Positions 1 to 64,000 of a stretch of DNA of 64,000 nt are shown piece after piece (position 1 is the first letter of the stretch; the number at the start of each line of letters is the position of its first letter). The notes below the pieces were generated by a model that was not told where the DNA came from, did not search any database, and was given only the letters and a program-made list of their open reading frames with translations. Both the position numbers and the translations under genes were made by a program. This DNA is from Sphingobium sp. JS3065 (GTDB lineage: Bacteria; Pseudomonadota; Alphaproteobacteria; Sphingomonadales; Sphingomonadaceae), in the NCBI RefSeq assembly GCF_026427355.1, contig NZ_CP102668.1:84601-148600 (forward strand), read 5' to 3'.

Positions 1-1566
1 CCTGCCGAACGACCTGACCGGCTACCGGGACAGCGTGGTCTGGAACAAGCTGTTCAATTACCAGAAGGATGCGGCCACCGGCATCATCAACAAGCTGGAG
101 ACCTATAACGGCTGCATTCTGGCCGACTCCGTGGGGCTAGGTAAAACCTTCACCGCGCTGGCGGTGGTCAAATATTATGAGCTGCGCAATCGATCCGTCC
201 TGGTGCTTTGTCCCAAGAAACTCGCGGACAACTGGCGCAACTACAACAGCAATCTGACCACCAACATTTTTGCGAAGGACCGGTTCAACTACGACGTCCT
301 GTGCCACACCGACCTGTCCCGAACCAGGGGAGAGTCCTTTGGCATCCCGCTGAACCGGGTGAACTGGGGCAACTATGATCTGGTCGTCATCGACGAGTCC
401 CATAATTTCCGGAACAATGACATCTTCAAAGACCGGGAGACCCGCTATCAAAAGCTGATGAACAAGGTCATCCGTGCCGGCGTGAAGACCAAGGTTCTGA
501 TGCTGTCGGCAACGCCTGTGAACAACCGCTTCACGGACCTGCGCAACCAGCTGGCGCTGGCATATGAAGGACAGTCCGAGGCACTTGCCAAAAACCTCAA
601 AACCGAAACCAGCATAGAGGAAATCTTCCGGCGCGCCCAGAGGACGTTCAACGAATGGACGGCCCTGCCGCCTGAAGATCGCACCGCGGCCTCGATCCTG
701 AAGGCGCTCGATTTCGATTTCTTCGAACTGCTCGATTCCGTGACCATCGCCCGGTCCCGCAAGCACATCGAGACCTTCTACGACACGAAGGACATCGGCA
801 AATTCCCGCAGCGCCGCAAGCCGCTCTCCTATCATTGTCCGATCACCCAACGCCCGGACGTAATGGGGCTGAACGACATCTTCGCGCAGCTGTCAGTGCT
901 GAAGCTCGCGGTCTACGCGCCGATCAGTTACATCCTGCCGAGCCGGCTGCGAAAGTACGAGGACATCTAAGATACGCAGGTCGAAGGCGGCCGCGGCAAG
1001 CTGCGCCAGGCCGACCGAGAGCGCAGCCTTCAGGCGCTGATGACAACCAATCTGTTGAAGCGTCTCGAAAGCTCGGTCGCGGCGTTCCGGCTGACGCTTC
1101 GTTCGCTTGCCACCAATATTTCGCGCACGCTCGATGCCATCGCCGAGTTCGAGCGAACCGGGCGCGGTGGAAGCATCAGCGACCACATCGAAGAAATCAG
1201 CGATTTCGACTCCGAAGATGAAGACCTGGGCGGTCTCGACGAGTTTACCGTCGGCAAGAAGGTGCAGATCAGCCTTGGCGACATGGATCTGCCCTCATGG
1301 AAGCATGACCTGTCCGCAGACCTCGTGCTTATCGAGGCTCTCATCGCTTCAATGGATCTGGTCGCACCAGCCGATGATGCCAAGCTCCAGCACCTGCTCT
1401 CTCTGCTCCAGCAGAAGATCGATGCACCGCTCAATCCCCGCAACCGGAAGGTCATCATCTTCACGGCCTTCGCCGATACGGCGAACTACCTGTACGATAA
1501 CCTGGTGGCCTTCGCGCAGCAGCTGGGACTGCATGTCGGCAAGGTCACGGGATCCCACGCCCCTAA

Positions 1567-2497
1567 GAGCCAGATCCGAAAGTTGTTGAGCAATACCAGC
1601 CTGTTGTGATTCACGCCGTCCTTGCGAAGAGATGGAGTGCCCCATGGCATGGACTGGTATTGCCCGGCGGGAGCATAGCCGGGAAGGATTGAGATATCCA
1701 ACCGATATGACGGATCGGGAATGGGCGTTGGTTTCGCCTTTTATTCCTCCAGCCAAATCCGGCGGTCGCCGCCGAACGACCGACATGCGGGAATTGTTGA
1801 ATGCGCTGCTCTATCTTGCCGGGGGCGGGTGTGCGTGGCGCATGCTGCCCAAATGCTTCCCGCCGGTCTCGACGGTGCGGCGCTATTTCTACGCCTGGCG
1901 CAATGCTGGATTGTTCGAGGCGATCAACACGGTTCTGGTGATGAACCTGCGTGAGATCGAGGGACGCGACGCCTCGCCCAGCGCTGGGGTGATTGACAGC
2001 CAGAGTGTGAAGACCACAGAATCCGGCGGCCCCACGGGCTATGATGCAGGCAAGAAGATCAAGGGAAGGAAGCGCCATATCCTCACTGACACTTGCGGCT
2101 TTCTGATCTTCATCCTGGTCCATGCCGCAGACATCCAGGACCGGGACGGTGCCGTCGATGTCCTCAAAGCAGTGCGCCAACGCTTTCCTTGGCTACGACA
2201 CGTCTTCGCAGACGGCGGCTATGCAGGGGACAAACTCAGAGACGCACTGGCCTCGATGGGAAAGTGGACTGTCGAAATCATCAAGCGGTCCGACGCTGCC
2301 AAGGGCTTCCATGTCCTACCCCGCCGGTGGGTGGTCGAGCGCACTTTCGCATGGCTCGGCAGATGTCGTCGCCTCGCCAAAGACTGGGAGGCATCCATCG
2401 CCTCATCAACTGCTTGGACCCTCATTGCCTCCATACGCATGGTCACTCGACGAACCGCAAGGTATTGCTATGCTTGATAAACTTCTGAATCGGACAC
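1567..2497 (+). mobile_element. IS5-family (IS1031-group-like) element, copy A
   Basis: This 931-bp element is flanked by the 3-bp direct repeat TAA (1564-1566 and 2498-2500), matching the TNA duplication typical of the IS1031 group. The ends are imperfect inverted repeats: the left begins GAGCCAGATCCGAAAG and the right, read inward, begins GTGTCCGATTCAGAAG. Copy B at 9737-10667 appears identical over its full length. Each copy has its own matching duplication, so they are separate insertions and not the arms of a composite transposon. Confidence 0.93.
1644..2477 (+). CDS. IS5-family transposase (copy A)
   Basis: This single-frame DDE transposase is about 277 residues from the ATG at 1644, which is chosen because a GGAG lies 6 bases upstream; an in-frame ATG at 1632 gives 281 residues. 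The N-terminal part ([14 protein letters not shown]) is the DUF4096-type DNA-binding region common in IS5 transposases. The catalytic signatures are VIDSQSVKT (first Asp), FADGGYAG (second Asp) and ERTFAWL (Glu). It appears intact and able to mobilise its own copy. Confidence 0.93.
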   Translation: MAWTGIARREHSREGLRYPTDMTDREWALVSPFIPPAKSGGRRRTTDMRELLNALLYLAGGGCAWRMLPKCFPPVSTVRRYFYAWRNAGLFEAINTVLVMNLREIEGRDASPSAGVIDSQSVKTTESGGPTGYDAGKKIKGRKRHILTDTCGFLIFILVHAADIQDRDGAVDVLKAVRQRFPWLRHVFADGGYAGDKLRDALASMGKWTVEIIKRSDAAKGFHVLPRRWVVERTFAWLGRCRRLAKDWEASIASSTAWTLIASIRMVTRRTARYCYA

Positions 2498-3499
2498 TAA
2501 GACCACGCTCAAGAAGTCCTACGATTTTCAGAGCGTCCTGACCCTATTCTCCCCGCGCTCCAAGGAAAAGGCCATTGTCCTGCCCAACGAGCCCGGCGAG
2601 CTGGACATCCTGATAGGTACGGATTGCATTTCGGAAGGCCAGAACCTCCAGGACTGCGATTTCCTGGTGAACTACGACATCCACTGGAATCCGGTCCGGA
2701 TCATCCAGCGTTTCGGCCGTATCGACCGCATCGGCTCCCCCAACAGCCAGATCCAGCTGGTGAACTATTGGCCGGACATCACGCTCGATGAATACATCAA
2801 CCTGAAGGAACGCGTCGAAAACCGGATGGTGATCGCAGACGTCACGGCAACAGGCGATGATAACGTGCTCACCGCCAAGTCGAGCGATATCGCCTACCGA
2901 AAGGAGCAGCTCAAGCGCCTCCAGGACGAGGTGATTGAACTCGAGGATGTGAAGGCCGGCATCTCGATCACCGACCTTGGCCTCAATGATTTCCGCATGG
3001 ACCTGCTCAATTACGTCAAGGAGCATGGTGAGCTCGAAAACGTGCCTTTCGGCATGCATGCCATCGTTCCGGCCCAGCCAGAGCCTGGATTGCAGCCCGG
3101 CGTTATCTTCGCGCTGAAGAACATCCATGACAGCGTGAATGTGAACCAGCAGAACCGGCTTCATCCGTTTTACCTAGTCTATATCGGCGACGACGGCGAA
3201 ATCGTCGCCGACCATACCGAGGTTAAACGGCTGCTCGACCTGATCCGCACCAGCTGCAAGGGGCATATCGAGCCCATCCGCGATGTTTGCCGGATCTTCA
3301 ACGAGCGGACCGATGATGGGCGCCAGATGGGGCGCTATTCCGACCTGCTATCCAGCGCAATCCGCTCAATGATCGAGGTAAAGGAAGAAAAGGACATCGA
3401 CAGCCTTTTCAGCGGCGGGCGAACCACGGCGCTCACCCACACCATCAAGGGGCTGGACGATTTCGAGCTGATCGCGTTCCTGGTTATCGAGGGGGGATC

Positions 3500-4267
3500 A
3501 TGATCCTCTACGAATGGCCCCGGGCCGCGGCGTTCGGGCGCGTCATCCCCAAAAACAAGATCTACGAACACGCCAGTGCCAACACCGCGCTGAAGGACCT
3601 CTTCGTGCGCGAGGTGGATCAGATCGTCTGGTCCCACAAGCTGGCCCCCGAGACAGTCAATCTGGCGGCCACGAAGCAGGTGGCGGAGATTCAGATTTTC
3701 CGCATCACCGCGCGGACGGCAACGCTGGACCCTGAGGTGCTGCGTGCCATCGACAAGGCCATCCCGTTCCCGCTGATTTTCGAGCTGGTCTACGGCAACC
3801 GCGTCAAGCTGGTCGCCGCTTACAAGCGTCCTAGTGAGGCGGACAGCTCGCGCTGGGTGGTGGGCGACTATTTTGAGGGTGACTGGCTACTCGAGGATGC
3901 CTCCCGAGCGCCCCTGCCGGTGGCGCTAAACCTTGGGGCGCTTTATGAGCGGCTTCTGAGCCCGCTGGTTGAGGGACAGACGGCCCGCCTGATCCCCGGC
4001 ACAGGCGACAGTCCGGCAACTTCCGGCAGTGCGACCGCACTCGAAGAACCCATCTCGCTGGAAGCGCGCATCGCGCAGGCAGAGGCGATCAAAGCCAAAA
4101 CCCGAGAGGTCGATCGGATCAAGGGGCGGCTGGCGCGCGAAAAGCAATTCAACAAGCGCGTGGCGATCAACGTCGAGCTGCGCGCAGCCAAACAGGAATT
4201 GGACCAGCTGACGGCGGGCACCGCCGGCACTGCTGCTACTAAATACCAAGAGGACGACCATGGATAA
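3500..4267 (+). CDS. DUF4391 domain-containing protein
   Basis: This 255-residue protein is the only uninterrupted gene in the four-gene restriction operon. It starts at an ATG overlapping the helicase stop (ATGA) and its stop overlaps the methyltransferase start by 8 bases (ATGGATAA), so all are probably one translationally coupled unit. The N-terminal 150 residues carry conserved features of DUF4391 (early MILYEWP, then a KLAPETVNL block). The last 60 residues are rich in Glu, Lys, Ala and Arg and likely form a coiled coil (about 190-245). No catalytic motif is evident. DUF4391 genes are known next to Mod/Res-type genes; a structural or adaptor role between helicase and methyltransferase is inference. 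Family call good, function unknown. Confidence 0.75.
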   Translation: MILYEWPRAAAFGRVIPKNKIYEHASANTALKDLFVREVDQIVWSHKLAPETVNLAATKQVAEIQIFRITARTATLDPEVLRAIDKAIPFPLIFELVYGNRVKLVAAYKRPSEADSSRWVVGDYFEGDWLLEDASRAPLPVALNLGALYERLLSPLVEGQTARLIPGTGDSPATSGSATALEEPISLEARIAQAEAIKAKTREVDRIKGRLAREKQFNKRVAINVELRAAKQELDQLTAGTAGTAATKYQEDDHG

Positions 4268-5190
4268 GCTGAAGATGCATAGCCCCGACCTGAGCCAGGA
4301 CAACATTGCGAAGATCCGCTACATGTTCCCGGGCTGCGTGACCGAGGCGCGCGACGAGGCGACGGGCCAGCTGCGTCTGGCGGTCGACTTCGATCAGCTG
4401 CGTCAGGAGTTGAGCGACCACATCGTGGAAGGGTCGCAGGAGCGGTATCGGCTGGATTGGCCGGGGAAGCGGGAAGCCTTGGCACTGTCAAATGCACCTA
4501 TTGCAAAAACCCTTCGCCCTGCGAGGGATGAGAGCATTGACTTTGATGCCACAAAGAACCTCTTCATTGAGGGCGACAACCTTGACGCGTTAAAGCTTCT
4601 ACAGGAAATTTTTCTTGGTCAAGTAAAATTGGTATATTTGGATCCGCCCTATAATAGAAAAAAAGGCGAGAATTTGGTGTATAGAGATGACTTCTCAGGC
4701 AACACATACGAATACATGATTGCAAGCAATCAATTTGATGATCAAAATAATCGTTTGGTTTCAAATACTGAAGCAAATGGTCGATTTCATTCCGAATGGC
4801 TCGGCATGCTGTATCAGCGTCTCCGTATAATCAAAAACATCTTGTCGCCTACCGGTGTCGTGATGATATCGATTGACGATTCGGAAACCGCCAACGTCAT
4901 ACACCTATGCAATGAGGTTTTTGGAGAGAGTAATTTTGTCGGAACGGTCATATGGAAGAATGCGACCGACAATAATCCTACAAACATCGCGGTCGAACAC
5001 GAGTCCATCCATGTTTTCGCCAAAGATAAGACTACACTCGAAAGCATTTGGAAAAGCCCCGTCTCGGATATCAAGGATATCCTAAAGGATATCGGTGATA
5101 AGCTAATCGCGCAATTTGACGAACTTGGCGAGTTGCAGGCGGCGTATAGCTCTTGGTTCAGAGAGAATAAGTCTCAACTTGGCCCTCTAG

Positions 5191-6836
5191 CCTCTCTTAT
5201 TCACGACGCTCGGTTTCGGGCCCGCTCTGGGCATTTGCTGCGGCTGGCTGTATTGCGCGGACGACCGGCATCGCTGGCGTTTGTTTCACCGCATTCGGAT
5301 TGATGGGCTTTTCGGGTTGAAGGGCTGGGCTCGGAGTTCTGCGGCGCTGCCGCATGGGCTACGTCGGCGCAGGCTTCAGCCGGAGAACGAGGGCGCGGAA
5401 CAGGTCGGCATCCGGACAGGCGGAAGCGAAGGCAATGCGGATGCGGCTAGCACTTTCTACGACGCGCGCAGCGACCTTGAGCAGCCGCAGGCGCAAGGTG
5501 GTAAACTCCGCGCTTGCCAGAGCAGCGGTCCTGGGCATCGCCTGCTGGATGCGCCATAGCAGCCAGTATGCGGCAGTGTGCAGTATCAGGCGCATCTGAT
5601 TGGCATTGGCCGAGCGGCACGAGGTTCGGTCGCTGGCGAGCTGGGACTTGTGGCGCTTGATCAGGTTCTCGGCCTGACCACGCGCGCAGTAGAGCGTGTC
5701 GTAGATGTGCTCGGCCGATCCTGTTGCCAACGAGGTGACGACATAGCGGATGTCCATGCCCAGCGTGCTGGCCTCGATCCGTGCAACGACGCGACGCTGG
5801 CACTTCCAGGTCTTTGCCCCATAGCGGGTCTCGGCATAGTTGCGCAGGACGGGACACTGACGCTGGGCGCGCTTGACCGCGCAGGCATCGGCGACCGCAA
5901 CAATGGCGGGATCGGCGCGCAGCGCTGAATTGGTGGGCAGGCCGAACACGTAATCGACGCGGGCCGCATCGCAGTAGGCCATGACCTCGGGTCGACCATA
6001 GTGCCCGTCGCCGCGGATAGTGATGTGGGTATCGGGCCAATTACGGCGCAGGTGACGCACCAGGCGTCGGATGTGCCCCGCCGCCTCCTTTCCAGAAGGC
6101 GTCTTGCCTGTGCGCAGCAGCATGGCCACCGGCCTGCCGGTCGCGGTGTCGTAGATATGGATCGGTAGGAAGCAGCGCTCCCCATGATGCCCGTTCCAGA
6201 ACGAGAGCTGTTGATAGCCATGCACGACGTCGCACGTGTCGTCGATATCCAGCGTGACCGCTGTCGGAGGGGCGGGATAGCTGGCGCAGTAGATGTCGAT
6301 CATCGCGGCCATCATGCTGGCCAGTTCGCGCGTAGTCGGTGCATTTTCCCACCGGCTCATCGTCGGTTGGCTGGCCAGCCCCGCGCCCGATTCCGGCAGC
6401 TTGCCGAGCGCCAGGCGGAAGCCTGGATCGTCGCGCAGAGCATCGAGATCATCGGCATCCTCATAGCCGCACGCAATCGCGAACACACGGGCACGCAGAA
6501 TGTCATCCAGGCGATGGATCACCCGCGCTGGATCGCGCGGATCGGCAATACAAGCCGCCAGGCGCTGGCAAATCCCCATCGCGCGCTCGGCCTGTGCAAG
6601 CAGTAGAACACCGCCATCCGAGGTAAGCCGGCCACCGTCGAACGCAGCTGTGATTTTCTTGCGGCCGACTGCTGGGAATCCAAATGAGCTTGCGATATCA
6701 TCGTTCATGGCGGGTGTGGCCCGTGGCATTTTCTGCCCTGCGGCAGGTTCGGCTTAGACACCCAGTTCCTAATTCAGATCAGAGGCTTACGCCACTCCCG
6801 CCAACCCTTCAGGACACTTTTGGTGAATAAGGCGGG
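5191..6836 (-). mobile_element. IS1380-family element, copy A (inverted relative to the operon)
   Basis: This 1646-bp element is flanked by the 4-bp direct repeat CTAG (5187-5190 and 6837-6840), the duplication size expected of IS1380. The terminal inverted repeats are CCTCTCTTATTCAC at the left and, read inward from the right, CCCGCCTTATTCAC. The second copy at 7364-9009 has the same length and apparently the same sequence in the opposite orientation. The 527 bp of mod between the copies still reads in the native direction, so the inverted pair has not flipped it. Confidence 0.94.
5359..6729 (-). CDS. IS1380-family transposase (copy A)
   Basis: This 456-residue protein has the IS1380/IS4-superfamily layout: an N-terminal region GGRLTSDGGVLLLAQAER, the first catalytic Asp in LDIDDTCD, and the second in TIRGDGHYG. 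A long C-terminal part contains YCARGQAENLIKRHK, which carries the Y(2)R(3)E(6)K-like signature with the catalytic Glu. The ATG at 6729 has an AGGG a few bases upstream; a second in-frame ATG lies at 6708. It looks intact. Confidence 0.93.
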   Translation of the reverse strand: MPRATPAMNDDIASSFGFPAVGRKKITAAFDGGRLTSDGGVLLLAQAERAMGICQRLAACIADPRDPARVIHRLDDILRARVFAIACGYEDADDLDALRDDPGFRLALGKLPESGAGLASQPTMSRWENAPTTRELASMMAAMIDIYCASYPAPPTAVTLDIDDTCDVVHGYQQLSFWNGHHGERCFLPIHIYDTATGRPVAMLLRTGKTPSGKEAAGHIRRLVRHLRRNWPDTHITIRGDGHYGRPEVMAYCDAARVDYVFGLPTNSALRADPAIVAVADACAVKRAQRQCPVLRNYAETRYGAKTWKCQRRVVARIEASTLGMDIRYVVTSLATGSAEHIYDTLYCARGQAENLIKRHKSQLASDRTSCRSANANQMRLILHTAAYWLLWRIQQAMPRTAALASAEFTTLRLRLLKVAARVVESASRIRIAFASACPDADLFRALVLRLKPAPT

Positions 6837-7363
6837 CTAGACCGGTATAAGTACATCGACAAAGGCGGCGTCTATACTGGGAGTCAGAGCGTCCACAACC
6901 CTGGCAAAGAAGGGTATCGTTACGACGTCCTTCACCCCGAAACCGGTCGACCTTGCAAAGAGCCGCTCATGGGGTACAGGTTTCCAAAAACCACTATGGA
7001 TCGCCTTCTCGATGATCAGAGAATTCTCTTTGGTGATGATGAGAACAAGATCATTGAACTAAAAGTGTATGCACATGAATTTGAAGATAAGCTCTCCAGT
7101 GTTTTTGAACTGGACGGTCGGACTGGCCCTTATGACTTGAAAAATCTCTTCCCCGAAGGAAAAAAGGTCTTTTCCAACCCAAAACCTGTTACGCTAATGG
7201 AGCGACTTGTTTCGTTCGCAAGCGGCGACGGCGACATTTGTGTCGATCTCTTTGCTGGGTCGTCCACCCTCGCGCACGCTGTGTTGGAGCTCGCGTCCCG
7301 CGAAGGAAAGTCCCGACGATTTATTAGCGTCCAATACCCGGAAGAGATTGGGCAAGGCACTAA

Positions 7364-9009
7364 CCCGCCTTATTCACCAAAAGTGTCCTGAAGGGTTGGC
7401 GGGAGTGGCGTAAGCCTCTGATCTGAATTAGGAACTGGGTGTCTAAGCCGAACCTGCCGCAGGGCAGAAAATGCCACGGGCCACACCCGCCATGAACGAT
7501 GATATCGCAAGCTCATTTGGATTCCCAGCAGTCGGCCGCAAGAAAATCACAGCTGCGTTCGACGGTGGCCGGCTTACCTCGGATGGCGGTGTTCTACTGC
7601 TTGCACAGGCCGAGCGCGCGATGGGGATTTGCCAGCGCCTGGCGGCTTGTATTGCCGATCCGCGCGATCCAGCGCGGGTGATCCATCGCCTGGATGACAT
7701 TCTGCGTGCCCGTGTGTTCGCGATTGCGTGCGGCTATGAGGATGCCGATGATCTCGATGCTCTGCGCGACGATCCAGGCTTCCGCCTGGCGCTCGGCAAG
7801 CTGCCGGAATCGGGCGCGGGGCTGGCCAGCCAACCGACGATGAGCCGGTGGGAAAATGCACCGACTACGCGCGAACTGGCCAGCATGATGGCCGCGATGA
7901 TCGACATCTACTGCGCCAGCTATCCCGCCCCTCCGACAGCGGTCACGCTGGATATCGACGACACGTGCGACGTCGTGCATGGCTATCAACAGCTCTCGTT
8001 CTGGAACGGGCATCATGGGGAGCGCTGCTTCCTACCGATCCATATCTACGACACCGCGACCGGCAGGCCGGTGGCCATGCTGCTGCGCACAGGCAAGACG
8101 CCTTCTGGAAAGGAGGCGGCGGGGCACATCCGACGCCTGGTGCGTCACCTGCGCCGTAATTGGCCCGATACCCACATCACTATCCGCGGCGACGGGCACT
8201 ATGGTCGACCCGAGGTCATGGCCTACTGCGATGCGGCCCGCGTCGATTACGTGTTCGGCCTGCCCACCAATTCAGCGCTGCGCGCCGATCCCGCCATTGT
8301 TGCGGTCGCCGATGCCTGCGCGGTCAAGCGCGCCCAGCGTCAGTGTCCCGTCCTGCGCAACTATGCCGAGACCCGCTATGGGGCAAAGACCTGGAAGTGC
8401 CAGCGTCGCGTCGTTGCACGGATCGAGGCCAGCACGCTGGGCATGGACATCCGCTATGTCGTCACCTCGTTGGCAACAGGATCGGCCGAGCACATCTACG
8501 ACACGCTCTACTGCGCGCGTGGTCAGGCCGAGAACCTGATCAAGCGCCACAAGTCCCAGCTCGCCAGCGACCGAACCTCGTGCCGCTCGGCCAATGCCAA
8601 TCAGATGCGCCTGATACTGCACACTGCCGCATACTGGCTGCTATGGCGCATCCAGCAGGCGATGCCCAGGACCGCTGCTCTGGCAAGCGCGGAGTTTACC
8701 ACCTTGCGCCTGCGGCTGCTCAAGGTCGCTGCGCGCGTCGTAGAAAGTGCTAGCCGCATCCGCATTGCCTTCGCTTCCGCCTGTCCGGATGCCGACCTGT
8801 TCCGCGCCCTCGTTCTCCGGCTGAAGCCTGCGCCGACGTAGCCCATGCGGCAGCGCCGCAGAACTCCGAGCCCAGCCCTTCAACCCGAAAAGCCCATCAA
8901 TCCGAATGCGGTGAAACAAACGCCAGCGATGCCGGTCGTCCGCGCAATACAGCCAGCCGCAGCAAATGCCCAGAGCGGGCCCGAAACCGAGCGTCGTGAA
9001 TAAGAGAGG
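7364..9009 (+). mobile_element. IS1380-family element, copy B
   Basis: Same 1646-bp element as copy A, in the opposite orientation, flanked by its own 4-bp repeat CTAA (7360-7363 and 9010-9013). Its ends are CCCGCCTTATTCAC and, read inward from the right, CCTCTCTTATTCAC. The distinct but matching duplications of the two copies show two independent transposition events into the same gene. Confidence 0.94.
7471..8841 (+). CDS. IS1380-family transposase (copy B)
   Basis: A 456-residue transposase indistinguishable from the copy A protein, with the same LDIDDTCD, RGDGHYG and GQAENLIKRHK catalytic blocks. It is encoded on the same strand as the host methyltransferase gene. Recent duplication is implied by the lack of visible divergence between the copies. 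Confidence 0.93.
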   Translation: MPRATPAMNDDIASSFGFPAVGRKKITAAFDGGRLTSDGGVLLLAQAERAMGICQRLAACIADPRDPARVIHRLDDILRARVFAIACGYEDADDLDALRDDPGFRLALGKLPESGAGLASQPTMSRWENAPTTRELASMMAAMIDIYCASYPAPPTAVTLDIDDTCDVVHGYQQLSFWNGHHGERCFLPIHIYDTATGRPVAMLLRTGKTPSGKEAAGHIRRLVRHLRRNWPDTHITIRGDGHYGRPEVMAYCDAARVDYVFGLPTNSALRADPAIVAVADACAVKRAQRQCPVLRNYAETRYGAKTWKCQRRVVARIEASTLGMDIRYVVTSLATGSAEHIYDTLYCARGQAENLIKRHKSQLASDRTSCRSANANQMRLILHTAAYWLLWRIQQAMPRTAALASAEFTTLRLRLLKVAARVVESASRIRIAFASACPDADLFRALVLRLKPAPT

Positions 9010-9736
9010 CTAAAGACGCGAAAGAAGCCTACAGTTTCTGTCAAAAAGTCGGCTTGCCGCCTTTGATTTCCGAGATCTCCAAAGAACGCATCCGCCGCGT
9101 CGGCAAGAAAATCCTCGAAGGCGAATGCCACTCTGACTGGAACCGCGATGTCGGCTTCCGGGTGCTTAAGGTGGACACGTCGAACATGAAGGACGTCTAC
9201 TACCGCCCCGACGAACTGAAGCAGTCCGACCTGCTCGACATGGTCGACAATGTGAAAGACGGCCGTTCGGCCGAGGACCTGCTCTTTCAGGTGCTGGTCG
9301 ACTGGGGCGTTGACCTGACGCTGCCGATCCGCCGCGAGACGGTGCAAGGCAAGACCGTGTTCTTCGTCGACGACAACGCCCTTGTCGCCTGCTTCGACCG
9401 TGGCGTGACCGAGGAGCTGGTGAAGGAGCTGGCGAAGCGCGAACCTCTGCGCGTCGTCTTCCGCGACAACGGCTTTGTCTCGGACGCGGTGAAGATCAAC
9501 GTCGAACAGATCTTCCGTCAGCTCTCGCCCTCAACCGACGTCAAAGCAATCTGAGGCTGCACCCATGAAGCTGAAATTCAAGGTCCAGCCCTATCAGACT
9601 AATGCTGTCGAAGCGGTGGTCGATTGTTTCGCGGGTCAGCCGAAGGTCGATGGTCTGACCTATCGCATCGACCCTGGCCAGAAGGCACAGGCGACCGCTT
9701 TCGAGGAAGGGTTCAAAAATGCCGACTTCGCGCTGA

Positions 9737-10667
9737 GAGCCAGATCCGAAAGTTGTTGAGCAATACCAGCCTGTTGTGATTCACGCCGTCCTTGCGAAGA
9801 GATGGAGTGCCCCATGGCATGGACTGGTATTGCCCGGCGGGAGCATAGCCGGGAAGGATTGAGATATCCAACCGATATGACGGATCGGGAATGGGCGTTG
9901 GTTTCGCCTTTTATTCCTCCAGCCAAATCCGGCGGTCGCCGCCGAACGACCGACATGCGGGAATTGTTGAATGCGCTGCTCTATCTTGCCGGGGGCGGGT
10001 GTGCGTGGCGCATGCTGCCCAAATGCTTCCCGCCGGTCTCGACGGTGCGGCGCTATTTCTACGCCTGGCGCAATGCTGGATTGTTCGAGGCGATCAACAC
10101 GGTTCTGGTGATGAACCTGCGTGAGATCGAGGGACGCGACGCCTCGCCCAGCGCTGGGGTGATTGACAGCCAGAGTGTGAAGACCACAGAATCCGGCGGC
10201 CCCACGGGCTATGATGCAGGCAAGAAGATCAAGGGAAGGAAGCGCCATATCCTCACTGACACTTGCGGCTTTCTGATCTTCATCCTGGTCCATGCCGCAG
10301 ACATCCAGGACCGGGACGGTGCCGTCGATGTCCTCAAAGCAGTGCGCCAACGCTTTCCTTGGCTACGACACGTCTTCGCAGACGGCGGCTATGCAGGGGA
10401 CAAACTCAGAGACGCACTGGCCTCGATGGGAAAGTGGACTGTCGAAATCATCAAGCGGTCCGACGCTGCCAAGGGCTTCCATGTCCTACCCCGCCGGTGG
10501 GTGGTCGAGCGCACTTTCGCATGGCTCGGCAGATGTCGTCGCCTCGCCAAAGACTGGGAGGCATCCATCGCCTCATCAACTGCTTGGACCCTCATTGCCT
10601 CCATACGCATGGTCACTCGACGAACCGCAAGGTATTGCTATGCTTGATAAACTTCTGAATCGGACAC
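9737..10667 (+). mobile_element. IS5-family (IS1031-group-like) element, copy B
   Basis: A 931-bp copy matching 1567-2497, flanked by the 3-bp duplication TGA (9734-9736 and 10668-10670). It lies in the same orientation as copy A and as the host operon. Its right end carries an ATG (10640) preceded by AAGG at 10629-10632 that is in frame with the remaining Res codons. At copy A the same ATG is out of frame with the helicase. Confidence 0.93.
9814..10647 (+). CDS. IS5-family transposase (copy B)
   Basis: Same protein as the copy A transposase, with [17 protein letters not shown] and ERTFAWL catalytic blocks. The ATG at 9814 is chosen for its GGAG 6 bases upstream; the in-frame ATG at 9802 is the alternative. 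Intact. Confidence 0.92.
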
Positions 10668-13600
10668 TGAGCGAAGCCCAAATCCTCGAGAACATCCAGG
10701 CTGTTCAATGCCGTCAGAACCTGCCCGTTGCTCAGCGACTGGACGAGTTCATGGTGCTCGACCGGAACAACCAGCGCGTGGCCGCGCCAGCGACCTATCG
10801 ACGCGATGCTCTGGCCGCGACCCGCATTCACCTCGACGTCGAGATGGAAACCGGCACCGGGAAAACCTATTGCTACATCAAGACGATTTTCGAGATGAAC
10901 AAGCGCTACGGCTGGTCGAAGTTCATCATCATGGTGCCGTCGATCGCCATCCGCGAAGGCGTTTATAAGTCCCTGCAGATTACCGCCGATCACTTCACGG
11001 AAAGCTACGGCAAGAAGGCGCGGTTCTTCATCTATAACTCCAAACGCCTGCACGAGCTGGAAAGTTTCTCCTCCGACGCCGGTATCAACGTCATGGTGAT
11101 CAACATCCAGGCGTTCGCCGCACGCGGGGCTGACAACCGGCGCATCTATGAAGAGCTGGACGACTTCCAGTCACGCAAACCCATCGACGTCATCGCGTCC
11201 AACCGGCCGATCCTGATCCTGGACGAACCACAGAAGATGGAAGGTGCGGCGACGATGGAGGCGTTGCCGAAGTTCAAGCCGCTGATGATCCTGCGCTATT
11301 CCGCTACGCACAAGACCCAACACAACCGCATTCACCGGCTGGACGCACTGGACGCCTACAACCAGAAGCTGGTGAAGAAGATCGCCGTGCGCGGCATCCA
11401 GACTCGCGGGCTCGCCGGGACCAATGCCTACCTTTATCTCGAAGGCATCGACATCTCGACGAAGGCCCCGGTAGCCCGGATCGAGCTCGAGGTGAAGCTG
11501 AAGTCCGGCGAGATCAAGCGCCAGATTCGGCGGCTGGAATTCCGCGATGACCTGTTCGTTGAGTCCGGCGATCTGGATCAGTATCGCGGCTTCACGATCA
11601 GCCAGATTGATTACAACACCGACACGGTCGAGTTCACAAACGGCATCGTGCTGCATGCAGGCGAAGCCAACGGTGATGTGTCTGAGCGCGATATCCGCCG
11701 CATCCAGATCCGCGAGACGATCAAGGCCCACCTCGACAAGGAAAAGCAGCTGTTCGCGCAGGGGGTCAAGGTCCTGTCGCTGTTCTTCATCGATGAGGTG
11801 GTGAAGTATCGTGACTACAGCCAGCCGGACGAGCAAGGCGAATACGCTCGAATCTTCGAGGAAGAATATCAGCTTCTCAAGGATGAGTACCTGTCCGAGC
11901 TGGCGATCGATAACGAGGCGTTCCGGAAATACCTTACCGCGATCGACGGGGCCAAAACCCACAACGGCTATTTCTCGATCGACAAGAAAACCAATCGCCT
12001 CAAGGATCCGGCGGTAGGTGCCCGTGCGGTCGATTCCGACGACGTCGATGCCTATGACCTGATCCTGAAGGACAAGGAACGTCTGCTGTCCTTCGCGGAA
12101 CCAACTCGGTTCATTTTCTCCCACTCCGCGCTTCGCGAAGGATGGGATAATCCGAACGTCTTCGTCATGTGTATGCTGAAGCACAGCGACAACACCATTT
12201 CGCGCCGCCAGGAAGTGGGCCGTGGGCTGCGGTTGAGCGTCGACCAGCATGGCGACCGGATGGATCACCCCGCAGTGGTGCATGATATCAACGTGCTGAC
12301 GGTGGTAGCCAGCGAAAGTTACAAAGTCTTCGTGGCGGGCCTGCAGAAGGAAATCGCGGAAACCCTGTCCTCACGTCCGCGTCAGGCCACCGAGCAGTAT
12401 TTCACCGGCAAGACGATCACCACTGAGCAGGGGCCGGTCGAGGTGACCGGCGCGATCGCAAAGCAAATCTACCGCTATCTGGTGAAGAACGATTACACCG
12501 ACGATACCGATCAGATTGCCGCCACCTACCACGAGGCCAAAGCCGCCGGGGCACTGGCGGAATTGCCCGAGGAGCTAAAGCCGTATGCCGATCAGGTGTT
12601 CCAGCTGATCGACAGTGTGTTCAGCGACGCGCAGCTGCCCAAGGTGGATGATGGCCGCAAGCCCAAGACCAATCCGCTCAATGCGAACTTTGAGAAGAAA
12701 GAGTTCCAGGAGTTGTGGGCGCGGATCAACCGCAAGGCGGTCTACCGGGTCGAATTTGACTCGGCGGAGCTGATCAGGAAATGCGTCAGCGCCCTTAACA
12801 GCCAGCTGCGCGTCACACCGCTGCAATACACCATCCAAGAGGGCTTCCAGAATGACGGCTTGCGGGATGACCAGCTCCGCGCTGGCGATGGCTTCACGAT
12901 CACGAACACGACGACCGAACAGGGCGGTTCGATCCATTCGCTAGTTAAATATGACCTAGTCGGTAAGGTTGCCGAAGGTGCACAGCTGACGCGAGATACG
13001 ACCGCAGTCATCTTGGGCCAGACCGAAGCTGCGGTATTCGGGCAGTTCAAAATGAACCCCGAACACTTCATTTCCGAAGCCTCGCGGATCATCGCCGAAC
13101 AGAAGGCCGCCATGGTGATCGAGCGTCTGGCCTACGATGAGGTCGCTGAGCGATACGACGTCGACATCTTCACGGCCAACCAGACCGGTCAGGATTTCTC
13201 GCGCGCCTCGGCGAAGCTTAAGAACCATGTCTACGATTACGCGATCACGGATTCGGACGTGGAAAGGGAATTCGTCAAAGAACTGGACACGAGCAGCGAG
13301 GTCGTCGTCTACGCCAAGCTGCCACGCGGGTTCCTTATCCCCACTCCAGTCGGGGATTACAACCCTGACTGGGCGATATCGTTTAAGGCTGGCAGCGTCA
13401 GGCACATCTACTTCGTGGCTGAAACGAAGGGGACGATGTCCTCGATGAAGCTGCGCGAGATCGAAAAGACGAAGATCGAGTGCGCCCGGAAATTCTTCGA
13501 TGAAATCAGCCAGCAGATCTCCAACGATCGCATAAAATATGACGTGGTCACGGATTACGGAAAGCTGATGGAAATCGTTGGCGTGAATTGACCTGTGAGG

Positions 13601-13710
13601 GGCTGGCGATCAGTTTCGTGCGCCAGTTCCACACTTACCCATCCCGCGGCGATACCGTTCTGAAGCCGGACTTTGCATTTAACATAATACTTATTATCGA
13701 ACTATTTGAC

Positions 13711-15415
13711 TGTAAGCGCCGGATAGAAATGACACCCCTCTGCTAGATAGAAATGACACCCTCGGGCGTCCTTAGCAGAGTCCGGTGGCATGGTCCTCCT
13801 GGCAGTTCGGGAGGACGCGCTTATGACGGTGGTGGCGATGAGCCATGGCGAGCTTTCGCGGTTTGACACATTGTCGCGCGTGGACCGCGGCGAACTTCGG
13901 GTTGAGGATGCGGCGACGTTGCTGGGCTTGAAGCGCCGGCAGATTTTCCGGTTGCTTGAACGTCTCCGAGTTGAAGGCGCTTCAGGCCTGGTGTCGCGCA
14001 AACGTGGTCGGCCGAGCAACCGACGTCACAGCAATGCCTTTCGCGAGCGGATCCTGTCACTGGTCCGCGAGCATTATGCGGATTTTGGACCGACCCTGGC
14101 GCGTGAGTATCTGGCGGAGCGCCACGATATCGCGGTGGGCTGTGAGACATTGCGGCAGATGATGATTGAGGCTGGTCTGTGGCAGGATCGCGCAGCTCGC
14201 CGGTCTCGCCCATATCAACCGCGCCACCGCAGGGAGTGTCGTGGCGAGCTGATCCAGATCGACGGCTCGGATCATGAATGGTTTGAGGATCGCGGACCGC
14301 GATGCACGCTGCTCGTCTACATAGACGACGCGACCAGCGAGTTGATGCACCTCAAGATGGTCGAGAGCGAAAGCACCTTTTCCTACATGGAAGCGACGCG
14401 CGAATATATCGAGCGGCACGGCAAGCCGGTGGCCTTTTATTCCGACAAGCACACGGTCTTCCGCAACGCTAAAGCGACCGCCAAGGGTGACGGCATGACG
14501 CATTTCGGGCGCGCGCTCGATGCGCTGAACATCGAGATCATTTGCGCCAACTCACCCCAAGCCAAGGGCCGGGTCGAGCGGGCGAACGGCACATTGCAGG
14601 ACCGCCTGATCAAAGCGATGCGCCTGGAAGGTATCTCGTCGATCGAAGAAGCGAACGTCTTTCTGCCGAGCTACATGGTTGGGCACAATGCGCGCTTCGC
14701 TCGTCCGGCCGCAGACAGTCGTGATCTACACCGCCCTCTGGCACTGCGGGATGATCTGCACTCCGTCATGGTCTGGCGCGAACAGCGGACGGTCACGGCC
14801 GCGCTGACGCTGCACTATAACAAAGTGCTGTTCCTTCTGGAGCCGAACCCGATCAGTAAGGAACTGGTGCGCAAGCGCGTGGATGTCTGTGAATATCCTG
14901 ACGGCACAGTCGAGATCCGCCACGAGGGGCGCTCCCTTCCCTATAGCCTGTTCGACAAGATGCCCCGGATCAATCAACCTGCCATCGTCGATAACAAGCA
15001 TCTCGACGCGGCACTGGCGCTAGCAAAAGAGATCCAAGCGGTCGCGCCGCATCATCGGCAGCGGAACAACTATGCCCCTGCTCGCCGCGACCAGCCAATG
15101 CATCTGTTCCCGGAACCGGAGGTGCCGGTGAAGATCGATGGGCGTCGGTTGGGTGGGGCCAAGCTCAAGCGCGGCCCCCGGCTCAGCCAGGCGGAATTAC
15201 GGGCGCGCGGCACGCTCGAGTTCGTGAAGGCGCGCTAAAGCGGCGCTGACCGAGCCCGCTGCCTGCGCAGCGGGTCCGTGCCCTTCCCCACCACTGTTAC
15301 GCCATCAGCAGGGTCTGCGCTGCGCTATCCCGAGGGCTCCACGCAGCCCCTGCTGTGATCAAGAGGTGTCATTTCTATCGGGGCCAGATAGTGTCTTCTC
15401 TATCCGGTGCGAACA
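13711..15415 (+). mobile_element. ISNCY/IS1202-type element, copy 1
   Basis: This 1705-bp element is flanked by the 5-bp direct repeat TTGAC (13706-13710 and 15416-15420). The left end begins TGTAAGCGCCGGATAGAAAT; the right end read inward begins TGTTCGCACCGGATAGAGAA. Each end also contains internal repeats of GATAGAAATGACACC, which probably form a multi-site transposase-binding end. Family placement rests on the transposase and TGT-starting ends. Confidence 0.88.
13823..15238 (+). CDS. ISNCY/IS1202-type transposase (copy 1)
   Basis: A protein of about 471 residues from ATG 13823, chosen because GGGAGG lies 8-9 bases upstream; an ATG at 13790 is in frame but has no ribosome site. An N-terminal helix-turn-helix (LGLKRRQIFRLLERLR) is followed by an rve-type integrase core with IDGSDHEWFE (first Asp), FYSDKHTVF (second Asp) and RVERANGTLQDRL (Glu). 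The reading frame is intact, unlike copy 2. Confidence 0.9.
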   Translation: MTVVAMSHGELSRFDTLSRVDRGELRVEDAATLLGLKRRQIFRLLERLRVEGASGLVSRKRGRPSNRRHSNAFRERILSLVREHYADFGPTLAREYLAERHDIAVGCETLRQMMIEAGLWQDRAARRSRPYQPRHRRECRGELIQIDGSDHEWFEDRGPRCTLLVYIDDATSELMHLKMVESESTFSYMEATREYIERHGKPVAFYSDKHTVFRNAKATAKGDGMTHFGRALDALNIEIICANSPQAKGRVERANGTLQDRLIKAMRLEGISSIEEANVFLPSYMVGHNARFARPAADSRDLHRPLALRDDLHSVMVWREQRTVTAALTLHYNKVLFLLEPNPISKELVRKRVDVCEYPDGTVEIRHEGRSLPYSLFDKMPRINQPAIVDNKHLDAALALAKEIQAVAPHHRQRNNYAPARRDQPMHLFPEPEVPVKIDGRRLGGAKLKRGPRLSQAELRARGTLEFVKAR

Positions 15416-15499
15416 TTGACTGTAAGCGGGTGGATTCTATTTCGAAGTGCGAAATCCTTGGTTTTATAGGGGTTTGATCCCCTTCAAGGAAGGCACGAT

Positions 15500-16501
15500 A
15501 TGGAAGGCTATCAGCATTTGGGTCTGGATGAGCGACGCGATATTTATCGACTGATCGGAACCGGACGCTCAGTGAAGCAAGTTGCGGATGCGCTGCGACG
15601 GCATCCTTCGACGATTTATCGAGAGATTAAGCGCAACCGGCATTTTGATGAAGAACTGCTGTTCCGAGGATATTTCCCGACTGCTGCGCAGACCATGGCC
15701 CGCAATCGTCGCGTGCGCGGAGGCAAGATTGCTCGCAAGCCGGAACTCGCCGCCTACATTGCTGATCGCTTGTTGGCGGCCTGGTCGCCAGAACAGATTG
15801 CAGGTTATCTTCGGCGTCATCGCGGTCACCGGGAGGCGGTGTGCCACGAAACCATCTACCAGTATGTCTACGGCGCTGAGGGACGGCACCATAAGCTTTG
15901 GCGCCATCTGCCAGTTGCCCGCCGTTCGCGCCGGCAACGTTATGGCCGCAAACCGCGCGGTCTCCATATACCCGTGGCCAACACGATCGGCGCGCGGCCG
16001 CAGGAAATCGCGGATCGCAGCAACTTTGGACATTGGGAAGGTGATCTCCTGATCTTCCGGAGAGAATATGGCAAAGCCAATCTCACATCGCTGGTCGAAC
16101 GCTGCAGCCGCTTCACCTTCCTGACGCGTAATCCGAGCCGCCATTCCGCCGGTGTCATGGCCGGCATCGATCGACATTTGCGCGATATGCCTCCTCCCCT
16201 CCGGCGCAGCATCACCTTCGATCGAGGCACGGAATTTGCTGCCTTTGCGACCCTGCGAAACAGGCTCGGCATCACCAGCTATTTCTGTCTTCCCTCAGCG
16301 CCCTGGCAGAAAGGCGGCGTGGAAAATTGCAATGGGCGAATACGGCGCTTCCTACCCTCCGACACCGACCTTGCACTGCTCTCAGACAACGAAATCCAGG
16401 CTGTTGCCGATCGCCTCAACAGCACACCCCGCAAGTGCCTGGGCTATCGCACCCCGCATGAGGTTTTGGGGGAGCAAATCGCCCTCCTCAAAGCCGGATA
16501 A
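15500..16501 (+). CDS. IS30-family transposase
   Basis: A 333-residue protein with the IS30 layout. An N-terminal HTH (LGLDERRDIYRLIGTGRSV and HPSTIYREIKRNR) is followed by a central region WSPEQIAGYLRR and a DDE core: GHWEGDLLI (Asp), TFDRGTEF (Asp), KGGVENCNGRIRRFLP (Glu). An AAGGAAGG ribosome site precedes the ATG. It is followed within 10 bases by a very strong terminator hairpin. Confidence 0.93.
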   Translation: MEGYQHLGLDERRDIYRLIGTGRSVKQVADALRRHPSTIYREIKRNRHFDEELLFRGYFPTAAQTMARNRRVRGGKIARKPELAAYIADRLLAAWSPEQIAGYLRRHRGHREAVCHETIYQYVYGAEGRHHKLWRHLPVARRSRRQRYGRKPRGLHIPVANTIGARPQEIADRSNFGHWEGDLLIFRREYGKANLTSLVERCSRFTFLTRNPSRHSAGVMAGIDRHLRDMPPPLRRSITFDRGTEFAAFATLRNRLGITSYFCLPSAPWQKGGVENCNGRIRRFLPSDTDLALLSDNEIQAVADRLNSTPRKCLGYRTPHEVLGEQIALLKAG

Positions 16502-16508
16502 ATTTGGC

Positions 16509-16540
16509 CATCCGGGGTGGGGCTCGCCCCACCCCGGATG
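16509..16540 (+). terminator. 15-bp-stem hairpin after the IS30 transposase
   Basis: A perfect inverted repeat: CATCCGGGGTGGGGC (16509-16523), a TC loop, and its exact complement (16526-16540). It starts 7 bases after the transposase stop. There is no strong T tract, so it may act as a bidirectional or RNA-stabilising hairpin. Confidence 0.6.
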
Positions 16541-16694
16541 AAATGCTACGCATCACCTTAGGTGTCGCACTTCAAATCGAAACCGCCGCGCCGGATAGAA
16601 ATGACACCCCTCTGCTAGATAGAAATGACACCCTCGGGCGTCCTTAGCAGAGCTTGGTGGCATGATCCTCCTGGCAGTTCGGGAGGACGCGCTT

Positions 16695-18103
16695 ATGACG
16701 GTGGTGGCGATGAGCCATGGCGAGCTTTCGCGGTTTGACACATTGATGCGCGTAGAGCGCGGCGCGCTTCGGGTTAAGGATGCGGCAACGCTGCTGGGCT
16801 TGAAGCGCCGGCAGATTTTCCGGTTGCTCGAGCGTCTGCGCGCCGAAGGCGCTTCAGGCCTGGTGTCGCGCAAGCGTGGTCGGCCGAGCAACCGGCGTCA
16901 CAGCGATGCCTTTCGCGAGCAGATCCTGTCACTGGTCCGCGAGCATTATCGGGATTTCGGACCGACCCTGGCGCGTGAGTATCTGGCGGAGCGCCACGAT
17001 ATCGCGGTGGGCTGTGAGACATTGCGGCAGATGATGATTGAGGCTGGTCTGTGGCAGGATCGCGCAGCTCGCCGGTCTCGCCCACGCGCCACCGCAGGGA
17101 GTGTCGTGGCGAGCTGATCCAGATCGACGGCTCGGATCATGAATGGTTTGAGGATCGCGGACCGCGATGCACGCTGCTCGTCTACATAGACGACGCGACC
17201 AGCGAGTTGATGCACCTCAAGATGGTCGAGAGCGAAAGCACCTTCTCCTACATGGAAGCGACGCGCGAATATATCGAGCGGCACGGCAAGCCGGTGGCCT
17301 TTTATTCCGACAAGCACACGGTCTTCCGCAACGCTAAAGCGACCGCCAAGGGTGACGGCATGACGCATTTCGGGCGCGCGCTCGATGCGCTGAACATCGA
17401 GATCATTTGCGCCAACTCACCCCAAGCCAAGGGCCGGGTCGAGCGGGCGAACGGCACATTGCAGGACCGCCTGATCAAAGCGATGCGCCTGGAAGGTATC
17501 TCGTCGATCGAAGAAGCGAACGTCTTTCTGCCGAGCTACATGGTTGGGCACAATGCGCGCTTCGCTCGTCCGGCCGCAGACAGTCGTGATCTACACCGCC
17601 CTCTGGCACTGCGGGATGATCTGCACTCCGTCATGGTCTGGCGCGAACAGCGGACGGTCACGGCCGCGCTGACGCTGCACTATAACAAAGTGCTGTTCCT
17701 TCTGGAGCCGAATCCGATCAGCAAGGAACTGGTGCGCAAGCGCGTGGATGTCTGTGAATATCCTGACGGCACAGTCGAGATCCGCCACGAGGGGCGCTCC
17801 CTTCCCTATAGCCTGTTCGACAAGATGCCCCGGATCAATCAACCGGCCATCGTCGATAACAAGCATCTCGACGCGGCACTGGCGCTAGCAAAAGAGATCC
17901 AAGCGATCGCGCCGCATCATCGGCAGCGGAACAACTATGCCCCTGCTCGCCGCGACCAGCCAATGCATCTGTTCCCGGAACCGGAGGTGCCGGTGAAGAT
18001 CGATGGGCGTCGGTTGGGTGGGGCCAAGCTCAAGCGCGGCCCCCGGCTCAGCCAGGCGGAATTACGGGCGCGCGGCACGCTCGAGTTCGTGAAGGCGCGC
18101 TAA
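16695..18103 (+). pseudogene. ISNCY/IS1202-type transposase, frameshifted (copy 2)
   Basis: Nearly identical to the copy 1 transposase but with a 7-base deletion near 17084. Copy 1 reads CGCCCATATCAACCGCGCC there and copy 2 reads CGCCCACGCGCC. The shift ends the N-terminal frame at 17117, just before the catalytic core; the core continues in another frame to 18103. The first 350 bases carry several substitutions relative to copy 1, while the remainder is almost identical, suggesting partial gene conversion between the two copies. Confidence 0.88.
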
Positions 18104-18299
18104 AGCGGTTCTGACCGAGCCCGCTGCTGCGCAGCGGGTCCGTGCCCTTCCCCACCACTGTTACGCCATCAGCAGGGTCTGCGCTGCGCTATCCCGAGGG
18201 CTCCACGCAGCCCCTGCTGTGATCAAGAGGTGTCATTTCTATCGGGGCCAGATAGTGTCTTCTCTATCCGGCGCGAACATACTGTTTGATATCAATATC

Positions 18300-19574
18300 T
18301 TAATAAGCCAGCGACTGTGCCTTCAGTGCCAACCGAGCAGCACGGTCGAGGACAATTGACGGGAGTTCACCGAGGCAGGCGCTGTCATCTAACCCTCGCA
18401 CGGTGACGCCACCTGAAATGACTTCTTGGACCCGGGCTGCGAGCGCCGCCACGCGGCGGCGAAGAAACGGTAGAGCCAATCCCGTATCGCCAGCAAAGCG
18501 CTCAAAGCTTCCGGCATCTATTTCCTCCAGCGTAGCGGCACGGCCGAAACGCATGGCGAGCTTCGCTGACAGCTCTGGCCACATGTGGGTTGCAACCAGA
18601 TCGTACAGCGGTGCGAGCACGACCTCGCCCTTGCTCTGGCGAAGGAGGCTGTAATTCTTCGCATGGGCGTCAGCGTTGCCGATGATCGCATTGAAGATTG
18701 CCGCGTCGGCGAGCTTCAGCACCTCGCGTGCCGGCCGGGTGGTCGCCTGGCGCACCAACGCGAAGCAATCGCGGAAGGTTGGCCCGCCTTCGCTGGCATA
18801 TTTGCGGTTGGACGGTACGCCCTGCGCCTGCGCAAAATCCTCCTGATGCAACCGGATCGTATGGCCCTCGCGATCCAGACGATCGTAGCGAGTGACCAGC
18901 AAATAGGGTTTATCAGCGACCTCTCGCCACTCTGCCATGGCAGCATCGAGACCCACTGCGCGCGCCAGTGCCAGGCAGAAGGCTTCATTGGCGGCAAGGC
19001 CGGGAAAGCGATCGGGCTCCGGCTTGATGAGGTGCGTAGATGGCTCACCTACGCGCGGCACGGCTACCCGCCCCTCGGCAAGCACGACGGGGAGCTTGCC
19101 CTGGGCGCCAGCCAAGCTGAGTCGTGCGCCCCCTTCCCCGGCCAGCATCGGTACGCGCGGCAGGCGACCGATCAAAACCGCGAGCTCAGCATCATCCAGC
19201 GCAGGGGGCGGCTCACCTTCAGGGGGCAGCGGCGGTTTCTCCCCTTCGGGCAGAAAGGCGAGCGCGCCTGCAACATCACCGCCGAGCGCAGCCAACAATC
19301 GAAAGGGGTTGTCAGGCGATACACCGAGCGCCCGCGCGATGGCTGTTCGCTGCCCCTCTTCGGGCAGGAGTCCACCAAAGACGGCCTTACATAACGCATC
19401 GCCGAATGGCTCTGCTTGCTTGGGAAGCGCGTGCGAAAGCGGGCCTGCCGCTGGATCGGCCAGCCAATCGTCGGCATAGATGAAATGCATCGCGCCGCCC
19501 CGGTCGATGGAAAGTTCACCGGCGATCCGCTGATCCGACCAAACGACAAGCCGCTCAAGAATGTCGGCGGTCAT
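18300..19574 (-). CDS. hipA: HipA-family serine/threonine kinase toxin
   Basis: A 424-residue protein with the HipA N-terminal domain (about 1-115) and the C-terminal kinase-like domain. Catalytic signatures are present: IIGNADAHAKNYSLL (the catalytic Asp and Asn loop) and LAPLYDLV (the metal-binding Asp). In characterised HipA proteins the kinase phosphorylates aminoacyl-tRNA synthetases and slows translation; the specific substrate here is unknown. The start overlaps the HipB stop (ATGA), typical of coupled antitoxin-toxin translation. It is the last gene of the leftward unit and abuts the end of the ISNCY element within 21 bases, so its natural downstream region may have been lost. Confidence 0.9.
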   Translation of the reverse strand: MTADILERLVVWSDQRIAGELSIDRGGAMHFIYADDWLADPAAGPLSHALPKQAEPFGDALCKAVFGGLLPEEGQRTAIARALGVSPDNPFRLLAALGGDVAGALAFLPEGEKPPLPPEGEPPPALDDAELAVLIGRLPRVPMLAGEGGARLSLAGAQGKLPVVLAEGRVAVPRVGEPSTHLIKPEPDRFPGLAANEAFCLALARAVGLDAAMAEWREVADKPYLLVTRYDRLDREGHTIRLHQEDFAQAQGVPSNRKYASEGGPTFRDCFALVRQATTRPAREVLKLADAAIFNAIIGNADAHAKNYSLLRQSKGEVVLAPLYDLVATHMWPELSAKLAMRFGRAATLEEIDAGSFERFAGDTGLALPFLRRRVAALAARVQEVISGGVTVRGLDDSACLGELPSIVLDRAARLALKAQSLAY

Positions 19575-19804
19575 GTTGGCTGTCCCGCGATCACGATCCC
19601 GTCGGGACGACGGATCTGAAGCTCGCAGCCTAAAGCCGCAAGAACCGTAATAACCTTGCCAATCTGTGCCGTTGCCTTGCCGCGCTCAAGTTCAACGATG
19701 AAGCGCAAGCCCACTCCGCTGGCAGCCGCCAATTCGTCCTGGCGCAGCCCCATTTCCTTTCGCTCGTCTCGAACAATCTGGCCGATCATCGTCATATCGA
19801 GCAT
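19571..19804 (-). CDS. hipB: HipB-like HTH antitoxin
   Basis: An Xre-type protein of about 77 residues: MGLRQDELAAASGVGLRFIVE forms the helix-turn-helix and GKVITVLAALGCELQIRRPD the dimerisation strand region. The start at 19804 is chosen over an in-frame ATG at 19855 because the longer version would translate through a palindromic operator, and a GCGAGGG sits just upstream of 19804. It is expected to neutralise HipA and to repress the operon by binding the three TTTCCC-GGGAAA palindromes upstream. Confidence 0.88.
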   Translation of the reverse strand: MLDMTMIGQIVRDERKEMGLRQDELAAASGVGLRFIVELERGKATAQIGKVITVLAALGCELQIRRPDGIVIAGQPT

Positions 19805-19814
19805 ATGCCCTCGC

Positions 19815-19928
19815 TTTCCCGAACGGGAAATATTCGGCTGGCCACAAGAATTCAAGTCCGAAGTTTCCCGATCGGGGTATTTAAGGCACGATCATACGCT
19901 AAGTCTTCGAACTTTCCCTATCGGGAAA
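19815..19928 (-). promoter_or_regulatory. Three HipB-type operator palindromes at 49-bp spacing
   Basis: Three 16-bp sites share the form TTTCCCnnnnCGGGAAA: 19815-19830 (perfect), 19864-19879 (one arm degenerate) and 19913-19928. Their starts are exactly 49 bp apart. The first lies directly in front of hipB and the third abuts the stop of the DUF6088 gene, so the array fills the whole intergenic space. This is the arrangement expected for cooperative repression by HipB dimers, possibly with DNA looping. Confidence 0.8.
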
Positions 19929-19929
19929 T

Positions 19930-20532
19930 TTAACCGCGCACTGCCTGGACCTTCAGGACAATGTCGCCCATCCAGCCCGGCATGGCCGGACGGCCCGCGA
20001 CGAGCACGCGCGTATCGGCATCGTCAAGCCGCGCGGCGATGCGCCCGATCGCATCCGCGTCTATATTGCCCTTCCCCAGATGCGCGAGCACCTGAACGAT
20101 CGCATTCACAGACTCCGGCGCGTCAAGCACGGGCGCGCGGCTGTGCTTCAAGGCGACGGTGCGGCCACCCGCCCTGACGGTGCGCGTACGGCCGCTGGTG
20201 GCGTAGCTTACCCGGGCGGGCACCTGCGTCGAGAGACCAAGGCTATTGGCCGCCGCCGCTCCCGACAGCGCGAGCGCATCGCCGCTCTGCGCGGAGAGCG
20301 CCTGGGCCACCTGCCCGGGATCCGGGCTCAGGGCACCAAGCGTGTTATGCTGGCGGGGATAGTCGTAGAGACCGCGACCGATCCGGCGGATGTCGCCGGC
20401 ATGCGCGAGACGCGACAGCGCCATGTCGACCGAGCCGCGTGTACCGAAGTCGACGAACTGCTTGGGCGTAAACACCCAGCCACGGCCCTTGCCGCGCACA
20501 CGCTTCATAATCCGATCAGCCACCGCAGGCAT
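19930..20532 (-). CDS. DUF6088 / AbiEi-like antitoxin-type regulator
   Basis: A 200-residue protein starting MPAVADRIMKRVRGKGRGWV, with an N-terminal winged-helix region (VFTPKQFVDFGTRGSVDMAL through GRGLYDYPR). This resembles the AbiEi antitoxin family, which represses its own operon and pairs with a nucleotidyltransferase toxin, AbiEii. An AGGAG site sits 7 bases before the ATG. No AbiEii-like gene follows; the next gene in the same direction is hipB. It may be an orphan antitoxin that protects against a toxin carried elsewhere, or it may regulate the hip locus. Family call fairly good, role inferred. Confidence 0.75.
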   Translation of the reverse strand: MPAVADRIMKRVRGKGRGWVFTPKQFVDFGTRGSVDMALSRLAHAGDIRRIGRGLYDYPRQHNTLGALSPDPGQVAQALSAQSGDALALSGAAAANSLGLSTQVPARVSYATSGRTRTVRAGGRTVALKHSRAPVLDAPESVNAIVQVLAHLGKGNIDADAIGRIAARLDDADTRVLVAGRPAMPGWMGDIVLKVQAVRG

Positions 20533-20547
20533 GTCGATGCTCCTATC

Positions 20548-20577
20548 TGTTAGGTAATAACATGGTTTTTTCTAACA
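20548..20577 (-). promoter_or_regulatory. Inverted repeat upstream of the DUF6088 gene
   Basis: TGTTAG (20548-20553) and CTAACA (20572-20577) form inverted arms around an AT-rich 18-bp spacer, 15 bp upstream of the ATG and overlapping the likely promoter. Autoregulation through inverted repeats is known for AbiEi-type regulators, so this is a plausible self-operator. Confidence 0.45.
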
Positions 20578-20677
20578 AGATTTGGCCGCAAAAAGCGCTA
20601 ATTCCCTCGACTTTCCAAGATATTATAGCACTTGGTGTTGGGAGCATCCCTTCGCAAGATAAACCGCCCCATGCGAA

Positions 20678-21784
20678 TCAACGCTCCCGCCCACGCTCCG
20701 GCGCTGGCCGCTCGGGACCAGCTCCACCCTCCAGCTCGCGCGTCGGCTGTGTCGCTTGCCGCCCCTGCATCATCTCGCGGGCCAGGGCGAGACGTCGGGA
20801 GACCGCCGGCGGCATAGCCGCCAAGAAACCCGCAATTTCGTCGGAAAGCGCCTGGTCGTCGGCCTCGCCGGTACGTGCAAGCGCCACCGCCGCCTCGGCA
20901 TAAGCACCGCGTATCTGCTTCTGGCGAACCAGCGCCATCACGTCTTGCGGCCGCCGTTCCTCATCGCGCGCGTGCGCAAAGGCCCGGGCGCGCAGCACGT
21001 TGAGTTCATCCATATTGAGCCGGCGCCCCTCCTGACCGATCCGAGCATCGAGATGCAGCGCTGCAGAGCGCACACGCTTTTGAACGTGACCGCGCGCCCG
21101 CCTGGGCGTCGCCTCAGCCGCGATGCCGCGCGCCCGTAGCTCATGCGCGAATGTCTCTCGCATATGATGGAGGTCGGCCTTGCGCGGATTGAACCGCGTG
21201 CCGTCCGCACCTTCTGTGGCCACCGTCAGATGGACATGCGGATGATCGGTATCTGTGTGGAGCGCCAGCATATAGGCGTGATTGTCCTCGAACAGGATCC
21301 GGGCGAACGCCTGGACGGCGTCCTGCAGCGTCTCGGGATCGGTCGAACCGCCGGGCATGGAGAGGACCAGCGACAGCGAGGTCGGCCGATCGCGGCCATG
21401 CTCGTTCATCGCCTCGTCGAGCATAGCCCAGTCCTGCGCGATCTCCTTCAGGCGCTTGGGATCATCAATGATCTCGCCTTCGCTTGAGCGTACCGCAAGC
21501 TTCCCGTGCCGCGCAACATAGCCGAAATGCTCGGATAGATGATGCGCGCCATATTGCTTTCCCGAGACCTTGACCATGACCTCCGGGGCCTTGCGCACGA
21601 TCCGCTCGAGCTTGGCCCGAGCCTCGGCCTGGCTCAGCGGCACGGGCCGCCCCGGCCCTCCCCGGCCCGATCCGCCTCGCCCGACGCGGACATAAGCCCC
21701 CCGCAGTATCCGTTTCCCGCCGGTGGGCGGCCGCCATGCCTCCATGAGGCTGGGCAGCGGCAGGATGCCCTCCTCCTCAAGCAT
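20678..21784 (-). CDS. Relaxase / mobilisation nuclease
   Basis: A protein of about 368 residues from the ATG at 21784, which overlaps the mobC stop by 8 bases. The key signature is the histidine triad motif III, HTDTDHPHVHLTV, typical of MOB-type relaxases that coordinate a metal. Candidate nicking tyrosines lie upstream in GKQYGAHHLSEHFGYVARHG. The C-terminal 120 residues are Arg/Ala-rich and helical. The enzyme would nick the plasmid at oriT and stay covalently bound during transfer. It is shorter than relaxases fused to helicase or primase, so this looks like a mobilisation unit that needs an external or distant type IV secretion system. Confidence 0.82.
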   Translation of the reverse strand: MLEEEGILPLPSLMEAWRPPTGGKRILRGAYVRVGRGGSGRGGPGRPVPLSQAEARAKLERIVRKAPEVMVKVSGKQYGAHHLSEHFGYVARHGKLAVRSSEGEIIDDPKRLKEIAQDWAMLDEAMNEHGRDRPTSLSLVLSMPGGSTDPETLQDAVQAFARILFEDNHAYMLALHTDTDHPHVHLTVATEGADGTRFNPRKADLHHMRETFAHELRARGIAAEATPRRARGHVQKRVRSAALHLDARIGQEGRRLNMDELNVLRARAFAHARDEERRPQDVMALVRQKQIRGAYAEAAVALARTGEADDQALSDEIAGFLAAMPPAVSRRLALAREMMQGRQATQPTRELEGGAGPERPAPERGRER

Positions 21785-22313
21785 CGAGGCTGTCCCAATA
21801 GGCAAGATCGCCCTTGAGCGCGGCGCCGAGACCGGCAAGCGCCGTCCCGATTTCCGCCCGGAAGCTTGCCACCCGCGCCGCCTCGCGGGCAACATCGAGC
21901 CCGGATTCCACCATCACCGAGGCATTGAGCGCCCGCGTCGCCTGATTGAGATTGATGCCGATCCGGTTGAGCTCGCGCCACGCCTGAGCCACTGCCGCCC
22001 GCTCTTCAAGCGGCAGCGATGCCGCCGAATGCAGCCAGCGGCGCACCAGCCTTGTCACCCAGTCTGTGCGCTTCATACCCAAAGCATCAGCCTCGGCATC
22101 CAGCGCGGCAATTTCTGCATCGCTCAGCCGGATCTCAAACCGCCGTGTTGCTCGCTCCCGCCGGCGGACTGGCCCCGACCGCTCGCCCTCCTCCGCGTCC
22201 ACTGCATTCATGACGAGGCGCCGCAGCAAAACCGAGCGGCCACCGGCGCTCTCCGCCACAGCATCGAAGCGCTGAGCGACTGCATCGTCGAGACGAAAGG
22301 TGAAGACGGACAT
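21777..22313 (-). CDS. MobC-like relaxosome accessory protein
   Basis: A 178-residue protein. The N-terminal half looks like a ribbon-helix-helix DNA-binding region (FTFRLDDAVAQRFDAVAE and FEIRLSDAEIAALDAEADAL). The segment RELNRIGINLNQATRALN is the classic MobC core motif. It would bind oriT, open the nic region and recruit the relaxase. It is the first gene of the mob unit; the likely oriT is directly upstream (22314-22440). Confidence 0.82.
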   Translation of the reverse strand: MSVFTFRLDDAVAQRFDAVAESAGGRSVLLRRLVMNAVDAEEGERSGPVRRRERATRRFEIRLSDAEIAALDAEADALGMKRTDWVTRLVRRWLHSAASLPLEERAAVAQAWRELNRIGINLNQATRALNASVMVESGLDVAREAARVASFRAEIGTALAGLGAALKGDLAYWDSLDA

Positions 22314-22440
22314 GCATCAAAGGCTATTGTCATACATCCCCGGCGTCACGCCTATCCGGCCCTCACCTTCACTCAACTCATCTGATAGTCTGCTTGAGCA
22401 GACTTCGACCATATTTGGCAAAATGCGCCTATCATTTACG
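22314..22440 (-). other. Candidate oriT / mob promoter region
   Basis: This gene-free stretch in front of mobC contains a short hairpin (GGCG-TCA-CGCC, 22342-22352) immediately followed by CTATCCGGC, which partly resembles the TATCC core of MOBP nic sites. It also holds the 18-bp palindrome at 22387-22404. Position relative to mobC fits an oriT; the exact nic site is not established. Confidence 0.4.
22387..22404. promoter_or_regulatory. 18-bp palindrome, copy 1 (parS/operator candidate)
   Basis: AGTCTGCTTGAGCAGACT has perfect 8-bp arms around a 2-bp centre. The same palindrome with the opposite centre (CA) occurs at 24578-24595, so the pair brackets the parB-parA-small-protein cluster. This suggests a partition-protein binding site, though a role in oriT is possible because it lies upstream of mobC. 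Confidence 0.6.
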
Positions 22441-22452
22441 CCTGATCCACGA

Positions 22453-22521
22453 GGGCGGCGCCGACGGCGCCGCCCCGGCTCGTATCTACGGAAAAGGCCG
22501 CACCCCAAAAGGGGCACGGCC
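22453..22521 (-). terminator. Two tandem hairpins after parB
   Basis: 22453-22475 is a perfect 10-bp stem (GGGCGGCGCC, loop GAC). 22496-22521 pairs GGCCG and CCCC arms around an AAAA loop. Both lie just downstream of the leftward parB gene and before the mob unit, so they likely insulate the two transcription units. Confidence 0.6.
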
Positions 22522-22563
22522 GACATACACACGAACAGGAAATGCGAACGCGGAGGAAGAGGG

Positions 22564-23496
22564 TCAGAGCATCGCGGCGTCGGGGCGTCCCTCAGACACG
22601 GCGCAAAGTCGTTCGGTCGCCACCTCCTGCCGAGAACCATCGCCAAAGATCACGACGACACGCGGGCCAAGAACAAGACGCGCGGGACGGCCATCAACTT
22701 CAACGGGAAGGCTGGCCTCTGGCGTTTGCGCCCCTGGTCGCGCGACTGGCTCAGTCCCTGCCTGCGGTTCGGGACGGACGGCGGGCACCGGCGCGGCCTG
22801 CACCTGTGCTGCCTCGATACTGGGAGCGTCCGTCTTTCCCTTCAGTCCGGCAATGAATCGTGCGCCTTCCGCCAATGTCGCGCCGCTCTCATCCCAGGCG
22901 CCCACATAGGCCTCGACTTCCGCAGGATAATCCCTGGCTGTGCGATGCAGGTCGTAGAGCAGCCGGATCGACGCGCGCGGCAGCACTTCCCGGAGATAGG
23001 CAGGCATGTCCCCATAGGCTGCATAGAGCGAGACAAACTGCTTTGAGCGGCCCAGCGCAGCGGCGATCTCGACCTGGCTCATGCCGCCCTTGAGCATACG
23101 GGCAATCGCATGAGCGAGCTCGACCGAAGACAGGTTCGCACGCTGATCGTTCTCAACGATCTGATCGGCGAGCAGATGGGTTCCCTCCCCCTCGGCCACG
23201 ATGATCGCCGGGATCGTCACCCGGCCCGCGAGTTGGGAGGCACGAAAGCGCCTCTCGCCCAAACGGATGCGATGCAAGCCGGCGGCGTCGGCGGGCGCAA
23301 CCGTGATCGGCTGCAAGAGCCCGCGGGCCGCTATGGAGGCCGCAAGCTCGGCCAGGGCGTCATCGTCGAAACTGCGCCGGGGATTGCCGGGGTCGGGGAT
23401 GACTCGATCCAGAGGGATTTCCTCGATCCGGCGCGCTGTTTCATGCGCGCCGACGAGCAGGCCGAACTCCTCGATGCGTTCGTCGAACTTACCCAT
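22564..23496 (-). CDS. parB: ParB-family partition protein (first partition system)
   Basis: A 310-residue ParB. The N-terminal ParB/Srx domain includes IPLDRVIPDPGNPRRSF and the CTP-binding boxes GLLQPITVAP and GERRFRASQLAG. A central HTH follows (MSQVEIAAALGRSKQFVSLYA), then a proline/alanine-rich linker and a short C-terminal domain. The ATG at 23496 overlaps the ParA stop by 1 base (TGATG), so translation is coupled. It would bind parS and cooperate with ParA to segregate the plasmid. The palindromes at 22387 and 24578 are candidate sites. Confidence 0.87.
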   Translation of the reverse strand: MGKFDERIEEFGLLVGAHETARRIEEIPLDRVIPDPGNPRRSFDDDALAELAASIAARGLLQPITVAPADAAGLHRIRLGERRFRASQLAGRVTIPAIIVAEGEGTHLLADQIVENDQRANLSSVELAHAIARMLKGGMSQVEIAAALGRSKQFVSLYAAYGDMPAYLREVLPRASIRLLYDLHRTARDYPAEVEAYVGAWDESGATLAEGARFIAGLKGKTDAPSIEAAQVQAAPVPAVRPEPQAGTEPVARPGAQTPEASLPVEVDGRPARLVLGPRVVVIFGDGSRQEVATERLCAVSEGRPDAAML

Positions 23497-24260
23497 CAGA
23501 TGGCGGCCGCTGGCGCTGAACCGAGCCGCCGTTCGATCTCGGCGAGGATCGGCCGAATTTCCTCGGCCGCCGCCTTGGCGCCGCCACCACCCTCCATCCA
23601 GACCGGCCGATGATTTTCCGCGGCATGCTTGTAGGTCGGTCGCGCCTTGATAAAGGCCGGGAACATCAGCCGCTCGCCCACCGCGTGCGCGAGCTTGACG
23701 GCATTGTCTATTTCGCGCCGGTCGAACGGGTTGACCATCGATGGCAGCAATCCGAGGAAATCGATCTTGCGCCCTGCCCTCGCCGCCTCGGCCTTGCGCA
23801 GCGCGGTCAGCAGCATCTTGGCGCACTCGACCGAATCTTCGGCGACCTGGACGGGCGCGATCACTGCGTCGGCGACCGCGAGAGCGCTCAGGGTCAGCTC
23901 ATCCCATTTGGGACCGGTATCGATCACGCACAGGTCGAAATGGGGCGCGAGCGCAGGAAAGCGGCCGAGAAAGTCGCGCACATCCTGCGCCGCCTTGATC
24001 ATTTGCAAACGCTGATCGGCGGCGAGCAAAGTGAGACCGACCCGACCGTCGGCGGCAAGCGCCGCCGACGGATCGAAGAGATCGGCCGCGAAGCCACCCG
24101 GCCGCTCGCGGGCTAGACGGCGCGACGAACTGCCTTGCGGGTCTAGGTCGACGAACACGACCCGGCGCCCTGCCGCTTCGGCCAGATACCAGGCGAGATG
24201 CGTGGCGAGAAAGGTCTTGCCTACCCCGCCCTTGAGAAGGCTCACGGCGATCGTTCTCAT
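23496..24260 (-). CDS. parA: ParA-family partition ATPase (first partition system)
   Basis: A 254-residue ParA starting MRTIAVSLLKGGVGKTFLA at 24260; the Walker A box is the deviant KGGVGKT form. VFVDLDPQGSSS is the Walker A-prime/switch region and LCVIDTGP the Walker B strand. It lacks a long N-terminal HTH, so it is a type Ib-like or chromosomal-size ParA and autoregulation would depend on ParB or another factor. The upstream ORF extension to 24566 is rejected because it is low-complexity, overlaps the small upstream gene and has no start signal. Confidence 0.87.
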   Translation of the reverse strand: MRTIAVSLLKGGVGKTFLATHLAWYLAEAAGRRVVFVDLDPQGSSSRRLARERPGGFAADLFDPSAALAADGRVGLTLLAADQRLQMIKAAQDVRDFLGRFPALAPHFDLCVIDTGPKWDELTLSALAVADAVIAPVQVAEDSVECAKMLLTALRKAEAARAGRKIDFLGLLPSMVNPFDRREIDNAVKLAHAVGERLMFPAFIKARPTYKHAAENHRPVWMEGGGGAKAAAEEIRPILAEIERRLGSAPAAAI

Positions 24261-24273
24261 CGGTGCGGCCAGC

Positions 24274-24450
24274 TCAGCAATAGTCGTCCGGACCGTCGCG
24301 CAGATTGCGCTCATAATGGTCGCGCGATAACCAGTCGCCGCCGCCGCCGATGCCGGGACCGACATAGCGGAACAGGTAGACGGTGAGCGCGAAACAGCCG
24401 AACGCAAAGAGGATCGCGTGATCGGGATGCGCGGCGAAATAGGCGGACAT
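24274..24450 (-). CDS. 58-residue predicted membrane protein upstream of parA
   Basis: A short gene reading MSAYFAAHPDHAILFAF at its start, then a hydrophobic stretch (AILFAFGCFALTVYLFRYV) that would make a single transmembrane helix. A glycine-rich turn and a charged tail ending DGPDDYC follow. It ends 13 bases before the parA ATG on the same strand, so it probably heads the par operon. No family recognised; membrane anchoring of the operon products or an unrelated small plasmid protein are both possible. Confidence 0.6.
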   Translation of the reverse strand: MSAYFAAHPDHAILFAFGCFALTVYLFRYVGPGIGGGGDWLSRDHYERNLRDGPDDYC

Positions 24451-24577
24451 GGCGTTAACTCCTCAAATGGTCTGATCCCGCGCCGGTTCACAGCTTTGCA
24501 TCGGCCGCACGGGGGCGATGCTCCGGTGCACCCTCCCCTCCCCGAGCGCACTTGGTGCGTGGACATCCTTTGCGCGC

Positions 24578-24595
24578 AGTCTGCTCAAGCAGACT
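24578..24595. promoter_or_regulatory. 18-bp palindrome, copy 2 (parS/operator candidate)
   Basis: AGTCTGCTCAAGCAGACT has the same 8-bp arms as 22387-22404. It lies about 130 bp upstream of the first gene of the par operon, where an autoregulatory operator or centromere would be expected. Confidence 0.6.
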
Positions 24596-24600
24596 TTTCA

Positions 24601-24629
24601 CGGCCATCCCCCCGGTCGGGGGGAGGCCG
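24601..24629. terminator. GC-rich hairpin upstream of the par operon
   Basis: CGGCC and CCCCCC arms pair with GGGGGG and GGCCG around a GGTC loop. It sits between the par promoter region and a truncated gene remnant, probably terminating leftward transcription from the right. Confidence 0.5.
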
Positions 24630-24635
24630 TGCCGA

Positions 24636-24722
24636 TCAGTATTCCTCGGCGAGTAGGATCGTCAGAACCCGAGTGGTGACGTCGGGATTGGCTGGATCGG
24701 GTGAGCCCCAGGCAAGCTCGAG
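24636..24722 (-). pseudogene. Remnant of a DUF3768-like gene 3' end
   Basis: Read leftward, 28 codons encode LELAWGSPDPANPDVTTRV and then LTILLAEEY before TGA. This resembles the C-terminus of DUF3768-type plasmid proteins. An in-frame stop lies just upstream and no start is available. It marks an old recombination boundary at the edge of the defence island. Confidence 0.4.
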
Positions 24723-24867
24723 ATCACGTCACGAGCCGCGCGCTCCATTGACCCCGACAGAGTTTGTCACCCCATTGAGCTATAATTTGCCTATCTAGAA
24801 AGATGAAAGATCGACAGAACTAAAATCTGCTCGAACTTCAGTTTCATGCGGAGGAAAGCGACACGGA

Positions 24868-25278
24868 ATGACAAGACCAATCGAACGCTATCTGAGCGAA
24901 CTGACGCAAAAAGCTCAAGCCGCCGGTCTGGACATGGCGAAGCCCGGTTCAAACTGGGCGCCAATGCGACCCCTGATTCGCGGTACACATATCAGCACCA
25001 GCGTCACCAAGGATAAGGTCCAGGTGAATCTCAATAATGATCGCGACGAAGATCGGCAGCGCTACAACGCGCTCGTCGTTGATCGCGCCACAATCGATAC
25101 GGCCATCGGCATGGGTTTGAAATGGGAGAAGGAAGGCAGCGTCAAAAAGACCGTTATCCGCGCGACGCGTGACGGAGGATATGACGTTTCCGACTGGGAC
25201 GAGCAGCATGAATGGGCCATCACGATGATGAAGGCCTTCATCGATCAATTCGGTCCGCGCCTTGCGCGCTTCGGCTGA
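24868..25278 (+). CDS. DUF4268-like protein preceding McrBC
   Basis: A 136-residue protein. The pattern VQVNLNNDRDEDRQRYNALV, then GLKWEKEG, then YDVSDWDEQHEWAITMMKAF is typical of the DUF4268 fold, which often accompanies restriction and other defence genes. GGAGGA lies upstream of the ATG. The gene ends 8 bases before the McrB start, so it is most likely the first gene of the mcr operon. A substrate-recognition or accessory role is inferred from position only. Confidence 0.6.
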   Translation: MTRPIERYLSELTQKAQAAGLDMAKPGSNWAPMRPLIRGTHISTSVTKDKVQVNLNNDRDEDRQRYNALVVDRATIDTAIGMGLKWEKEGSVKKTVIRATRDGGYDVSDWDEQHEWAITMMKAFIDQFGPRLARFG

Positions 25279-25286
25279 CTGACTTT

Positions 25287-28088
25287 ATGCAGGACCATGC
25301 GTTCAAGGCTGCGCTCAGTGCCGAGGGACAAGCTACCTCCAGCATCTCCACCCGGCTCTCCGATGCGCGTCGTATAGAAAAGCATTTCGGTGATCTTGAT
25401 GCCGCCTTTGCCCGAGATGGCTGCGCCGCGATCATGCAGGCGCTGACCTATACGACTTCGGACCAAGCGGCAGGTAGGGCCAATCCTTCGGGCATGCCCA
25501 TTGAGGGAAATCTCTATGATTCCCTGAGCAGCTACAGATCGGCTTTATCGGCCTATATTCGTTTTTTGAACGCATCACAGACTAATGTCGATGAATCCCA
25601 GGCTGACCGCATCCGCCAGTTTGTTGCGAGACATTATGCCGATAGCGCGCGCCAGGAGGGGCGCAAGCACTTCACGGTGATCTCAGGTCAGGTGCATCGT
25701 GACATGAATCTTCACAACGCCATGCCCGCTATCTGCAGCGCGCTTGGGTCCAAGAAATTCACTGCGATGATTGATGCCGAGCTTGCCGAGCGCGCAGGTC
25801 CCACCAATAGCTCGACGGTCAAATTTACCTTTGCCTTTCACCCAGACGGCAATTTTGACATCGCCGCAGCCGATCGAGAGCTACGCCGACGCTATGGCGA
25901 TCCCATTCCCACGATCAAACCCGAAGGCAACCAGAAGATCATCAGCTTCGCCCTGCATGATGAAAGACAGATTGCTCTTGAACTAGAGGGGAAAAGCGTC
26001 CGCCTGTGGCTAGAGGACGATGCGGACGCACCGCCGCCGCCTTGCGAGAAATTCGACACCTATCTTCCGAGCCAAGGCCGTCAAACCAATCTTCCGAGCC
26101 GCTTGCGGCACAATCCGCCGGGCGACATGCAAGCGCGACGTGTCATCAAAGCAGTTATTCCCCAGCTATCGACGCTGACCGCCGTGCTGGACTGGTACGA
26201 GGCAATCCACGAGGATATTATGCAACTGACCCGCGAGGCCGTCATTGAGGCAATGGCTGAATGCGATGCGCTAGGCGTTCAGCAGTTTCTCACCACGCAT
26301 GATTTCAGAAATCCCAACAGCTATTGGGTGGAGGAAAAGGGCAGGCATTATCCTGCAAAGGCGATTGCCAATGTCGGGTTACGCGCGATCCTCGGGCCAT
26401 CAACGAAAATCGTCGATGCAACCCGGTCGCGCGACATGCTTACGCGGCTTGGTTTTCTCGTGATCGACCGCAACGCCCAGGAAGATACAACACCGTCGGA
26501 CGAGCCGTTGCTACCGGAAAAACAACTGCCGCAAACCACGAACCTGATCCTGTACGGCCCGCCCGGAACCGGCAAGACCTACGCCACGGCGTGGGAAGCC
26601 GTGCGGCTCTGTCTCGGAGACGCTGCGGCGGCGCAATTGCGCCACGACAGGGATCGCCTGATGGCCGAATATCGCCGCCTCGCTGGCGAAGGGCAGATCG
26701 AGTTCGTCACCTTCCACCAGTCCTTCTCTTATGAGGATTTCGTCGAAGGATTGAGGCCGACGACCCGAACCGAGCTGGAGGGTGACCAGGAGCAGGATGT
26801 TACCGCATCAGGCGGCTTCAGCCTCAAGCCGCATGCCGGTGTCTTCAAGCTCATCAGCGAAAGGGCGCGGCTCGACACGGGTGATGCGCCCACGCGCCGG
26901 CTCGACCGCTCGAGATCGATTTATAAGATCGCCCTCGGACAGCGCGGCAATCAAGAGGATCGCATTAAGGAAGGGCTCGACGGCGCGCTGATCCATCTGG
27001 GCTGGGGTGGCGATATCGACTGGTCCGACGAACGCTTCGACGATTTCGAAGAAATTCGGAAGGAGTGGAACGAGAAAAAGGATCCCGATGCCTCCGGCAA
27101 GGACCCCAATATCGAGATGACCTACGCTTTCCGATCGGGCCTTCAGATCGATGATTATGTGGTCATTTCTGATGGACGGGATAGCTATCGCGCCTTTGGG
27201 CAGGTGACCGGCGAATATCGGTTCGATCCCGATGCCAGTTTCCATCCCCACCGCCGCAGCGTCAAATGGATATGGCGCGATGACGAGGGCGCAGAGCGAA
27301 GCGCCTTCTACCCGCGGAACTTTCGGCGGCAGTCCGCCTATCGATTGGATCCGGACGAGATCGATTGGGATGCGCTGGAAACCGTCGTCATTGGCCCCAA
27401 CGCGGAGCGCCCCGTCGCTGGCGCACGGCCACATGTGCTGGTCATCGACGAAATCAACCGGGCCAACATCTCGCGGGTGTTCGGCGAGCTGATTACGTTG
27501 CTCGAAGTGGACAAACGCTTGGGCTGCGAGAACGAAGTAAGGGTCCGGCTACCCTATTCCGGAACAAGCTTCGGCGTACCGTCGAACCTTCACATCATCG
27601 CCACCATGAACACCGCTGACCGTTCAATCGCGCTGCTCGACACCGCGCTGCGCCGCCGGTTCACGTTCCGCGAGTTGATGCCAGACACCGAAGCGCTTCG
27701 CGGAGCGCTGGCGGCAAAGCAAATCGACGCCAATAATGTCGACGGAATCGATCTGTGCAAACTGATGCGAACCATCAATGAACGGATCGAGTATCTTTTC
27801 GATCGAGAACACCAAATCGGTCACGCCTATTTCACAGGATGCCGCAGACGTGCGGACGTCGAGGACGTCATGCGCCACAAGGTCATCCCGCTTCTGGCCG
27901 AGTATTTCTATGAGGACTGGTCAAAGGTCGCTGCCGTACTCGGCGACAGCGACGGCGCGGCGGGTGCTCGGTTCATTGGGGCAAAAAGGCTTTCCACGCC
28001 GGCGAGCTTTGCTGAAGATGAATTTGGGGGCGACAAGCTGCGCTGGAGCGTGAAGGCAAGCTTCGATTTTTCGGAATTCGAAATCTGA
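25287..28088 (+). CDS. mcrB: McrB-like multidomain GTPase (type IV restriction specificity subunit)
   Basis: A protein of about 933 residues from ATG 25287; the ORF extends upstream only by overlapping the previous gene. Three parts are visible. First, an N-terminal region (1-310) without a clear family. Second, residues about 314-365 (LTREAVIEAMAECDALGVQQ through GRHYPAKAIANVG) resemble the N-terminal head domain of ScoMcrA-type enzymes. Third, the AAA+ motor has Walker A GPPGTGKT near residue 424, Walker B VLVIDEIN near 719 and the McrB signature MNTADRS near 774. About 190 residues are inserted between Walker A and B, including DYVVISDGRDSYRAFGQVTG, which looks EVE-like. McrB hydrolyses GTP and recognises modified DNA; the modification recognised here is unknown. 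Confidence 0.85.
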   Translation: MQDHAFKAALSAEGQATSSISTRLSDARRIEKHFGDLDAAFARDGCAAIMQALTYTTSDQAAGRANPSGMPIEGNLYDSLSSYRSALSAYIRFLNASQTNVDESQADRIRQFVARHYADSARQEGRKHFTVISGQVHRDMNLHNAMPAICSALGSKKFTAMIDAELAERAGPTNSSTVKFTFAFHPDGNFDIAAADRELRRRYGDPIPTIKPEGNQKIISFALHDERQIALELEGKSVRLWLEDDADAPPPPCEKFDTYLPSQGRQTNLPSRLRHNPPGDMQARRVIKAVIPQLSTLTAVLDWYEAIHEDIMQLTREAVIEAMAECDALGVQQFLTTHDFRNPNSYWVEEKGRHYPAKAIANVGLRAILGPSTKIVDATRSRDMLTRLGFLVIDRNAQEDTTPSDEPLLPEKQLPQTTNLILYGPPGTGKTYATAWEAVRLCLGDAAAAQLRHDRDRLMAEYRRLAGEGQIEFVTFHQSFSYEDFVEGLRPTTRTELEGDQEQDVTASGGFSLKPHAGVFKLISERARLDTGDAPTRRLDRSRSIYKIALGQRGNQEDRIKEGLDGALIHLGWGGDIDWSDERFDDFEEIRKEWNEKKDPDASGKDPNIEMTYAFRSGLQIDDYVVISDGRDSYRAFGQVTGEYRFDPDASFHPHRRSVKWIWRDDEGAERSAFYPRNFRRQSAYRLDPDEIDWDALETVVIGPNAERPVAGARPHVLVIDEINRANISRVFGELITLLEVDKRLGCENEVRVRLPYSGTSFGVPSNLHIIATMNTADRSIALLDTALRRRFTFRELMPDTEALRGALAAKQIDANNVDGIDLCKLMRTINERIEYLFDREHQIGHAYFTGCRRRADVEDVMRHKVIPLLAEYFYEDWSKVAAVLGDSDGAAGARFIGAKRLSTPASFAEDEFGGDKLRWSVKASFDFSEFEI

Positions 28089-29398
28089 TGCCATCCTACA
28101 TCGTTCGCGAGTGGGACAAACTCACTTATGGCGACGGCGCGGTCCAGATTCCCCCGCACCACGCTGATAAGCTGGCCAGCCTAGCCGCCCAATCGGCATT
28201 TGCCGGGCGGGGCGGAGGCGGCGTGCTCGACCACGGTCGACACGCCTTGCGCGCGCGGGGCGTGGTAGGAATTCTGGCGGCCCGCGATTGCAGCTTGGAG
28301 ATTCTACCCAAGATAGACGTAGCGCCAGGCGAAACGATCGATCATCAAAATGCGGCGATCCGAAAACGCCTGATCCACATGCTGGCTGTCGCGCTCGATC
28401 TCAAAATCGACCTTGGTGCGGTGACTGATCTTGCCTGGCAGCGCGAAACGCTGCTTGAAATCCTGATCCGCATCTTCTGCGACAAGCTGACCGAAGCCCT
28501 GCGCAAGGGCACGCCGCGTCGCTATGTCGGGCATGAGGAAGATCTGCCGACACTGCGCGGCAGGCTCGACATTACCCGGCAGTTCACCCGCCATGCCGTC
28601 AACCCATCCCGCCTGGCCTGCCGCTTCGATCTTCTGTCGGAGGACATAGCGCTCAACCGCATCATGAAGGCGGCCATTTCGCACGTGTCCCGCATATCGC
28701 GTCGTCCGGCCAACCAACAGCGATTGCGCGAACTCGCCTTCGTCTACGCGGACATAACCGATGTACCGGTGTCGGGCCTACGATGGGATGAAGCGGTCAT
28801 CGATCGCACCAATCGTCCTTGGCGAGACTTGTTCGGCATGGCCCGGCTTCTCCTCCAGAGCCGCTACCAAACAACGACCGGCGGCACCGGTCAGGGGACC
28901 GCCCTCCTCTTCGAAATGAACACCTTGTTTGAGGAGTATGTCGGGCGGCTGATAGCACGCGCGCTTGCCGGAACGGAGTTTACCGTATCTCTGCAGGGCG
29001 GGCGATTGTTCTGCCTCTCTGCCGAGGACAGCGGCCGCGGCCTGTTCCAGACCAAACCGGACATTCTGATCCGTCGTTCGGGCGTCGTGGTACATGTGAT
29101 CGACACCAAATGGAAAAGGATCGCATCACGAATGGATGATCCCAAGCAGGGGGTCTCCCAAGCCGACATCTATCAGATGATGGCCTATGCGCAGCTTTAT
29201 CATGCTCCGCGGCTAACGCTGCTATATCCGCACCATCCAGGCTTGGGCATGACAGAGGCGGTCCACGCCCAGCACCGCATCACCGGCCACACAACCCTTT
29301 TAGAGACAGCGACCGTCGATGTGTCGAGCAGCGTCGACATGCTTGCGCGCCTGCGCCGCCTGCTCCTGTGCGAAGATGCCGCCCTCAGCGCATCCTAA
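28088..29398 (+). CDS. mcrC: McrC-like nuclease subunit
   Basis: A 436-residue protein starting MPSYIVREWDKLTYGDGAV, whose ATG overlaps the McrB stop (TGATG). The N-terminal half matches the McrC interaction domain (SLEILPKI, RRYVGHEEDLPTLRGRLD). The C-terminal half holds a PD-(D/E)xK nuclease core: KPDILI and VIDTKWK, about residues 322-341, followed by QADIYQMMAYAQLY. McrC stimulates McrB GTP hydrolysis and cuts DNA. The full motif set suggests an active enzyme. Confidence 0.88.
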   Translation: MPSYIVREWDKLTYGDGAVQIPPHHADKLASLAAQSAFAGRGGGGVLDHGRHALRARGVVGILAARDCSLEILPKIDVAPGETIDHQNAAIRKRLIHMLAVALDLKIDLGAVTDLAWQRETLLEILIRIFCDKLTEALRKGTPRRYVGHEEDLPTLRGRLDITRQFTRHAVNPSRLACRFDLLSEDIALNRIMKAAISHVSRISRRPANQQRLRELAFVYADITDVPVSGLRWDEAVIDRTNRPWRDLFGMARLLLQSRYQTTTGGTGQGTALLFEMNTLFEEYVGRLIARALAGTEFTVSLQGGRLFCLSAEDSGRGLFQTKPDILIRRSGVVVHVIDTKWKRIASRMDDPKQGVSQADIYQMMAYAQLYHAPRLTLLYPHHPGLGMTEAVHAQHRITGHTTLLETATVDVSSSVDMLARLRRLLLCEDAALSAS

Positions 29399-29444
29399 AC
29401 GCTGACAGACAATGCACTTCAACAGATGGGGACGGAGAACCAGA

Positions 29445-31700
29445 TTACGTCTCGGAGAGTTTTCTCAAGCCTTCGTAGTGAAGCGGCGCCACAGACTTAA
29501 TCATATCCAATAAATATTCTGCGTTCTTTTGCGCCTCTGCCACGAGGGCAGGATCAAAACTCTTTCCTGTATGGTGCGACAGGTCATTTGCAAATTTATA
29601 AATTGCCGTCTTTTTGATCGGGTCATAATCCACGTCATCCATTTTCTGATAAAGCGACTTGCGCGATGGAACATGGAAGTCGAGAAACGTCTCAAGTACT
29701 TTACGAGAAATATTTGGAACATGGTAACAACCGAGAATCGTTCCATCTGATTTGAATGTATGGAGCACCTTGAAGAGATAGTGATACTCGGTCGCATGAT
29801 CGATCAAAAGCCTATCCAACGGAGTTATCCTCGCAGATCGACCTTCTTCAGTCTCCGTGCATAGCACCATCGAATAGGATTTCGTATTTTCTTGGCCGCG
29901 CACATTCTGCAGCCAGTTTATGATTAACTTAAGGAATTCAAAATTATGGGTCAGGATGAATAGTTGCTTCGCGCGCTGGGTCTCGTTCTTGAGGAATGCG
30001 AAGGCCTGATAGATCGCCGAAGCATCAAGACTGGAAATCGGATCGTCGATGACGACGATTCCTTCGCCAATGTTAAAATCCTGATCCTTAAGTTGCACGA
30101 GGAAATAGATGAAGGCGACGGCTGTCTTTTCGCCCTCACTCAGGCGCTTGGCCGGCTTGCCGCGCCGCAGGACGCGATAGCCCTCATCGCCGGACTCAAA
30201 GCGTAGCTCCGTCCTGCCAAGGAACTGTTTGAGAAGGTCGGTCAGGCCAAGCCCGCCCGCATGTGCACTTGAAACCTTGGCTTGCTTCTCTCGAATTGAC
30301 TGAGACAGAGCCTCGATCCCGCGTTTGTCCTCAAGATCCTCACCGCCGTTTTGCCACAGTTCGATTTCAGCATTCAGCTTTGCAGCCTTGTCAGTTAATT
30401 CTTCGACATCGGCTTTGATGGACAGAAGATGATGCGCCTCAATGGCGTCGCGGGCCGCCCGCTTCTCTCGCTCGAAGCCTGCCGTTTTGTCATTATGGCG
30501 CGCGATGAGCGCCTTAATCATGCCCAGCGCTGCGGTCAGCTGTATCGTATCACAGGCGATTTCCGGCTCATAAGCCGTGGTCCGCAAGGTCAGCTTTTCG
30601 GTCAGGATCCCATCGATCTTCTCCAGGCTCAGCTGCAGGGTCGCGAGCTCAGCTTCAACCGATGTCTGCGCGGCGTCGTAATCTGCTCGAAGTTCGGAAT
30701 AGAACATCAGACGATCGGGCAGCGCCGTCCTGCCAAGCGCATCGATGATGGCGCGGAGGCTGAGGCGCTCCGCGTCGATTTCTTCCTTCAGCCTTTGGTC
30801 TTCGACACTGAAATGGTCGGAAAGTGCCCTGAGGCGGTCAGCAGGCATGATCTGGTCGCAGAATTCGCAGCGACCGGTTGCATGTTTGGCATGGATACCA
30901 ACGCCTTGTTCGGCCCAGAGGGCTATATCGGGGTTTTCCGCAAGACGGGCGATGACGGCCGACTGCGCCGAACGCATCGTCAGTGCCTTGGCACGATCCC
31001 CGGCGCCAGCGGCAGCCTGCAAGGCGCTGATGGGCTCCTGCCCCGGTCGTTCGGGACCCCGCGGGATGGTGAGCGGGTTAATCTCGGGCATTTGCTCCTG
31101 ACGAACGGTGCCGCGATGAACCTCGTATTCGCCTTCGGATAGAGCCCTCTCATCCCCAAGCTTGACGTAGGCTGCTTCAGCGTCGGGCTTGCGATAACTG
31201 CGAAGGGTTGACCCGCTGGTGGCCTCACCAATGGTCTTGGCGATGGCGGAAAACAACTTGCCCTTGTCATTCACAAGCTTGACCACGGCAGCCTCATTGG
31301 CCTGGACACGCTTTACTCGATCGTCGCGAATGGCGATTTCAGCCTTCAGCTCCTCGGCAATGGCCTTGTTCTCTTCGCCGAGGATGAGAATATGCCGAAG
31401 CGGCCCGTCGAAACGACCGATATTCGCTTCAACAAAGTCGCTGTTGAAGACACGTACGCGGCGGCCATACTTCACTCCCTTCGTGAGCTGGCCGGACTGC
31501 GATTCAACTGTGAACTCAAGATCGGGGTGATCGGGATGCTCACCCGATTCCAGGCAGGCAAGCAGCCGCGAGAGGGTTGTTTTGCCAGAGCCATTCTCGC
31601 CATAAACTACGTTGTAGCGGCCAAAGGCGGGAAAATCGGCGGCCGCCGCGTAATCGCCAAAAACGCCTAAGCCCTTAATCTTCTTGATCTGAGTAAGCAT
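29445..31700 (-). CDS. RloC/PrrC-like ABC ATPase with putative anticodon-nuclease domain
   Basis: A 751-residue SMC/ABC-type protein. The N-terminal Walker A is VVYGENGSGKTTLSRLL. A long helical middle carries a CEFC pair near residue 278, the zinc-hook position known in RloC. The distal ATPase half has the ABC signature RLSEGEKTA, Walker B IVVIDDPISSLD and the H-loop FILTHNFEFLK. The last 100 residues contain R666-x3-E670 and H709/H710 (ISRKVLETF ... NDLSHHTG). This resembles the Arg-Glu-His triad of PrrC and RloC anticodon nucleases, though the Glu-His spacing is longer. Such enzymes cleave tRNA when a companion restriction system is inhibited. The gene is convergent with mcrC, and its 3' third is more AT-rich than the rest. 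Nuclease assignment is inference. Confidence 0.7.
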   Translation of the reverse strand: MLTQIKKIKGLGVFGDYAAAADFPAFGRYNVVYGENGSGKTTLSRLLACLESGEHPDHPDLEFTVESQSGQLTKGVKYGRRVRVFNSDFVEANIGRFDGPLRHILILGEENKAIAEELKAEIAIRDDRVKRVQANEAAVVKLVNDKGKLFSAIAKTIGEATSGSTLRSYRKPDAEAAYVKLGDERALSEGEYEVHRGTVRQEQMPEINPLTIPRGPERPGQEPISALQAAAGAGDRAKALTMRSAQSAVIARLAENPDIALWAEQGVGIHAKHATGRCEFCDQIMPADRLRALSDHFSVEDQRLKEEIDAERLSLRAIIDALGRTALPDRLMFYSELRADYDAAQTSVEAELATLQLSLEKIDGILTEKLTLRTTAYEPEIACDTIQLTAALGMIKALIARHNDKTAGFEREKRAARDAIEAHHLLSIKADVEELTDKAAKLNAEIELWQNGGEDLEDKRGIEALSQSIREKQAKVSSAHAGGLGLTDLLKQFLGRTELRFESGDEGYRVLRRGKPAKRLSEGEKTAVAFIYFLVQLKDQDFNIGEGIVVIDDPISSLDASAIYQAFAFLKNETQRAKQLFILTHNFEFLKLIINWLQNVRGQENTKSYSMVLCTETEEGRSARITPLDRLLIDHATEYHYLFKVLHTFKSDGTILGCYHVPNISRKVLETFLDFHVPSRKSLYQKMDDVDYDPIKKTAIYKFANDLSHHTGKSFDPALVAEAQKNAEYLLDMIKSVAPLHYEGLRKLSET

Positions 31701-31872
31701 TCTTCCCCCTCTACTCGTAACCTATCACAGCCGACGCCCGAGGAAGAGAGCTTCACTGGCAAAATAGCGCACCGCCCGCGGCAGGGATCGTCACCCGAAT
31801 GGGCTGAGACTTGGAAAGCCAAGGCTCAGGGCGAAGCCTAGAGCCCGGTCCGGCATCGCCGGAACCGCCCGT

Positions 31873-32394
31873 TCAGATCTTTACGGTTCGCCGGAAATTG
31901 CCAAGAACGGAGCACAGCTTCTGGCTTTTGCGCTTCAGATCGACGAGCCTTTCGTCAGCTTCGGCTTGCTCGAAAAGCAGCATCAAGCGTTCAGCTTGCT
32001 GCCCGCGGATCGAGACATGGCGCAATATCACGGTCCATTTGCCGGTTCGCTCAAGCGCGATCTTTGCCTGACCATGAGCCAGAAATGACCGTAGACCCTC
32101 GAGCGTGCGGAGATCCAATAGAGCCTTACCCGCCGCCTTGCCTTCCTTTGCGAAAGCGCCATCCGCCTCGATAAGTTTGCTGAGGTCATCGAAACGCTGA
32201 CCGATCAAATGCCGCAACCGTACTGCCTCCCCTCTACCCGGAATGGCCTTGAGAAGGAGCAGCGTTTCGGTGACGGCCGCTTCAGCCGCCGAGAAATGCT
32301 GCAGACACGCGCCGCGCCACGCGTTCACATCTTGGATCGCCTGGTTCCATAAGGGATCATCGCTGGCAATTTCGATTGGCGCACCGTCATCCAT
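31873..32394 (-). CDS. Small helical protein with HEPN-type RxxxxH motif
   Basis: A 173-residue, largely helical protein. Residues 102-107 read RSFLAH, matching the R-x4-H motif of HEPN ribonucleases, inside a helix preceded by an acidic/hydrophobic stretch (LLDLRTLEGL). It lies 172 bp upstream of the RloC-like gene on the same strand and may be co-transcribed with it. HEPN proteins are frequent RNase effectors in defence islands. The overall family was not recognised, so the HEPN call depends on the motif, helical character and context. Confidence 0.5.
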   Translation of the reverse strand: MDDGAPIEIASDDPLWNQAIQDVNAWRGACLQHFSAAEAAVTETLLLLKAIPGRGEAVRLRHLIGQRFDDLSKLIEADGAFAKEGKAAGKALLDLRTLEGLRSFLAHGQAKIALERTGKWTVILRHVSIRGQQAERLMLLFEQAEADERLVDLKRKSQKLCSVLGNFRRTVKI

Positions 32395-32458
32395 GCCAAA
32401 CGCCTAGCGCTGCTCCCTTTATTTTCGTTGAATCAATGACACGTCCTCCATGGCAAAG

Positions 32459-32479
32459 CCGGGAGCCGTAGGCTCCCGG
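32459..32479 (-). terminator. 9-bp-stem terminator hairpin
   Basis: CCGGGAGCC, loop GTA, GGCTCCCGG. It follows the leftward 54-residue gene directly and separates it from the HEPN-like gene. Confidence 0.6.
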
Positions 32480-32487
32480 AGGAGCCA

Positions 32488-32652
32488 TCAGGCGAATGGA
32501 TCATATTCGGCCACCAGGGCAACGCTGCCGTCCGCATCCTCCGAGGTGATAACCCCATATTGCTGCCCAATGGCGATGACGAAGGTGACCACCATGAGGC
32601 TGCGCGAGAGACTGAAGGCGTGACGACGAGCGGTTGCGATGTCGGTGAACAT
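32488..32652 (-). CDS. 54-residue plasmid protein of unknown function
   Basis: A small gene starting MFTDIATARRHAFSLSRSLM at 32652, with an excellent AAAGGAG site 7 bases upstream, which rules out the longer ORF reading. A moderately hydrophobic centre (MVVTFVIAIGQQYGV) and an acidic tail follow. It has its own terminator. No family recognised; the translation signals make it likely to be real. Confidence 0.6.
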   Translation of the reverse strand: MFTDIATARRHAFSLSRSLMVVTFVIAIGQQYGVITSEDADGSVALVAEYDPFA

Positions 32653-32921
32653 GTTGGGGCTCCTTTGCGCGCCGGCGGGTCCGTCCCGCTCGACTGGCGC
32701 CCGACGTGTCCGGCCGGCGGCCGCGATCACTTTTTTAGCGCAGCCCAAAAAGCCGTAGCGCAGCGACCGGACCCCTTGCGGGTTGATCGCAAAAGGCCGC
32801 CGGTCGGACCAAGGATTGCGCCCGATTGAGAGCGGGTAGACCCGCCGGCCAGACCCCGTGATCCCGCCGATATTTGCCTAGGCGGTTACTCCCGCCCCGC
32901 CGGTCTGACGGATGGCACACC

Positions 32922-33392
32922 ATGACAAGCACGTGCCTCTGGGCTAGTGTCGCCGCTATGCTGTTCGCACTCCTGCTTGCCGCCACCGTCATTCCCGATG
33001 GCCAGGTCTTCACCTGCACACCTACCCGCGTCTGGGATGGAGATGGACCGATCTGGTGCCGCGGAGGCATACATGTCCGCCTCGCCGGAATTGCAGCGCG
33101 AGAGATGGACGGGAGTTGCCGGCCAGGTCAGCCTTGCCCCGAGGCGAGTGCCCTTGCCGCCCGTGACGCTCTTGTTAATCTGCTCGGCGGCGCTCAGGGG
33201 CGGACCAGCACGGGCCACATTCTGGTCGATGGTCCCACCATGCGCTGCCTTTCAACCGGCAATGCGCGCGGCAACAGGACCGGCGCCTGGTGCGCCGCGC
33301 CCTCTATCGGCGACCTGAGCTGCGCTATGATCCGCACCGGCACCGTGCTGCGCTGGGATCGCCATGCCCAGGGGCGATGCCGATCCCGTTGA
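32922..33392 (+). CDS. Staphylococcal-nuclease-like (thermonuclease family) secreted protein
   Basis: A protein of about 156 residues from ATG 32922. An N-terminal hydrophobic segment (CLWASVAAMLFALLLAATV) looks like a signal peptide. TCTPTRVWDGDGPIWC and HVRLAGIAAREMDG are the SNase-type beta-barrel signatures. Cysteine pairs suggest a periplasmic, disulfide-bonded protein. Such nucleases are common on alphaproteobacterial plasmids; a role in entry of transferred DNA or its defence is speculative. It ends at a shared bidirectional terminator with ssb. Confidence 0.78.
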   Translation: MTSTCLWASVAAMLFALLLAATVIPDGQVFTCTPTRVWDGDGPIWCRGGIHVRLAGIAAREMDGSCRPGQPCPEASALAARDALVNLLGGAQGRTSTGHILVDGPTMRCLSTGNARGNRTGAWCAAPSIGDLSCAMIRTGTVLRWDRHAQGRCRSR

Positions 33393-33428
33393 ACCGCTTG
33401 CGTCATTTCGTGCCTGAACAGGAAAGGA

Positions 33429-33453
33429 GGCCCGGCGGCGACGCCGCCGGGCC
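33429..33453. terminator. Bidirectional terminator between the nuclease and ssb genes
   Basis: A perfect 11-bp stem (GGCCCGGCGGC) with loop GAC lies between two convergent genes and can serve both strands. Confidence 0.7.
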
Positions 33454-33467
33454 TGATGGGACCGGTC

Positions 33468-33875
33468 TCAGAATGGGATTTCATCGTCCTCAGGCTCATG
33501 GCCACCGCCTGCGTTGTCGTTCGCCTTGGCGCGGGTGAGGAAGGTCACTTCATCGGCGATGATCTCGACGCCGTAGCGCTCGATATTCTCGTTGTCGGTC
33601 CAGCGGGTGTAGTGAATGCGGCCACGGACCATGACCTTCATGCCTTTGTCGACATACTGCTCGACCGTCTTGCCGACCCCGTTGAAGCAGGTGATCCGAT
33701 GCCATTCGGTATCCTCGAGCCGGCGGTTATTGTCGTCGCGGAGGATCTTGCCGTTGCTGTCGCGCTTCGGGCGCGAGGTGGCCAGGCTGAAATGGGTGAT
33801 ACGGGTGCCGCCCTGGGTGGTGCGGGCTTCGGGCGTGGCGCCGACATTGCCGGCGAGGATGACGAGATTCTGCAT
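33468..33875 (-). CDS. ssb: Single-stranded DNA-binding protein
   Basis: A 135-residue SSB starting MQNLVILAGNVGATPEART. It has an OB-fold (FSLATSRPKRD, TEWHRITCFNGVGKTVEQYV, KVMVRGRIHYTRW) and the acidic tip DDEIPF that docks SSB partner proteins. A plasmid-borne SSB can coat incoming single strands and dampen the SOS response after transfer. The gene carries a long structured leader (33964-34030) that also occurs upstream of the DUF2493 gene. Confidence 0.92.
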   Translation of the reverse strand: MQNLVILAGNVGATPEARTTQGGTRITHFSLATSRPKRDSNGKILRDDNNRRLEDTEWHRITCFNGVGKTVEQYVDKGMKVMVRGRIHYTRWTDNENIERYGVEIIADEVTFLTRAKANDNAGGGHEPEDDEIPF

Positions 33876-33963
33876 GGCTGAAGTTCCTTCGAACTGGGTC
33901 CAAGGGACCGTCCCTTCGACTGATCCCCGGCCAAGGCGGACAGGACGGACCATCCACCGGCAG

Positions 33964-34030
33964 GCGCAGCGCCGGGAAACCCCGAGACAAGGGGTGGTGC
34001 GGGCAGCCGTGGGACACGGCAACTCGGCCC
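33964..34030 (-). ncRNA. Structured leader RNA upstream of ssb
   Basis: This block lies 89 bases upstream of the ssb ATG on the same strand. It shares the core GGCCGAGTTG, CTGCCCGC, CCACC, TTGTC and GGGTTTCCC strings, in order and spacing, with 36081-36151. Its three hairpins use different bases but keep pairing: GCCGTG/CACGGC here versus GGCGC/GCGCC there, and GGCGC/GCGCC here versus GGGC/GCCC there. Such covariation supports a conserved cis-regulatory RNA. A further gene-free 280 bp up to 34308 shows nothing else supportable. Confidence 0.65.
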
Positions 34031-34308
34031 GAGGGCTCGCGGGTTGGATGGGCTGGATGGCCGACTTAGGGGTCAGATGAGGAGAAGGACGTTTCGTCGC
34101 TTGGCCGTGCCAGGAACCCCTCCATGGTAATCATGGGCATCCGCGAGCTATGGGACCACGCCGGTCCAACAGCTTGGCGAACCTCAAACTCGACTTTGCC
34201 CCGCCCGCCGCCTCAAACCGCGCGGCGAACGGACCATGTTCCGCGCCGCGGTCCGGCGGAACCCAAACGATGGCATGCTTATGCAAGGGGATAGGCAAGA
34301 AGGCGCAG

Positions 34309-34937
34309 TTACGGCGCCGGCATCGGCAGGCTTAGTCCGGCCGCCACGGCATCGAGGAGCGAGCCCGTCGCGCGCAGTGCGGCCGCGAAATCGCAAACAT
34401 AACCATCCGCCACCAGCGCGTCGATGCGATGCGCGGCATAGGCGGGACCGAGGCTTGTAAGAACATCGACGAGAATACGGCTCCGGGACGGGAGGCCGAG
34501 CTGTCGCGCCTCTTCAAAGGCGGTAAGGAGGTCGTGACCGATATCGCTCGCGACCTCCTCGTGCGACCAGCCCCGGCTCATAAGATAGGCTTTGAGTCCC
34601 AGCTCGCAGGATATCGCCAGCAGGTGCAGCGCCGGGGCAGAGGCAACGGTAGCTCCAAAGCGTGCCCCTTCGTGAAACTCGCGCGCGCGATCAAGGAAGA
34701 TCGAGGCGGCCTGCCGATCGCCGAGCTCCGCCAATCTCTCGATCGCGCGCCAGCGGTGCGACGATAGCCGGCGAAGCCATGCCGGGCCGGCCTGGTTGCG
34801 CAACTGGCGCAGGCACGCGCCTCTTCGATGTCGCGGCCGGTTGACCACAAGAACAACAGCTTCGCTTTCCAGTAGCGGCCATACGCCGTGCGAAAAGCCA
34901 GGAGCGCGCGCGCCGTGGGGTGATCGGGCATGAACAT
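34309..34937 (-). pseudogene. Frameshifted helical (HEPN-like?) protein gene
   Basis: The start at 34937 (MFMPDHPTARALLAFRTAYG) has GGAGG 8 bases upstream and reads convincingly to RDIEEARAC near 34820. The protein then continues in a different frame as LRQLRNQAGPAWLRRLSS, on to CELGLKAYLMSRGWSHEE and GHDLLTAFEEARQLGL. One missing base near GCGCGTGCCTGCG would explain this. The second half resembles HEPN-like helical bundles (CELGLKAYL ... GHDL). The lesion may be genuine or a sequencing error. No precise family assigned. Confidence 0.5.
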
Positions 34938-35018
34938 GGTGCAAACCTCCGGGAAAACAGGACGCCACCGTCCTGCCCTCCTCCCCTCCGGCATTTGCAG
35001 CATTTCGAAACGGGGAAA

Positions 35019-35040
35019 GCCGGCCGCCGAAGCGGCCGGC
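35019..35040 (-). terminator. 9-bp-stem hairpin after the DUF2493 gene
   Basis: GCCGGCCGC, loop CGAA, GCGGCCGGC: a perfect stem 9 bases beyond the stop of the leftward DUF2493 gene. The CGAA tetraloop is GNRA-like in stability. Confidence 0.6.
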
Positions 35041-35048
35041 GCGGCGGA

Positions 35049-35990
35049 TCAACCGCAGGATCGCGACGCTGGCGGCGTGCCAAGCGGTCCGCGGCGATCA
35101 ACGACGTGGATGCCGCGCGCCTTGGCCTCGATCACCAGCCTTTCAGTGACACCATTGCCTTGAAAGGCGATGACGTAGCGCGGCTTGACCGAAAGCATCT
35201 GCTCATTGCGGCGGAACCCCGCGCGATCGCCGAGCTTGCGATCGAGCCCGAACCGCAGCTGCTGGATACCGTTCTGCTCGGCCCAGGACGCGGCCAGGCG
35301 CTCAATGCCTTTCATGTCGCCGCCATGGACGAGATACATGTCGCCCACCCGCTCACGAACGGCATTGAGCGTTCGCAACAGGTTATCCGCGAACTGCTTG
35401 GCATCGTCGTCGCTGGCGAAACGCAGCCGCCCGCCGGCGAAGATCACGGGCGTGCCATGGACCATATTGGCATCGCGCACCCTTTCTCGCCGCGCCTGGA
35501 GATAGGACCGGCCATCGACGATCGCCGCGGTCGTGCCGAGCGAAATGCGGTTGCCCGACGCCGGCACCCAGGAACGGCCCGTCTCGTGGAGATAATGGCG
35601 GGCCGCCGTGTCGCGCATGGTCTCATAAGCCTCGGCGGACTGCTCGATCTTGCGGGCGAGATCGATCTTGTCCTCAAGGTCGGCGGTCGCGACCTCCGAG
35701 CCATCCTGCTCGGCGAGCACGAGCCGAATTTCGTCCGTCAGCCGGTCGATCATCTGGTGCTTCTTGGCGGCGGCGCGGTGGAAAAGATTGACCAGGCCCC
35801 AGCCCAGATCCTCGATGTCGCGCTCGAGCGCACTAAAGGGAAAAAGCGCGAAAAGATCGCTCCAGACAGCGCTGACAGTTTGTTCCATGGCTTCGGCGGG
35901 GGGCGGCGCCTCTAGGGTGCGCAGGTCGCTGGTGCGATCAAGATGACCGAGTTCGAGCGCGGAGAGTATCGCTGAGAGAGTGCTGGTCAT
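35049..35990 (-). CDS. DUF2493 (SLOG-type nucleotide-binding) plasmid protein
   Basis: A 313-residue protein from ATG 35990. The C-terminal third (VRERVGDMYLVHGGDMKGIE, then KPRYVIAFQGNGVTERLVIE and HVVDRRG) is a DUF2493/SLOG Rossmann-like domain, related to DprA and lysine-decarboxylase-like folds that bind nucleotides. The N-terminal 200 residues are helical with an Asp/Glu-rich centre. SLOG proteins can sense nucleotide-derived signals; the function in plasmids is unknown. Its leader carries the same structured element as ssb, so the two genes are probably co-regulated. Confidence 0.8.
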   Translation of the reverse strand: MTSTLSAILSALELGHLDRTSDLRTLEAPPPAEAMEQTVSAVWSDLFALFPFSALERDIEDLGWGLVNLFHRAAAKKHQMIDRLTDEIRLVLAEQDGSEVATADLEDKIDLARKIEQSAEAYETMRDTAARHYLHETGRSWVPASGNRISLGTTAAIVDGRSYLQARRERVRDANMVHGTPVIFAGGRLRFASDDDAKQFADNLLRTLNAVRERVGDMYLVHGGDMKGIERLAASWAEQNGIQQLRFGLDRKLGDRAGFRRNEQMLSVKPRYVIAFQGNGVTERLVIEAKARGIHVVDRRGPLGTPPASRSCG

Positions 35991-36080
35991 GAGCTTTGCC
36001 TTTCGTTCCACTTGGGGCCGGCGGCCCATCCGCCGGATGCGCAGCCTCCGGGCCATCGAAGGAAGCGGCGGCAGCACCGC

Positions 36081-36151
36081 CGGGCAAAGCCCAAGGGAAA
36101 CCCGGGACAATGCCAGGTGGAGCGGGCAGGCGCGCAAGCGCCAACTCGGCC
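36081..36151 (-). ncRNA. Structured leader RNA upstream of the DUF2493 gene
   Basis: Second copy of the ssb-type leader, about 90 bases before the DUF2493 ATG. Conserved blocks are GGCCGAGTTGG, CCTGCCCGCTCCACC, TTGTC and CGGGTTTCCC. The stems here are GGCGC-GCAA-GCGCC (36130-36143) and GGGC-AAA-GCCC (36082-36092). Differences from the ssb copy are concentrated in the paired arms and preserve pairing. Confidence 0.65.
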
Positions 36152-36181
36152 GGATTGGCCCCGGGTTGCGGCCGCCAGCGC

Positions 36182-36563
36182 GATGGCCCAAGCATGCGCA
36201 TCCTCTGGCGAGGGGCCAAGGTCTCAACGGGAAGAGCAGGCGCTTGCTGGCCGGAACAGCGACTATGCAGTGCCGCGCTCGCTCGTGGGGATGGGACGGG
36301 CGTGCCGAACCGGTCCGTCGTCGGCACGCCCGTCTCCAACATGCGGCTCAATCACCGCACGCGGCCGGTCCATATGACGGCCGGCCTGGTGGGCTTCCTG
36401 CGGGATCGCCGCCATTCCCACCGCCATGCTCGATCCGCCCCATCGTGCGGCGTCTCCCATGGTCCCCGCGCTTATCGGGTCCGGGTCCCCATCATCCGTC
36501 CACCTGAGCTGACATTGTGCCGATTGCCTCGATCTCAGCGATCCGCTGAAATTCGCCGAGATA
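36182..36563. other. Gene-free spacer
   Basis: Between the DUF2493 leader and the end of the leftward ParB pair. Open frames here are low-complexity and on the wrong side of any ribosome site. No hairpin, repeat or gene could be supported. Confidence 0.5.
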
Positions 36564-37448
36564 TTACTGGCGATGATTGGAAAGCCACCGCGAAACCCGC
36601 GCATTGCCGAGCAGCTTGGCGATATAGCCGCGCGCCACGGTCAGGTGGAGATTGTCGATCCCGTAACTATCCTCGACCGACTTGACTTGGGTCTGCAGCG
36701 CCGCGAGCTCGCGTTCCATGCGCGCGATCTGCTGGCTCGTCGGACCAGAGGCATCGGGCCTTGTCGATTTCCGTTGGGCGACTAGCTGCTCATCCGGCGT
36801 CGCGGCCAGGAGCGCGCGCGCGAACATGAGGGTAAAGTTGTTCTGGCCGATCATCAGGTCCGCCGCCTCGATTTGGCGTACCGCCGACATGCGCCGCAAG
36901 ATATCGAACACCTTCATCGAGCAATTGGTGTCCTTCAGCATATCGGCGGCTTCCGGAGTGATGCCGTCGAGCAAACGGAAGCGCCGCCGTATCGACTGTA
37001 CCTCAAGGCCGAGCGCGTCGGCGATCATCGCCGAGGCGACCCCGCGCTCAATGGCCCGGACGATCATTCTGTGTTCCTGCACCGGCGGTAGGCGGTTGAC
37101 CCTTTTGTTGTAGGTATAGGTCTCGTCGTCCGTCGCGATCAGGCAATCGACGCTTTGCACCTCAAGCTGCTTGAGCGCCTCGATGCGCAGATGGCCATCG
37201 AGCAGGAAATATTTCCCGGGATGCTGCGTGTCGGGAACGACGGCGGGCGCCTCGACAAGGCCGATCGCCTTGATAGAACTCACGATCTGCGCGAATTTCC
37301 GGCTATCGCGCACCCCTTCCCGCAACGACTTCAGGGCGACGATGGCATCGATCGGCACGGTTACGGTCTCGCGCTCGAAGCCAAGGCTCACGCGATTGTC
37401 GGTGCCCGTTTCGTCCATTCCGCCGCCGTCCAATGCCCAGTCAGTCAT
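36564..37448 (-). CDS. ParB-like protein with RepB-type C-terminal region (third gene of recombinase module)
   Basis: A protein of about 294 residues from ATG 37448, where GGAG sits 6 bases upstream; 37454 is an alternative. The N-terminal ParB nuclease-like fold is visible as IDAIVALKSLREGVRDSRKF, GLVEAPAVVPD and FLLDGHLRIEALKQL. A helical part follows (HRMIVRAIERGVASAMIADAL, SIRRRFRLLDGI) typical of RepB-type partition C-termini. It overlaps the preceding ParB-like gene by 8 bases. No ParA is encoded with it, so it is unlikely to be a classic partition protein and may act with the recombinase. Confidence 0.75.
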   Translation of the reverse strand: MTDWALDGGGMDETGTDNRVSLGFERETVTVPIDAIVALKSLREGVRDSRKFAQIVSSIKAIGLVEAPAVVPDTQHPGKYFLLDGHLRIEALKQLEVQSVDCLIATDDETYTYNKRVNRLPPVQEHRMIVRAIERGVASAMIADALGLEVQSIRRRFRLLDGITPEAADMLKDTNCSMKVFDILRRMSAVRQIEAADLMIGQNNFTLMFARALLAATPDEQLVAQRKSTRPDASGPTSQQIARMERELAALQTQVKSVEDSYGIDNLHLTVARGYIAKLLGNARVSRWLSNHRQ

Positions 37449-38340
37449 CGTCATCTCCTGCGATCCGGAGGGCGAGCGCGCGCGGCATTGTCTCAAGGCA
37501 CTCAGCGCGCAGCAATGTCACAAACCCCTCATCAGCGAGGAGGTCCTTCATGGCCTCCACAATGAACAGCAGCCGGGTCTGGGTAAAATCGGATTTCTTG
37601 ACCAAAAGGCGCTGCTTTTCAGCCTCTCGCTGGTAGACCTGCATGAGGTCGTTGGCGGTCATCTTCCGGTTGGCATTTTTCCGGCCCAACCGCCCCTGCG
37701 AGAGCGACCTGTTGCGACCACGCATGCGCAAATCAAGAAGGCGGCGGACAGCCGCCAGTTTCTTGCCTCGCAGCTTGCCGGTTTCATAGGCCTCAAGCAG
37801 GAGACTTTGCGCCTCCTCGGTCTCAGCGCGGGATATCTCCATAGCGAGACTGATGGGAATCAGGCCGGTCTCGACCGCCGCGACGAGCCGCTCCTCGCCC
37901 CGCTCGAGCAGTGAAACGACCATGCTGACCCAGGAGCTGGCGACGCCGATCTTCCGTCCGATTTCCGCCTCGCTATATCCGCGATTGCGCAAGGCGCCGA
38001 CCTCGCGCATCACGTCGATCGGCCGCTGCACCCGACGCGCAATATTCTCGACCAGGCTCATCACCAGACATTCGTTCTCGCTGGCTTCGATCACCACCGC
38101 GGGAATTTCCGACTGGCCGAGCATTTGGAAGGCCTCGAGGCGGCCCTCTCCGCAGACCAGATCATAACGCGGGCCACTCGGGCCATCATGGCGGCTCACC
38201 GTGATCGGACGTTTGAGACCAATGGTCTCAATATTGTTCACGATCTCCCGGTGCTGCCGCTTGTTTCGGGCGCGTGGATTAAGGACGGTAATCCGCGAGA
38301 TCGGGATGAGCTCGATCTGCTGTGGGCGTGTGGCGGACAT
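37441..38340 (-). CDS. ParB-like protein (second gene of recombinase module)
   Basis: A 299-residue protein. The N-terminal domain has IELIPISRITVLNPRARNKR, GLKRPITVSR and LVCGEGRLEAFQML, with the HTH YSEAEIGRKIGVASSWVSMV in the middle. The C-terminal region contains basic helices (AAVRRLLDLRMRGRNRSLSQ). Its ATG overlaps the recombinase stop (TGATG). The absence of a neighbouring ParA and strict coupling to a serine recombinase suggest it provides DNA binding or sliding-clamp function for recombination. Confidence 0.78.
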   Translation of the reverse strand: MSATRPQQIELIPISRITVLNPRARNKRQHREIVNNIETIGLKRPITVSRHDGPSGPRYDLVCGEGRLEAFQMLGQSEIPAVVIEASENECLVMSLVENIARRVQRPIDVMREVGALRNRGYSEAEIGRKIGVASSWVSMVVSLLERGEERLVAAVETGLIPISLAMEISRAETEEAQSLLLEAYETGKLRGKKLAAVRRLLDLRMRGRNRSLSQGRLGRKNANRKMTANDLMQVYQREAEKQRLLVKKSDFTQTRLLFIVEAMKDLLADEGFVTLLRAECLETMPRALALRIAGDDDD

Positions 38341-39926
38341 CAGGCTGCCTCCGCAATGGCGATCGGTGCGGCGATTTCATACAGCAGGTCGAGGGTGTCG
38401 AAGCGATAGGCGTCAAGGCTAAGGCCATTGTCTTCTGCAAGCCGCAGGCGGTCGGCGACAAGATCGAGGCGCGGAAACAGATAATAGTCGAAAGCGGCCC
38501 GGTTGGCGGTATCCATGCGCACGACGATGGTGATGTCGGGCATCCGCGACGTGTCGAAGCGGATCTTCCAGCGCAGCAACCCCGTGGGCGTAGGGTTACA
38601 ACGGACGATGGCGACCGAGAGGCTGAATTCCTCGTTGACGATCACGCGGTCGGTCTGGAAGTCCTGAACGGCCTCGCTGCCCATATCGCGCAGGCCATCG
38701 AGCACTTGGCCGAGGATCTCCGGATGAAGTTTGCGCAAGGCCCGATTGATCGCGACATATCGATAGTCCCGATCCGGCGTATATCCGACCAGATCATATG
38801 CGCGCAGCAGGCTTCCGAACCGGGAGCTGTAGGCACTGCTCGAGGGCATGCCCTCGCACTCGTCGATGATTATCCCCGACAAGAGGCCCCGTCTGTCCAA
38901 GAGGACCTTTAGCGCGCTCAGCATTTCGGTGTCCGACAATCGGAACGAACGAGCGCCGATGATTGCCTTGGCGGCTTCGAAGAGGTCACGCTCGACGATG
39001 GCATCGAACGCGCCGGCAGCCCGGATCCACATTTCCGGGTCGTTGCGGACGCGCTTCTTCTTCAGCTTGAAGGATTGCCGGTTCCACACATTGTCACCGG
39101 CATATTTCTCGTTGATCAGCACTTGGTGGACGGTTCCCCGGGTCCAGGGACGATCAAGATCGGTCGGAATATGGCGGCGGTTGAGATCGTCGGCGATGTC
39201 CTGTTCGCTGCGCCCCTCATGCACGAAGGCGTGATAGATATCCCGAACAATGGCGACTTCTTCGGGCGGGCCAGGCGTGAGGATCACGCGGTCGGTCTGA
39301 ATGCTCTTATGCTCTCCGCGCGTCAGAATCCCTTTTGTTTCGCCGCGCTCATCGACGAGGGTGCGCCGAAGCCCAAATCCAGCAGGCCCGCCCTGGCGAA
39401 AGCCCTTTTCGATGAGGCGTCCCTGCCCGGCGAACACCTTGACCGACAATTCGCGGCTATATTCTCCGGCCATCGCGCGTTTGACGCCCTTGACGATCGT
39501 CGACACCGGACTGCCGTCATTCTCGAACTGCTCGGTGCAATATTCGACGGATATCCCTGAGCGTTTGCAGATATATTCATAGTAGGCGCTTTCATCGGCG
39601 TCCTGGAATCGGCCCCACCGGCTGACGTCATAGACGAGCACCATGGTATAATCGGCAACACCCGTCTGAACGTCGTCGATCAGTTGCTTGAGGGCGTCCC
39701 TGCCATCGATCTTGAGACCGCTTTTGCCGGCATCGGCATAGGTCCGGACGATCTCGATACCGTGGGCGGCGGCATAGTGACGGATCGCCTCGGCCTGGTT
39801 CTCCGTCGAGTATTTCTGGTGATCGGTGGACATGCGAACATATTCGGCGGCGCGCACGATCGGCGATGCCGGGTCATGGTCGGTGCCGTCTTGAGTGCGC
39901 CAGTCCTCCAAGGCTCGCCTCTCCAT
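38340..39926 (-). CDS. Large serine recombinase (first gene of recombinase/ParB/ParB module)
   Basis: A protein of about 528 residues from ATG 39926, preferred over an ORF start at 40049. The N-terminal resolvase/invertase catalytic domain contains the nucleophile serine in AAEYVRMSTDHQKYSTENQ and the conserved VYDVSRWGR. The central recombinase domain follows (FGLRRTLVDERGETKGILTR, then EKYAGDNVWNRQS). The C-terminus is atypical and lacks an obvious zinc-ribbon cysteine cluster. It forms an operon with two ParB-like genes and is divergent from an HTH gene, a module that may mobilise or invert DNA. Confidence 0.83.
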   Translation of the reverse strand: MERRALEDWRTQDGTDHDPASPIVRAAEYVRMSTDHQKYSTENQAEAIRHYAAAHGIEIVRTYADAGKSGLKIDGRDALKQLIDDVQTGVADYTMVLVYDVSRWGRFQDADESAYYEYICKRSGISVEYCTEQFENDGSPVSTIVKGVKRAMAGEYSRELSVKVFAGQGRLIEKGFRQGGPAGFGLRRTLVDERGETKGILTRGEHKSIQTDRVILTPGPPEEVAIVRDIYHAFVHEGRSEQDIADDLNRRHIPTDLDRPWTRGTVHQVLINEKYAGDNVWNRQSFKLKKKRVRNDPEMWIRAAGAFDAIVERDLFEAAKAIIGARSFRLSDTEMLSALKVLLDRRGLLSGIIIDECEGMPSSSAYSSRFGSLLRAYDLVGYTPDRDYRYVAINRALRKLHPEILGQVLDGLRDMGSEAVQDFQTDRVIVNEEFSLSVAIVRCNPTPTGLLRWKIRFDTSRMPDITIVVRMDTANRAAFDYYLFPRLDLVADRLRLAEDNGLSLDAYRFDTLDLLYEIAAPIAIAEAA

Positions 39927-40029
39927 GGGTTTGCTGCAGCAGCCAGGGCGACCATCCGCTGCCGCACGAAACCCACGACTGCTCGCCTCTACGTTCTCAT
40001 CAGCAGTGTAGCTGCGAAAGGAACGGGAG

Positions 40030-40644
40030 ATGTTGCCGAAAAAGGGCAAGAAGTTACCGGCTTGGAAAGGGGCGTTGGCCGGGCGCCAGGCCTATGCAGA
40101 CGTGATGGCCGACTTACTGAAGAAGGAACACGGGGACAGCCACCGCGCCGTCAAGCTGCTCATGCGCCAAACGGACGCGAGCGAACGCACCATAAAGCAC
40201 TGGCTTGCCGCTCAACATGGCCCGGATACGGTGTTTTTTCTGCGGCTCGTTGCGACATCGCCCGTCATCCGCGCGTTTGTCCTGGGCGTTATCGAAAGCC
40301 CTGTGATGGCCCGGCAATCCTCTCGGCCCATGCGCTGGGATGTCGTGCCGCTAACACCCCAAACGGCTGCAGCAAACACGATGCGTCAGCATCCCGTCGG
40401 AAATGACCCTATAAATGACCCTGATCATGACCCCATAAATGGCCCAATGACGGAGGGCCTGAATGAACGTCAGCGCTGGTTTCTCGACCGAGTCGGCAAG
40501 GGAGATCGCCCCAAGGCCTGGGATATCATGGCTCACTGGCAGGTCAGCCCCAAGACGGCCCGGCGCGACATCCGGGGGTTGCAGTCTGCTGGCCTGCTGC
40601 GTTTCGAAGGCGCCCGGCGTAATGGGCGATATAGGCTTGTCTAG
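40030..40644 (+). CDS. HTH regulator divergent from the serine recombinase
   Basis: A 204-residue protein. The N-terminal half (RAVKLLMRQTDASERTIKHW) forms one HTH-like unit. A linker with tandem DPINDPDHDPINGP repeats follows, then a C-terminal DeoR/winged-HTH (AWDIMAHWQVSPKTARRDIR, GLLRFEGARRNGRYRLV). Only about 100 bp separates it from the divergent recombinase, so it probably controls the shared promoter region. Confidence 0.7.
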   Translation: MLPKKGKKLPAWKGALAGRQAYADVMADLLKKEHGDSHRAVKLLMRQTDASERTIKHWLAAQHGPDTVFFLRLVATSPVIRAFVLGVIESPVMARQSSRPMRWDVVPLTPQTAAANTMRQHPVGNDPINDPDHDPINGPMTEGLNERQRWFLDRVGKGDRPKAWDIMAHWQVSPKTARRDIRGLQSAGLLRFEGARRNGRYRLV

Positions 40645-40698
40645 TGATCTGCTTGAGCGAACTTGACCTTGCCTCCCTCCAGCCAGCATGTTTGCGCC

Positions 40699-41790
40699 AT
40701 GGCTCTCAGTTGCCTTGATGACAGCGACAATCGGCTTCAGTCGTTCGATCTGAGCGATGCGGATTGGCGCGAACTCGAAGTCAAAAATCGGCGTTTGCAC
40801 CACCTGCGAATGGACTGCTGCTCGGCAACGGTTGTTCTCAAACGGTCTTCGAGGGGAACGAAATTCTTTGCCCATCGGACTGCCGGTCCCTGCACTTCAG
40901 CCAACGAAAGCGAAGAGCATCGTCATTTGAAGATGACGGCGGTCGAGATCGCGCGATCCTCGGGCTGGCAGGCCGCAACCGAAGTGGGCGGCACAACGCC
41001 AACCGGCGAACCGTGGCGAGCTGACGTCCTCGCGGGGAAGGGGAACGCCAAGGTGGCAATTGAGATACAATGGTCGGGGCAGACCAATGAGGAGACCCTG
41101 CGGCGACAAGAGCAATACCGTCTATCCGGAATCCGCGGGCTTTGGTTGCTGCGTCAACCGGGCTTCCCGATCGTCCATGATCTGCCCGCGGTCTGCATCG
41201 GCGGCTCGCTGGCCGAGGGCTTTCAGGCTCTCATTCCTGCCCATGACCGCATGCTCGCGCGCCATCGTCGTCTGCCGGAAAGCTGGCGGCAGACATTACC
41301 GATGGACGCATTCCTTCGCGCCGCATTTGATCGAAGGTTGGGGTTTCTTACGCCGCTGGAAGCCGTTGGCGAGAATGCGACAATCGCCGTCGAGACCGCG
41401 ATAGCGAATTGTTGGAACGAACGCTGCCGGGGAAAGACGCAGATCATCACGAGTATAGAAATCGCGACCGATCAGGGCGCTTTCGATTTCAGCTTGCCCG
41501 ACCTCACCGATCACCCGCATCTGCTGGTGGAGATTCTGCAACGGCTACCATCGTCTTTCGACCGCAAGGTCATTCAGAAGCGCTACAGTCATACGCAGCG
41601 CCGCAGCTATGTCAGCAATGGCTGTGCCAAATGCAATCGGCTGTTCGGCGAATTCATGGTGGCACATGAACCCTCCGAGATCGACCAAATCGCCACTTTT
41701 CCTGCCCACTTGGATTCCCGCTGGTTGGCGCTGCTCGGTTCCCATCCCGATATCGAGATCAGCCAACCAGCATGGTGGGTCTGCGCGTGA
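40699..41790 (+). CDS. CoiA-like competence-family protein
   Basis: A protein of about 363 residues. The conserved CoiA core is visible: SEEHRHLKMTAVEIARSSGW, WRADVLAGKGNAKVAIEIQW and NEETLRRQEQYRLSGIRGLW. It contains a PD-(D/E)xK-like set (Asp in WRADVL, Glu/Gln in IEIQ). A CxxC pair (NGCAKC) near the C-terminus may bind zinc. CoiA proteins help process incoming single-stranded DNA during transformation in Gram-positive bacteria; here a role in plasmid establishment or recombination is inferred. The start is uncertain: no good ribosome site is seen, and a TTG at 40663 is in frame. Confidence 0.72.
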   Translation: MALSCLDDSDNRLQSFDLSDADWRELEVKNRRLHHLRMDCCSATVVLKRSSRGTKFFAHRTAGPCTSANESEEHRHLKMTAVEIARSSGWQAATEVGGTTPTGEPWRADVLAGKGNAKVAIEIQWSGQTNEETLRRQEQYRLSGIRGLWLLRQPGFPIVHDLPAVCIGGSLAEGFQALIPAHDRMLARHRRLPESWRQTLPMDAFLRAAFDRRLGFLTPLEAVGENATIAVETAIANCWNERCRGKTQIITSIEIATDQGAFDFSLPDLTDHPHLLVEILQRLPSSFDRKVIQKRYSHTQRRSYVSNGCAKCNRLFGEFMVAHEPSEIDQIATFPAHLDSRWLALLGSHPDIEISQPAWWVCA

Positions 41791-41842
41791 GGAAGGGAGG
41801 ACCTCCCTCACGGCCGAACATCGCGATCGCAAGTGCGTGCCC

Positions 41843-42766
41843 TCAGGCGGCGGCCAGTTCCTCTGCGCCATCCTCGCGGGCAAGACCCGTTGCGCGGAGC
41901 AAGTAGCCTGCGGCTTCCTCTGCCCGCGCCGCCGCCGTGAGCAGGGCACGATTATCCCTGCGCAGGATGCCGAGCCAAGAATCGATATAGGCCGCATGAT
42001 CGTCGAGATGGGTGGTTGGGAGACCCACATCGGCGCCAACCAGCGCTGCCGTCAGTTCAGCCACCAACTCCTCGAACGCATAGGCCTGATCGCCGAAGCG
42101 CTTGCCGAAGGATCGGGCAAGCCGGCCTGGATGACCTGTCCAGTGACCGGCCTCGTGCGCGAGCGTGGCCGCCCATGCAGCACGCGTGTCGAACTGTTCG
42201 ACGGGCGGCATCGTGATGACGTCTGCGCGCAGGTTATAATAGGCGCGATCGCCTCCGGTCCGCAGCCGCGCCGGCAGGCGATCGCCGAAGCATTGCGCCC
42301 GCGGATCGAGCTGGTCGCCCGGTGGGACGAGCGATAACGGTTCTGGATAGAAATTGGACGGCAGCGCATCGATCTGGTCGGCATTGAAGACGGCATAGGA
42401 TCGCATCACCCGGCGATGCTCATCGACCACCTCGCCGGGGCGTTCGCTGGAATCGACCTGCTTCGAATAGGCCTTGTAGAAGATTGCAAATTGCGCGTGC
42501 TCACCGGCGCGGACCTGCCCGCCAAGGCTCTGAGCCTGACGGTAGGTCATCCAATGGCGTGACCGATAACCGCATTGCTCAGCAGCCAGCCACAGCCAGA
42601 ATGTATTCATGCCGCGATAGGGCTCGCCATTGGCGCGCAGCGGACGCCCCTGCGCCGCACACGAACGCCAGGGCCGCACCCAGGGTCGCACACCGGCCTC
42701 GAGCCGGTCGATGATGGCGCGGGTGATGGTCTCAGCCGGCGAGGGCCGGCCCGATGATTGGGTCAT
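41843..42766 (-). CDS. ardC: ArdC-type antirestriction protein
   Basis: A protein of about 307 residues from ATG 42766, with GGAG 9 bases upstream. The N-terminal ssDNA-binding DUF1738-type region (ITRAIIDRLEAGVRPWVRPW, RGMNTFWLWLAAEQCGYRSR) is followed by a zincin-like metallopeptidase domain with TLAHEAGHWTGH (HExxH) and the downstream FEELVAELTAAL glutamate. ArdC-family proteins protect incoming single-stranded plasmid DNA from restriction. Its presence fits a leading-region role near SSB and the primase. Confidence 0.88.
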   Translation of the reverse strand: MTQSSGRPSPAETITRAIIDRLEAGVRPWVRPWRSCAAQGRPLRANGEPYRGMNTFWLWLAAEQCGYRSRHWMTYRQAQSLGGQVRAGEHAQFAIFYKAYSKQVDSSERPGEVVDEHRRVMRSYAVFNADQIDALPSNFYPEPLSLVPPGDQLDPRAQCFGDRLPARLRTGGDRAYYNLRADVITMPPVEQFDTRAAWAATLAHEAGHWTGHPGRLARSFGKRFGDQAYAFEELVAELTAALVGADVGLPTTHLDDHAAYIDSWLGILRRDNRALLTAAARAEEAAGYLLRATGLAREDGAEELAAA

Positions 42767-42856
42767 GATGGATACTCCGCGAAAGAGCGGCGGCCAGCAC
42801 CGCCGAAGAAGGGCTACAGGCGACGCAAAAGCGCCGCCCGCCATTAGGCGATGGTC

Positions 42857-44869
42857 TCAGGCCGCCTGGTCGAGATCGTCACCATCGCCATCGGGGGCGC
42901 TCTCCCCTCCCCCACCCTTGCAATCATCCTCATCGCTGAGGAAGGCGGAATAGCTGCGGAAGCTTTCGGGCTTTTCCATCGCGCCGAACCGCATCTCGTC
43001 GGGCAGCCAGCAGAGCGCCTTTTCCCGGACTTCGGCCTCGACGATGCCCTGCCCCGAACAGAGCGCAGCGCAGGCATTGGCCAGGTCACCCTTCTTGGCG
43101 TCCTTGTAGCGGCCGCGCAGCACCGGCCCGCCGATCTCTTCAAGCGCTTCGAGCATGACGTCCTTCTTCACGCGCCCGAAAAAGTTCTGGGCATCGGGCC
43201 GCCACCATTGCGCGACATCAATGTCGAGCAGCCGTCCGAGATGATCGTGAAAGCCGTTGCGCCGACCGCCATCGTCGACGTTGAGCGTCGGTTCGAGCGT
43301 CTGCGCCATGACATGAGCGAGCCAATCGGCGCGCGCCTGTTCATCCAGTTGCCGGAAGGCATCAAAACGCGACGACAGCGTGTTCCCGCCGGCCCAGCTC
43401 ACATCGAGCGCCTGGCGCTGTTCGGTCAGGACATTGCTCGCCGCGCTACCTTCATCGCGGAAGCTGACGATCGGGAAGCTCGCGGCGGCCGCCTGCAGCG
43501 TCGAGTGGTCACGAACATAGCTGCTGGCGAACACCGTCCGGTGCGCCATCAGGAATATCGTGAGATCGAGCGCGAACCCAGCATCCGAGGCGACATGGGC
43601 CGCCAGGATCTGCCGCCGCTGGGTCGCAAGTTCATCGATCAGCGTCGCGCTAAGCCGGGAGGCAGCGACCTTGCCGGACGGCGTCTCGGGTTCGCCGTCC
43701 TCGCCCGTCTGACGAATGGCGCGCTCGCTGAACATGCGGTTGTGCACCCGCGGGGTGCCGTCAGGGGCAAGATAGATGAAGGTGCCCAGCTGGTCCTTGA
43801 CCGCATCGTCGACCATCGTGCGCGCCGCCTCGATCGCATCGAGTTCCCGCTCGATGTCGGCGAGCCGCACCGAAGCCGCTTCGGCCTCGGGTGTGCCGTC
43901 CTCAAGTTCGGTTTCCAGTTCGCGGATGAGCGCATCGCCCTCATCGGAAAGACTGTCGACGCGATCCTGCTCGTCCTCGCTCAATTCGCGCAGCGCTGGA
44001 TGATATTCGTGGAGCTGGCACTCCATGTCATAGGGCACATGCGTCGCGAGGACCGGCGTCACGAATGCCAGCTTCTGCTCTGCGGCGAGTGCTTGTGCCG
44101 CTGCTTCGAGCTTCTGGGCGGCAAGCTGCTCGATGATCTCCACGTCGATCCAGCTCTCGTCTGCATCATCGCCGAACAGGTCGCGCTCGATCCGGCCGCC
44201 CGCACCGATATAGGCGTCGCGACCGACAAACCGCGCCTTCGCGTCGGTCGCCTTGACCGTCCCGTTGAGAAGCGCACGGCGGACATTGTCGGGATTGTCA
44301 CCATAATAGGACCGGCTCATGCTCTCGAACACACGTGCCTGGCGGTCAACATCGGGCGTGACGGCATAAGCCTGCGCGACCCCGAGTGTGATCTCGCCTG
44401 CGGCGAGCGCCGCGAAGACGACGGGAGCCAGTTCGGCAAGCCGGACCCGCTGCTCGACGAAGCGGGTCGTGACCCCGAAGCGCTTCGCCACATCCTCGCC
44501 GCTCGCGCCCCGGTCGAGGAAATGCTTGAAGGCCGAGCACTCATCCGCCGGGTTCATCGCAACGCGGTGGAAATTCTCTGCAAGGCTCGCTTCGGCCGAT
44601 CCGGCATCATCCTCGAGCACCAGCACCTGGACCTCATGGTCCCCGGCAAGCCGACCTGAATCGATCAGGCGCTGGAGCGCCCGCAACCGGCGGCCACCCG
44701 CCTTGACAGTGAAATGTCCTGCCTTCTTGAGCGGCGCGACCACGAGATTCTGCAACAAGCCATGGGCGGCGATATTGTCGGCCAGGCTGTCGAGGTCGGC
44801 ATCGCGATTGGATTTGCGGACATTGTCCTTCGAGAGCGAGAGGTTCTTGACCTTCACGGACTGAATCAT
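42857..44869 (-). CDS. Large ParB/RepB/Spo0J-like plasmid protein
   Basis: A 670-residue protein from ATG 44869, with GGAG upstream. The ParB N-terminal domain is clear (VKNLSLSKDNVRKSNRDADL, GLLQNLVVAPLKK, KAGGRRLRALQRL, SLAENFHRVAMNPADE), followed by a KorB-like HTH (GASGEDVAKRFGVTTRFVEQ). A long helical, acidic middle and a C-terminal domain of unknown type follow. Much larger than partition ParB proteins; it is typical of plasmid maintenance regions where it neighbours ArdC and the strawberry-notch helicase. Confidence 0.82.
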   Translation of the reverse strand: MIQSVKVKNLSLSKDNVRKSNRDADLDSLADNIAAHGLLQNLVVAPLKKAGHFTVKAGGRRLRALQRLIDSGRLAGDHEVQVLVLEDDAGSAEASLAENFHRVAMNPADECSAFKHFLDRGASGEDVAKRFGVTTRFVEQRVRLAELAPVVFAALAAGEITLGVAQAYAVTPDVDRQARVFESMSRSYYGDNPDNVRRALLNGTVKATDAKARFVGRDAYIGAGGRIERDLFGDDADESWIDVEIIEQLAAQKLEAAAQALAAEQKLAFVTPVLATHVPYDMECQLHEYHPALRELSEDEQDRVDSLSDEGDALIRELETELEDGTPEAEAASVRLADIERELDAIEAARTMVDDAVKDQLGTFIYLAPDGTPRVHNRMFSERAIRQTGEDGEPETPSGKVAASRLSATLIDELATQRRQILAAHVASDAGFALDLTIFLMAHRTVFASSYVRDHSTLQAAAASFPIVSFRDEGSAASNVLTEQRQALDVSWAGGNTLSSRFDAFRQLDEQARADWLAHVMAQTLEPTLNVDDGGRRNGFHDHLGRLLDIDVAQWWRPDAQNFFGRVKKDVMLEALEEIGGPVLRGRYKDAKKGDLANACAALCSGQGIVEAEVREKALCWLPDEMRFGAMEKPESFRSYSAFLSDEDDCKGGGGESAPDGDGDDLDQAA

Positions 44870-44980
44870 CGGTTGTCTCCTTCGAGGGTTGCGCCGACCT
44901 CGTCGGCCGGCTTGAGCCACTCAGGCCCACCCGGCCGAAGGCCCCCTCCCCTCTCTTCGGTTGCTTGGCGCAGCCGCTGT

Positions 44981-47054
44981 TCAGCCTGCGAGTCCGTCCA
45001 GGATCTCGACTGCGCGGCTCGAGGGAACGAACAGCCGCGTGCGGTGCTGGATGATCTCAGTGAAGCAGCCCGCCGCCTTGAGATGAGGCAGCGCCTCAGG
45101 CTCCCAGTCGAGCAATTCGAGGCGATGGTCGCCGGCGACCAAGGCCCGCTTCAGCCGAAACGACCCGATCGGCATGATCTCGCCCGAGGTGCGAACGTGC
45201 TCGACGCGCACGCCTGGGTCGATCTGGACATGGGCGGCGATGCCGAATGCGCTGGCGATCCGCTCCACAACCGGCGCCGCAATAAGACGCCCGAGAAGCG
45301 ACTGGCCGTCATCGCTCGTCAGCCGCCAGACCTGGACATGATCGTCGGGTAACTTGCCCCAGACCGGGAGCAGCAGGCCGGTGACCAGATAGATGATCTG
45401 CGTGCGCGTCTGCGTGGCCATCGCGTCGCATTCGGCCTGCCAGGCTTCGTCGAAGCTCGCGCGGCCCGCCTCGGTCCAATGGGTTTCGGCGAAGAGGTCC
45501 TGCCGGTGCCGTTCGGTGCGCGTCGGCCGCACCAGCTCATAGCGGCGCACGGTTCGCCCCTCTTCATCGGTTAGCGAAAAGGTCGGGCGGCAAATGGCGG
45601 CCTTACCGGAACGCGGGTTGATCAATCGGCGCACTTCCGGGTCGGCCAGAAGCCAATGCGCGCGCTCCAGGGTCAGCGGCCGATATCGCTCCTCGGTCTC
45701 GATGCGCAGGATTTCCGTTTCGGCGCCGCTCACGGGATCGCGCCGGATCACCGTACGGTCGAGGATCGAAATGCGATCAGCGGTGATCGTCTCGACGCCA
45801 AGATCCAGGGTGCCGGCCTCGCGCGCCTTTTCCACCCGGGCTTCGATCAAGCCCAAATATTCGTCGAATATCGCGTTCTGCAGTGCGATGCGCAACGCAA
45901 GTATGCGGTTCAACCACCGCTGGATCGTGGGCAGGGTCTCGGCGAGCCCACCACCCTCGCCCGCCAAGTTCAGCCCGGTGAGCGCTTGGAACTGATCGAA
46001 GCACACCGACTGGAGCTTGCCTTGGAACAGCAGGCGAAACCATTGGTCCAGCGATTCCCGTGCAAAATCGGACTCCAGATTGTCGCGGGGGTCGAAAAGT
46101 CCCTGTCCACCGGTCTGGCGCTGACCGCGGGTTAGCGCGCCGAGGCTGTCGAGGCGCCGGGCAATCGTCGAGATGAACCGCCGTTCGCCGCGGCAATCAG
46201 TGGAAACGGGTCGAAACAGGGGCGGGCAGGCTTGGTGGGTGCGGTGCGTGCGGCCCAGTCCCTGGATCGCCGCGTCGGCGCGCCAAGCGGGCTCGAGCAG
46301 ATAGTGAATGCGGCGGCTCTGATTGGGCACGTCGAGGCTGGCATGATAGCTCCGCCCCGTGCCGCCGGCGTCGGAAAAGATCAGGATGCGCTTTTCGCCG
46401 CGCATAAAGCTGTCGGTCTCCGCGAGGTTCGTGCGCGCGCTGCGCCGTTCGATCCGCTGACGGCCCTCGGCATCGACGATGATCCGCCGGCTGCGGCCCG
46501 TCACCTCGGCCACCGCTTCCGTCCCGAAATGCCCAATGATATGATCGAGCGCCGAGCCGATCACTGGTAGCGCACAAAGCTGCTCGAGGAGCTGGTCTCG
46601 CATGGCGATCGCTTCCCGGCACAACACGGGCTGCCCCGCCTCGTCTATCATCGGCTCGGAACGTACCGTGCCGCTATCGTCGGTATAGGTGCGCATCTGG
46701 CGCACCGGAAAGGCCGCTGTTAGGTAGTCGACCAGGAATTCGCGCGGGGACAGCTCGATGTCGAGCCAGGCGCGTTCCTCGGGGGACAGGTCGGCAAGCG
46801 CACGATCGAGCATCGCTTCCGAGGTCGACACGAGCTGGACGACGGCGCAGTCGCCGCGCGCGAGATCGGCGGCAATCGCCGGGATCAACGACGGCAGCTT
46901 CATCGACAGCAGGATCTGGCCGAAGAAGCGTTGCTTGGTCGATTCGAAGATCGACAGCGCCGCGGCCTTGGCGCCGCTATTATAGGTGGCGCCACTGAAG
47001 CTGTCGGTGACGCGCGTGGCGGCAAGCGCGGCCTGGAGATTGTTGTGTATGATC
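44981..47054 (-). pseudogene. Strawberry-notch methylase/helicase, C-terminal half
   Basis: This is the downstream half of a single gene whose N-terminal half lies at 50883-53012, cut by the RIT element. In the leftward direction the frame is open from the insertion point (IIHNNLQAALAATRV) through AALSIFESTKQRFFGQ to an internal ATG at 46903 and onward 640 codons to 44981. SNO helicase C-domain features include ILIFSDAGGTGRSYHA, GLGRTHRTHQ and EPAWRADAAIQ. A separate 640-residue polypeptide could start at 46903 but would lack the N-terminal ATPase motifs. Confidence 0.87.
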
Positions 47055-47096
47055 GCTTATCGCGAGGAAGCGGTAATGCGGAGGAGCGCGGCGTAA
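47055..47096 (+). repeat. RIT left inverted repeat
   Basis: A 42-bp repeat directly at the left junction, matching the complement of 50818-50859 with one difference. It is the likely recombinase-binding end. Confidence 0.85.
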
Positions 47097-47186
47097 CCGG
47101 CGAATTCCCATGATAGTGTGCGCAGTTGCTGCGCATTATATTGGTTGCGAACCTCGGCGGTCCCTGGACCAGCTGAGGAGGCAATC

Positions 47187-48419
47187 ATGTTGAAGTTGCA
47201 TGACGAGTTGATCACCGAACTCTCGAATTCGCTCACCACACAGAATTACAATCCCGTGGTCGTGGCGAACCACCGTCTCTACGCCCGCGCGTTTCTCGAT
47301 TATCTGGCCGAGTGCGATATACAGGTCGAGACTGTGACGCCGCAGCAGGTCGATCAGTATTTTGGCTATGCGGTTCAGGATTTTGAGATCCAGTACGGTC
47401 GGCCTCCCAGTGCGCGTTGGCACATGTTGCCCCGCACCGCGATCGCCAAGCTCCTCCGGCTTGCTCAAGGCAATTGGCCCCCGGACGCAGAAATGATCGG
47501 TCCCGATGACGAGCATCGACATGAAATTTGCCGCGAATACGAGGCATGGCTGCGCGAGGAGCGCGGTTTGGCAAGCGCGTCCATTGCGGCGCTGATGTGG
47601 GAGGCGCGAAACTTCCTGCGATGGCAGTTCGACCGGGCCGGTGCCGCCAGCCTCGAAACGTTGAGCATCGTGGACATCGATCTCTACATGGACATGCGCG
47701 CGCCTGGTTTACGGCGCAAATCATTGGCCGATGTCGCTGAGCGTCTCCGTTCGGTGGTTCGCCATCTGCATCGGACGGGTCGCATCCCGACCGATCTGAC
47801 GCCACACATCATCGGCCCCATGCTCTATGCCTACGAAGATGTGCCGTCGACGCTGGAAAGGAGCCAAATCGCCGCGGTTCTGGCGACAACGCAGGAGGAC
47901 AGATCGCCACGCGGACTACGCGATTATGCGATACTTCAGCTGCTTGCCACGTATGGGCTGCGCGAAGGTGAGATATGCCGCCTTCGGCTCGATGACGTGG
48001 ACTGGCGCGCAGAATCCCTCCGGATCTGCCACACCAAGACCAACGCGTACTCGTACATGCCGCTAATGGTGACTGTTGGTGAAGCGCTGCTGGATTATCT
48101 GCGCCTTGGGCGGCCCCAGGTTGAAGTGCGGGAAATCTTCGTCCGATCCTGCGCACCCTATATCGCAATGACGAACCTGTACGGCATGATCCGCGGTCGG
48201 TTGGCCGCCGCAGGCGTAGTGCCAGCAGGAAAGCGGGGGCCGCATGTCTTCCGCCACGCACGTGCGGTCGAAATGCTGCGGGCATCGGTCCCGCAAAAGA
48301 TCATCGGCGACGTGCTCGGGCATCGATCCACCGAATCCACCAATACTTATCTCAAACTGGCAACAGATGATCTCCGAGCCGTGGCACTCGAGGTGCCTGG
48401 AATGGAGGTGCTGTCATGA
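47187..48419 (+). CDS. ritA: RIT tyrosine recombinase A
   Basis: A 410-residue protein from ATG 47187, which has GAGGAGG 6-8 bases upstream; the ORF start at 47118 is rejected. The N-terminal SAM-like core-binding domain is followed by a catalytic domain with TYGLREGEICRLR (Arg), HVFRHARAV (HxxR), LGHRSTESTNTYLKL (His and nucleophile Tyr). The stop overlaps the next start (ATGA). First of three enzymes expected to act together in RIT transposition. Confidence 0.9.
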   Translation: MLKLHDELITELSNSLTTQNYNPVVVANHRLYARAFLDYLAECDIQVETVTPQQVDQYFGYAVQDFEIQYGRPPSARWHMLPRTAIAKLLRLAQGNWPPDAEMIGPDDEHRHEICREYEAWLREERGLASASIAALMWEARNFLRWQFDRAGAASLETLSIVDIDLYMDMRAPGLRRKSLADVAERLRSVVRHLHRTGRIPTDLTPHIIGPMLYAYEDVPSTLERSQIAAVLATTQEDRSPRGLRDYAILQLLATYGLREGEICRLRLDDVDWRAESLRICHTKTNAYSYMPLMVTVGEALLDYLRLGRPQVEVREIFVRSCAPYIAMTNLYGMIRGRLAAAGVVPAGKRGPHVFRHARAVEMLRASVPQKIIGDVLGHRSTESTNTYLKLATDDLRAVALEVPGMEVLS

Positions 48420-49771
48420 GCGCCTGGCACGATCCCGATCGCACCGTCGTCGACGCCTTCCTGGTAAAATCGCAGTTCCGGCCGGGAAGCGTACCGACAT
48501 ATCGCTGGTTCCTTTGCACCTTCGAAGATGTTGCCCGCCGGCATCCGGCGGTGGACCGGCAGATGCTCGACGCCTGGCTGAAGGAGATGCAAAAACGTTG
48601 GCGATTGTCGACGCTGCTCAATCAGGTCTGCATTGTCGACCGCTTCCTCGACCACCTCGTCGAAATCGGGCTGATCGCCGACAACCCTGTTGCTGCACTT
48701 CGCCGTCGGTACAACGTCAAGCAAAGCAAGCCGATCTGGCGGGCCTTGGCTTCCCCGAATCCCGACGAATCCTTGGCCGCGTTACGACGGCCTGCGCCCT
48801 TCGGCAGCGTGCTGGGTGACTTCATGCAAGACCATGTCATGCTGATGCGCAGCCGGGGATATCAATATGAAGCGCAGGCTCACTGGCTGCTGCGGTTCGA
48901 TCGGTTCCTTCAGGCCCGTCCCGACCTCGCGGAGCAACCACTTGAGGCAATGATTGCGAGCTGGGCGGCTGCCAAGCCGACCCGCAACCACGCGGCTGAA
49001 TGCCAGAAGCTGGCGCGCATCCTGACCAAGGCGCGGTTCCGCCTCGATCCGACTATCCCGCCAAAGCGCTTCAATCCCCGGCCAGAGCGGGAAGTAGCGC
49101 GGGAGCATCGGCAACCGCATATCTTCAGCCCGGCTGACGTTCGGCGTATGCTCGATACCGCACGGACTTATCCGTCGCCGGACGCTCCGCTGCGGCCGTT
49201 GACCCTCTACACCATGATCATGCTGGCCTATTGTGCCGGGCTACGGCGAAGCGAGCTGGCATGGCTCGATCTTGGTGACGTGGACCTGCAATCAAGCACG
49301 ATCACGATCCGGGAAACGAAGTTCTACAAGACCAGGATCTTGCCTCTATCCGACAGTGTCGCGGTCGAACTGCGCGCGTACATCGATGCGAGGCGGCGCG
49401 CTGGCGGCCCACAGAACCCGAAATCAGGGCTGTTCTGGCATGCCCACTTAAATGACCGCTACAGGCCCGAGGCGGTTACGACAATGATTACCAACGTCAT
49501 GCGCCGTGCTGGGCTCAAGCCCGCTTCGGGCCGGACCGGGCCGCGGGTCCATGACCTTCGTCACTCGATGGTGGTGAACCGCATCCTCCAGTGGTACCGG
49601 TCCGGCATTAACCCTCAGGAAAAACTGCACTTCCTCTCGACCTACATGGGGCACCGGGATCTCCACTCCACGCTGGTCTACATCACCGTCACGCAGGATC
49701 TGTTGCAGGAAGCCAGTGAACGGTTCCGCGCGCTCGGCGCCCCGTGCCTTGTCACGGAGGCGCGGCCATGA
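48416..49771 (+). CDS. ritB: RIT tyrosine recombinase B
   Basis: A 451-residue recombinase with catalytic blocks YCAGLRRSELAWL (Arg), HDLRHSMVVNRI (HxxR) and MGHRDLHSTLVYITV (His, Tyr). It has a long N-terminal arm with two core-binding-like repeats. It is coupled at both ends by 4-base ATGA overlaps, so the three recombinases should be made in fixed ratio. Confidence 0.9.
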   Translation: MSAWHDPDRTVVDAFLVKSQFRPGSVPTYRWFLCTFEDVARRHPAVDRQMLDAWLKEMQKRWRLSTLLNQVCIVDRFLDHLVEIGLIADNPVAALRRRYNVKQSKPIWRALASPNPDESLAALRRPAPFGSVLGDFMQDHVMLMRSRGYQYEAQAHWLLRFDRFLQARPDLAEQPLEAMIASWAAAKPTRNHAAECQKLARILTKARFRLDPTIPPKRFNPRPEREVAREHRQPHIFSPADVRRMLDTARTYPSPDAPLRPLTLYTMIMLAYCAGLRRSELAWLDLGDVDLQSSTITIRETKFYKTRILPLSDSVAVELRAYIDARRRAGGPQNPKSGLFWHAHLNDRYRPEAVTTMITNVMRRAGLKPASGRTGPRVHDLRHSMVVNRILQWYRSGINPQEKLHFLSTYMGHRDLHSTLVYITVTQDLLQEASERFRALGAPCLVTEARP

Positions 49772-50772
49772 GGAAAGGCAATCCATTGCCCGCGTTGTTG
49801 CGGGCGTTCTTCCAGGAGTGGCTGGCCGAGCAGCGCAGCGCGTCAATCCACACGATCCGCTCTTATCGCGACACCTGGCGGCTGCTGCTTCGGTTCGTCG
49901 CGGAGCGAAAAGGCTGCGGGGTCGCGCGGCTGACGCTCACCGACGTCTCGGCCGGCGAGGTGCGCGCGTTCCTTCATCATACCGAGCATGGCCGCAAGAC
50001 CACGATCGGCACGCGGAACTGCCGACTGGCCGCCATCCGCAGCTTCTTCAGCTTCGTGGCGGACAAGAATCCGGAATACATCGCGCAGTGCTCAGAGGTC
50101 CTGGCTGTTCCGTTGAAGCGGGAGCCCACCTCCGCGCCGTGCTACCTCGAGCCCGAGGAGGTCGAGGCCATCCTCGCCCAGCCCAACCGATCGACACTCG
50201 AAGGGCTGCGCGACCATGTACTGCTCTCGTTCCTCTATAACAGTGGCGCGCGAATCCAAGAGGCGCTTGACCTCTGTCCCGAAGCAATCCGGTTCGATGC
50301 ACCGAACTTCGTGCGTCTTTACGGCAAGGGGCGCAAGGAACGCATCTGCCCGCTCTGGCCAGAAACCGTGGCATTGCTCAGGAAGCTACTGGAGCGACAG
50401 CCGCGTGCGCCCGATGAGCGGATCTTCGTCAATCGATACGGTGAACCGCTAGGGGCGTCAGGGGTGCGGTTCAAGCTCAACGCCTACGTGGAACAAGCCG
50501 CGAAATCGACGCTGACCCTCCAGTCAAAACACGTTACGCCTCACAGCTTCCGGCACGCGACCGCCGTCCACCTCGTTGCCGCCGGGGTCGATATCACCGT
50601 CATCCGCAGTTGGCTCGGGCACGTCAGTCTCGATACGACCAATCACTATGCTCAGGCCAATCTGGAGACCAAACGAAAGGCGCTGGAACAGGTTGGCGCC
50701 CCGGCGGCGAGCAACGTGCCACCTTCGTGGAAGCGAGATGCCAATCTGATGGGATGGCTCGACACCCTATAG
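49768..50772 (+). CDS. ritC: RIT tyrosine recombinase C
   Basis: A 334-residue protein from ATG 49768 (MRKGNPLPALLRAFF). Catalytic blocks are YNSGARIQEALDL (Arg), HSFRHATAVHL (HxxR) and LGHVSLDTTNHYAQ (His, Tyr). It is the shortest of the trio and resembles a XerC/D-size recombinase. A start 24 bases earlier (49744) is possible but would break the ATGA overlap pattern. Confidence 0.9.
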   Translation: MRKGNPLPALLRAFFQEWLAEQRSASIHTIRSYRDTWRLLLRFVAERKGCGVARLTLTDVSAGEVRAFLHHTEHGRKTTIGTRNCRLAAIRSFFSFVADKNPEYIAQCSEVLAVPLKREPTSAPCYLEPEEVEAILAQPNRSTLEGLRDHVLLSFLYNSGARIQEALDLCPEAIRFDAPNFVRLYGKGRKERICPLWPETVALLRKLLERQPRAPDERIFVNRYGEPLGASGVRFKLNAYVEQAAKSTLTLQSKHVTPHSFRHATAVHLVAAGVDITVIRSWLGHVSLDTTNHYAQANLETKRKALEQVGAPAASNVPPSWKRDANLMGWLDTL

Positions 50773-50817
50773 AATAATGTGAAGGACGTGGCGAAATGTT
50801 CCGCAGCTTTGCAGGAC

Positions 50818-50859
50818 TACGCCGCGTTCCTCCGCATTACCGCTTCCTCGCGATAAGCG
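50818..50859 (-). repeat. RIT right inverted repeat
   Basis: Complement of the left 42-bp repeat with one mismatch. It is separated from the right junction by 23 bases (50860-50882) that include AGCTGCGCATAA, which echoes GTTGCTGCGCATTA inside the left end. Confidence 0.85.
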
Positions 50860-50882
50860 GTTTTATGGCGAGCTGCGCATAA

Positions 50883-53012
50883 GATGCCCCAGGCATCGGC
50901 ATAGGCATCGTAGATGGCGATCTGCTCCTCGCTGAGCCGATGCTCGAGAATGTCATATTCAACGCCGGCGAAGCTGAGCGCTCGCGCGACATAGAGCCCC
51001 TGCGCCTTGAGGTCGCGCGCGATCAGTTCCATGGCCGCGATGCCGCAGCGGCGCAGGGATTCCACGAAGGCTCGCCGATCGGCGAAGGCCGTGTGCGGTC
51101 CCCACAGGCCGAGGCGTGTCGCATAGGCAAGATTGTTGACGTCCGAGGCGCCCGTCGCCGAGGCATAGAGAATCCGGGCGCGCGGAGCGAGGTTTTGGAG
51201 GCGCACGCCAGCGATGCCCTGTTCGGATCCTTTCGTGGCGCCGAACCGGCCCTCGCCGCCAGCCACTCCGGCCATCTCGTGCGCCTCGTCAAAGACGATG
51301 ACGCCGCTGAAATCCTCGCCCATCCATTCGATCAGCTGACGCAGCCGCGTGCCCTTGTCGCCGCGGTTGGAGCGCAAGGTGGCATAGGTCAGGAAGAGGA
51401 TCCCATCGCCCAGCGCGACCGGGGTGCCGAGCTTCCACTGGTTGAGATGCTGGATGTCGAGCGGCAAGCCGCCAAGCGCCGACCAGTCGCGCCGGGCGTC
51501 TTCGATCAACGTCTCGCTCTTAGATATCCAGAGATGGCGACGGTTGCCGCGCAACCACTGGTCGAGGATGACGCCTGCCACCTGCCGTCCCTTGCCGGCG
51601 CCCGTGCCATCGCCAAGGAAAAAGCCGGTGCGATAGGCGTTGCCGGCCTCTCCCGGCGACAGCGAAAGATCCTCGTCGCTGGTGACGAACCGGCCGGGAA
51701 GATTGCGCTCGAACGCCGCGCCGGCGTAGATCAACGTCTCGAGCTGCGCGTCCGAGAGCAAGCCGTCGTCCAAGATCCTTGCCGGCAGCACAGGTTCATA
51801 TGCGACCGGCGGTGCGGCGATGGATCCCATTGCCTGCGATTCGACCAGCGCGCTTGGGTGGTCACGAGCATCGGCAATCAGCAGACGGCTCGGCCGATAA
51901 GGCAGATAGATTCCTTGCGGTTCACCCGCAGGCGCGGGCGCATCGAGACGATGATAGGCGACCGCGCGGGTCGTGGGCAGGCTGACGGCCTCACGCGAGC
52001 TGACGGGGCGGGTCCGCGGCGCGAGGCCCCGGAACAATCCGCTGGAGCGGGAGATTGGCTGCGGCTGCGGCGCGCATGGAGTTGGCATCGCATCGATGGC
52101 CGCGAGTGCAGCGCCGAGCGTCGTGCAGGTCTGGCGCGGAACCGAGCCCCCTGCCCCGCCCTTTTCGAGGAGAATGAGCTGAACCGCCTGCCCGGTGCCG
52201 TGCTTGGCATAGGCATTGGGCGGCAGATCGAGATGCAGCCGGAGCTGCGCACCCACGGTGGCGTGCAGCCAATCCGCGTCACCTGACTCGACCCGGTCGG
52301 GAAGAATGACGGCGCAGCGCCCACCTGGTGCGAGACGCAAGAGCGCGGAGCGCAGGTGGCGAAGGGCAGCGTGGCGGTCGCGCCCCCGTCCCTGGCTTCG
52401 CGAGAAGGGCGGGTTGATGAGCACAACGCTCGGCACCAGTTGCGGATCGAGCATATCGTCGATCAATTCGCCGTCATGCGTGCTCAATATGCCCTCGGGA
52501 AGGGCATGACGCAGCAAACGCGCGCGCCAGGCATCGATCTCATTGAGGAGAAGGCGAGCACCGGCAAGATGAGCATGTACGGCCAAGAGCCCGGTCCCGG
52601 CCGAGGGCTCGAGCACGATATCGCGTGCCGTGATCGCGGCGGCCTTGGCGGCAAGGAAGCCGATCGATGCCGGCGTCGAGAATTGCTGGAACGCGACCTG
52701 CGTTTCGCTACGCACGCTGTGCGTGGGAAGCGCCGCTGTCATGGCGATCAGCTGGGCGAGCTGCGTATTTGTATCTGCCGGGAGCGTTGTGTTCTTCAGA
52801 TGGAGGATCTGCGCGAGTTCCAGCACATCATAGGCGTCGCGCAATGACCATAAGCCATCGGCGCTCGAACCACCGAAGGCGGACGTCATCCCAGCTAGAA
52901 GGTCGTTACGTGGAACCGGACGGCCTTCGGATAGCTGGTCGGCTATGACTTGAGCAGCGGTCCGGGCGGGATCATCGAGCGACAGCGTGAGCGTGAGGGG
53001 TTGTATGGCCAT
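50883..53012 (-). pseudogene. Strawberry-notch methylase/helicase, N-terminal half
   Basis: Starts at ATG 53012 (MAIQPLTLTLSLDDPARTA) with GGAGG 7 bases upstream. An N-terminal Rossmann methyltransferase-like domain shows VLEPSAGTGLLAVHAHL and LINPPFSR (NPPF motif IV). The SNO helicase domain follows with GDGTGAGKGRQVAG (Walker A), VIVFDEAHEM (DEAH) and YASATGASDV. Native coding ends at the RIT junction after ADAWGI; the frame then runs into the element and stops at 50817. The intact protein would be about 1400 residues. Such proteins are common on plasmids and phages and may protect or remodel incoming DNA. Confidence 0.88.
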
Positions 53013-53055
53013 GGGGCATCCTCCAGGTCTGACACCTGGCATCAGCGCCAGGTCA

Positions 53056-53946
53056 TCAGCCTGAAGGCCCCCTCCCCTCTCCGGCCGCCTCGGCGGCCAG
53101 GCGGACACGCCAGGCATCATTCCAGTCCGCTTGCCGTTCCGGGAGGCGAAGCACCAGTTCGCGTCCATTGGCGGTGAGATGCGGGCGAGCTTTTTTGAGC
53201 ATGGTGGCAGCGGCTACACCGCGGTCACCATAGACGATGATACGCTTGACCCGTTCGGGGATGGCGACGAGTCCAAGGCGTTCGACGCCGCCCAGCGCCC
53301 ATGTCGGCGTTCCGAACCAAGCCATTGCCGAAAGGGCGTCCTCGATGCCCTCGGCAAGGCCAAGTTCGTCTCCGGCCGGCGCCAGACGGATGGCCGCGTT
53401 GCCAAGCAGGCCAAGGGCAATCTTCGGCTTTGGCAGGGGCTTGTGCAGGATGTCAGCAAGATCGAGGCAAGTCCGCTGAACGGCCACGACGCCCAGATCA
53501 TTCTCAACCGCGGCGATCATCGCCGGAATGAACCGGCGCTGGTCACCTGCCCCGACAATGGTGCGGGGATTGTAGCGCAGACAACGCGGATAGGGAGGCG
53601 CAAGACCGCGCGCGGCAAGGTAATCGGCCGCTGGGGAGCCGGCTATGGGCTGGCTTGCTTTCCAGAGCCGAAGCGCGAGCGCGCGATGGTCGACCGCCGC
53701 CTTCGGGCGCGGCAGGGTGAGCAGCTCAGCATCGTGAAGTTTGCGCCGGCGTAGAACGGCCAGAACGTCGCGCGTATCGCAGCCTGCAAAGCAGTGGAAC
53801 AAGATCGCCCGCTCGCCCAGGCGTACTGAGAGGCTGGGGCCATGATCGTCATGAGCCGGGCAACGGCATTCGCCGCGCGTCCCGCGCCACGTTCCGCCGA
53901 GAGCTTCGACAATGGCTTTGGCGCGATGGGAAGCAGCTATGGGCAT
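53056..53946 (-). CDS. Toprim-domain primase/helicase-like plasmid protein
   Basis: A 296-residue protein. The N-terminal CHC2-like zinc finger is ECRCPAHDDHGPSLSV with FHCFAGCDTRDVL. The C-terminal Toprim domain shows LGLAEGIEDALSAMA (catalytic Glu) and IIVYGDRGVAAATML (the acidic DxD position is DRG here). It resembles primase-like proteins that lay primers on transferred single strands. It lies 43 bp upstream of the strawberry-notch start on the same strand and was probably co-transcribed with it. Confidence 0.83.
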   Translation of the reverse strand: MPIAASHRAKAIVEALGGTWRGTRGECRCPAHDDHGPSLSVRLGERAILFHCFAGCDTRDVLAVLRRRKLHDAELLTLPRPKAAVDHRALALRLWKASQPIAGSPAADYLAARGLAPPYPRCLRYNPRTIVGAGDQRRFIPAMIAAVENDLGVVAVQRTCLDLADILHKPLPKPKIALGLLGNAAIRLAPAGDELGLAEGIEDALSAMAWFGTPTWALGGVERLGLVAIPERVKRIIVYGDRGVAAATMLKKARPHLTANGRELVLRLPERQADWNDAWRVRLAAEAAGEGRGPSG

Positions 53947-54008
53947 CGACTAAACCTCGCAAAGTTGTGGAGCGCCGCTGCCAGTTGCGCCCTCCCCTCC
54001 CCGCCAAT

Positions 54009-54335
54009 TCAGGCAGGCATGCTCTTGGCTGCAAGGATACCGAATTCCTCAACGATGCGATCGGTTGTGTAATGGGTCACGCCGTCGCGTTCATAGGAGC
54101 TGTCCTTGAGCCGCCCGGCAATGCGCACCAGATCCCCGACTTGGGCTCGGTCAGCGATATGCTTTCGTTGGCCCTCGCTGAAAACGCTCACGCGGTTCCA
54201 ATGACTGTCTTCCTGCCATTCGTCATCGTCACCCTTGCGACGGTAATTCGCGCAAACCGACAGCAGGGTGACTTTCGGCCGTGCATCGATTTCCCCGATC
54301 CGGCCGATGATCTCGAACTTGGCGAAGTTGATCAT
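54009..54335 (-). CDS. SSB-like OB-fold protein
   Basis: A 108-residue protein starting MINFAKFEIIGRIGEIDARP. The OB-fold strands include VTLLSVCANYRRKGDD, DSHWNRVSVFSEGQRKHIAD and GDLVRIAGRLKDSSYERDG. It lacks the acidic C-terminal tip of true SSB, so it may bind ssDNA without recruiting host SSB partners. It is divergent from the rep gene, with the iteron region between. Confidence 0.8.
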   Translation of the reverse strand: MINFAKFEIIGRIGEIDARPKVTLLSVCANYRRKGDDDEWQEDSHWNRVSVFSEGQRKHIADRAQVGDLVRIAGRLKDSSYERDGVTHYTTDRIVEEFGILAAKSMPA

Positions 54336-54566
54336 GCACCCTCCATTCGTGACGTCCTTTGGTCAGGAAGCCTATCGTGGACAGCCAACTTCGCGTATCC
54401 CTCCAGGCAGGGGGATTGAACGATTGCTTCAAGCGCCACGCCAATCTCTTTCTCAAAATAAATGAATCAAAACGCCGCTGCTCGCAGCGGAAGCTTTTCG
54501 GATTCTAAGGGATTCAGATTCGGGTTGCCGGAAAAGCAGCATTTCTGCGGGTTTGAGCAGGGCTAT
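54336..54566. other. AT-richer spacer left of the iterons
   Basis: Contains the ssb-like gene promoter and a locally AT-rich stretch around 54455-54475 that could aid origin melting. No DnaA box matching TTATCCACA was seen and no gene is supported. Confidence 0.4.
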
Positions 54567-54842
54567 CCTGACCGGACGGGGGATTTTGCCTGCCCTCGTG
54601 GGGGCTCGTTCCTGACCGGTCGGGGGATGCAACCTGACCGGTTGGGGCTATCCTGACCGGATGGGGGCCAACTCTGACCCGCCTTTCTTGGGCGCGATTC
54701 GCTCGTCATGTTGCTCGTCAGAGACGTTCTTCGGCCTCCGCGTGGCCGTTTGCATGGGTCAGATCGCTTGGAAACGCGACTCGGCGCACTTCCTTGTGTT
54801 CTGCTGCTTCGGGGTGAAGTTTCATCCTGACCTCTTGGGGGG
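54567..54842 (+). repeat. Iteron array / replication origin (oriV)
   Basis: Repeats of CCTGACCGGnnGGGGG occur at 54567, 54611, 54633 and 54652, with a degenerate copy (CCTGCCCTCGTGGGGG) at 54589. Successive starts are 22, 22, 22 and 19 bp apart, about two helical turns. A variant CCTGACCTCTTGGGGGG lies at 54826, 95 bp before the rep gene. Rep_3 initiators bind such iterons to open the origin and control copy number. Confidence 0.8.
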
Positions 54843-54936
54843 CGAGAACTGCGTCGATCCTGCCCTGACTTGACGCGAAAGGACAGGTCAGGCAAATTTT
54901 TGTCTACTCTGGACGAATCGGCGCAGACTTGATGGC

Positions 54937-56100
54937 ATGGATGACGAACAAGCCCTAGACCGCGATGTAGCGCCCTCTCCCGCCGGTGATGATGCGTCGC
55001 CGGGGCGAGCGATGCGGGTCGCTGCCGCCCTGCAGGCCAAGGGCGGTGACGAGTTTGCCAAGCCTGGCAGCATCGTCGAGGTTAAATTCGTCAAGGGCCA
55101 ATCGCTCAGCCTTACCGCTTCGCGTCTTCTGGCGCTGATGATTTTGACTGCGGGCGGCGATGCCTGGGAGGACCGCCCGCACAAGATGCGAAAGGCGGAT
55201 ATTCGCCGCGGGCATAAAGGCAATGAGCGCATCTCGGACATGCTCGAAGAACTGCATCGCACGCTGTTCGCGGTCGATGACAAGTCTTGGCGCGGAAAGA
55301 AGGCGACGCTGCGTTTTTCTCTGATCTCGTCGTCGCGCGAAGAAGTGGAGGACGAGGAGGGCGCGGAGGCGGGGTGGATCGAGTGGGAGTTCACGCCCGA
55401 AGCTCGGAAACTGATTCAGGAATCGGAGACCTATGCGGTCCTGAACCGGCAGGCGGTGCTCGGCTTTCGGTCGACCTATGCGCTCAAGCTATACGAGATC
55501 GGAGCATTGCGGCTGCATCGACGCCAGTCGCTTTGGAAGGGCGACATGACGGCACTGCGTGCGCTGCTTGGTATCGCGCCGGACGTTTACAAGGACTTCG
55601 CGCAGCTCCGCCGAAAGGTTCTCGACAAGGCGAAGGCCGAAATCGACCAGCTCGCTCATTTCCGTGTGGAGTGGCGGGAAATCCGCCAGGGCCGAACCGT
55701 CACCGAGATCGAATTTCGATTTGAGCCAAAGGATGCCCCTGAGCAGATAGCAACCGTGGATGAAATCGCTCGGCACTCTGCGGGGAGGAAGGCGAGGCGC
55801 GACGACGAGGTCGAGACTGTGGCCGTCGAGGCCGTCACGCAGGCAGCAGTGGCGGCCTTGGTGTCAAAGGACAAGACTGGGGCAGGGGAGGTCACCTTTC
55901 CGAACGGCACGATCCGCTTTGGCTCGGACACGCTCGCGGCCATTGGCTGTTCGGCCGGCGGTGGTTGGGACATCGATCTGATTGCAGACGCCTATCGCGC
56001 GCAGATGGGCGAGAGGCTCGCGAAGCTGAAGGGCGCCAAGCTGATCGCCTCCTGGACCGGCTTTTGCGAGAGCTTCCTGGCGCGGCGCGGGCGCCCTTGA
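54937..56100 (+). CDS. rep: Rep_3-family plasmid replication initiator
   Basis: A 387-residue protein with two winged-helix domains. The first includes QSLSLTASRLLALMILTAGG and KADIRRGHKGNERISDML; the second includes ETYAVLNRQAVLGFRSTYAL, KLYEIGALRLH and ALLGIAPDVYKDFAQLRRKV. This is the RepB/RepA-type initiator architecture. A C-terminal extension (about 275-387) contains a charged linker and a domain seen in alphaproteobacterial RepA proteins. The iterons lie just upstream. Confidence 0.87.
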   Translation: MDDEQALDRDVAPSPAGDDASPGRAMRVAAALQAKGGDEFAKPGSIVEVKFVKGQSLSLTASRLLALMILTAGGDAWEDRPHKMRKADIRRGHKGNERISDMLEELHRTLFAVDDKSWRGKKATLRFSLISSSREEVEDEEGAEAGWIEWEFTPEARKLIQESETYAVLNRQAVLGFRSTYALKLYEIGALRLHRRQSLWKGDMTALRALLGIAPDVYKDFAQLRRKVLDKAKAEIDQLAHFRVEWREIRQGRTVTEIEFRFEPKDAPEQIATVDEIARHSAGRKARRDDEVETVAVEAVTQAAVAALVSKDKTGAGEVTFPNGTIRFGSDTLAAIGCSAGGGWDIDLIADAYRAQMGERLAKLKGAKLIASWTGFCESFLARRGRP

Positions 56101-56103
56101 GGC

Positions 56104-56125
56104 GAAATTGCACCGGTGCAATTTC
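56104..56125. promoter_or_regulatory. parS-like palindrome 1
   Basis: A perfect 22-bp palindrome with core AAATTGCACCGGTGCAATTT, 3 bases after the rep stop and upstream of parA. Its 20-bp core recurs exactly at 57508-57527. The likely role is as the ParB centromere and/or ParA operator. Confidence 0.7.
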
Positions 56126-56136
56126 CGGGCGGATAG

Positions 56137-56152
56137 CCCCCAAGAGGTCAGG
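56137..56152 (-). repeat. Isolated iteron-like copy after rep
   Basis: CCCCCAAGAGGTCAGG is the reverse complement of the variant iteron at 54826. It lies 11 bp beyond the palindrome, in the rep-parA intergenic region. Confidence 0.6.
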
Positions 56153-56294
56153 TTGTGGGCGTGCACGAGAAGCTGGCGGCGTAATTCGAGGCAATTCGGT
56201 CGATTGGCCCTGCTCACTTGCGAAAATGAGCCTTTCATTGACGTAAAAGTGCAAATTGAGCTATGCCACCTACAGTTTCGCAAGGGGGCCTTTC

Positions 56295-57497
56295 TTGGCT
56301 GCATCACTCGATATTGAGGGCACGCAGGATCTGCTGTCCGTTTCAACGCTCGCACAGCGGACCAGCTCTGTTCTCGAGCGGCTCCGCGACTCTGCGCGCA
56401 GCGCCCGGGCCGACGAACGGCGCGAGCCCACCTTCCCGATAGGTAAAGCGGCTGAACTGGTCGGCCGAACCGCGGCGGCGATTCGCGAGGCGGAGAAGGA
56501 CGGCCGTTTGCCGCCGCCTCCGCGAACCGAAAATAATCGGCGCGTCGGTTATACGCTCGCGCAGCTCAACGACATGCGGGGATTGTTCGGTACCCGGCCC
56601 TGGAGGGCTGCTAGCGACCCCTGCTGCGTCATTGCGGTGCAGAACTTCAAGGGCGGAGTGGGGAAATCGACCATGTCGGTGCATCTGGCCCAATATCTCG
56701 CGATCAAGGGCTACCGGGTGGCCCTCATAGATTGCGACAGTCAGGCCTCGGCAACGACCCTGTTTGGCTATGTTCCCGACCTTGACCTGACCGAGGAGGA
56801 TACTCTCTATCCCTTCTTGCGCCACGATGACATGGAATCGCTCGACTACGCCCTGCGCAAGACTCACTTCGACGGCCTCGAGCTTGTCCCGGCCAATCTC
56901 CGGTTGTTCCAGTCGGAATATGAAATCGCGGCGCGTATGGCACGCGGGCAGGGGAACCTGATCGACCGCATGGCGCAAGGCATAGCGAGCATTGCCGGTC
57001 GGTTTGATGTCGTCGTTCTCGACCCGCCTCCGGCGCTCGGTGCGATCTCACTTTCGGTGCTGCGTGCGGCCAATGCGCTAGTCGTGCCTGTACCGCCGAC
57101 GGTGATGGACTTCTCCTCCACTGCGGCTTTTCTCGCCATGCTCGACGAAACCATCGAGACGCTGGCCGATCGCGGCTTGGCGCCGTCGCTGCGTTTCCTG
57201 CGCTTCGTGGCCTCCAAGGTCGACGAGAACAAGTCGATGCAAAAGGAACTGCTGAACCTGATGCGGACCCTCTTCGGGCACGCGATCGTGCGCACACCGC
57301 TCAAGGATTCGGCGGAAATCGACAATGCGACGGCGCGGTTGATGACCGTCTATGAGCTTGACGGACCTGTCACCAGTTCGGCGGTGCGTAACCGCTGCCT
57401 AGCCTATCTCGATGGAGTGAATGGCGAAATCGAGGTCGACATCCGGTCGACGTGGCCGAGCCATCTGGCGCGGCTTCGCAAGGAGGGTCTCGCGTGA
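56295..57497 (+). CDS. parA: RepA/ParA-type partition ATPase (second partition system)
   Basis: A protein of about 400 residues with an N-terminal DNA-binding part (FPIGKAAELVGRTAAAIREA, a MerR/HTH-like region) and a C-terminal ParA ATPase. Walker A is NFKGGVGKSTMSVHL, Walker A-prime ALIDCDSQASATT, and Walker B VVLDPPPALG. The N-terminal HTH makes it type Ia, able to repress its own operon. The start is taken as TTG 56295, which has GGGGG about 6 bases upstream; the frame stays open to 56256. Confidence 0.85.
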   Translation: MAASLDIEGTQDLLSVSTLAQRTSSVLERLRDSARSARADERREPTFPIGKAAELVGRTAAAIREAEKDGRLPPPPRTENNRRVGYTLAQLNDMRGLFGTRPWRAASDPCCVIAVQNFKGGVGKSTMSVHLAQYLAIKGYRVALIDCDSQASATTLFGYVPDLDLTEEDTLYPFLRHDDMESLDYALRKTHFDGLELVPANLRLFQSEYEIAARMARGQGNLIDRMAQGIASIAGRFDVVVLDPPPALGAISLSVLRAANALVVPVPPTVMDFSSTAAFLAMLDETIETLADRGLAPSLRFLRFVASKVDENKSMQKELLNLMRTLFGHAIVRTPLKDSAEIDNATARLMTVYELDGPVTSSAVRNRCLAYLDGVNGEIEVDIRSTWPSHLARLRKEGLA

Positions 57498-57507
57498 TGC
57501 GAGCAAA

Positions 57508-57527
57508 AATTGCACCGGTGCAATTTC
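57508..57527. promoter_or_regulatory. parS-like palindrome 2
   Basis: A perfect 20-bp repeat of the 56104-56125 core, located in the 45-bp gap between parA and parB. Two exact copies around parA strongly suggest a partition site. Confidence 0.7.
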
Positions 57528-57542
57528 CGGTAGAAGGGCGGA

Positions 57543-58559
57543 ATGATGAGCAAGAAAAACGCCAACTTCGCGGCTGATCTGGTCGCTGGAATTGACCCCG
57601 CGCCGCAAGCCTTGGCCGCTCGGCGCCCGGGCATTGGCGCAAGCGTACTGGCGGGTCGAGAAAGTCGGCTCGCCGAATTGGCTACGGGCAGCGTCGTCGC
57701 ACGCACCCATGAACTTGTCGATCCAGCACGCTGCCGGATGTGGGTCGGGCATAACCGCGAATATGCGCTGCTTAACGAGGAGCGGTGCGCTGATCTCATC
57801 GAGAGCATCAAGGCGCAGGGCAAGCAGGAAATGCCCGCCATCGTTCGGCGGGTGAAGGACGATCTTGCTTTCGATTTCGAGGTGATTTGCGGCGCCCGCA
57901 GGCATTGGACGATCAGTTGGCTTCGCGCCCATAACTATCCGGATTTCCGCTTCCTCGTCGATATCCGTAGCTTGACCGACGAGGAGGCGTTCCGGCTTGC
58001 TGACCTTGAGAACCGGGCGCGCGATGATCTTACAGACCTGGAACGCGCGCGCGACTATTTGCGCGCCCTCGACGCCTATTATGAGGGGCGCCAGAAGGTC
58101 ATGGCCGAGCGAATCAATGTCACGGAAAGCTGGCTTAGCCGCTATCTCGACCTTGCTCGGCTGCCGGCGGAACTGATGGCGGCCTTCGCCGTCCCGCAGG
58201 ATCTGAGGATCAAGCATGTCACCGCGATTAAGCCTCTCTTGAAACCGGAGGACCGGCGGCAGCGCGTGTTTTCCGAGGCGACGCGGCTCGCGGAGGCGCA
58301 GGCAGATCGCGCGGTGCCGATGCCGGTACCTGACGTCATCCGCGCGCTCGCTTTGGCGGCTGATCCCCCCAAGAGGTCAGGATCCCCCAAGAAGTCAGGA
58401 AAGCCGGAAACGATTGTGTCTGACGGGGGCAAGCCCCTGTTGAAGGTGGAGGCGGTGGATCGCAAGGGTCTCAAGCTGACGCTGCTCCCGCATGCTGGCG
58501 GTACGCGGGCTGAAGCAGAGACCGCGTTGAGAGCGCTACTCGATCGGCATTGGGCGTAG
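57543..58559 (+). CDS. parB: ParB-family partition protein (second partition system)
   Basis: A 338-residue ParB. The N-terminal domain contains RCADLIESIKAQGKQEMPAI and ICGARRHWTISWLRAH (arginine-rich CTP-binding box), then ENRARDDLTDLERARDYLRA. An HTH region (ERINVTESWLSRYLDLARLP) and a C-terminal dimerisation part follow. Residues encoded by 58365-58399 (PPKRSGSPKKSG) form a basic linker that is written in two iteron-like DNA repeats. Confidence 0.87.
   Translation: MMSKKNANFAADLVAGIDPAPQALAARRPGIGASVLAGRESRLAELATGSVVARTHELVDPARCRMWVGHNREYALLNEERCADLIESIKAQGKQEMPAIVRRVKDDLAFDFEVICGARRHWTISWLRAHNYPDFRFLVDIRSLTDEEAFRLADLENRARDDLTDLERARDYLRALDAYYEGRQKVMAERINVTESWLSRYLDLARLPAELMAAFAVPQDLRIKHVTAIKPLLKPEDRRQRVFSEATRLAEAQADRAVPMPVPDVIRALALAADPPKRSGSPKKSGKPETIVSDGGKPLLKVEAVDRKGLKLTLLPHAGGTRAEAETALRALLDRHWA
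58365..58399 (-). repeat. Two iteron-like repeats inside parB
   Basis: CCCCCCAAGAGGTCAGG (58365-58381) and CCCCCAAGAAGTCAGG (58384-58399) are reverse complements of the iteron at 54826 and lie inside the parB coding sequence. They are in tandem, about 18 bp apart. Confidence 0.6.
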
Positions 58560-58587
58560 GCGATCTTGCACACTAGCTCGCCGCAGT

Positions 58588-59271
58588 TCAGCTGAACGCC
58601 TTCTTCTCGTAAACGGTGACGATCGCCTGGCCATCCCAAACATAGCACAGATGCCGCTCTTGCCGGCAGTTGGCGAGCAGGCGAGGGCGGAACACTGCGG
58701 CGCACTCGCCCCCGGCGTGGCGCACACTTTCGTAGGCAATGCCGTCCGAACCTTGTTCACGCAGCTCTCGGGCGAGCGCATGTCCGGCGGCATAGCTGTC
58801 CGCGGCGTAAAGGGCAGGGCGTTCATCGCGTAGGCCGCGAATGTCGTGAAGCATCGCATCCAGGTCGACCGCGTAGACACGCATATCGAGCTCCTGGGCT
58901 GGCTCATGGGTATATGCCATGAAGCGGGTTCGGTGATGGCTCGTCTCAGCGACGGCCGTCTCGATCGCCTTGGCTGCATAGAATGTGCCGAAGCTACCGT
59001 CACAGAACCGGCTACCATCGGGATTGAGGTGGGTGAACGCCGCCATGATTGCCGACGTGCCGGGTCCCGAGACCCGGTCCTCGGGCGGGACGAGTGCGAG
59101 GTCGCCGACTTCGTCGCGGAGCCGGTCGTTGGTCATCGCCTCTATCGCATAGACCGCTTCTAGATCGGCCGGGTCTGCGACGTCTTCAAACAGCGATATG
59201 GGCGGAAACCGGCTTGCGACGATCCGGTAGCACGGTTGCCACCGCAACTCAGTCCTAGCAATGGCATCCAT
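58588..59271 (-). CDS. RES-domain NAD+-degrading toxin
   Basis: A 227-residue protein. RES-family features are the early arginine (CYRIVASRFPP), HLNPDGSRFCDGSFGTFYAA and ETAVAETSHHRTRF (the R, E and S of the family name), and the late SYAAGHALARELREQGSDGI with YESVRHAGGE. RES toxins phosphorolyse or hydrolyse NAD+ and stop growth. The start overlaps the antitoxin stop by 1 base (TGATG). The order antitoxin then toxin fits the RES-Xre (ParST/MbcTA-like) class. Confidence 0.88.
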   Translation of the reverse strand: MDAIARTELRWQPCYRIVASRFPPISLFEDVADPADLEAVYAIEAMTNDRLRDEVGDLALVPPEDRVSGPGTSAIMAAFTHLNPDGSRFCDGSFGTFYAAKAIETAVAETSHHRTRFMAYTHEPAQELDMRVYAVDLDAMLHDIRGLRDERPALYAADSYAAGHALARELREQGSDGIAYESVRHAGGECAAVFRPRLLANCRQERHLCYVWDGQAIVTVYEKKAFS

Positions 59272-59684
59272 CAGCCGCGCTGCGCGTCGATATATTGGCG
59301 CACCACGTAGAGATCGGCGACATTGCCCGAGGCCATCCGGTCGATCGCCGGACGGCCGGCGAACAGCGGTGCCTCGTTGGGCTTACGGACCCATTCGTCA
59401 GCCGTGCGGGGCAGGAGGATTTTCAAGCCCTTGTATATCCCCATGACATAGGAAATCCGCTCGAGCGCGTCCTTGGGAATGGCCGCAACTGCGCCGCGCT
59501 TCCAGGTTTGGAAGGTCGAGCGGTTGTCGAGCCCGAGCAGCTTCATTTGCTCGGCTTCCTTGAGGCCCCATGCGTCGGCGATGCGGAAGAATGTGCGCAG
59601 CGCCGGACCCGTCAGATCCTTACGGCTGGGCGCCTTGGCGCGAATAGGTCCTTTCCGGCGGGCAGAATCGGCAGCTGTGGCCAT
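59271..59684 (-). CDS. Xre/MbcA/ParS-type antitoxin
   Basis: A 137-residue protein with an N-terminal HTH region (FFRIADAWGLKEAEQMKLLG, NRSTFQTWKRG) and a C-terminal toxin-binding domain (PLFAGRPAIDRMASGNVADL, YVVRQYIDAQRG). The latter is the hallmark of MbcA/ParS/Xre antitoxins that plug the RES active site. It likely represses the operon with the toxin as co-regulator. Confidence 0.87.
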   Translation of the reverse strand: MATAADSARRKGPIRAKAPSRKDLTGPALRTFFRIADAWGLKEAEQMKLLGLDNRSTFQTWKRGAVAAIPKDALERISYVMGIYKGLKILLPRTADEWVRKPNEAPLFAGRPAIDRMASGNVADLYVVRQYIDAQRG

Positions 59685-59777
59685 CGGCCATCTCCTTCTA
59701 CCTATTCATATGTATAATATCTGTACTAGAGTCAATGAATGGATCAGTTTTCATACGCAACAACGATGCGTGACTGG

Positions 59778-60959
59778 TCAGCATTGGTGAGAACTGCCGT
59801 TGAGTAGCCGGTCGATATCGGCCATCGCCGCATCAAATTCGACCATTGCCGCACGGGGGATGGCGGGAGCCTGGTCCAGGGACGGCGATAGCCGATCCCT
59901 TCGGGGTTCGTCGGCAACCAGCAGAACCTTGCCCTTGACCGTCTCCCGCCGCGCCAATCCTGCCGCCACGAGGGCGTCGCCGATCGCATAGGTGCCGCGC
60001 CGACTGACCCTGAAAGCCGAGCCGATTTGGTCGAGCCCGAGCGGCGCGAACGCGGAGAGGAAGGTCCATACCTGCGGTGCCCGCGCGCTCGAGCGCAGGT
60101 GCCCCAGCTGCTCGCCCATCAGCGCCGCTCGCCTCCGCGCCTGGTCGGCCAGCGCACAAATCCGCGTAACGCTAAGATGTAGGCTGCGGGCAGTCAGCAG
60201 TGCGCGTTCGCCGGGCCACAGTTGCGGCTGAAGCGCCTCAGCCGTCACCGCGCCTGGGCAGGGGAGGGGGCGGGCCCAAGTCCCGCTCGCGCTCAGTAGG
60301 CGCCCCAGTGCCGCGTCGACGGCCCAGAGCGGGGTGCGCGGAGCGGTCTGCTCGATCGCCACCTCACGATCCCCGAGCGAAAAGCTCTTCACCGCGCGTT
60401 CCACCGGCGCGAACAGCGGATCGGCACGCAGCAGGGCGTTGAGACGGGCCAGACCCGCGAAGGGTAGGGTGGTATTGTCGTTGATGCCTGCCTGCTCCGC
60501 CAGACCGGCCGCCTTCGCCAGGACCTCTTGCGCGCCAGTCTCCTCAGCCAGCCCTTCCTCAGCATGGGCGGGACGATCGGCACCGAAGCGGGCGGCGGCC
60601 GCGATTGTCTGCGCAGCGCTCGCCAGTGGTTTCCACGGGTGATGGCCGAGTTCGGCCAGCAGCGCGCGGATCACCGCAGTCGCGGAGCAGACGGTGAGGG
60701 CGCTCTCTTGTGGCGCGCGATCAAGCCCGGCAAACCAGGCATTGAACCGCAATTCGGTATCGATGAACCCGGCCTGCTTTAGGCTCGTGAGCAGAACCGC
60801 GCGTAACAGGGCCATGCAGAATAGCGCCTTCTCGTCGTTCGCGAGTCCGGCGAGCAGCCCATCGAGGCGGCCCAGCGCGAGCGCGCATTCAGCCTGCGGG
60901 AGCGCCAGTTCCTCGCTCGGAACGTCCACATCGGCGGCGCGGGGATGGAACGGCTCCAT
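59778..60959 (-). CDS. HTH-containing plasmid protein of unrecognised family
   Basis: A protein of about 393 residues from ATG 60959; a GTG at 60998 is in frame and neither has a clear ribosome site. The N-terminal 100 residues are helical (ECALALGRLDGLLAGLANDE, LRFNAWFAGLDRAP). A central region (GLARLNALLRADPLFAPVER, LWAVDAALGRLLSASGTWAR) precedes a C-terminal winged-HTH (PQVWTFLSAFAPLGLDQIGS through ETVKGKVLLVADEPRRD). Its layout resembles rhizobial DUF1612/HTH-type proteins, but I cannot assign it firmly. It is divergent from the integrase gene. Confidence 0.6.
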   Translation of the reverse strand: MEPFHPRAADVDVPSEELALPQAECALALGRLDGLLAGLANDEKALFCMALLRAVLLTSLKQAGFIDTELRFNAWFAGLDRAPQESALTVCSATAVIRALLAELGHHPWKPLASAAQTIAAAARFGADRPAHAEEGLAEETGAQEVLAKAAGLAEQAGINDNTTLPFAGLARLNALLRADPLFAPVERAVKSFSLGDREVAIEQTAPRTPLWAVDAALGRLLSASGTWARPLPCPGAVTAEALQPQLWPGERALLTARSLHLSVTRICALADQARRRAALMGEQLGHLRSSARAPQVWTFLSAFAPLGLDQIGSAFRVSRRGTYAIGDALVAAGLARRETVKGKVLLVADEPRRDRLSPSLDQAPAIPRAAMVEFDAAMADIDRLLNGSSHQC

Positions 60960-61088
60960 ATCGATTGTGTAGTGAAAGGCAGAACAGTGCACAACCACTA
61001 TGATTGTCTATAAGTTAACATGTGATAATTTCAGTTATCATATAAGAGTGTTTGACGCCGCTTTATAAGGTGCGCTACAGCCGCCGCT

Positions 61089-62342
61089 ATGGAGGCCAGC
61101 GCATCAGGCGGTCAGGAAAGCCCTGAAACAGGCGATTTCGACGCCGCTGCCGCCGTGTCGGTCCCGATAACTCCAGCGGCGATGCCCGAGCTTGCCTGGA
61201 CCGCGAGCCAGATGCGCACTGAGAACCGCATCGTCATCAACGCGGAATTGATCGCGGCTTATCAGGCTGCCAGTTCGCCGCATTCGATCCGCGCGCTGAA
61301 ATCCGATCTCGAGGCATTCGACCTCTGGTGCCGGCGCACGAAGAGGATCGCGCTGCCGGCAACGCCGGAGATCGTCGCCGACTATCTCGATGCGCGGGCA
61401 GGGCAGGGGTCCAAGCCTGCCTCGCTTGGACGCTACAAGGCGTCGATCGCCAAGATCCACCAGCTGCTCGACCTGAAAGATCCGACGCAAGCCGAACTGG
61501 TCAAGCTGCGGCTGCGCGCGATCCGCCGCGAGAAGGGAACCGCGCAGGCGCAGGCGCGGCCGCTGCGGTTCAAGGGGCCGGTGAAGGACGTCGAGCGCGA
61601 CAAACCCCGCGGGATCAACGTCAGGGCGCTTCTGGAGGCTTGTGGCGACGATTTGCCGGGGCTGCGCGACCGTGCTCTGCTGTCAGTCGCCTATGACACC
61701 GGCTTGCGAGCGTCCGAGCTTGTCACGGTTAGGGTCGAGCACATCCTCGAAGCCTTGGATCCAGAGGCACGACTGCTCGCCATTCATCGTTCCAAGGGCG
61801 ATCAGGAAGGGGAGGGGGCGACGGCCTACCTTTCGCCGCGCTCGGTGCGGGCGATCGCTGCGTGGGCTAAAGCGGCCGGCATTTGGGAGGGGCCGCTGTT
61901 TCGCCGTGTGCAGGTGCGTCGGTACAAGGCTCGGCCGGCCGTGAAGGGGCGGTCGATCGATAGCATCTCGAGCCGCGAGCGGTGGGATCTGCGAAAGACG
62001 CTGCCGCGTGCTGCTGTGCCTGCACGTGTCGAGTACGATGTTGGTGCTGTGGCGCTCCACCCAGGCTCGATCGGACCGATCTGGCGTGCGATCGTCCAGC
62101 GGGCGTTTGATCGCGATGCGCTGCCCGACCTGACCAAGGATGATCTGACACAACTGCTCAAAGGGATCAGCGCACACTCCACGCGCGTCGGCCTTAATCA
62201 GGATCTGTTCGCGGTCGGCGAAGATATTGCCGGCATCATGGACGCGCTGCGCTGGAAGAGTCCGCGCATGCCGCTCTCCTACAATCGCAACCTAGCGGCC
62301 GAAGCGGGAGCTGTTGGCCGTCTCTCTCGCAAAATCGAATGA
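61089..62342 (+). CDS. Tyrosine recombinase / site-specific integrase
   Basis: A 417-residue protein. The N-terminal core-binding domain is SPHSIRALKSDLEAFDLWCR and KPASLGRYKASIAKIHQLLD. The catalytic domain has YDTGLRASELVTVR (Arg), HSTRVGLNQDL (HxxR) and MDALRWKSPRMPLSYNRNL (Trp in the second His position, nucleophile Tyr). It is a solitary recombinase unrelated to the RIT trio. It may resolve plasmid multimers or have brought in the neighbouring genes. Confidence 0.85.
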   Translation: MEASASGGQESPETGDFDAAAAVSVPITPAAMPELAWTASQMRTENRIVINAELIAAYQAASSPHSIRALKSDLEAFDLWCRRTKRIALPATPEIVADYLDARAGQGSKPASLGRYKASIAKIHQLLDLKDPTQAELVKLRLRAIRREKGTAQAQARPLRFKGPVKDVERDKPRGINVRALLEACGDDLPGLRDRALLSVAYDTGLRASELVTVRVEHILEALDPEARLLAIHRSKGDQEGEGATAYLSPRSVRAIAAWAKAAGIWEGPLFRRVQVRRYKARPAVKGRSIDSISSRERWDLRKTLPRAAVPARVEYDVGAVALHPGSIGPIWRAIVQRAFDRDALPDLTKDDLTQLLKGISAHSTRVGLNQDLFAVGEDIAGIMDALRWKSPRMPLSYNRNLAAEAGAVGRLSRKIE

Positions 62343-62511
62343 CAATATAGCAGGATTTCCCCTTTATCGATTAATCGTCGGGAAAATGCTCAAAAACAGA
62401 CCGCCAATCAAGGGCGTCCTGGCTTAGCGTAGGATTTCGCCCCCTCCCGCAAACACCCCCTTCTATAAAGTGACGTAGAGAGACCGCCGACAGGCGAGGG
62501 GGCAAGTACGC

Positions 62512-63520
62512 GTGGAAAAGACGGTTTTCTGGTCATGGCAGAGCGATCTTGACGGCCGCGTCACGCGCGAGGTGATCCGCTCCGCGCTCGACCAGGCGAT
62601 CGGCATGATTTCGGCCGATCTCGCTGAGGCCGATCGGCCGAGCCTGACCTCCGACACCCAAGGTGTCGCCGGCTCCCCCGATATCGTCGCGACCATTTTG
62701 CGAAAGATCGACGAGGCCGCGGTGTTCGTCGGAGACGTGACGCCGATCGCGGTCTCGGCGGACGGAAAGGCGTGCGCCAATTCCAACGTCTTAATCGAAC
62801 TCGGCTACGCGCATCGCGCCTTAGGCGAAAATCGAGTGCTGCAGATCTGGAACACGGCGTTCGATGGGGCAACCCTCGACAAGCTGCCGTTCGATATGCG
62901 GGGCAGACGAGGGCCGCTGGGCTTCCACTTGCTGGTCGGCGCCGACACGGCGACCCTCCGGACGGTGCGTGAGAAGCTCGCGAAGGATCTCGCTGGTGCC
63001 CTCAAGCTTGCTCTGGACACCCTACCACCGCCGCCGCCCGAGGCCGTCCACTGGCAGCCGCATTTTGCTGGTGATGCGGATCTCTGGTTCGACCGGGCCG
63101 GGCCCCAGTTGGTGACGAATCCGACGCATGGACCAGCAAGCTCGTCTGGAAGGACCAGTATCCGGGCTATGCGCGACTGATCCCCTCCAAATGGACCGCA
63201 AAACTTGGCGCCAAGCAGGCGCTTGCCAATCACCCGGGGCATGCGGCCCTGCTCGCAGATACCAACTCGCTGAGCTACGGTATCAGCCGGGGCGGGGCGG
63301 TGGTCTATTCGCGATGCCGTCCTTGCCGCCTCGAACGCTTCAACGGTCTTTCGATCGAAGGCGACGGCCGGCATGTCGACTTCGACTCCGAATGGTCCGG
63401 CGACGATTACGACTATACCGACGCGAAGGGCTGAGATCGCAGCCCGGCATCAGCTTCCGCATACTGGCCGGTGAACCGTATTCGCAGATCAACTCGATCG
63501 TGATCGAAATTCACGGGTAG
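62512..63520 (+). pseudogene. TIR-like defence protein gene with two frameshifts
   Basis: The first 200 residues (TVFWSWQSDLDGRVTREVI, DTQGVAGSPDIVATILRKID, VFVGDVTPIAV, NVLIELGYAHRALGENRVLQ) match TIR-like nucleotide-hydrolase domains, with the candidate catalytic Glu in LIELGYA. Near 63100 a C-run (GGGCCCCAG) is one base short. The protein then continues in another frame as VGDESDAWTSKLVWKDQYPG on to DSEWSGDDYDYTDAKG, stop 63434. A third frame resumes with LRSQPGISFRILAGEPYSQI, stop 63520. Two single-base losses would explain it; real decay or sequencing error cannot be separated here. A CxxC (SRCRPC) lies in the middle part. Confidence 0.6.
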
Positions 63521-63803
63521 TGAAGGAAGTTCGCAACTGGCTAGACTGCGGCACCAGATTTCCGCGGAGCTGGACAGTCTTACCGCACTCGCTCTCGCAG
63601 ACCCTGCCGGCCCGTCGCGAACCGTTCACCGTGATCGCGATAGTTTGCAGCAGAAACCGGGTTGCGGATCGGGTTGCGGCCCATTTATGGTTATCCTACG
63701 ATTTCAATAGGAAATGGCGGAGCGGGAGGCCGCTAAAACTCATTGGATATAAAGAAAAATATCAAAATCTATGGATTGAGTCATAAATCTAGCCATAATT
63801 TGC

Positions 63804-64000
63804 GTGACGACACTGGCATATCAACGGCACGTGGAGCGATTCGCGCAATGGCTCGGGCGACCAAGCGCAAATGGTAGGCCTGAGAGCGCGGACGCACAGG
63901 CTGGCGCAGCGGCGTTGACCGCCATCTCGCTAGCGATTGAGGACAAGCCGCCGGCGCATACCCCCTCGCTCGTCGATAACGTCGCCAAATGTACCGGCTG
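63804..64000 (+). CDS. Possible 5' end of a gene running off the window
   Basis: A frame open from GTG 63804 to the window end (65 codons) reads TLAYQRHVERFAQWLGRPSA near its start. It follows an AT-rich stretch (63680-63800) that could hold a promoter. No ribosome site is clear and no family is recognised, so it is only a candidate. The stretch 63521-63803 otherwise shows no supported gene. Confidence 0.3.
   Translation, partial: MTTLAYQRHVERFAQWLGRPSANGRPESADAQAGAAALTAISLAIEDKPPAHTPSLVDNVAKCTG

Follow-up and report, generated by a model that had tools for sequence, protein, structure and literature searches.

A conserved, covarying structure before ssb and DUF2493 genes in Sphingomonadales: a candidate single-strand promoter or priming element on the transferred strand

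Single-strand promoters are known best from plasmids of enterobacteria, and the fold of one of them, Frpo, rebuilds -10 and -35 boxes. Two further kinds of structured element bear on the present case, namely, the radC motif, which is proteobacterial and associated with DNA-acting genes, and attC sites, which are parts of integrons. In the portions of the published account used here, plasmid F carries two Frpo copies, the second of which (Frpo2) precedes ssb, and Frpo deletions abolished the expression of tested downstream reporter genes in recipients (PMC9849209). The STAXI motif, as presented in the excerpted report, lies near ssb, antirestriction, and integrase genes, and its authors raised a role in single-stranded DNA and preferred RNA owing to its UUCG loops (PMC2864571). 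A precedent for single-stranded DNA structures detected by RNA pipelines is offered by attC sites and the OTH-22-1 motif, according to the sections of the source consulted (PMC8632094). A large survey, as far as its consulted sections describe the method, located single-strand promoters via known Frpo/ssi sequences and -10/-35 matches (PMC11541004) and is therefore likely to miss the element family of Sphingomonadales described below. In the literature searched, i.e., the titles and abstract openings of open-licence papers, we found no description of this element.

The two copies that define the element lie in a window of 64,000 nucleotides (the whole stretch of DNA analyzed) from Sphingobium sp. 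JS3065. We built a covariance model, R1, from 17 sequences, both window copies among them. The parts of the two copies and the genes that they precede are as follows.

33950..34051, minus strand: element copy 1, before ssb, with its core at 33975-34046; an R1 match by construction, as a member of the R1 seed, that also carries the blocks
34045..34051, minus strand: 5' arm of helix P0 of copy 1, CCATCCA, with its partner TGGATGG at 33950-33956
34036..34044, minus strand: 5' arm of helix P1 of copy 1, ACCCGCGAG, with its partner CTCGGGGT at 33979-33986
34020..34026, minus strand: conserved CGAGTTG of copy 1, mostly unpaired; a large part of the family has CG[A/T]GTTG here
34006..34020, minus strand: hairpin P3 of copy 1, GCCGTG-TCC-CACGGC
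33993..34006, minus strand: conserved CTGCCCGCACCACC of copy 1
33957..33975, minus strand: hairpin P4 of copy 1
36067..36176, minus strand: element copy 2, before DUF2493, with its core at 36096-36168; an R1 match and R1 seed member
36167..36176, minus strand: 5' arm of P0 of copy 2, GGCGGCCGCA, with its partner TGCTGCCGCC at 36067-36076 (one mismatch)
36157..36166, minus strand: 5' arm of P1 of copy 2, beginning with ACCCGGG, with its partner TCCCGGGT at 36100-36107
36142..36148, minus strand: conserved CGAGTTG of copy 2
36129..36142, minus strand: hairpin P3 of copy 2, GGCGC-TTGC-GCGCC
36082..36092, minus strand: hairpin P4 of copy 2, GGGC-TTT-GCCC
33468..33875, minus strand: ssb, single-stranded DNA-binding protein (Pfam SSB, E 2.2e-27)
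35049..35990, minus strand: DUF2493/YspA-type SLOG protein (Pfam YAcAr, E 5.9e-17), "DUF2493" being the name of its annotated relatives

Both copies sit on a conjugative plasmid. The first-pass annotation had reported five blocks recurring in the same order about 90 bases before both start codons, along with hairpin arms that differ yet keep pairing. The sequence bears out the order of the blocks at both sites on the minus strand and the named hairpins (GCCGTG/CACGGC versus GGCGC/GCGCC; GGCG/CGCC versus GGGC/GCCC), with the corrections that the distance from the end of the conserved core is 100 bases for ssb (ATG at 33875) and 106 for DUF2493 (ATG at 35990) and that the two longest helices, P1 and P0, had been overlooked. 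The remaining helix, P2, is in copy 1 probably formed by GGG (34028-34030) with CCC within 33991-33994; the CGGGC/GCCCG assignment used in R1 was discarded in favor of this more probable GGG/CCC pairing beside CACCACCC. The spaced pattern CGAGTTG..CTGCCCG..GGGTTTCC has two occurrences in the 5.1-Mb genome and its reversed control none, while the looser R1 finds five places in the same genome.

An initial pattern search yielded at least 118 stretches, many of them chance matches, and only those passing a stricter core pattern were used. The stricter pattern matched 36 times, in the window and 28 other loci; 3 of these matches were unrelated by eye and 2 were the window copies again. Viral contigs gave 10 stretches with the looser pattern and none passing the stricter one. 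R1 found structured homologues in 96 of 396 Sphingomonadales genomes. In all, 143 distinct copies were extracted (96 before ssb, 45 before DUF2493, and 2 off the contig end). All 141 testable copies precede one of these two genes, ending 83-129 bases ahead of it. In the fetched loci, a subset of which (129 sources) was searched with R1, 32 of 33 pairs of neighboring copies consist of one DUF2493 and one ssb copy 1.5-5 kb apart. The hosts belong to Sphingomonadales and in some cases to Rhodobacterales, and the relaxases are of the PF03432 or TrwC type. Two Aquidulcibacter sequences (L059 and L110) that carry the blocks have no R1 match at E<=0.01 and are left out of the counts.

Taken by themselves, the two window copies say little for a fold, as their individual RNA foldings (33940-34060 and 36045-36180) are unremarkable (z of -0.65 and -1.22). 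The evidence comes from their relatives. Across 40 cluster representatives, P1, which joins the CAACC... arm to ...GGTTTCC, has a mean of 10.43 Watson-Crick pairs, compared with 5.22 after arms have been exchanged among clusters, and P0, which closes the element, has 9.62 versus 6.37. The P1 arms are highly variable, with 34 distinct ones in the 40 clusters, and Watson-Crick folds of single sequences recover P1 in only 73 of 141 cases and P0 in 88. The modeled overall fold is a three-way junction of P0, P1/P2 carrying hairpin P3, and P4. The claim of a conserved covarying structure at a fixed place before ssb and DUF2493 thus holds in the window and in many other genomes, and the outcome named in advance as its refutation, a covariance search without additional structured homologues, did not occur.

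The first-pass annotation took this structure for RNA and suggested the radC motif. An Rfam search gave no family above its cut-off, radC included, and at the site only two weak matches, both to unrelated families and no better than chance. Although the radC motif shares with the element proteobacterial hosts and nearby DNA-acting genes, there is no covariance match between them: none of 41 genomes reached the RF01754 membership threshold (a covariance-model score of >=40 bits), the site lacks a match at E<=10, and the sub-cut-off hits in relatives have similar counterparts in 7 of 14 control genomes. STAXI likewise adjoins ssb but consists of repeated pseudoknots, and the element has no Rfam STAXI match.

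A structured 5' leader of the ssb and DUF2493 messages, in which binding of a protein or ligand tunes translation or termination, would readily accommodate a strongly covarying fold lying some 100 bases ahead of start codons, and Watson-Crick helices could form in RNA too. Mismatches within helices bear on this reading. With Watson-Crick-only folding, designed to treat both strands equally, isolated mismatches in 61 representatives numbered 25 for A.C, 7 for G.T, and 67 for others, versus 81, 83, and 502 in shuffled controls (Fisher p of 0.003, elements versus shuffles). Inside P0-P4 only (66 clusters, 141 sequences), there were 32 A.C, 7 G.T, and 87 other mismatches, the last being commoner than A.C; this count leaves out mismatches elsewhere (23 A.C, 2 G.T, and 23 other cells) and 2 of the 143 sequences with short flanks. 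Without the commonest mismatch position, the figures are 23 A.C versus 7 G.T, which is not significant against the 0.64 baseline (p of 0.18). Coding windows beside the elements (n = 122) have 29 A.C and 35 G.T.

In the columns of the model, observed versus expected cells were 8 versus 77 for G.T, 94 versus 134 for A.C (14 of the 94 belonging to the subsequently corrected helix), and 198 versus 484 for others. Because P2 was probably misassigned in R1, its A.C cells in three counts (14, 4, and 11) are register artifacts; one covariation count also used the old CGGGC/GCCCG pairing. Mutation bias was rejected as the source of the A.C excess, having the wrong sign at four-fold sites, where C/T differences exceed A/G differences relative to composition. 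Sense-strand A.C corresponds to G.T on the opposite strand, which suggests that the strand that folds is the template. For a leader RNA, sense-strand G.U should be tolerated, and we found the opposite, G.T being the most depleted class. On the other side, the corrected P2 contains some G.T cells, and the 12 pairs common to RNAalifold predictions for both strands hold 15 G.U and 3 A.C; the strand-wise predictions themselves were set aside, as each strand favored its own wobbles. A TPP riboswitch control (5 G.T, 4 A.C) gave no sense-strand signature and was too conserved to tell, so it does not validate the mismatch method for a known RNA.

DNA folding energies, which together with the two Watson-Crick-only mismatch counts carry the strand argument, point the same way. 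Raw energies favor the template strand in 97% of the elements and also in 93% of their shuffles; they are therefore misleading, and the z-scores alone count. Over 61 representatives, the mean z is -2.53 for the template and -1.77 for the sense strand (p of 4e-7). Computation thus predicts a stable fold of the template strand itself, weakly so for the window copies taken singly, whose DNA z-scores are weak on either strand. As a yardstick, Frpo sequences of F-like plasmids behave similarly, the template strand having the lower DNA energy in 9 of 9 raw comparisons and in 7 of 9 after correction for composition, with 2 reversed.

The position of the elements relative to the transfer machinery adds a further line of evidence, for which two features of the window are needed.

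20678..21895, minus strand: relaxase (PF03432), on the same strand as the elements
22351..22362, plus strand: nic-like CCTATCCGGCCC, one base from RP4 CCTATCCTGCCC

We provisionally assigned the transferred strand (T-strand) through resemblance to the nick region of RP4. In the window, the strand running 3' from the nic-like CCTATCCGGCCC towards the elements is their template strand. Where a relaxase lies no more than 30 kb away, it shares its strand with the element, and the element is upstream, on 60 of 62 contigs; the other 2 break this geometry. The nic-like site occurs on 10 of 16 PF03432 element contigs, in all 10 between relaxase and element and never otherwise placed near their relaxases; on each of them, the template is the strand that leads from nic towards the element. 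The elements would accordingly occupy the leading region, ahead of genes for which the T-strand serves as template. At the proposed oriT, the MOBP nick consensus YATCCTGY is absent in its exact form. The window holds 11 matches to it, close to the 7 expected by chance, and the stretch of pSLPG, a plasmid of Sphingobium sp. SYK-6 that likewise carries both element copies, holds 13, above the expected 5, none being at the nic-like site. The sequence CCTATCCNGCCC is present in 14 of 16 genomes, with 39 occurrences in total, most of them at other places. On contig G212:C46, CCTATCCNGCCC lies beside a relaxase and the element is absent.

The tolerance of A.C, the better DNA folding of the template strand, and the relaxase/nic position together point to a transferred single DNA strand rather than an RNA leader. 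Terminator-like hairpins were found at two sites, both inside DUF2493 and neither at the elements, which also speaks against a leader RNA. Hence, the conserved fold that had been proposed stands, its designation as RNA is probably wrong, and we regard a leader RNA as unlikely.

If the T-strand folds, it might instead be a priming site that draws a primase or primosome for second-strand synthesis, lying before ssb since that region enters first. The strand and geometry evidence is identical for this reading and for a single-strand promoter, and a linear scan of 33800-36650 with the Escherichia coli consensus, which alphaproteobacterial or folded boxes would escape, saw no sigma-70-like site or -10/-35 hexamers. 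Priming would not, however, require that the copies end 83-129 bases ahead of ssb or DUF2493, and paired DUF2493 and ssb copies within 1.5-5 kb would be redundant for it, making a pure priming site distinctly improbable. A double-strand feature, such as a cruciform or protein-binding repeats, would suit the GC-rich inverted repeats; yet a cruciform uses both strands and should show A.C and G.T in equal number, and the diversity of P1 arms argues against sequence-specific recognition of the duplex, so we consider it very unlikely. An antisense RNA folding from the opposite strand predicts the same sense-strand A.C signature but requires a gene-proximal promoter, of which the linear scan saw none, and leaves the orientation to the relaxase and nic-like site unexplained, which renders it scarcely credible.

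The best reading is that the element is a sequence-unrelated, Frpo-like candidate single-strand promoter or priming element on the T-strand. It resembles Frpo1/Frpo2 (ssi) in its probable leading-region location, its two copies with one before ssb, and its predicted use of the T-strand as template (PMC9849209, in the parts drawn on). Of the 23 features annotated in the stretch of F, 21, including ssb, psiB, traM, traJ, and traY, lie on one strand. In contrast, 61 queries against a 20-kb stretch of F that contains both Frpo copies gave no clear sequence homology (best E of 0.02), the element spans about 110 bases, whereas the two Frpo copies of F match each other over about 420, and it is a predicted GC-rich three-way junction lacking visible -10/-35 hexamers where Frpo rebuilds such boxes. 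Its hosts and relaxases also differ from those of Frpo.

On the basis of these observations, we suggest that, in conjugative plasmids as well as in integrated elements, the T-strand would enter the recipient single stranded, whereupon the element would fold into a three-way junction in which conserved bases are left unpaired and displayed. Recognition of this fold by host factors, among which RNA polymerase is the likeliest, as in the case of Frpo, might lead to transcription of the next gene off the T-strand, so that SSB and the DUF2493 protein would be made before the second strand exists; second-strand synthesis would then remove the fold and switch the element off. We give this joint account of fold, displayed bases, and transcription before the second strand somewhat better than an even chance; we infer that folding occurs in vivo, that transcription starts instead of or besides primer synthesis, and that expression is early. 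More tentatively, and with rather less than even confidence, the element may represent a separate class of single-stranded DNA promoter independent of Frpo, in which the loops CG[A/T]GTTG, CTGCCCGCNCCA, and GGTTTCC are read rather than -10/-35 boxes and which drives SSB and the SLOG-family DUF2493 protein, which would be a new establishment or counterdefense factor, as the standard conjugative entry switch of Sphingomonadales.

If the preferred reading is true, the A.C-versus-G.T test could screen other "RNA" motifs located close to ssb or antirestriction genes for single-stranded DNA elements. The incoming single-stranded DNA would then turn on plasmid genes in another bacterial class through an unrelated structure, and the DUF2493 protein would become a candidate early-establishment factor.

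The five sequence blocks that the first-pass annotation saw recurring in the same order before the ssb and DUF2493 genes do so on the minus strand, in two copies of an element spaced 2.1 kb apart:

33975-34046, minus strand: core of the copy before ssb
36096-36168, minus strand: core of the copy before DUF2493

The spaced block pattern occurs at two places in the whole 5.1-Mb genome and its reversed control at none. The helices were identified by eye and from strand-neutral folds:

P0: outer helix, ..CCA/TGG..
P1: ACC../..GGT, continued by P2
P3: hairpin between CG[A/T]GTTG and CTGCCCGCNCCA
P4: hairpin 3' of GGTTTCC

As modeled, a three-way junction would join P0, P1, and P4. The best Watson-Crick structure of single sequences contains P1 in 73/141 cases and P0 in 88/141, and the structure therefore rests on comparison. 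In 40 cluster representatives P1 has a mean of 10.43 Watson-Crick pairs versus 5.22 with 3' arms from other clusters (maximum of 6.33 over 200 rounds), and P0 has 9.62 versus 6.37 with swapped arms (maximum, 7.1). In the alignment to R1, our covariance model built from 17 sequences, the two window copies among them, 87.7% of the cells in 93 distinct rows are paired (column shuffles, 73.2%), and covariation scores 0.308 versus 0.080, equalled in none of 500 shuffles, all with P2 as placed in R1. Together with the relatives found by R1, these results bear out the proposed covarying, conserved fold, and we regard the structure and the family as near certain. The suggested identity with the radC motif is not supported, as RF01754 reached its cutoff in 0 of 41 genomes. 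At gathering thresholds no Rfam family matched the window or ten homologue loci, and at E ≤ 10 positions 33850-36300 gave nothing beyond two weak matches, both to unrelated families.

Scanning named genomes with the block pattern returned at least 118 stretches; a stricter filter passed 36 matches, from which the seed sequences were drawn (three were unrelated by eye and two were the window copies again). Named hosts among the matches listed are Sphingomonas, Sphingobium, Novosphingobium, and Qipengyuania, as well as the Rhodobacterales genera Tropicibacter, Pseudorhodobacter, Pseudooceanicola, and Sulfitobacter. At E ≤ 0.01, R1 matched 96 of 396 genomes of the Sphingomonadales and only 5 of 385 in the class sample, counting the genome of the window itself and a member of its family. 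Searching 129 sources with R1 gave 121 and 43 places, 143 of them distinct, which tblastn placed before SSB (96) or a DUF2493 protein (45), the remaining two being situated at contig ends; the core precedes the estimated start by 83 to 129 bases (SSB) or 93 to 116 bases (DUF2493). Of the 33 neighboring pairs in these loci, 32 consist of a DUF2493 copy and an ssb copy on the same strand, 1.5 to 5.0 kb apart. A short variant with no evident P3 hairpin (17 copies; core of 56 to 59 bases; E of 2e-5 to 4e-3; e.g., fetched loci L192:3567-3622, L193:494-549, and L201:228-286, besides 14 others) lies before DUF2493 in all 17 cases and before ssb in none. Two Aquidulcibacter loci, L059 and L110, carry the conserved blocks too but differ in their P1 arms, and R1 does not match them at E ≤ 0.01; they are perhaps a diverged branch.

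The earliest hint that the fold is not in the sense strand, that of the downstream genes, came from a score for further standard pair types, which all 500 shuffles equal or exceed because G-U hardly occurs on that strand. RNA tolerates G.U, and a G.T on the complementary, template strand reads as A.C on the sense strand. In the model columns, the sense strand has 94 A.C (134 expected), 8 G.T (77 expected), and 198 other mismatches (484 expected), a count that includes both a misplaced P2 (14 A.C) and a single dominant position, that of the pair adjoining AACC/GGTT. We therefore refolded the sequences using only Watson-Crick pairs and symmetric loop costs, which favor neither strand. Isolated mismatches in 61 representatives were then 25 A.C, 7 G.T, and 67 others, versus 81, 83, and 502 in shuffles. 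Within P0 to P4 of 66 clusters, A.C outnumbers G.T by 32 to 7, and leaving out the dominant position gives 23 to 7; flanking coding sequence, as a control, has 29 and 35. Tested against a share of 0.5, the cluster A.C counts give P = 7e-5 (0.005 when the dominant position is left out), and against a cautious 0.64 they give P = 0.02 (0.18); independence among the clusters is incomplete. After correction by dinucleotide shuffling, DNA energies favor the template strand (mean z of -2.53 versus -1.77; P = 4e-7); uncorrected energies do so even in 93% of shuffles. Mutation bias can be rejected as the source of the A.C excess: at four-fold sites of the downstream genes, summed over close pairs, C/T differences are commoner than A/G relative to composition (120 to 2,873 C+T letters versus 13 to 732 A+G in a first set; 829 to 5,580 versus 207 to 2,824 in a second) and would therefore favor G.T. 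Of no help to the template-strand reading are strand-wise RNAalifold (15 G.U and 3 A.C in common pairs), the G.T cells of the corrected P2, and the TPP control (5 G.T, 4 A.C). On balance, the fold probably forms in the template strand; the structured leader RNA originally proposed appears unlikely.

The elements also keep a fixed position relative to conjugation genes. Plasmid pSLPG of Sphingobium sp. SYK-6 (MOBP, MPF_T), with elements directly before its ssb and DUF2493 genes, encodes on one strand a relaxase, MobC, ParB, ParA, ssb, DUF2493, a zincin-like metallopeptidase (labeled ArdC-like), ParB-like, strawberry-notch-like, and toprim proteins, and a second ssb, with a few hypothetical genes opposite. 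Among the R1 matches listed, 150 element places were typed, with PF03432 sought in 51 genomes and PF08751 in 51, two sets that partly overlap. A relaxase lies within 30 kb on 62 contigs, many of them related plasmids and hence not independent events, and on 60 the nearest one shares the element's strand and lies downstream of it (PF03432, 16/16; TrwC, 44/46), the exceptions being genomes G315, where a TrwC fragment occupies a frame of 164 residues, and G376. No relaxase turned up on the contigs of 45 of the 150 typed elements, and for 11 more it is further off. At 22351-22362 (+), CCTATCCGGCCC differs by one base from the RP4 nick region as given in PMC3772185. Ten of the 16 element contigs with PF03432 have it next to the relaxase, in every case between relaxase and element, and its strand, followed 3' toward the element, is the elements' template strand. 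Judged from sequence, it is likely but unproved as nic, since the differing base belongs to core hexamer ATCCTG, no exact consensus was found at the site, and six contigs lack it beside the relaxase.

Several other genes accompany the window copies. Two RepB/ParB-like proteins and a serine recombinase (36564-40049, -) lie upstream of the DUF2493 copy; in pSLPG the corresponding place holds arsenic-resistance genes, and the region adjoining the element is possibly an insertion hot spot. Between parA and ssb, opposite to the leading-region genes, is a McrBC-type restriction pair (AAA_5 and PF10117 McrBC; 25212-29398, +). A 751-residue AAA_13 protein (29445-31700, -), encoded on the same strand as ssb and some 1.8 kb downstream of it, strongly matches candidate defense family PDC-S06 (E = 3e-281) and, more weakly, PrrC. 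Two transposase-like ORF pairs, each identical by eye (1632-2477 and 9802-10647; 5359-6729 and 7471-8841), lie within and around a type III restriction-modification locus. That locus comprises:

4260-5303: methyltransferase ORF, matching the first part of the family model only
10292-13591: restriction ORF

The closest parallel is Frpo (ssi), the single-strand promoter of plasmid F. According to PMC9849209, F has two, Frpo2 preceding ssb; deleting either abolishes significant recipient expression of the tested downstream genes, and an oppositely oriented leading gene is expressed only once the second strand is synthesized. PMC11541004, where Frpo was sought by similarity and -10/-35 matches, reports that, within the 300 commonest families of the leading region, genes for anti-defense, methyltransferase, SSB, and toxin-antitoxin functions are encoded on the transferred strand. 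Of 23 annotated features in the F stretch, 21 lie on one strand, including ssb, psiB, traM, traJ, and traY. The template strand is lower in energy in 9/9 Frpo sequences of F-like plasmids and in 7/9 after composition correction (15 shuffles, with Frpo1 of F replacing the pO103 piece). The element shares with Frpo its layout and gene context and probably its strand signature, but it has no clear sequence likeness to 20 kb of F and no -10/-35 boxes in a linear scan of 33800-36650 with the E. coli consensus, a scan that could have missed alphaproteobacterial or folded boxes. We file it as working like Frpo without being a member, and a single-strand promoter is, by a modest measure, the reading we favor. 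Three extra copies occur in the same genome, a pair at 387919-390290 (+) on the 3.6-Mb contig C1 and a single one at 239271-239343 (-) on contig C3, and Sphingobium sp. JS3065 may thus harbor two or more such conjugative elements.
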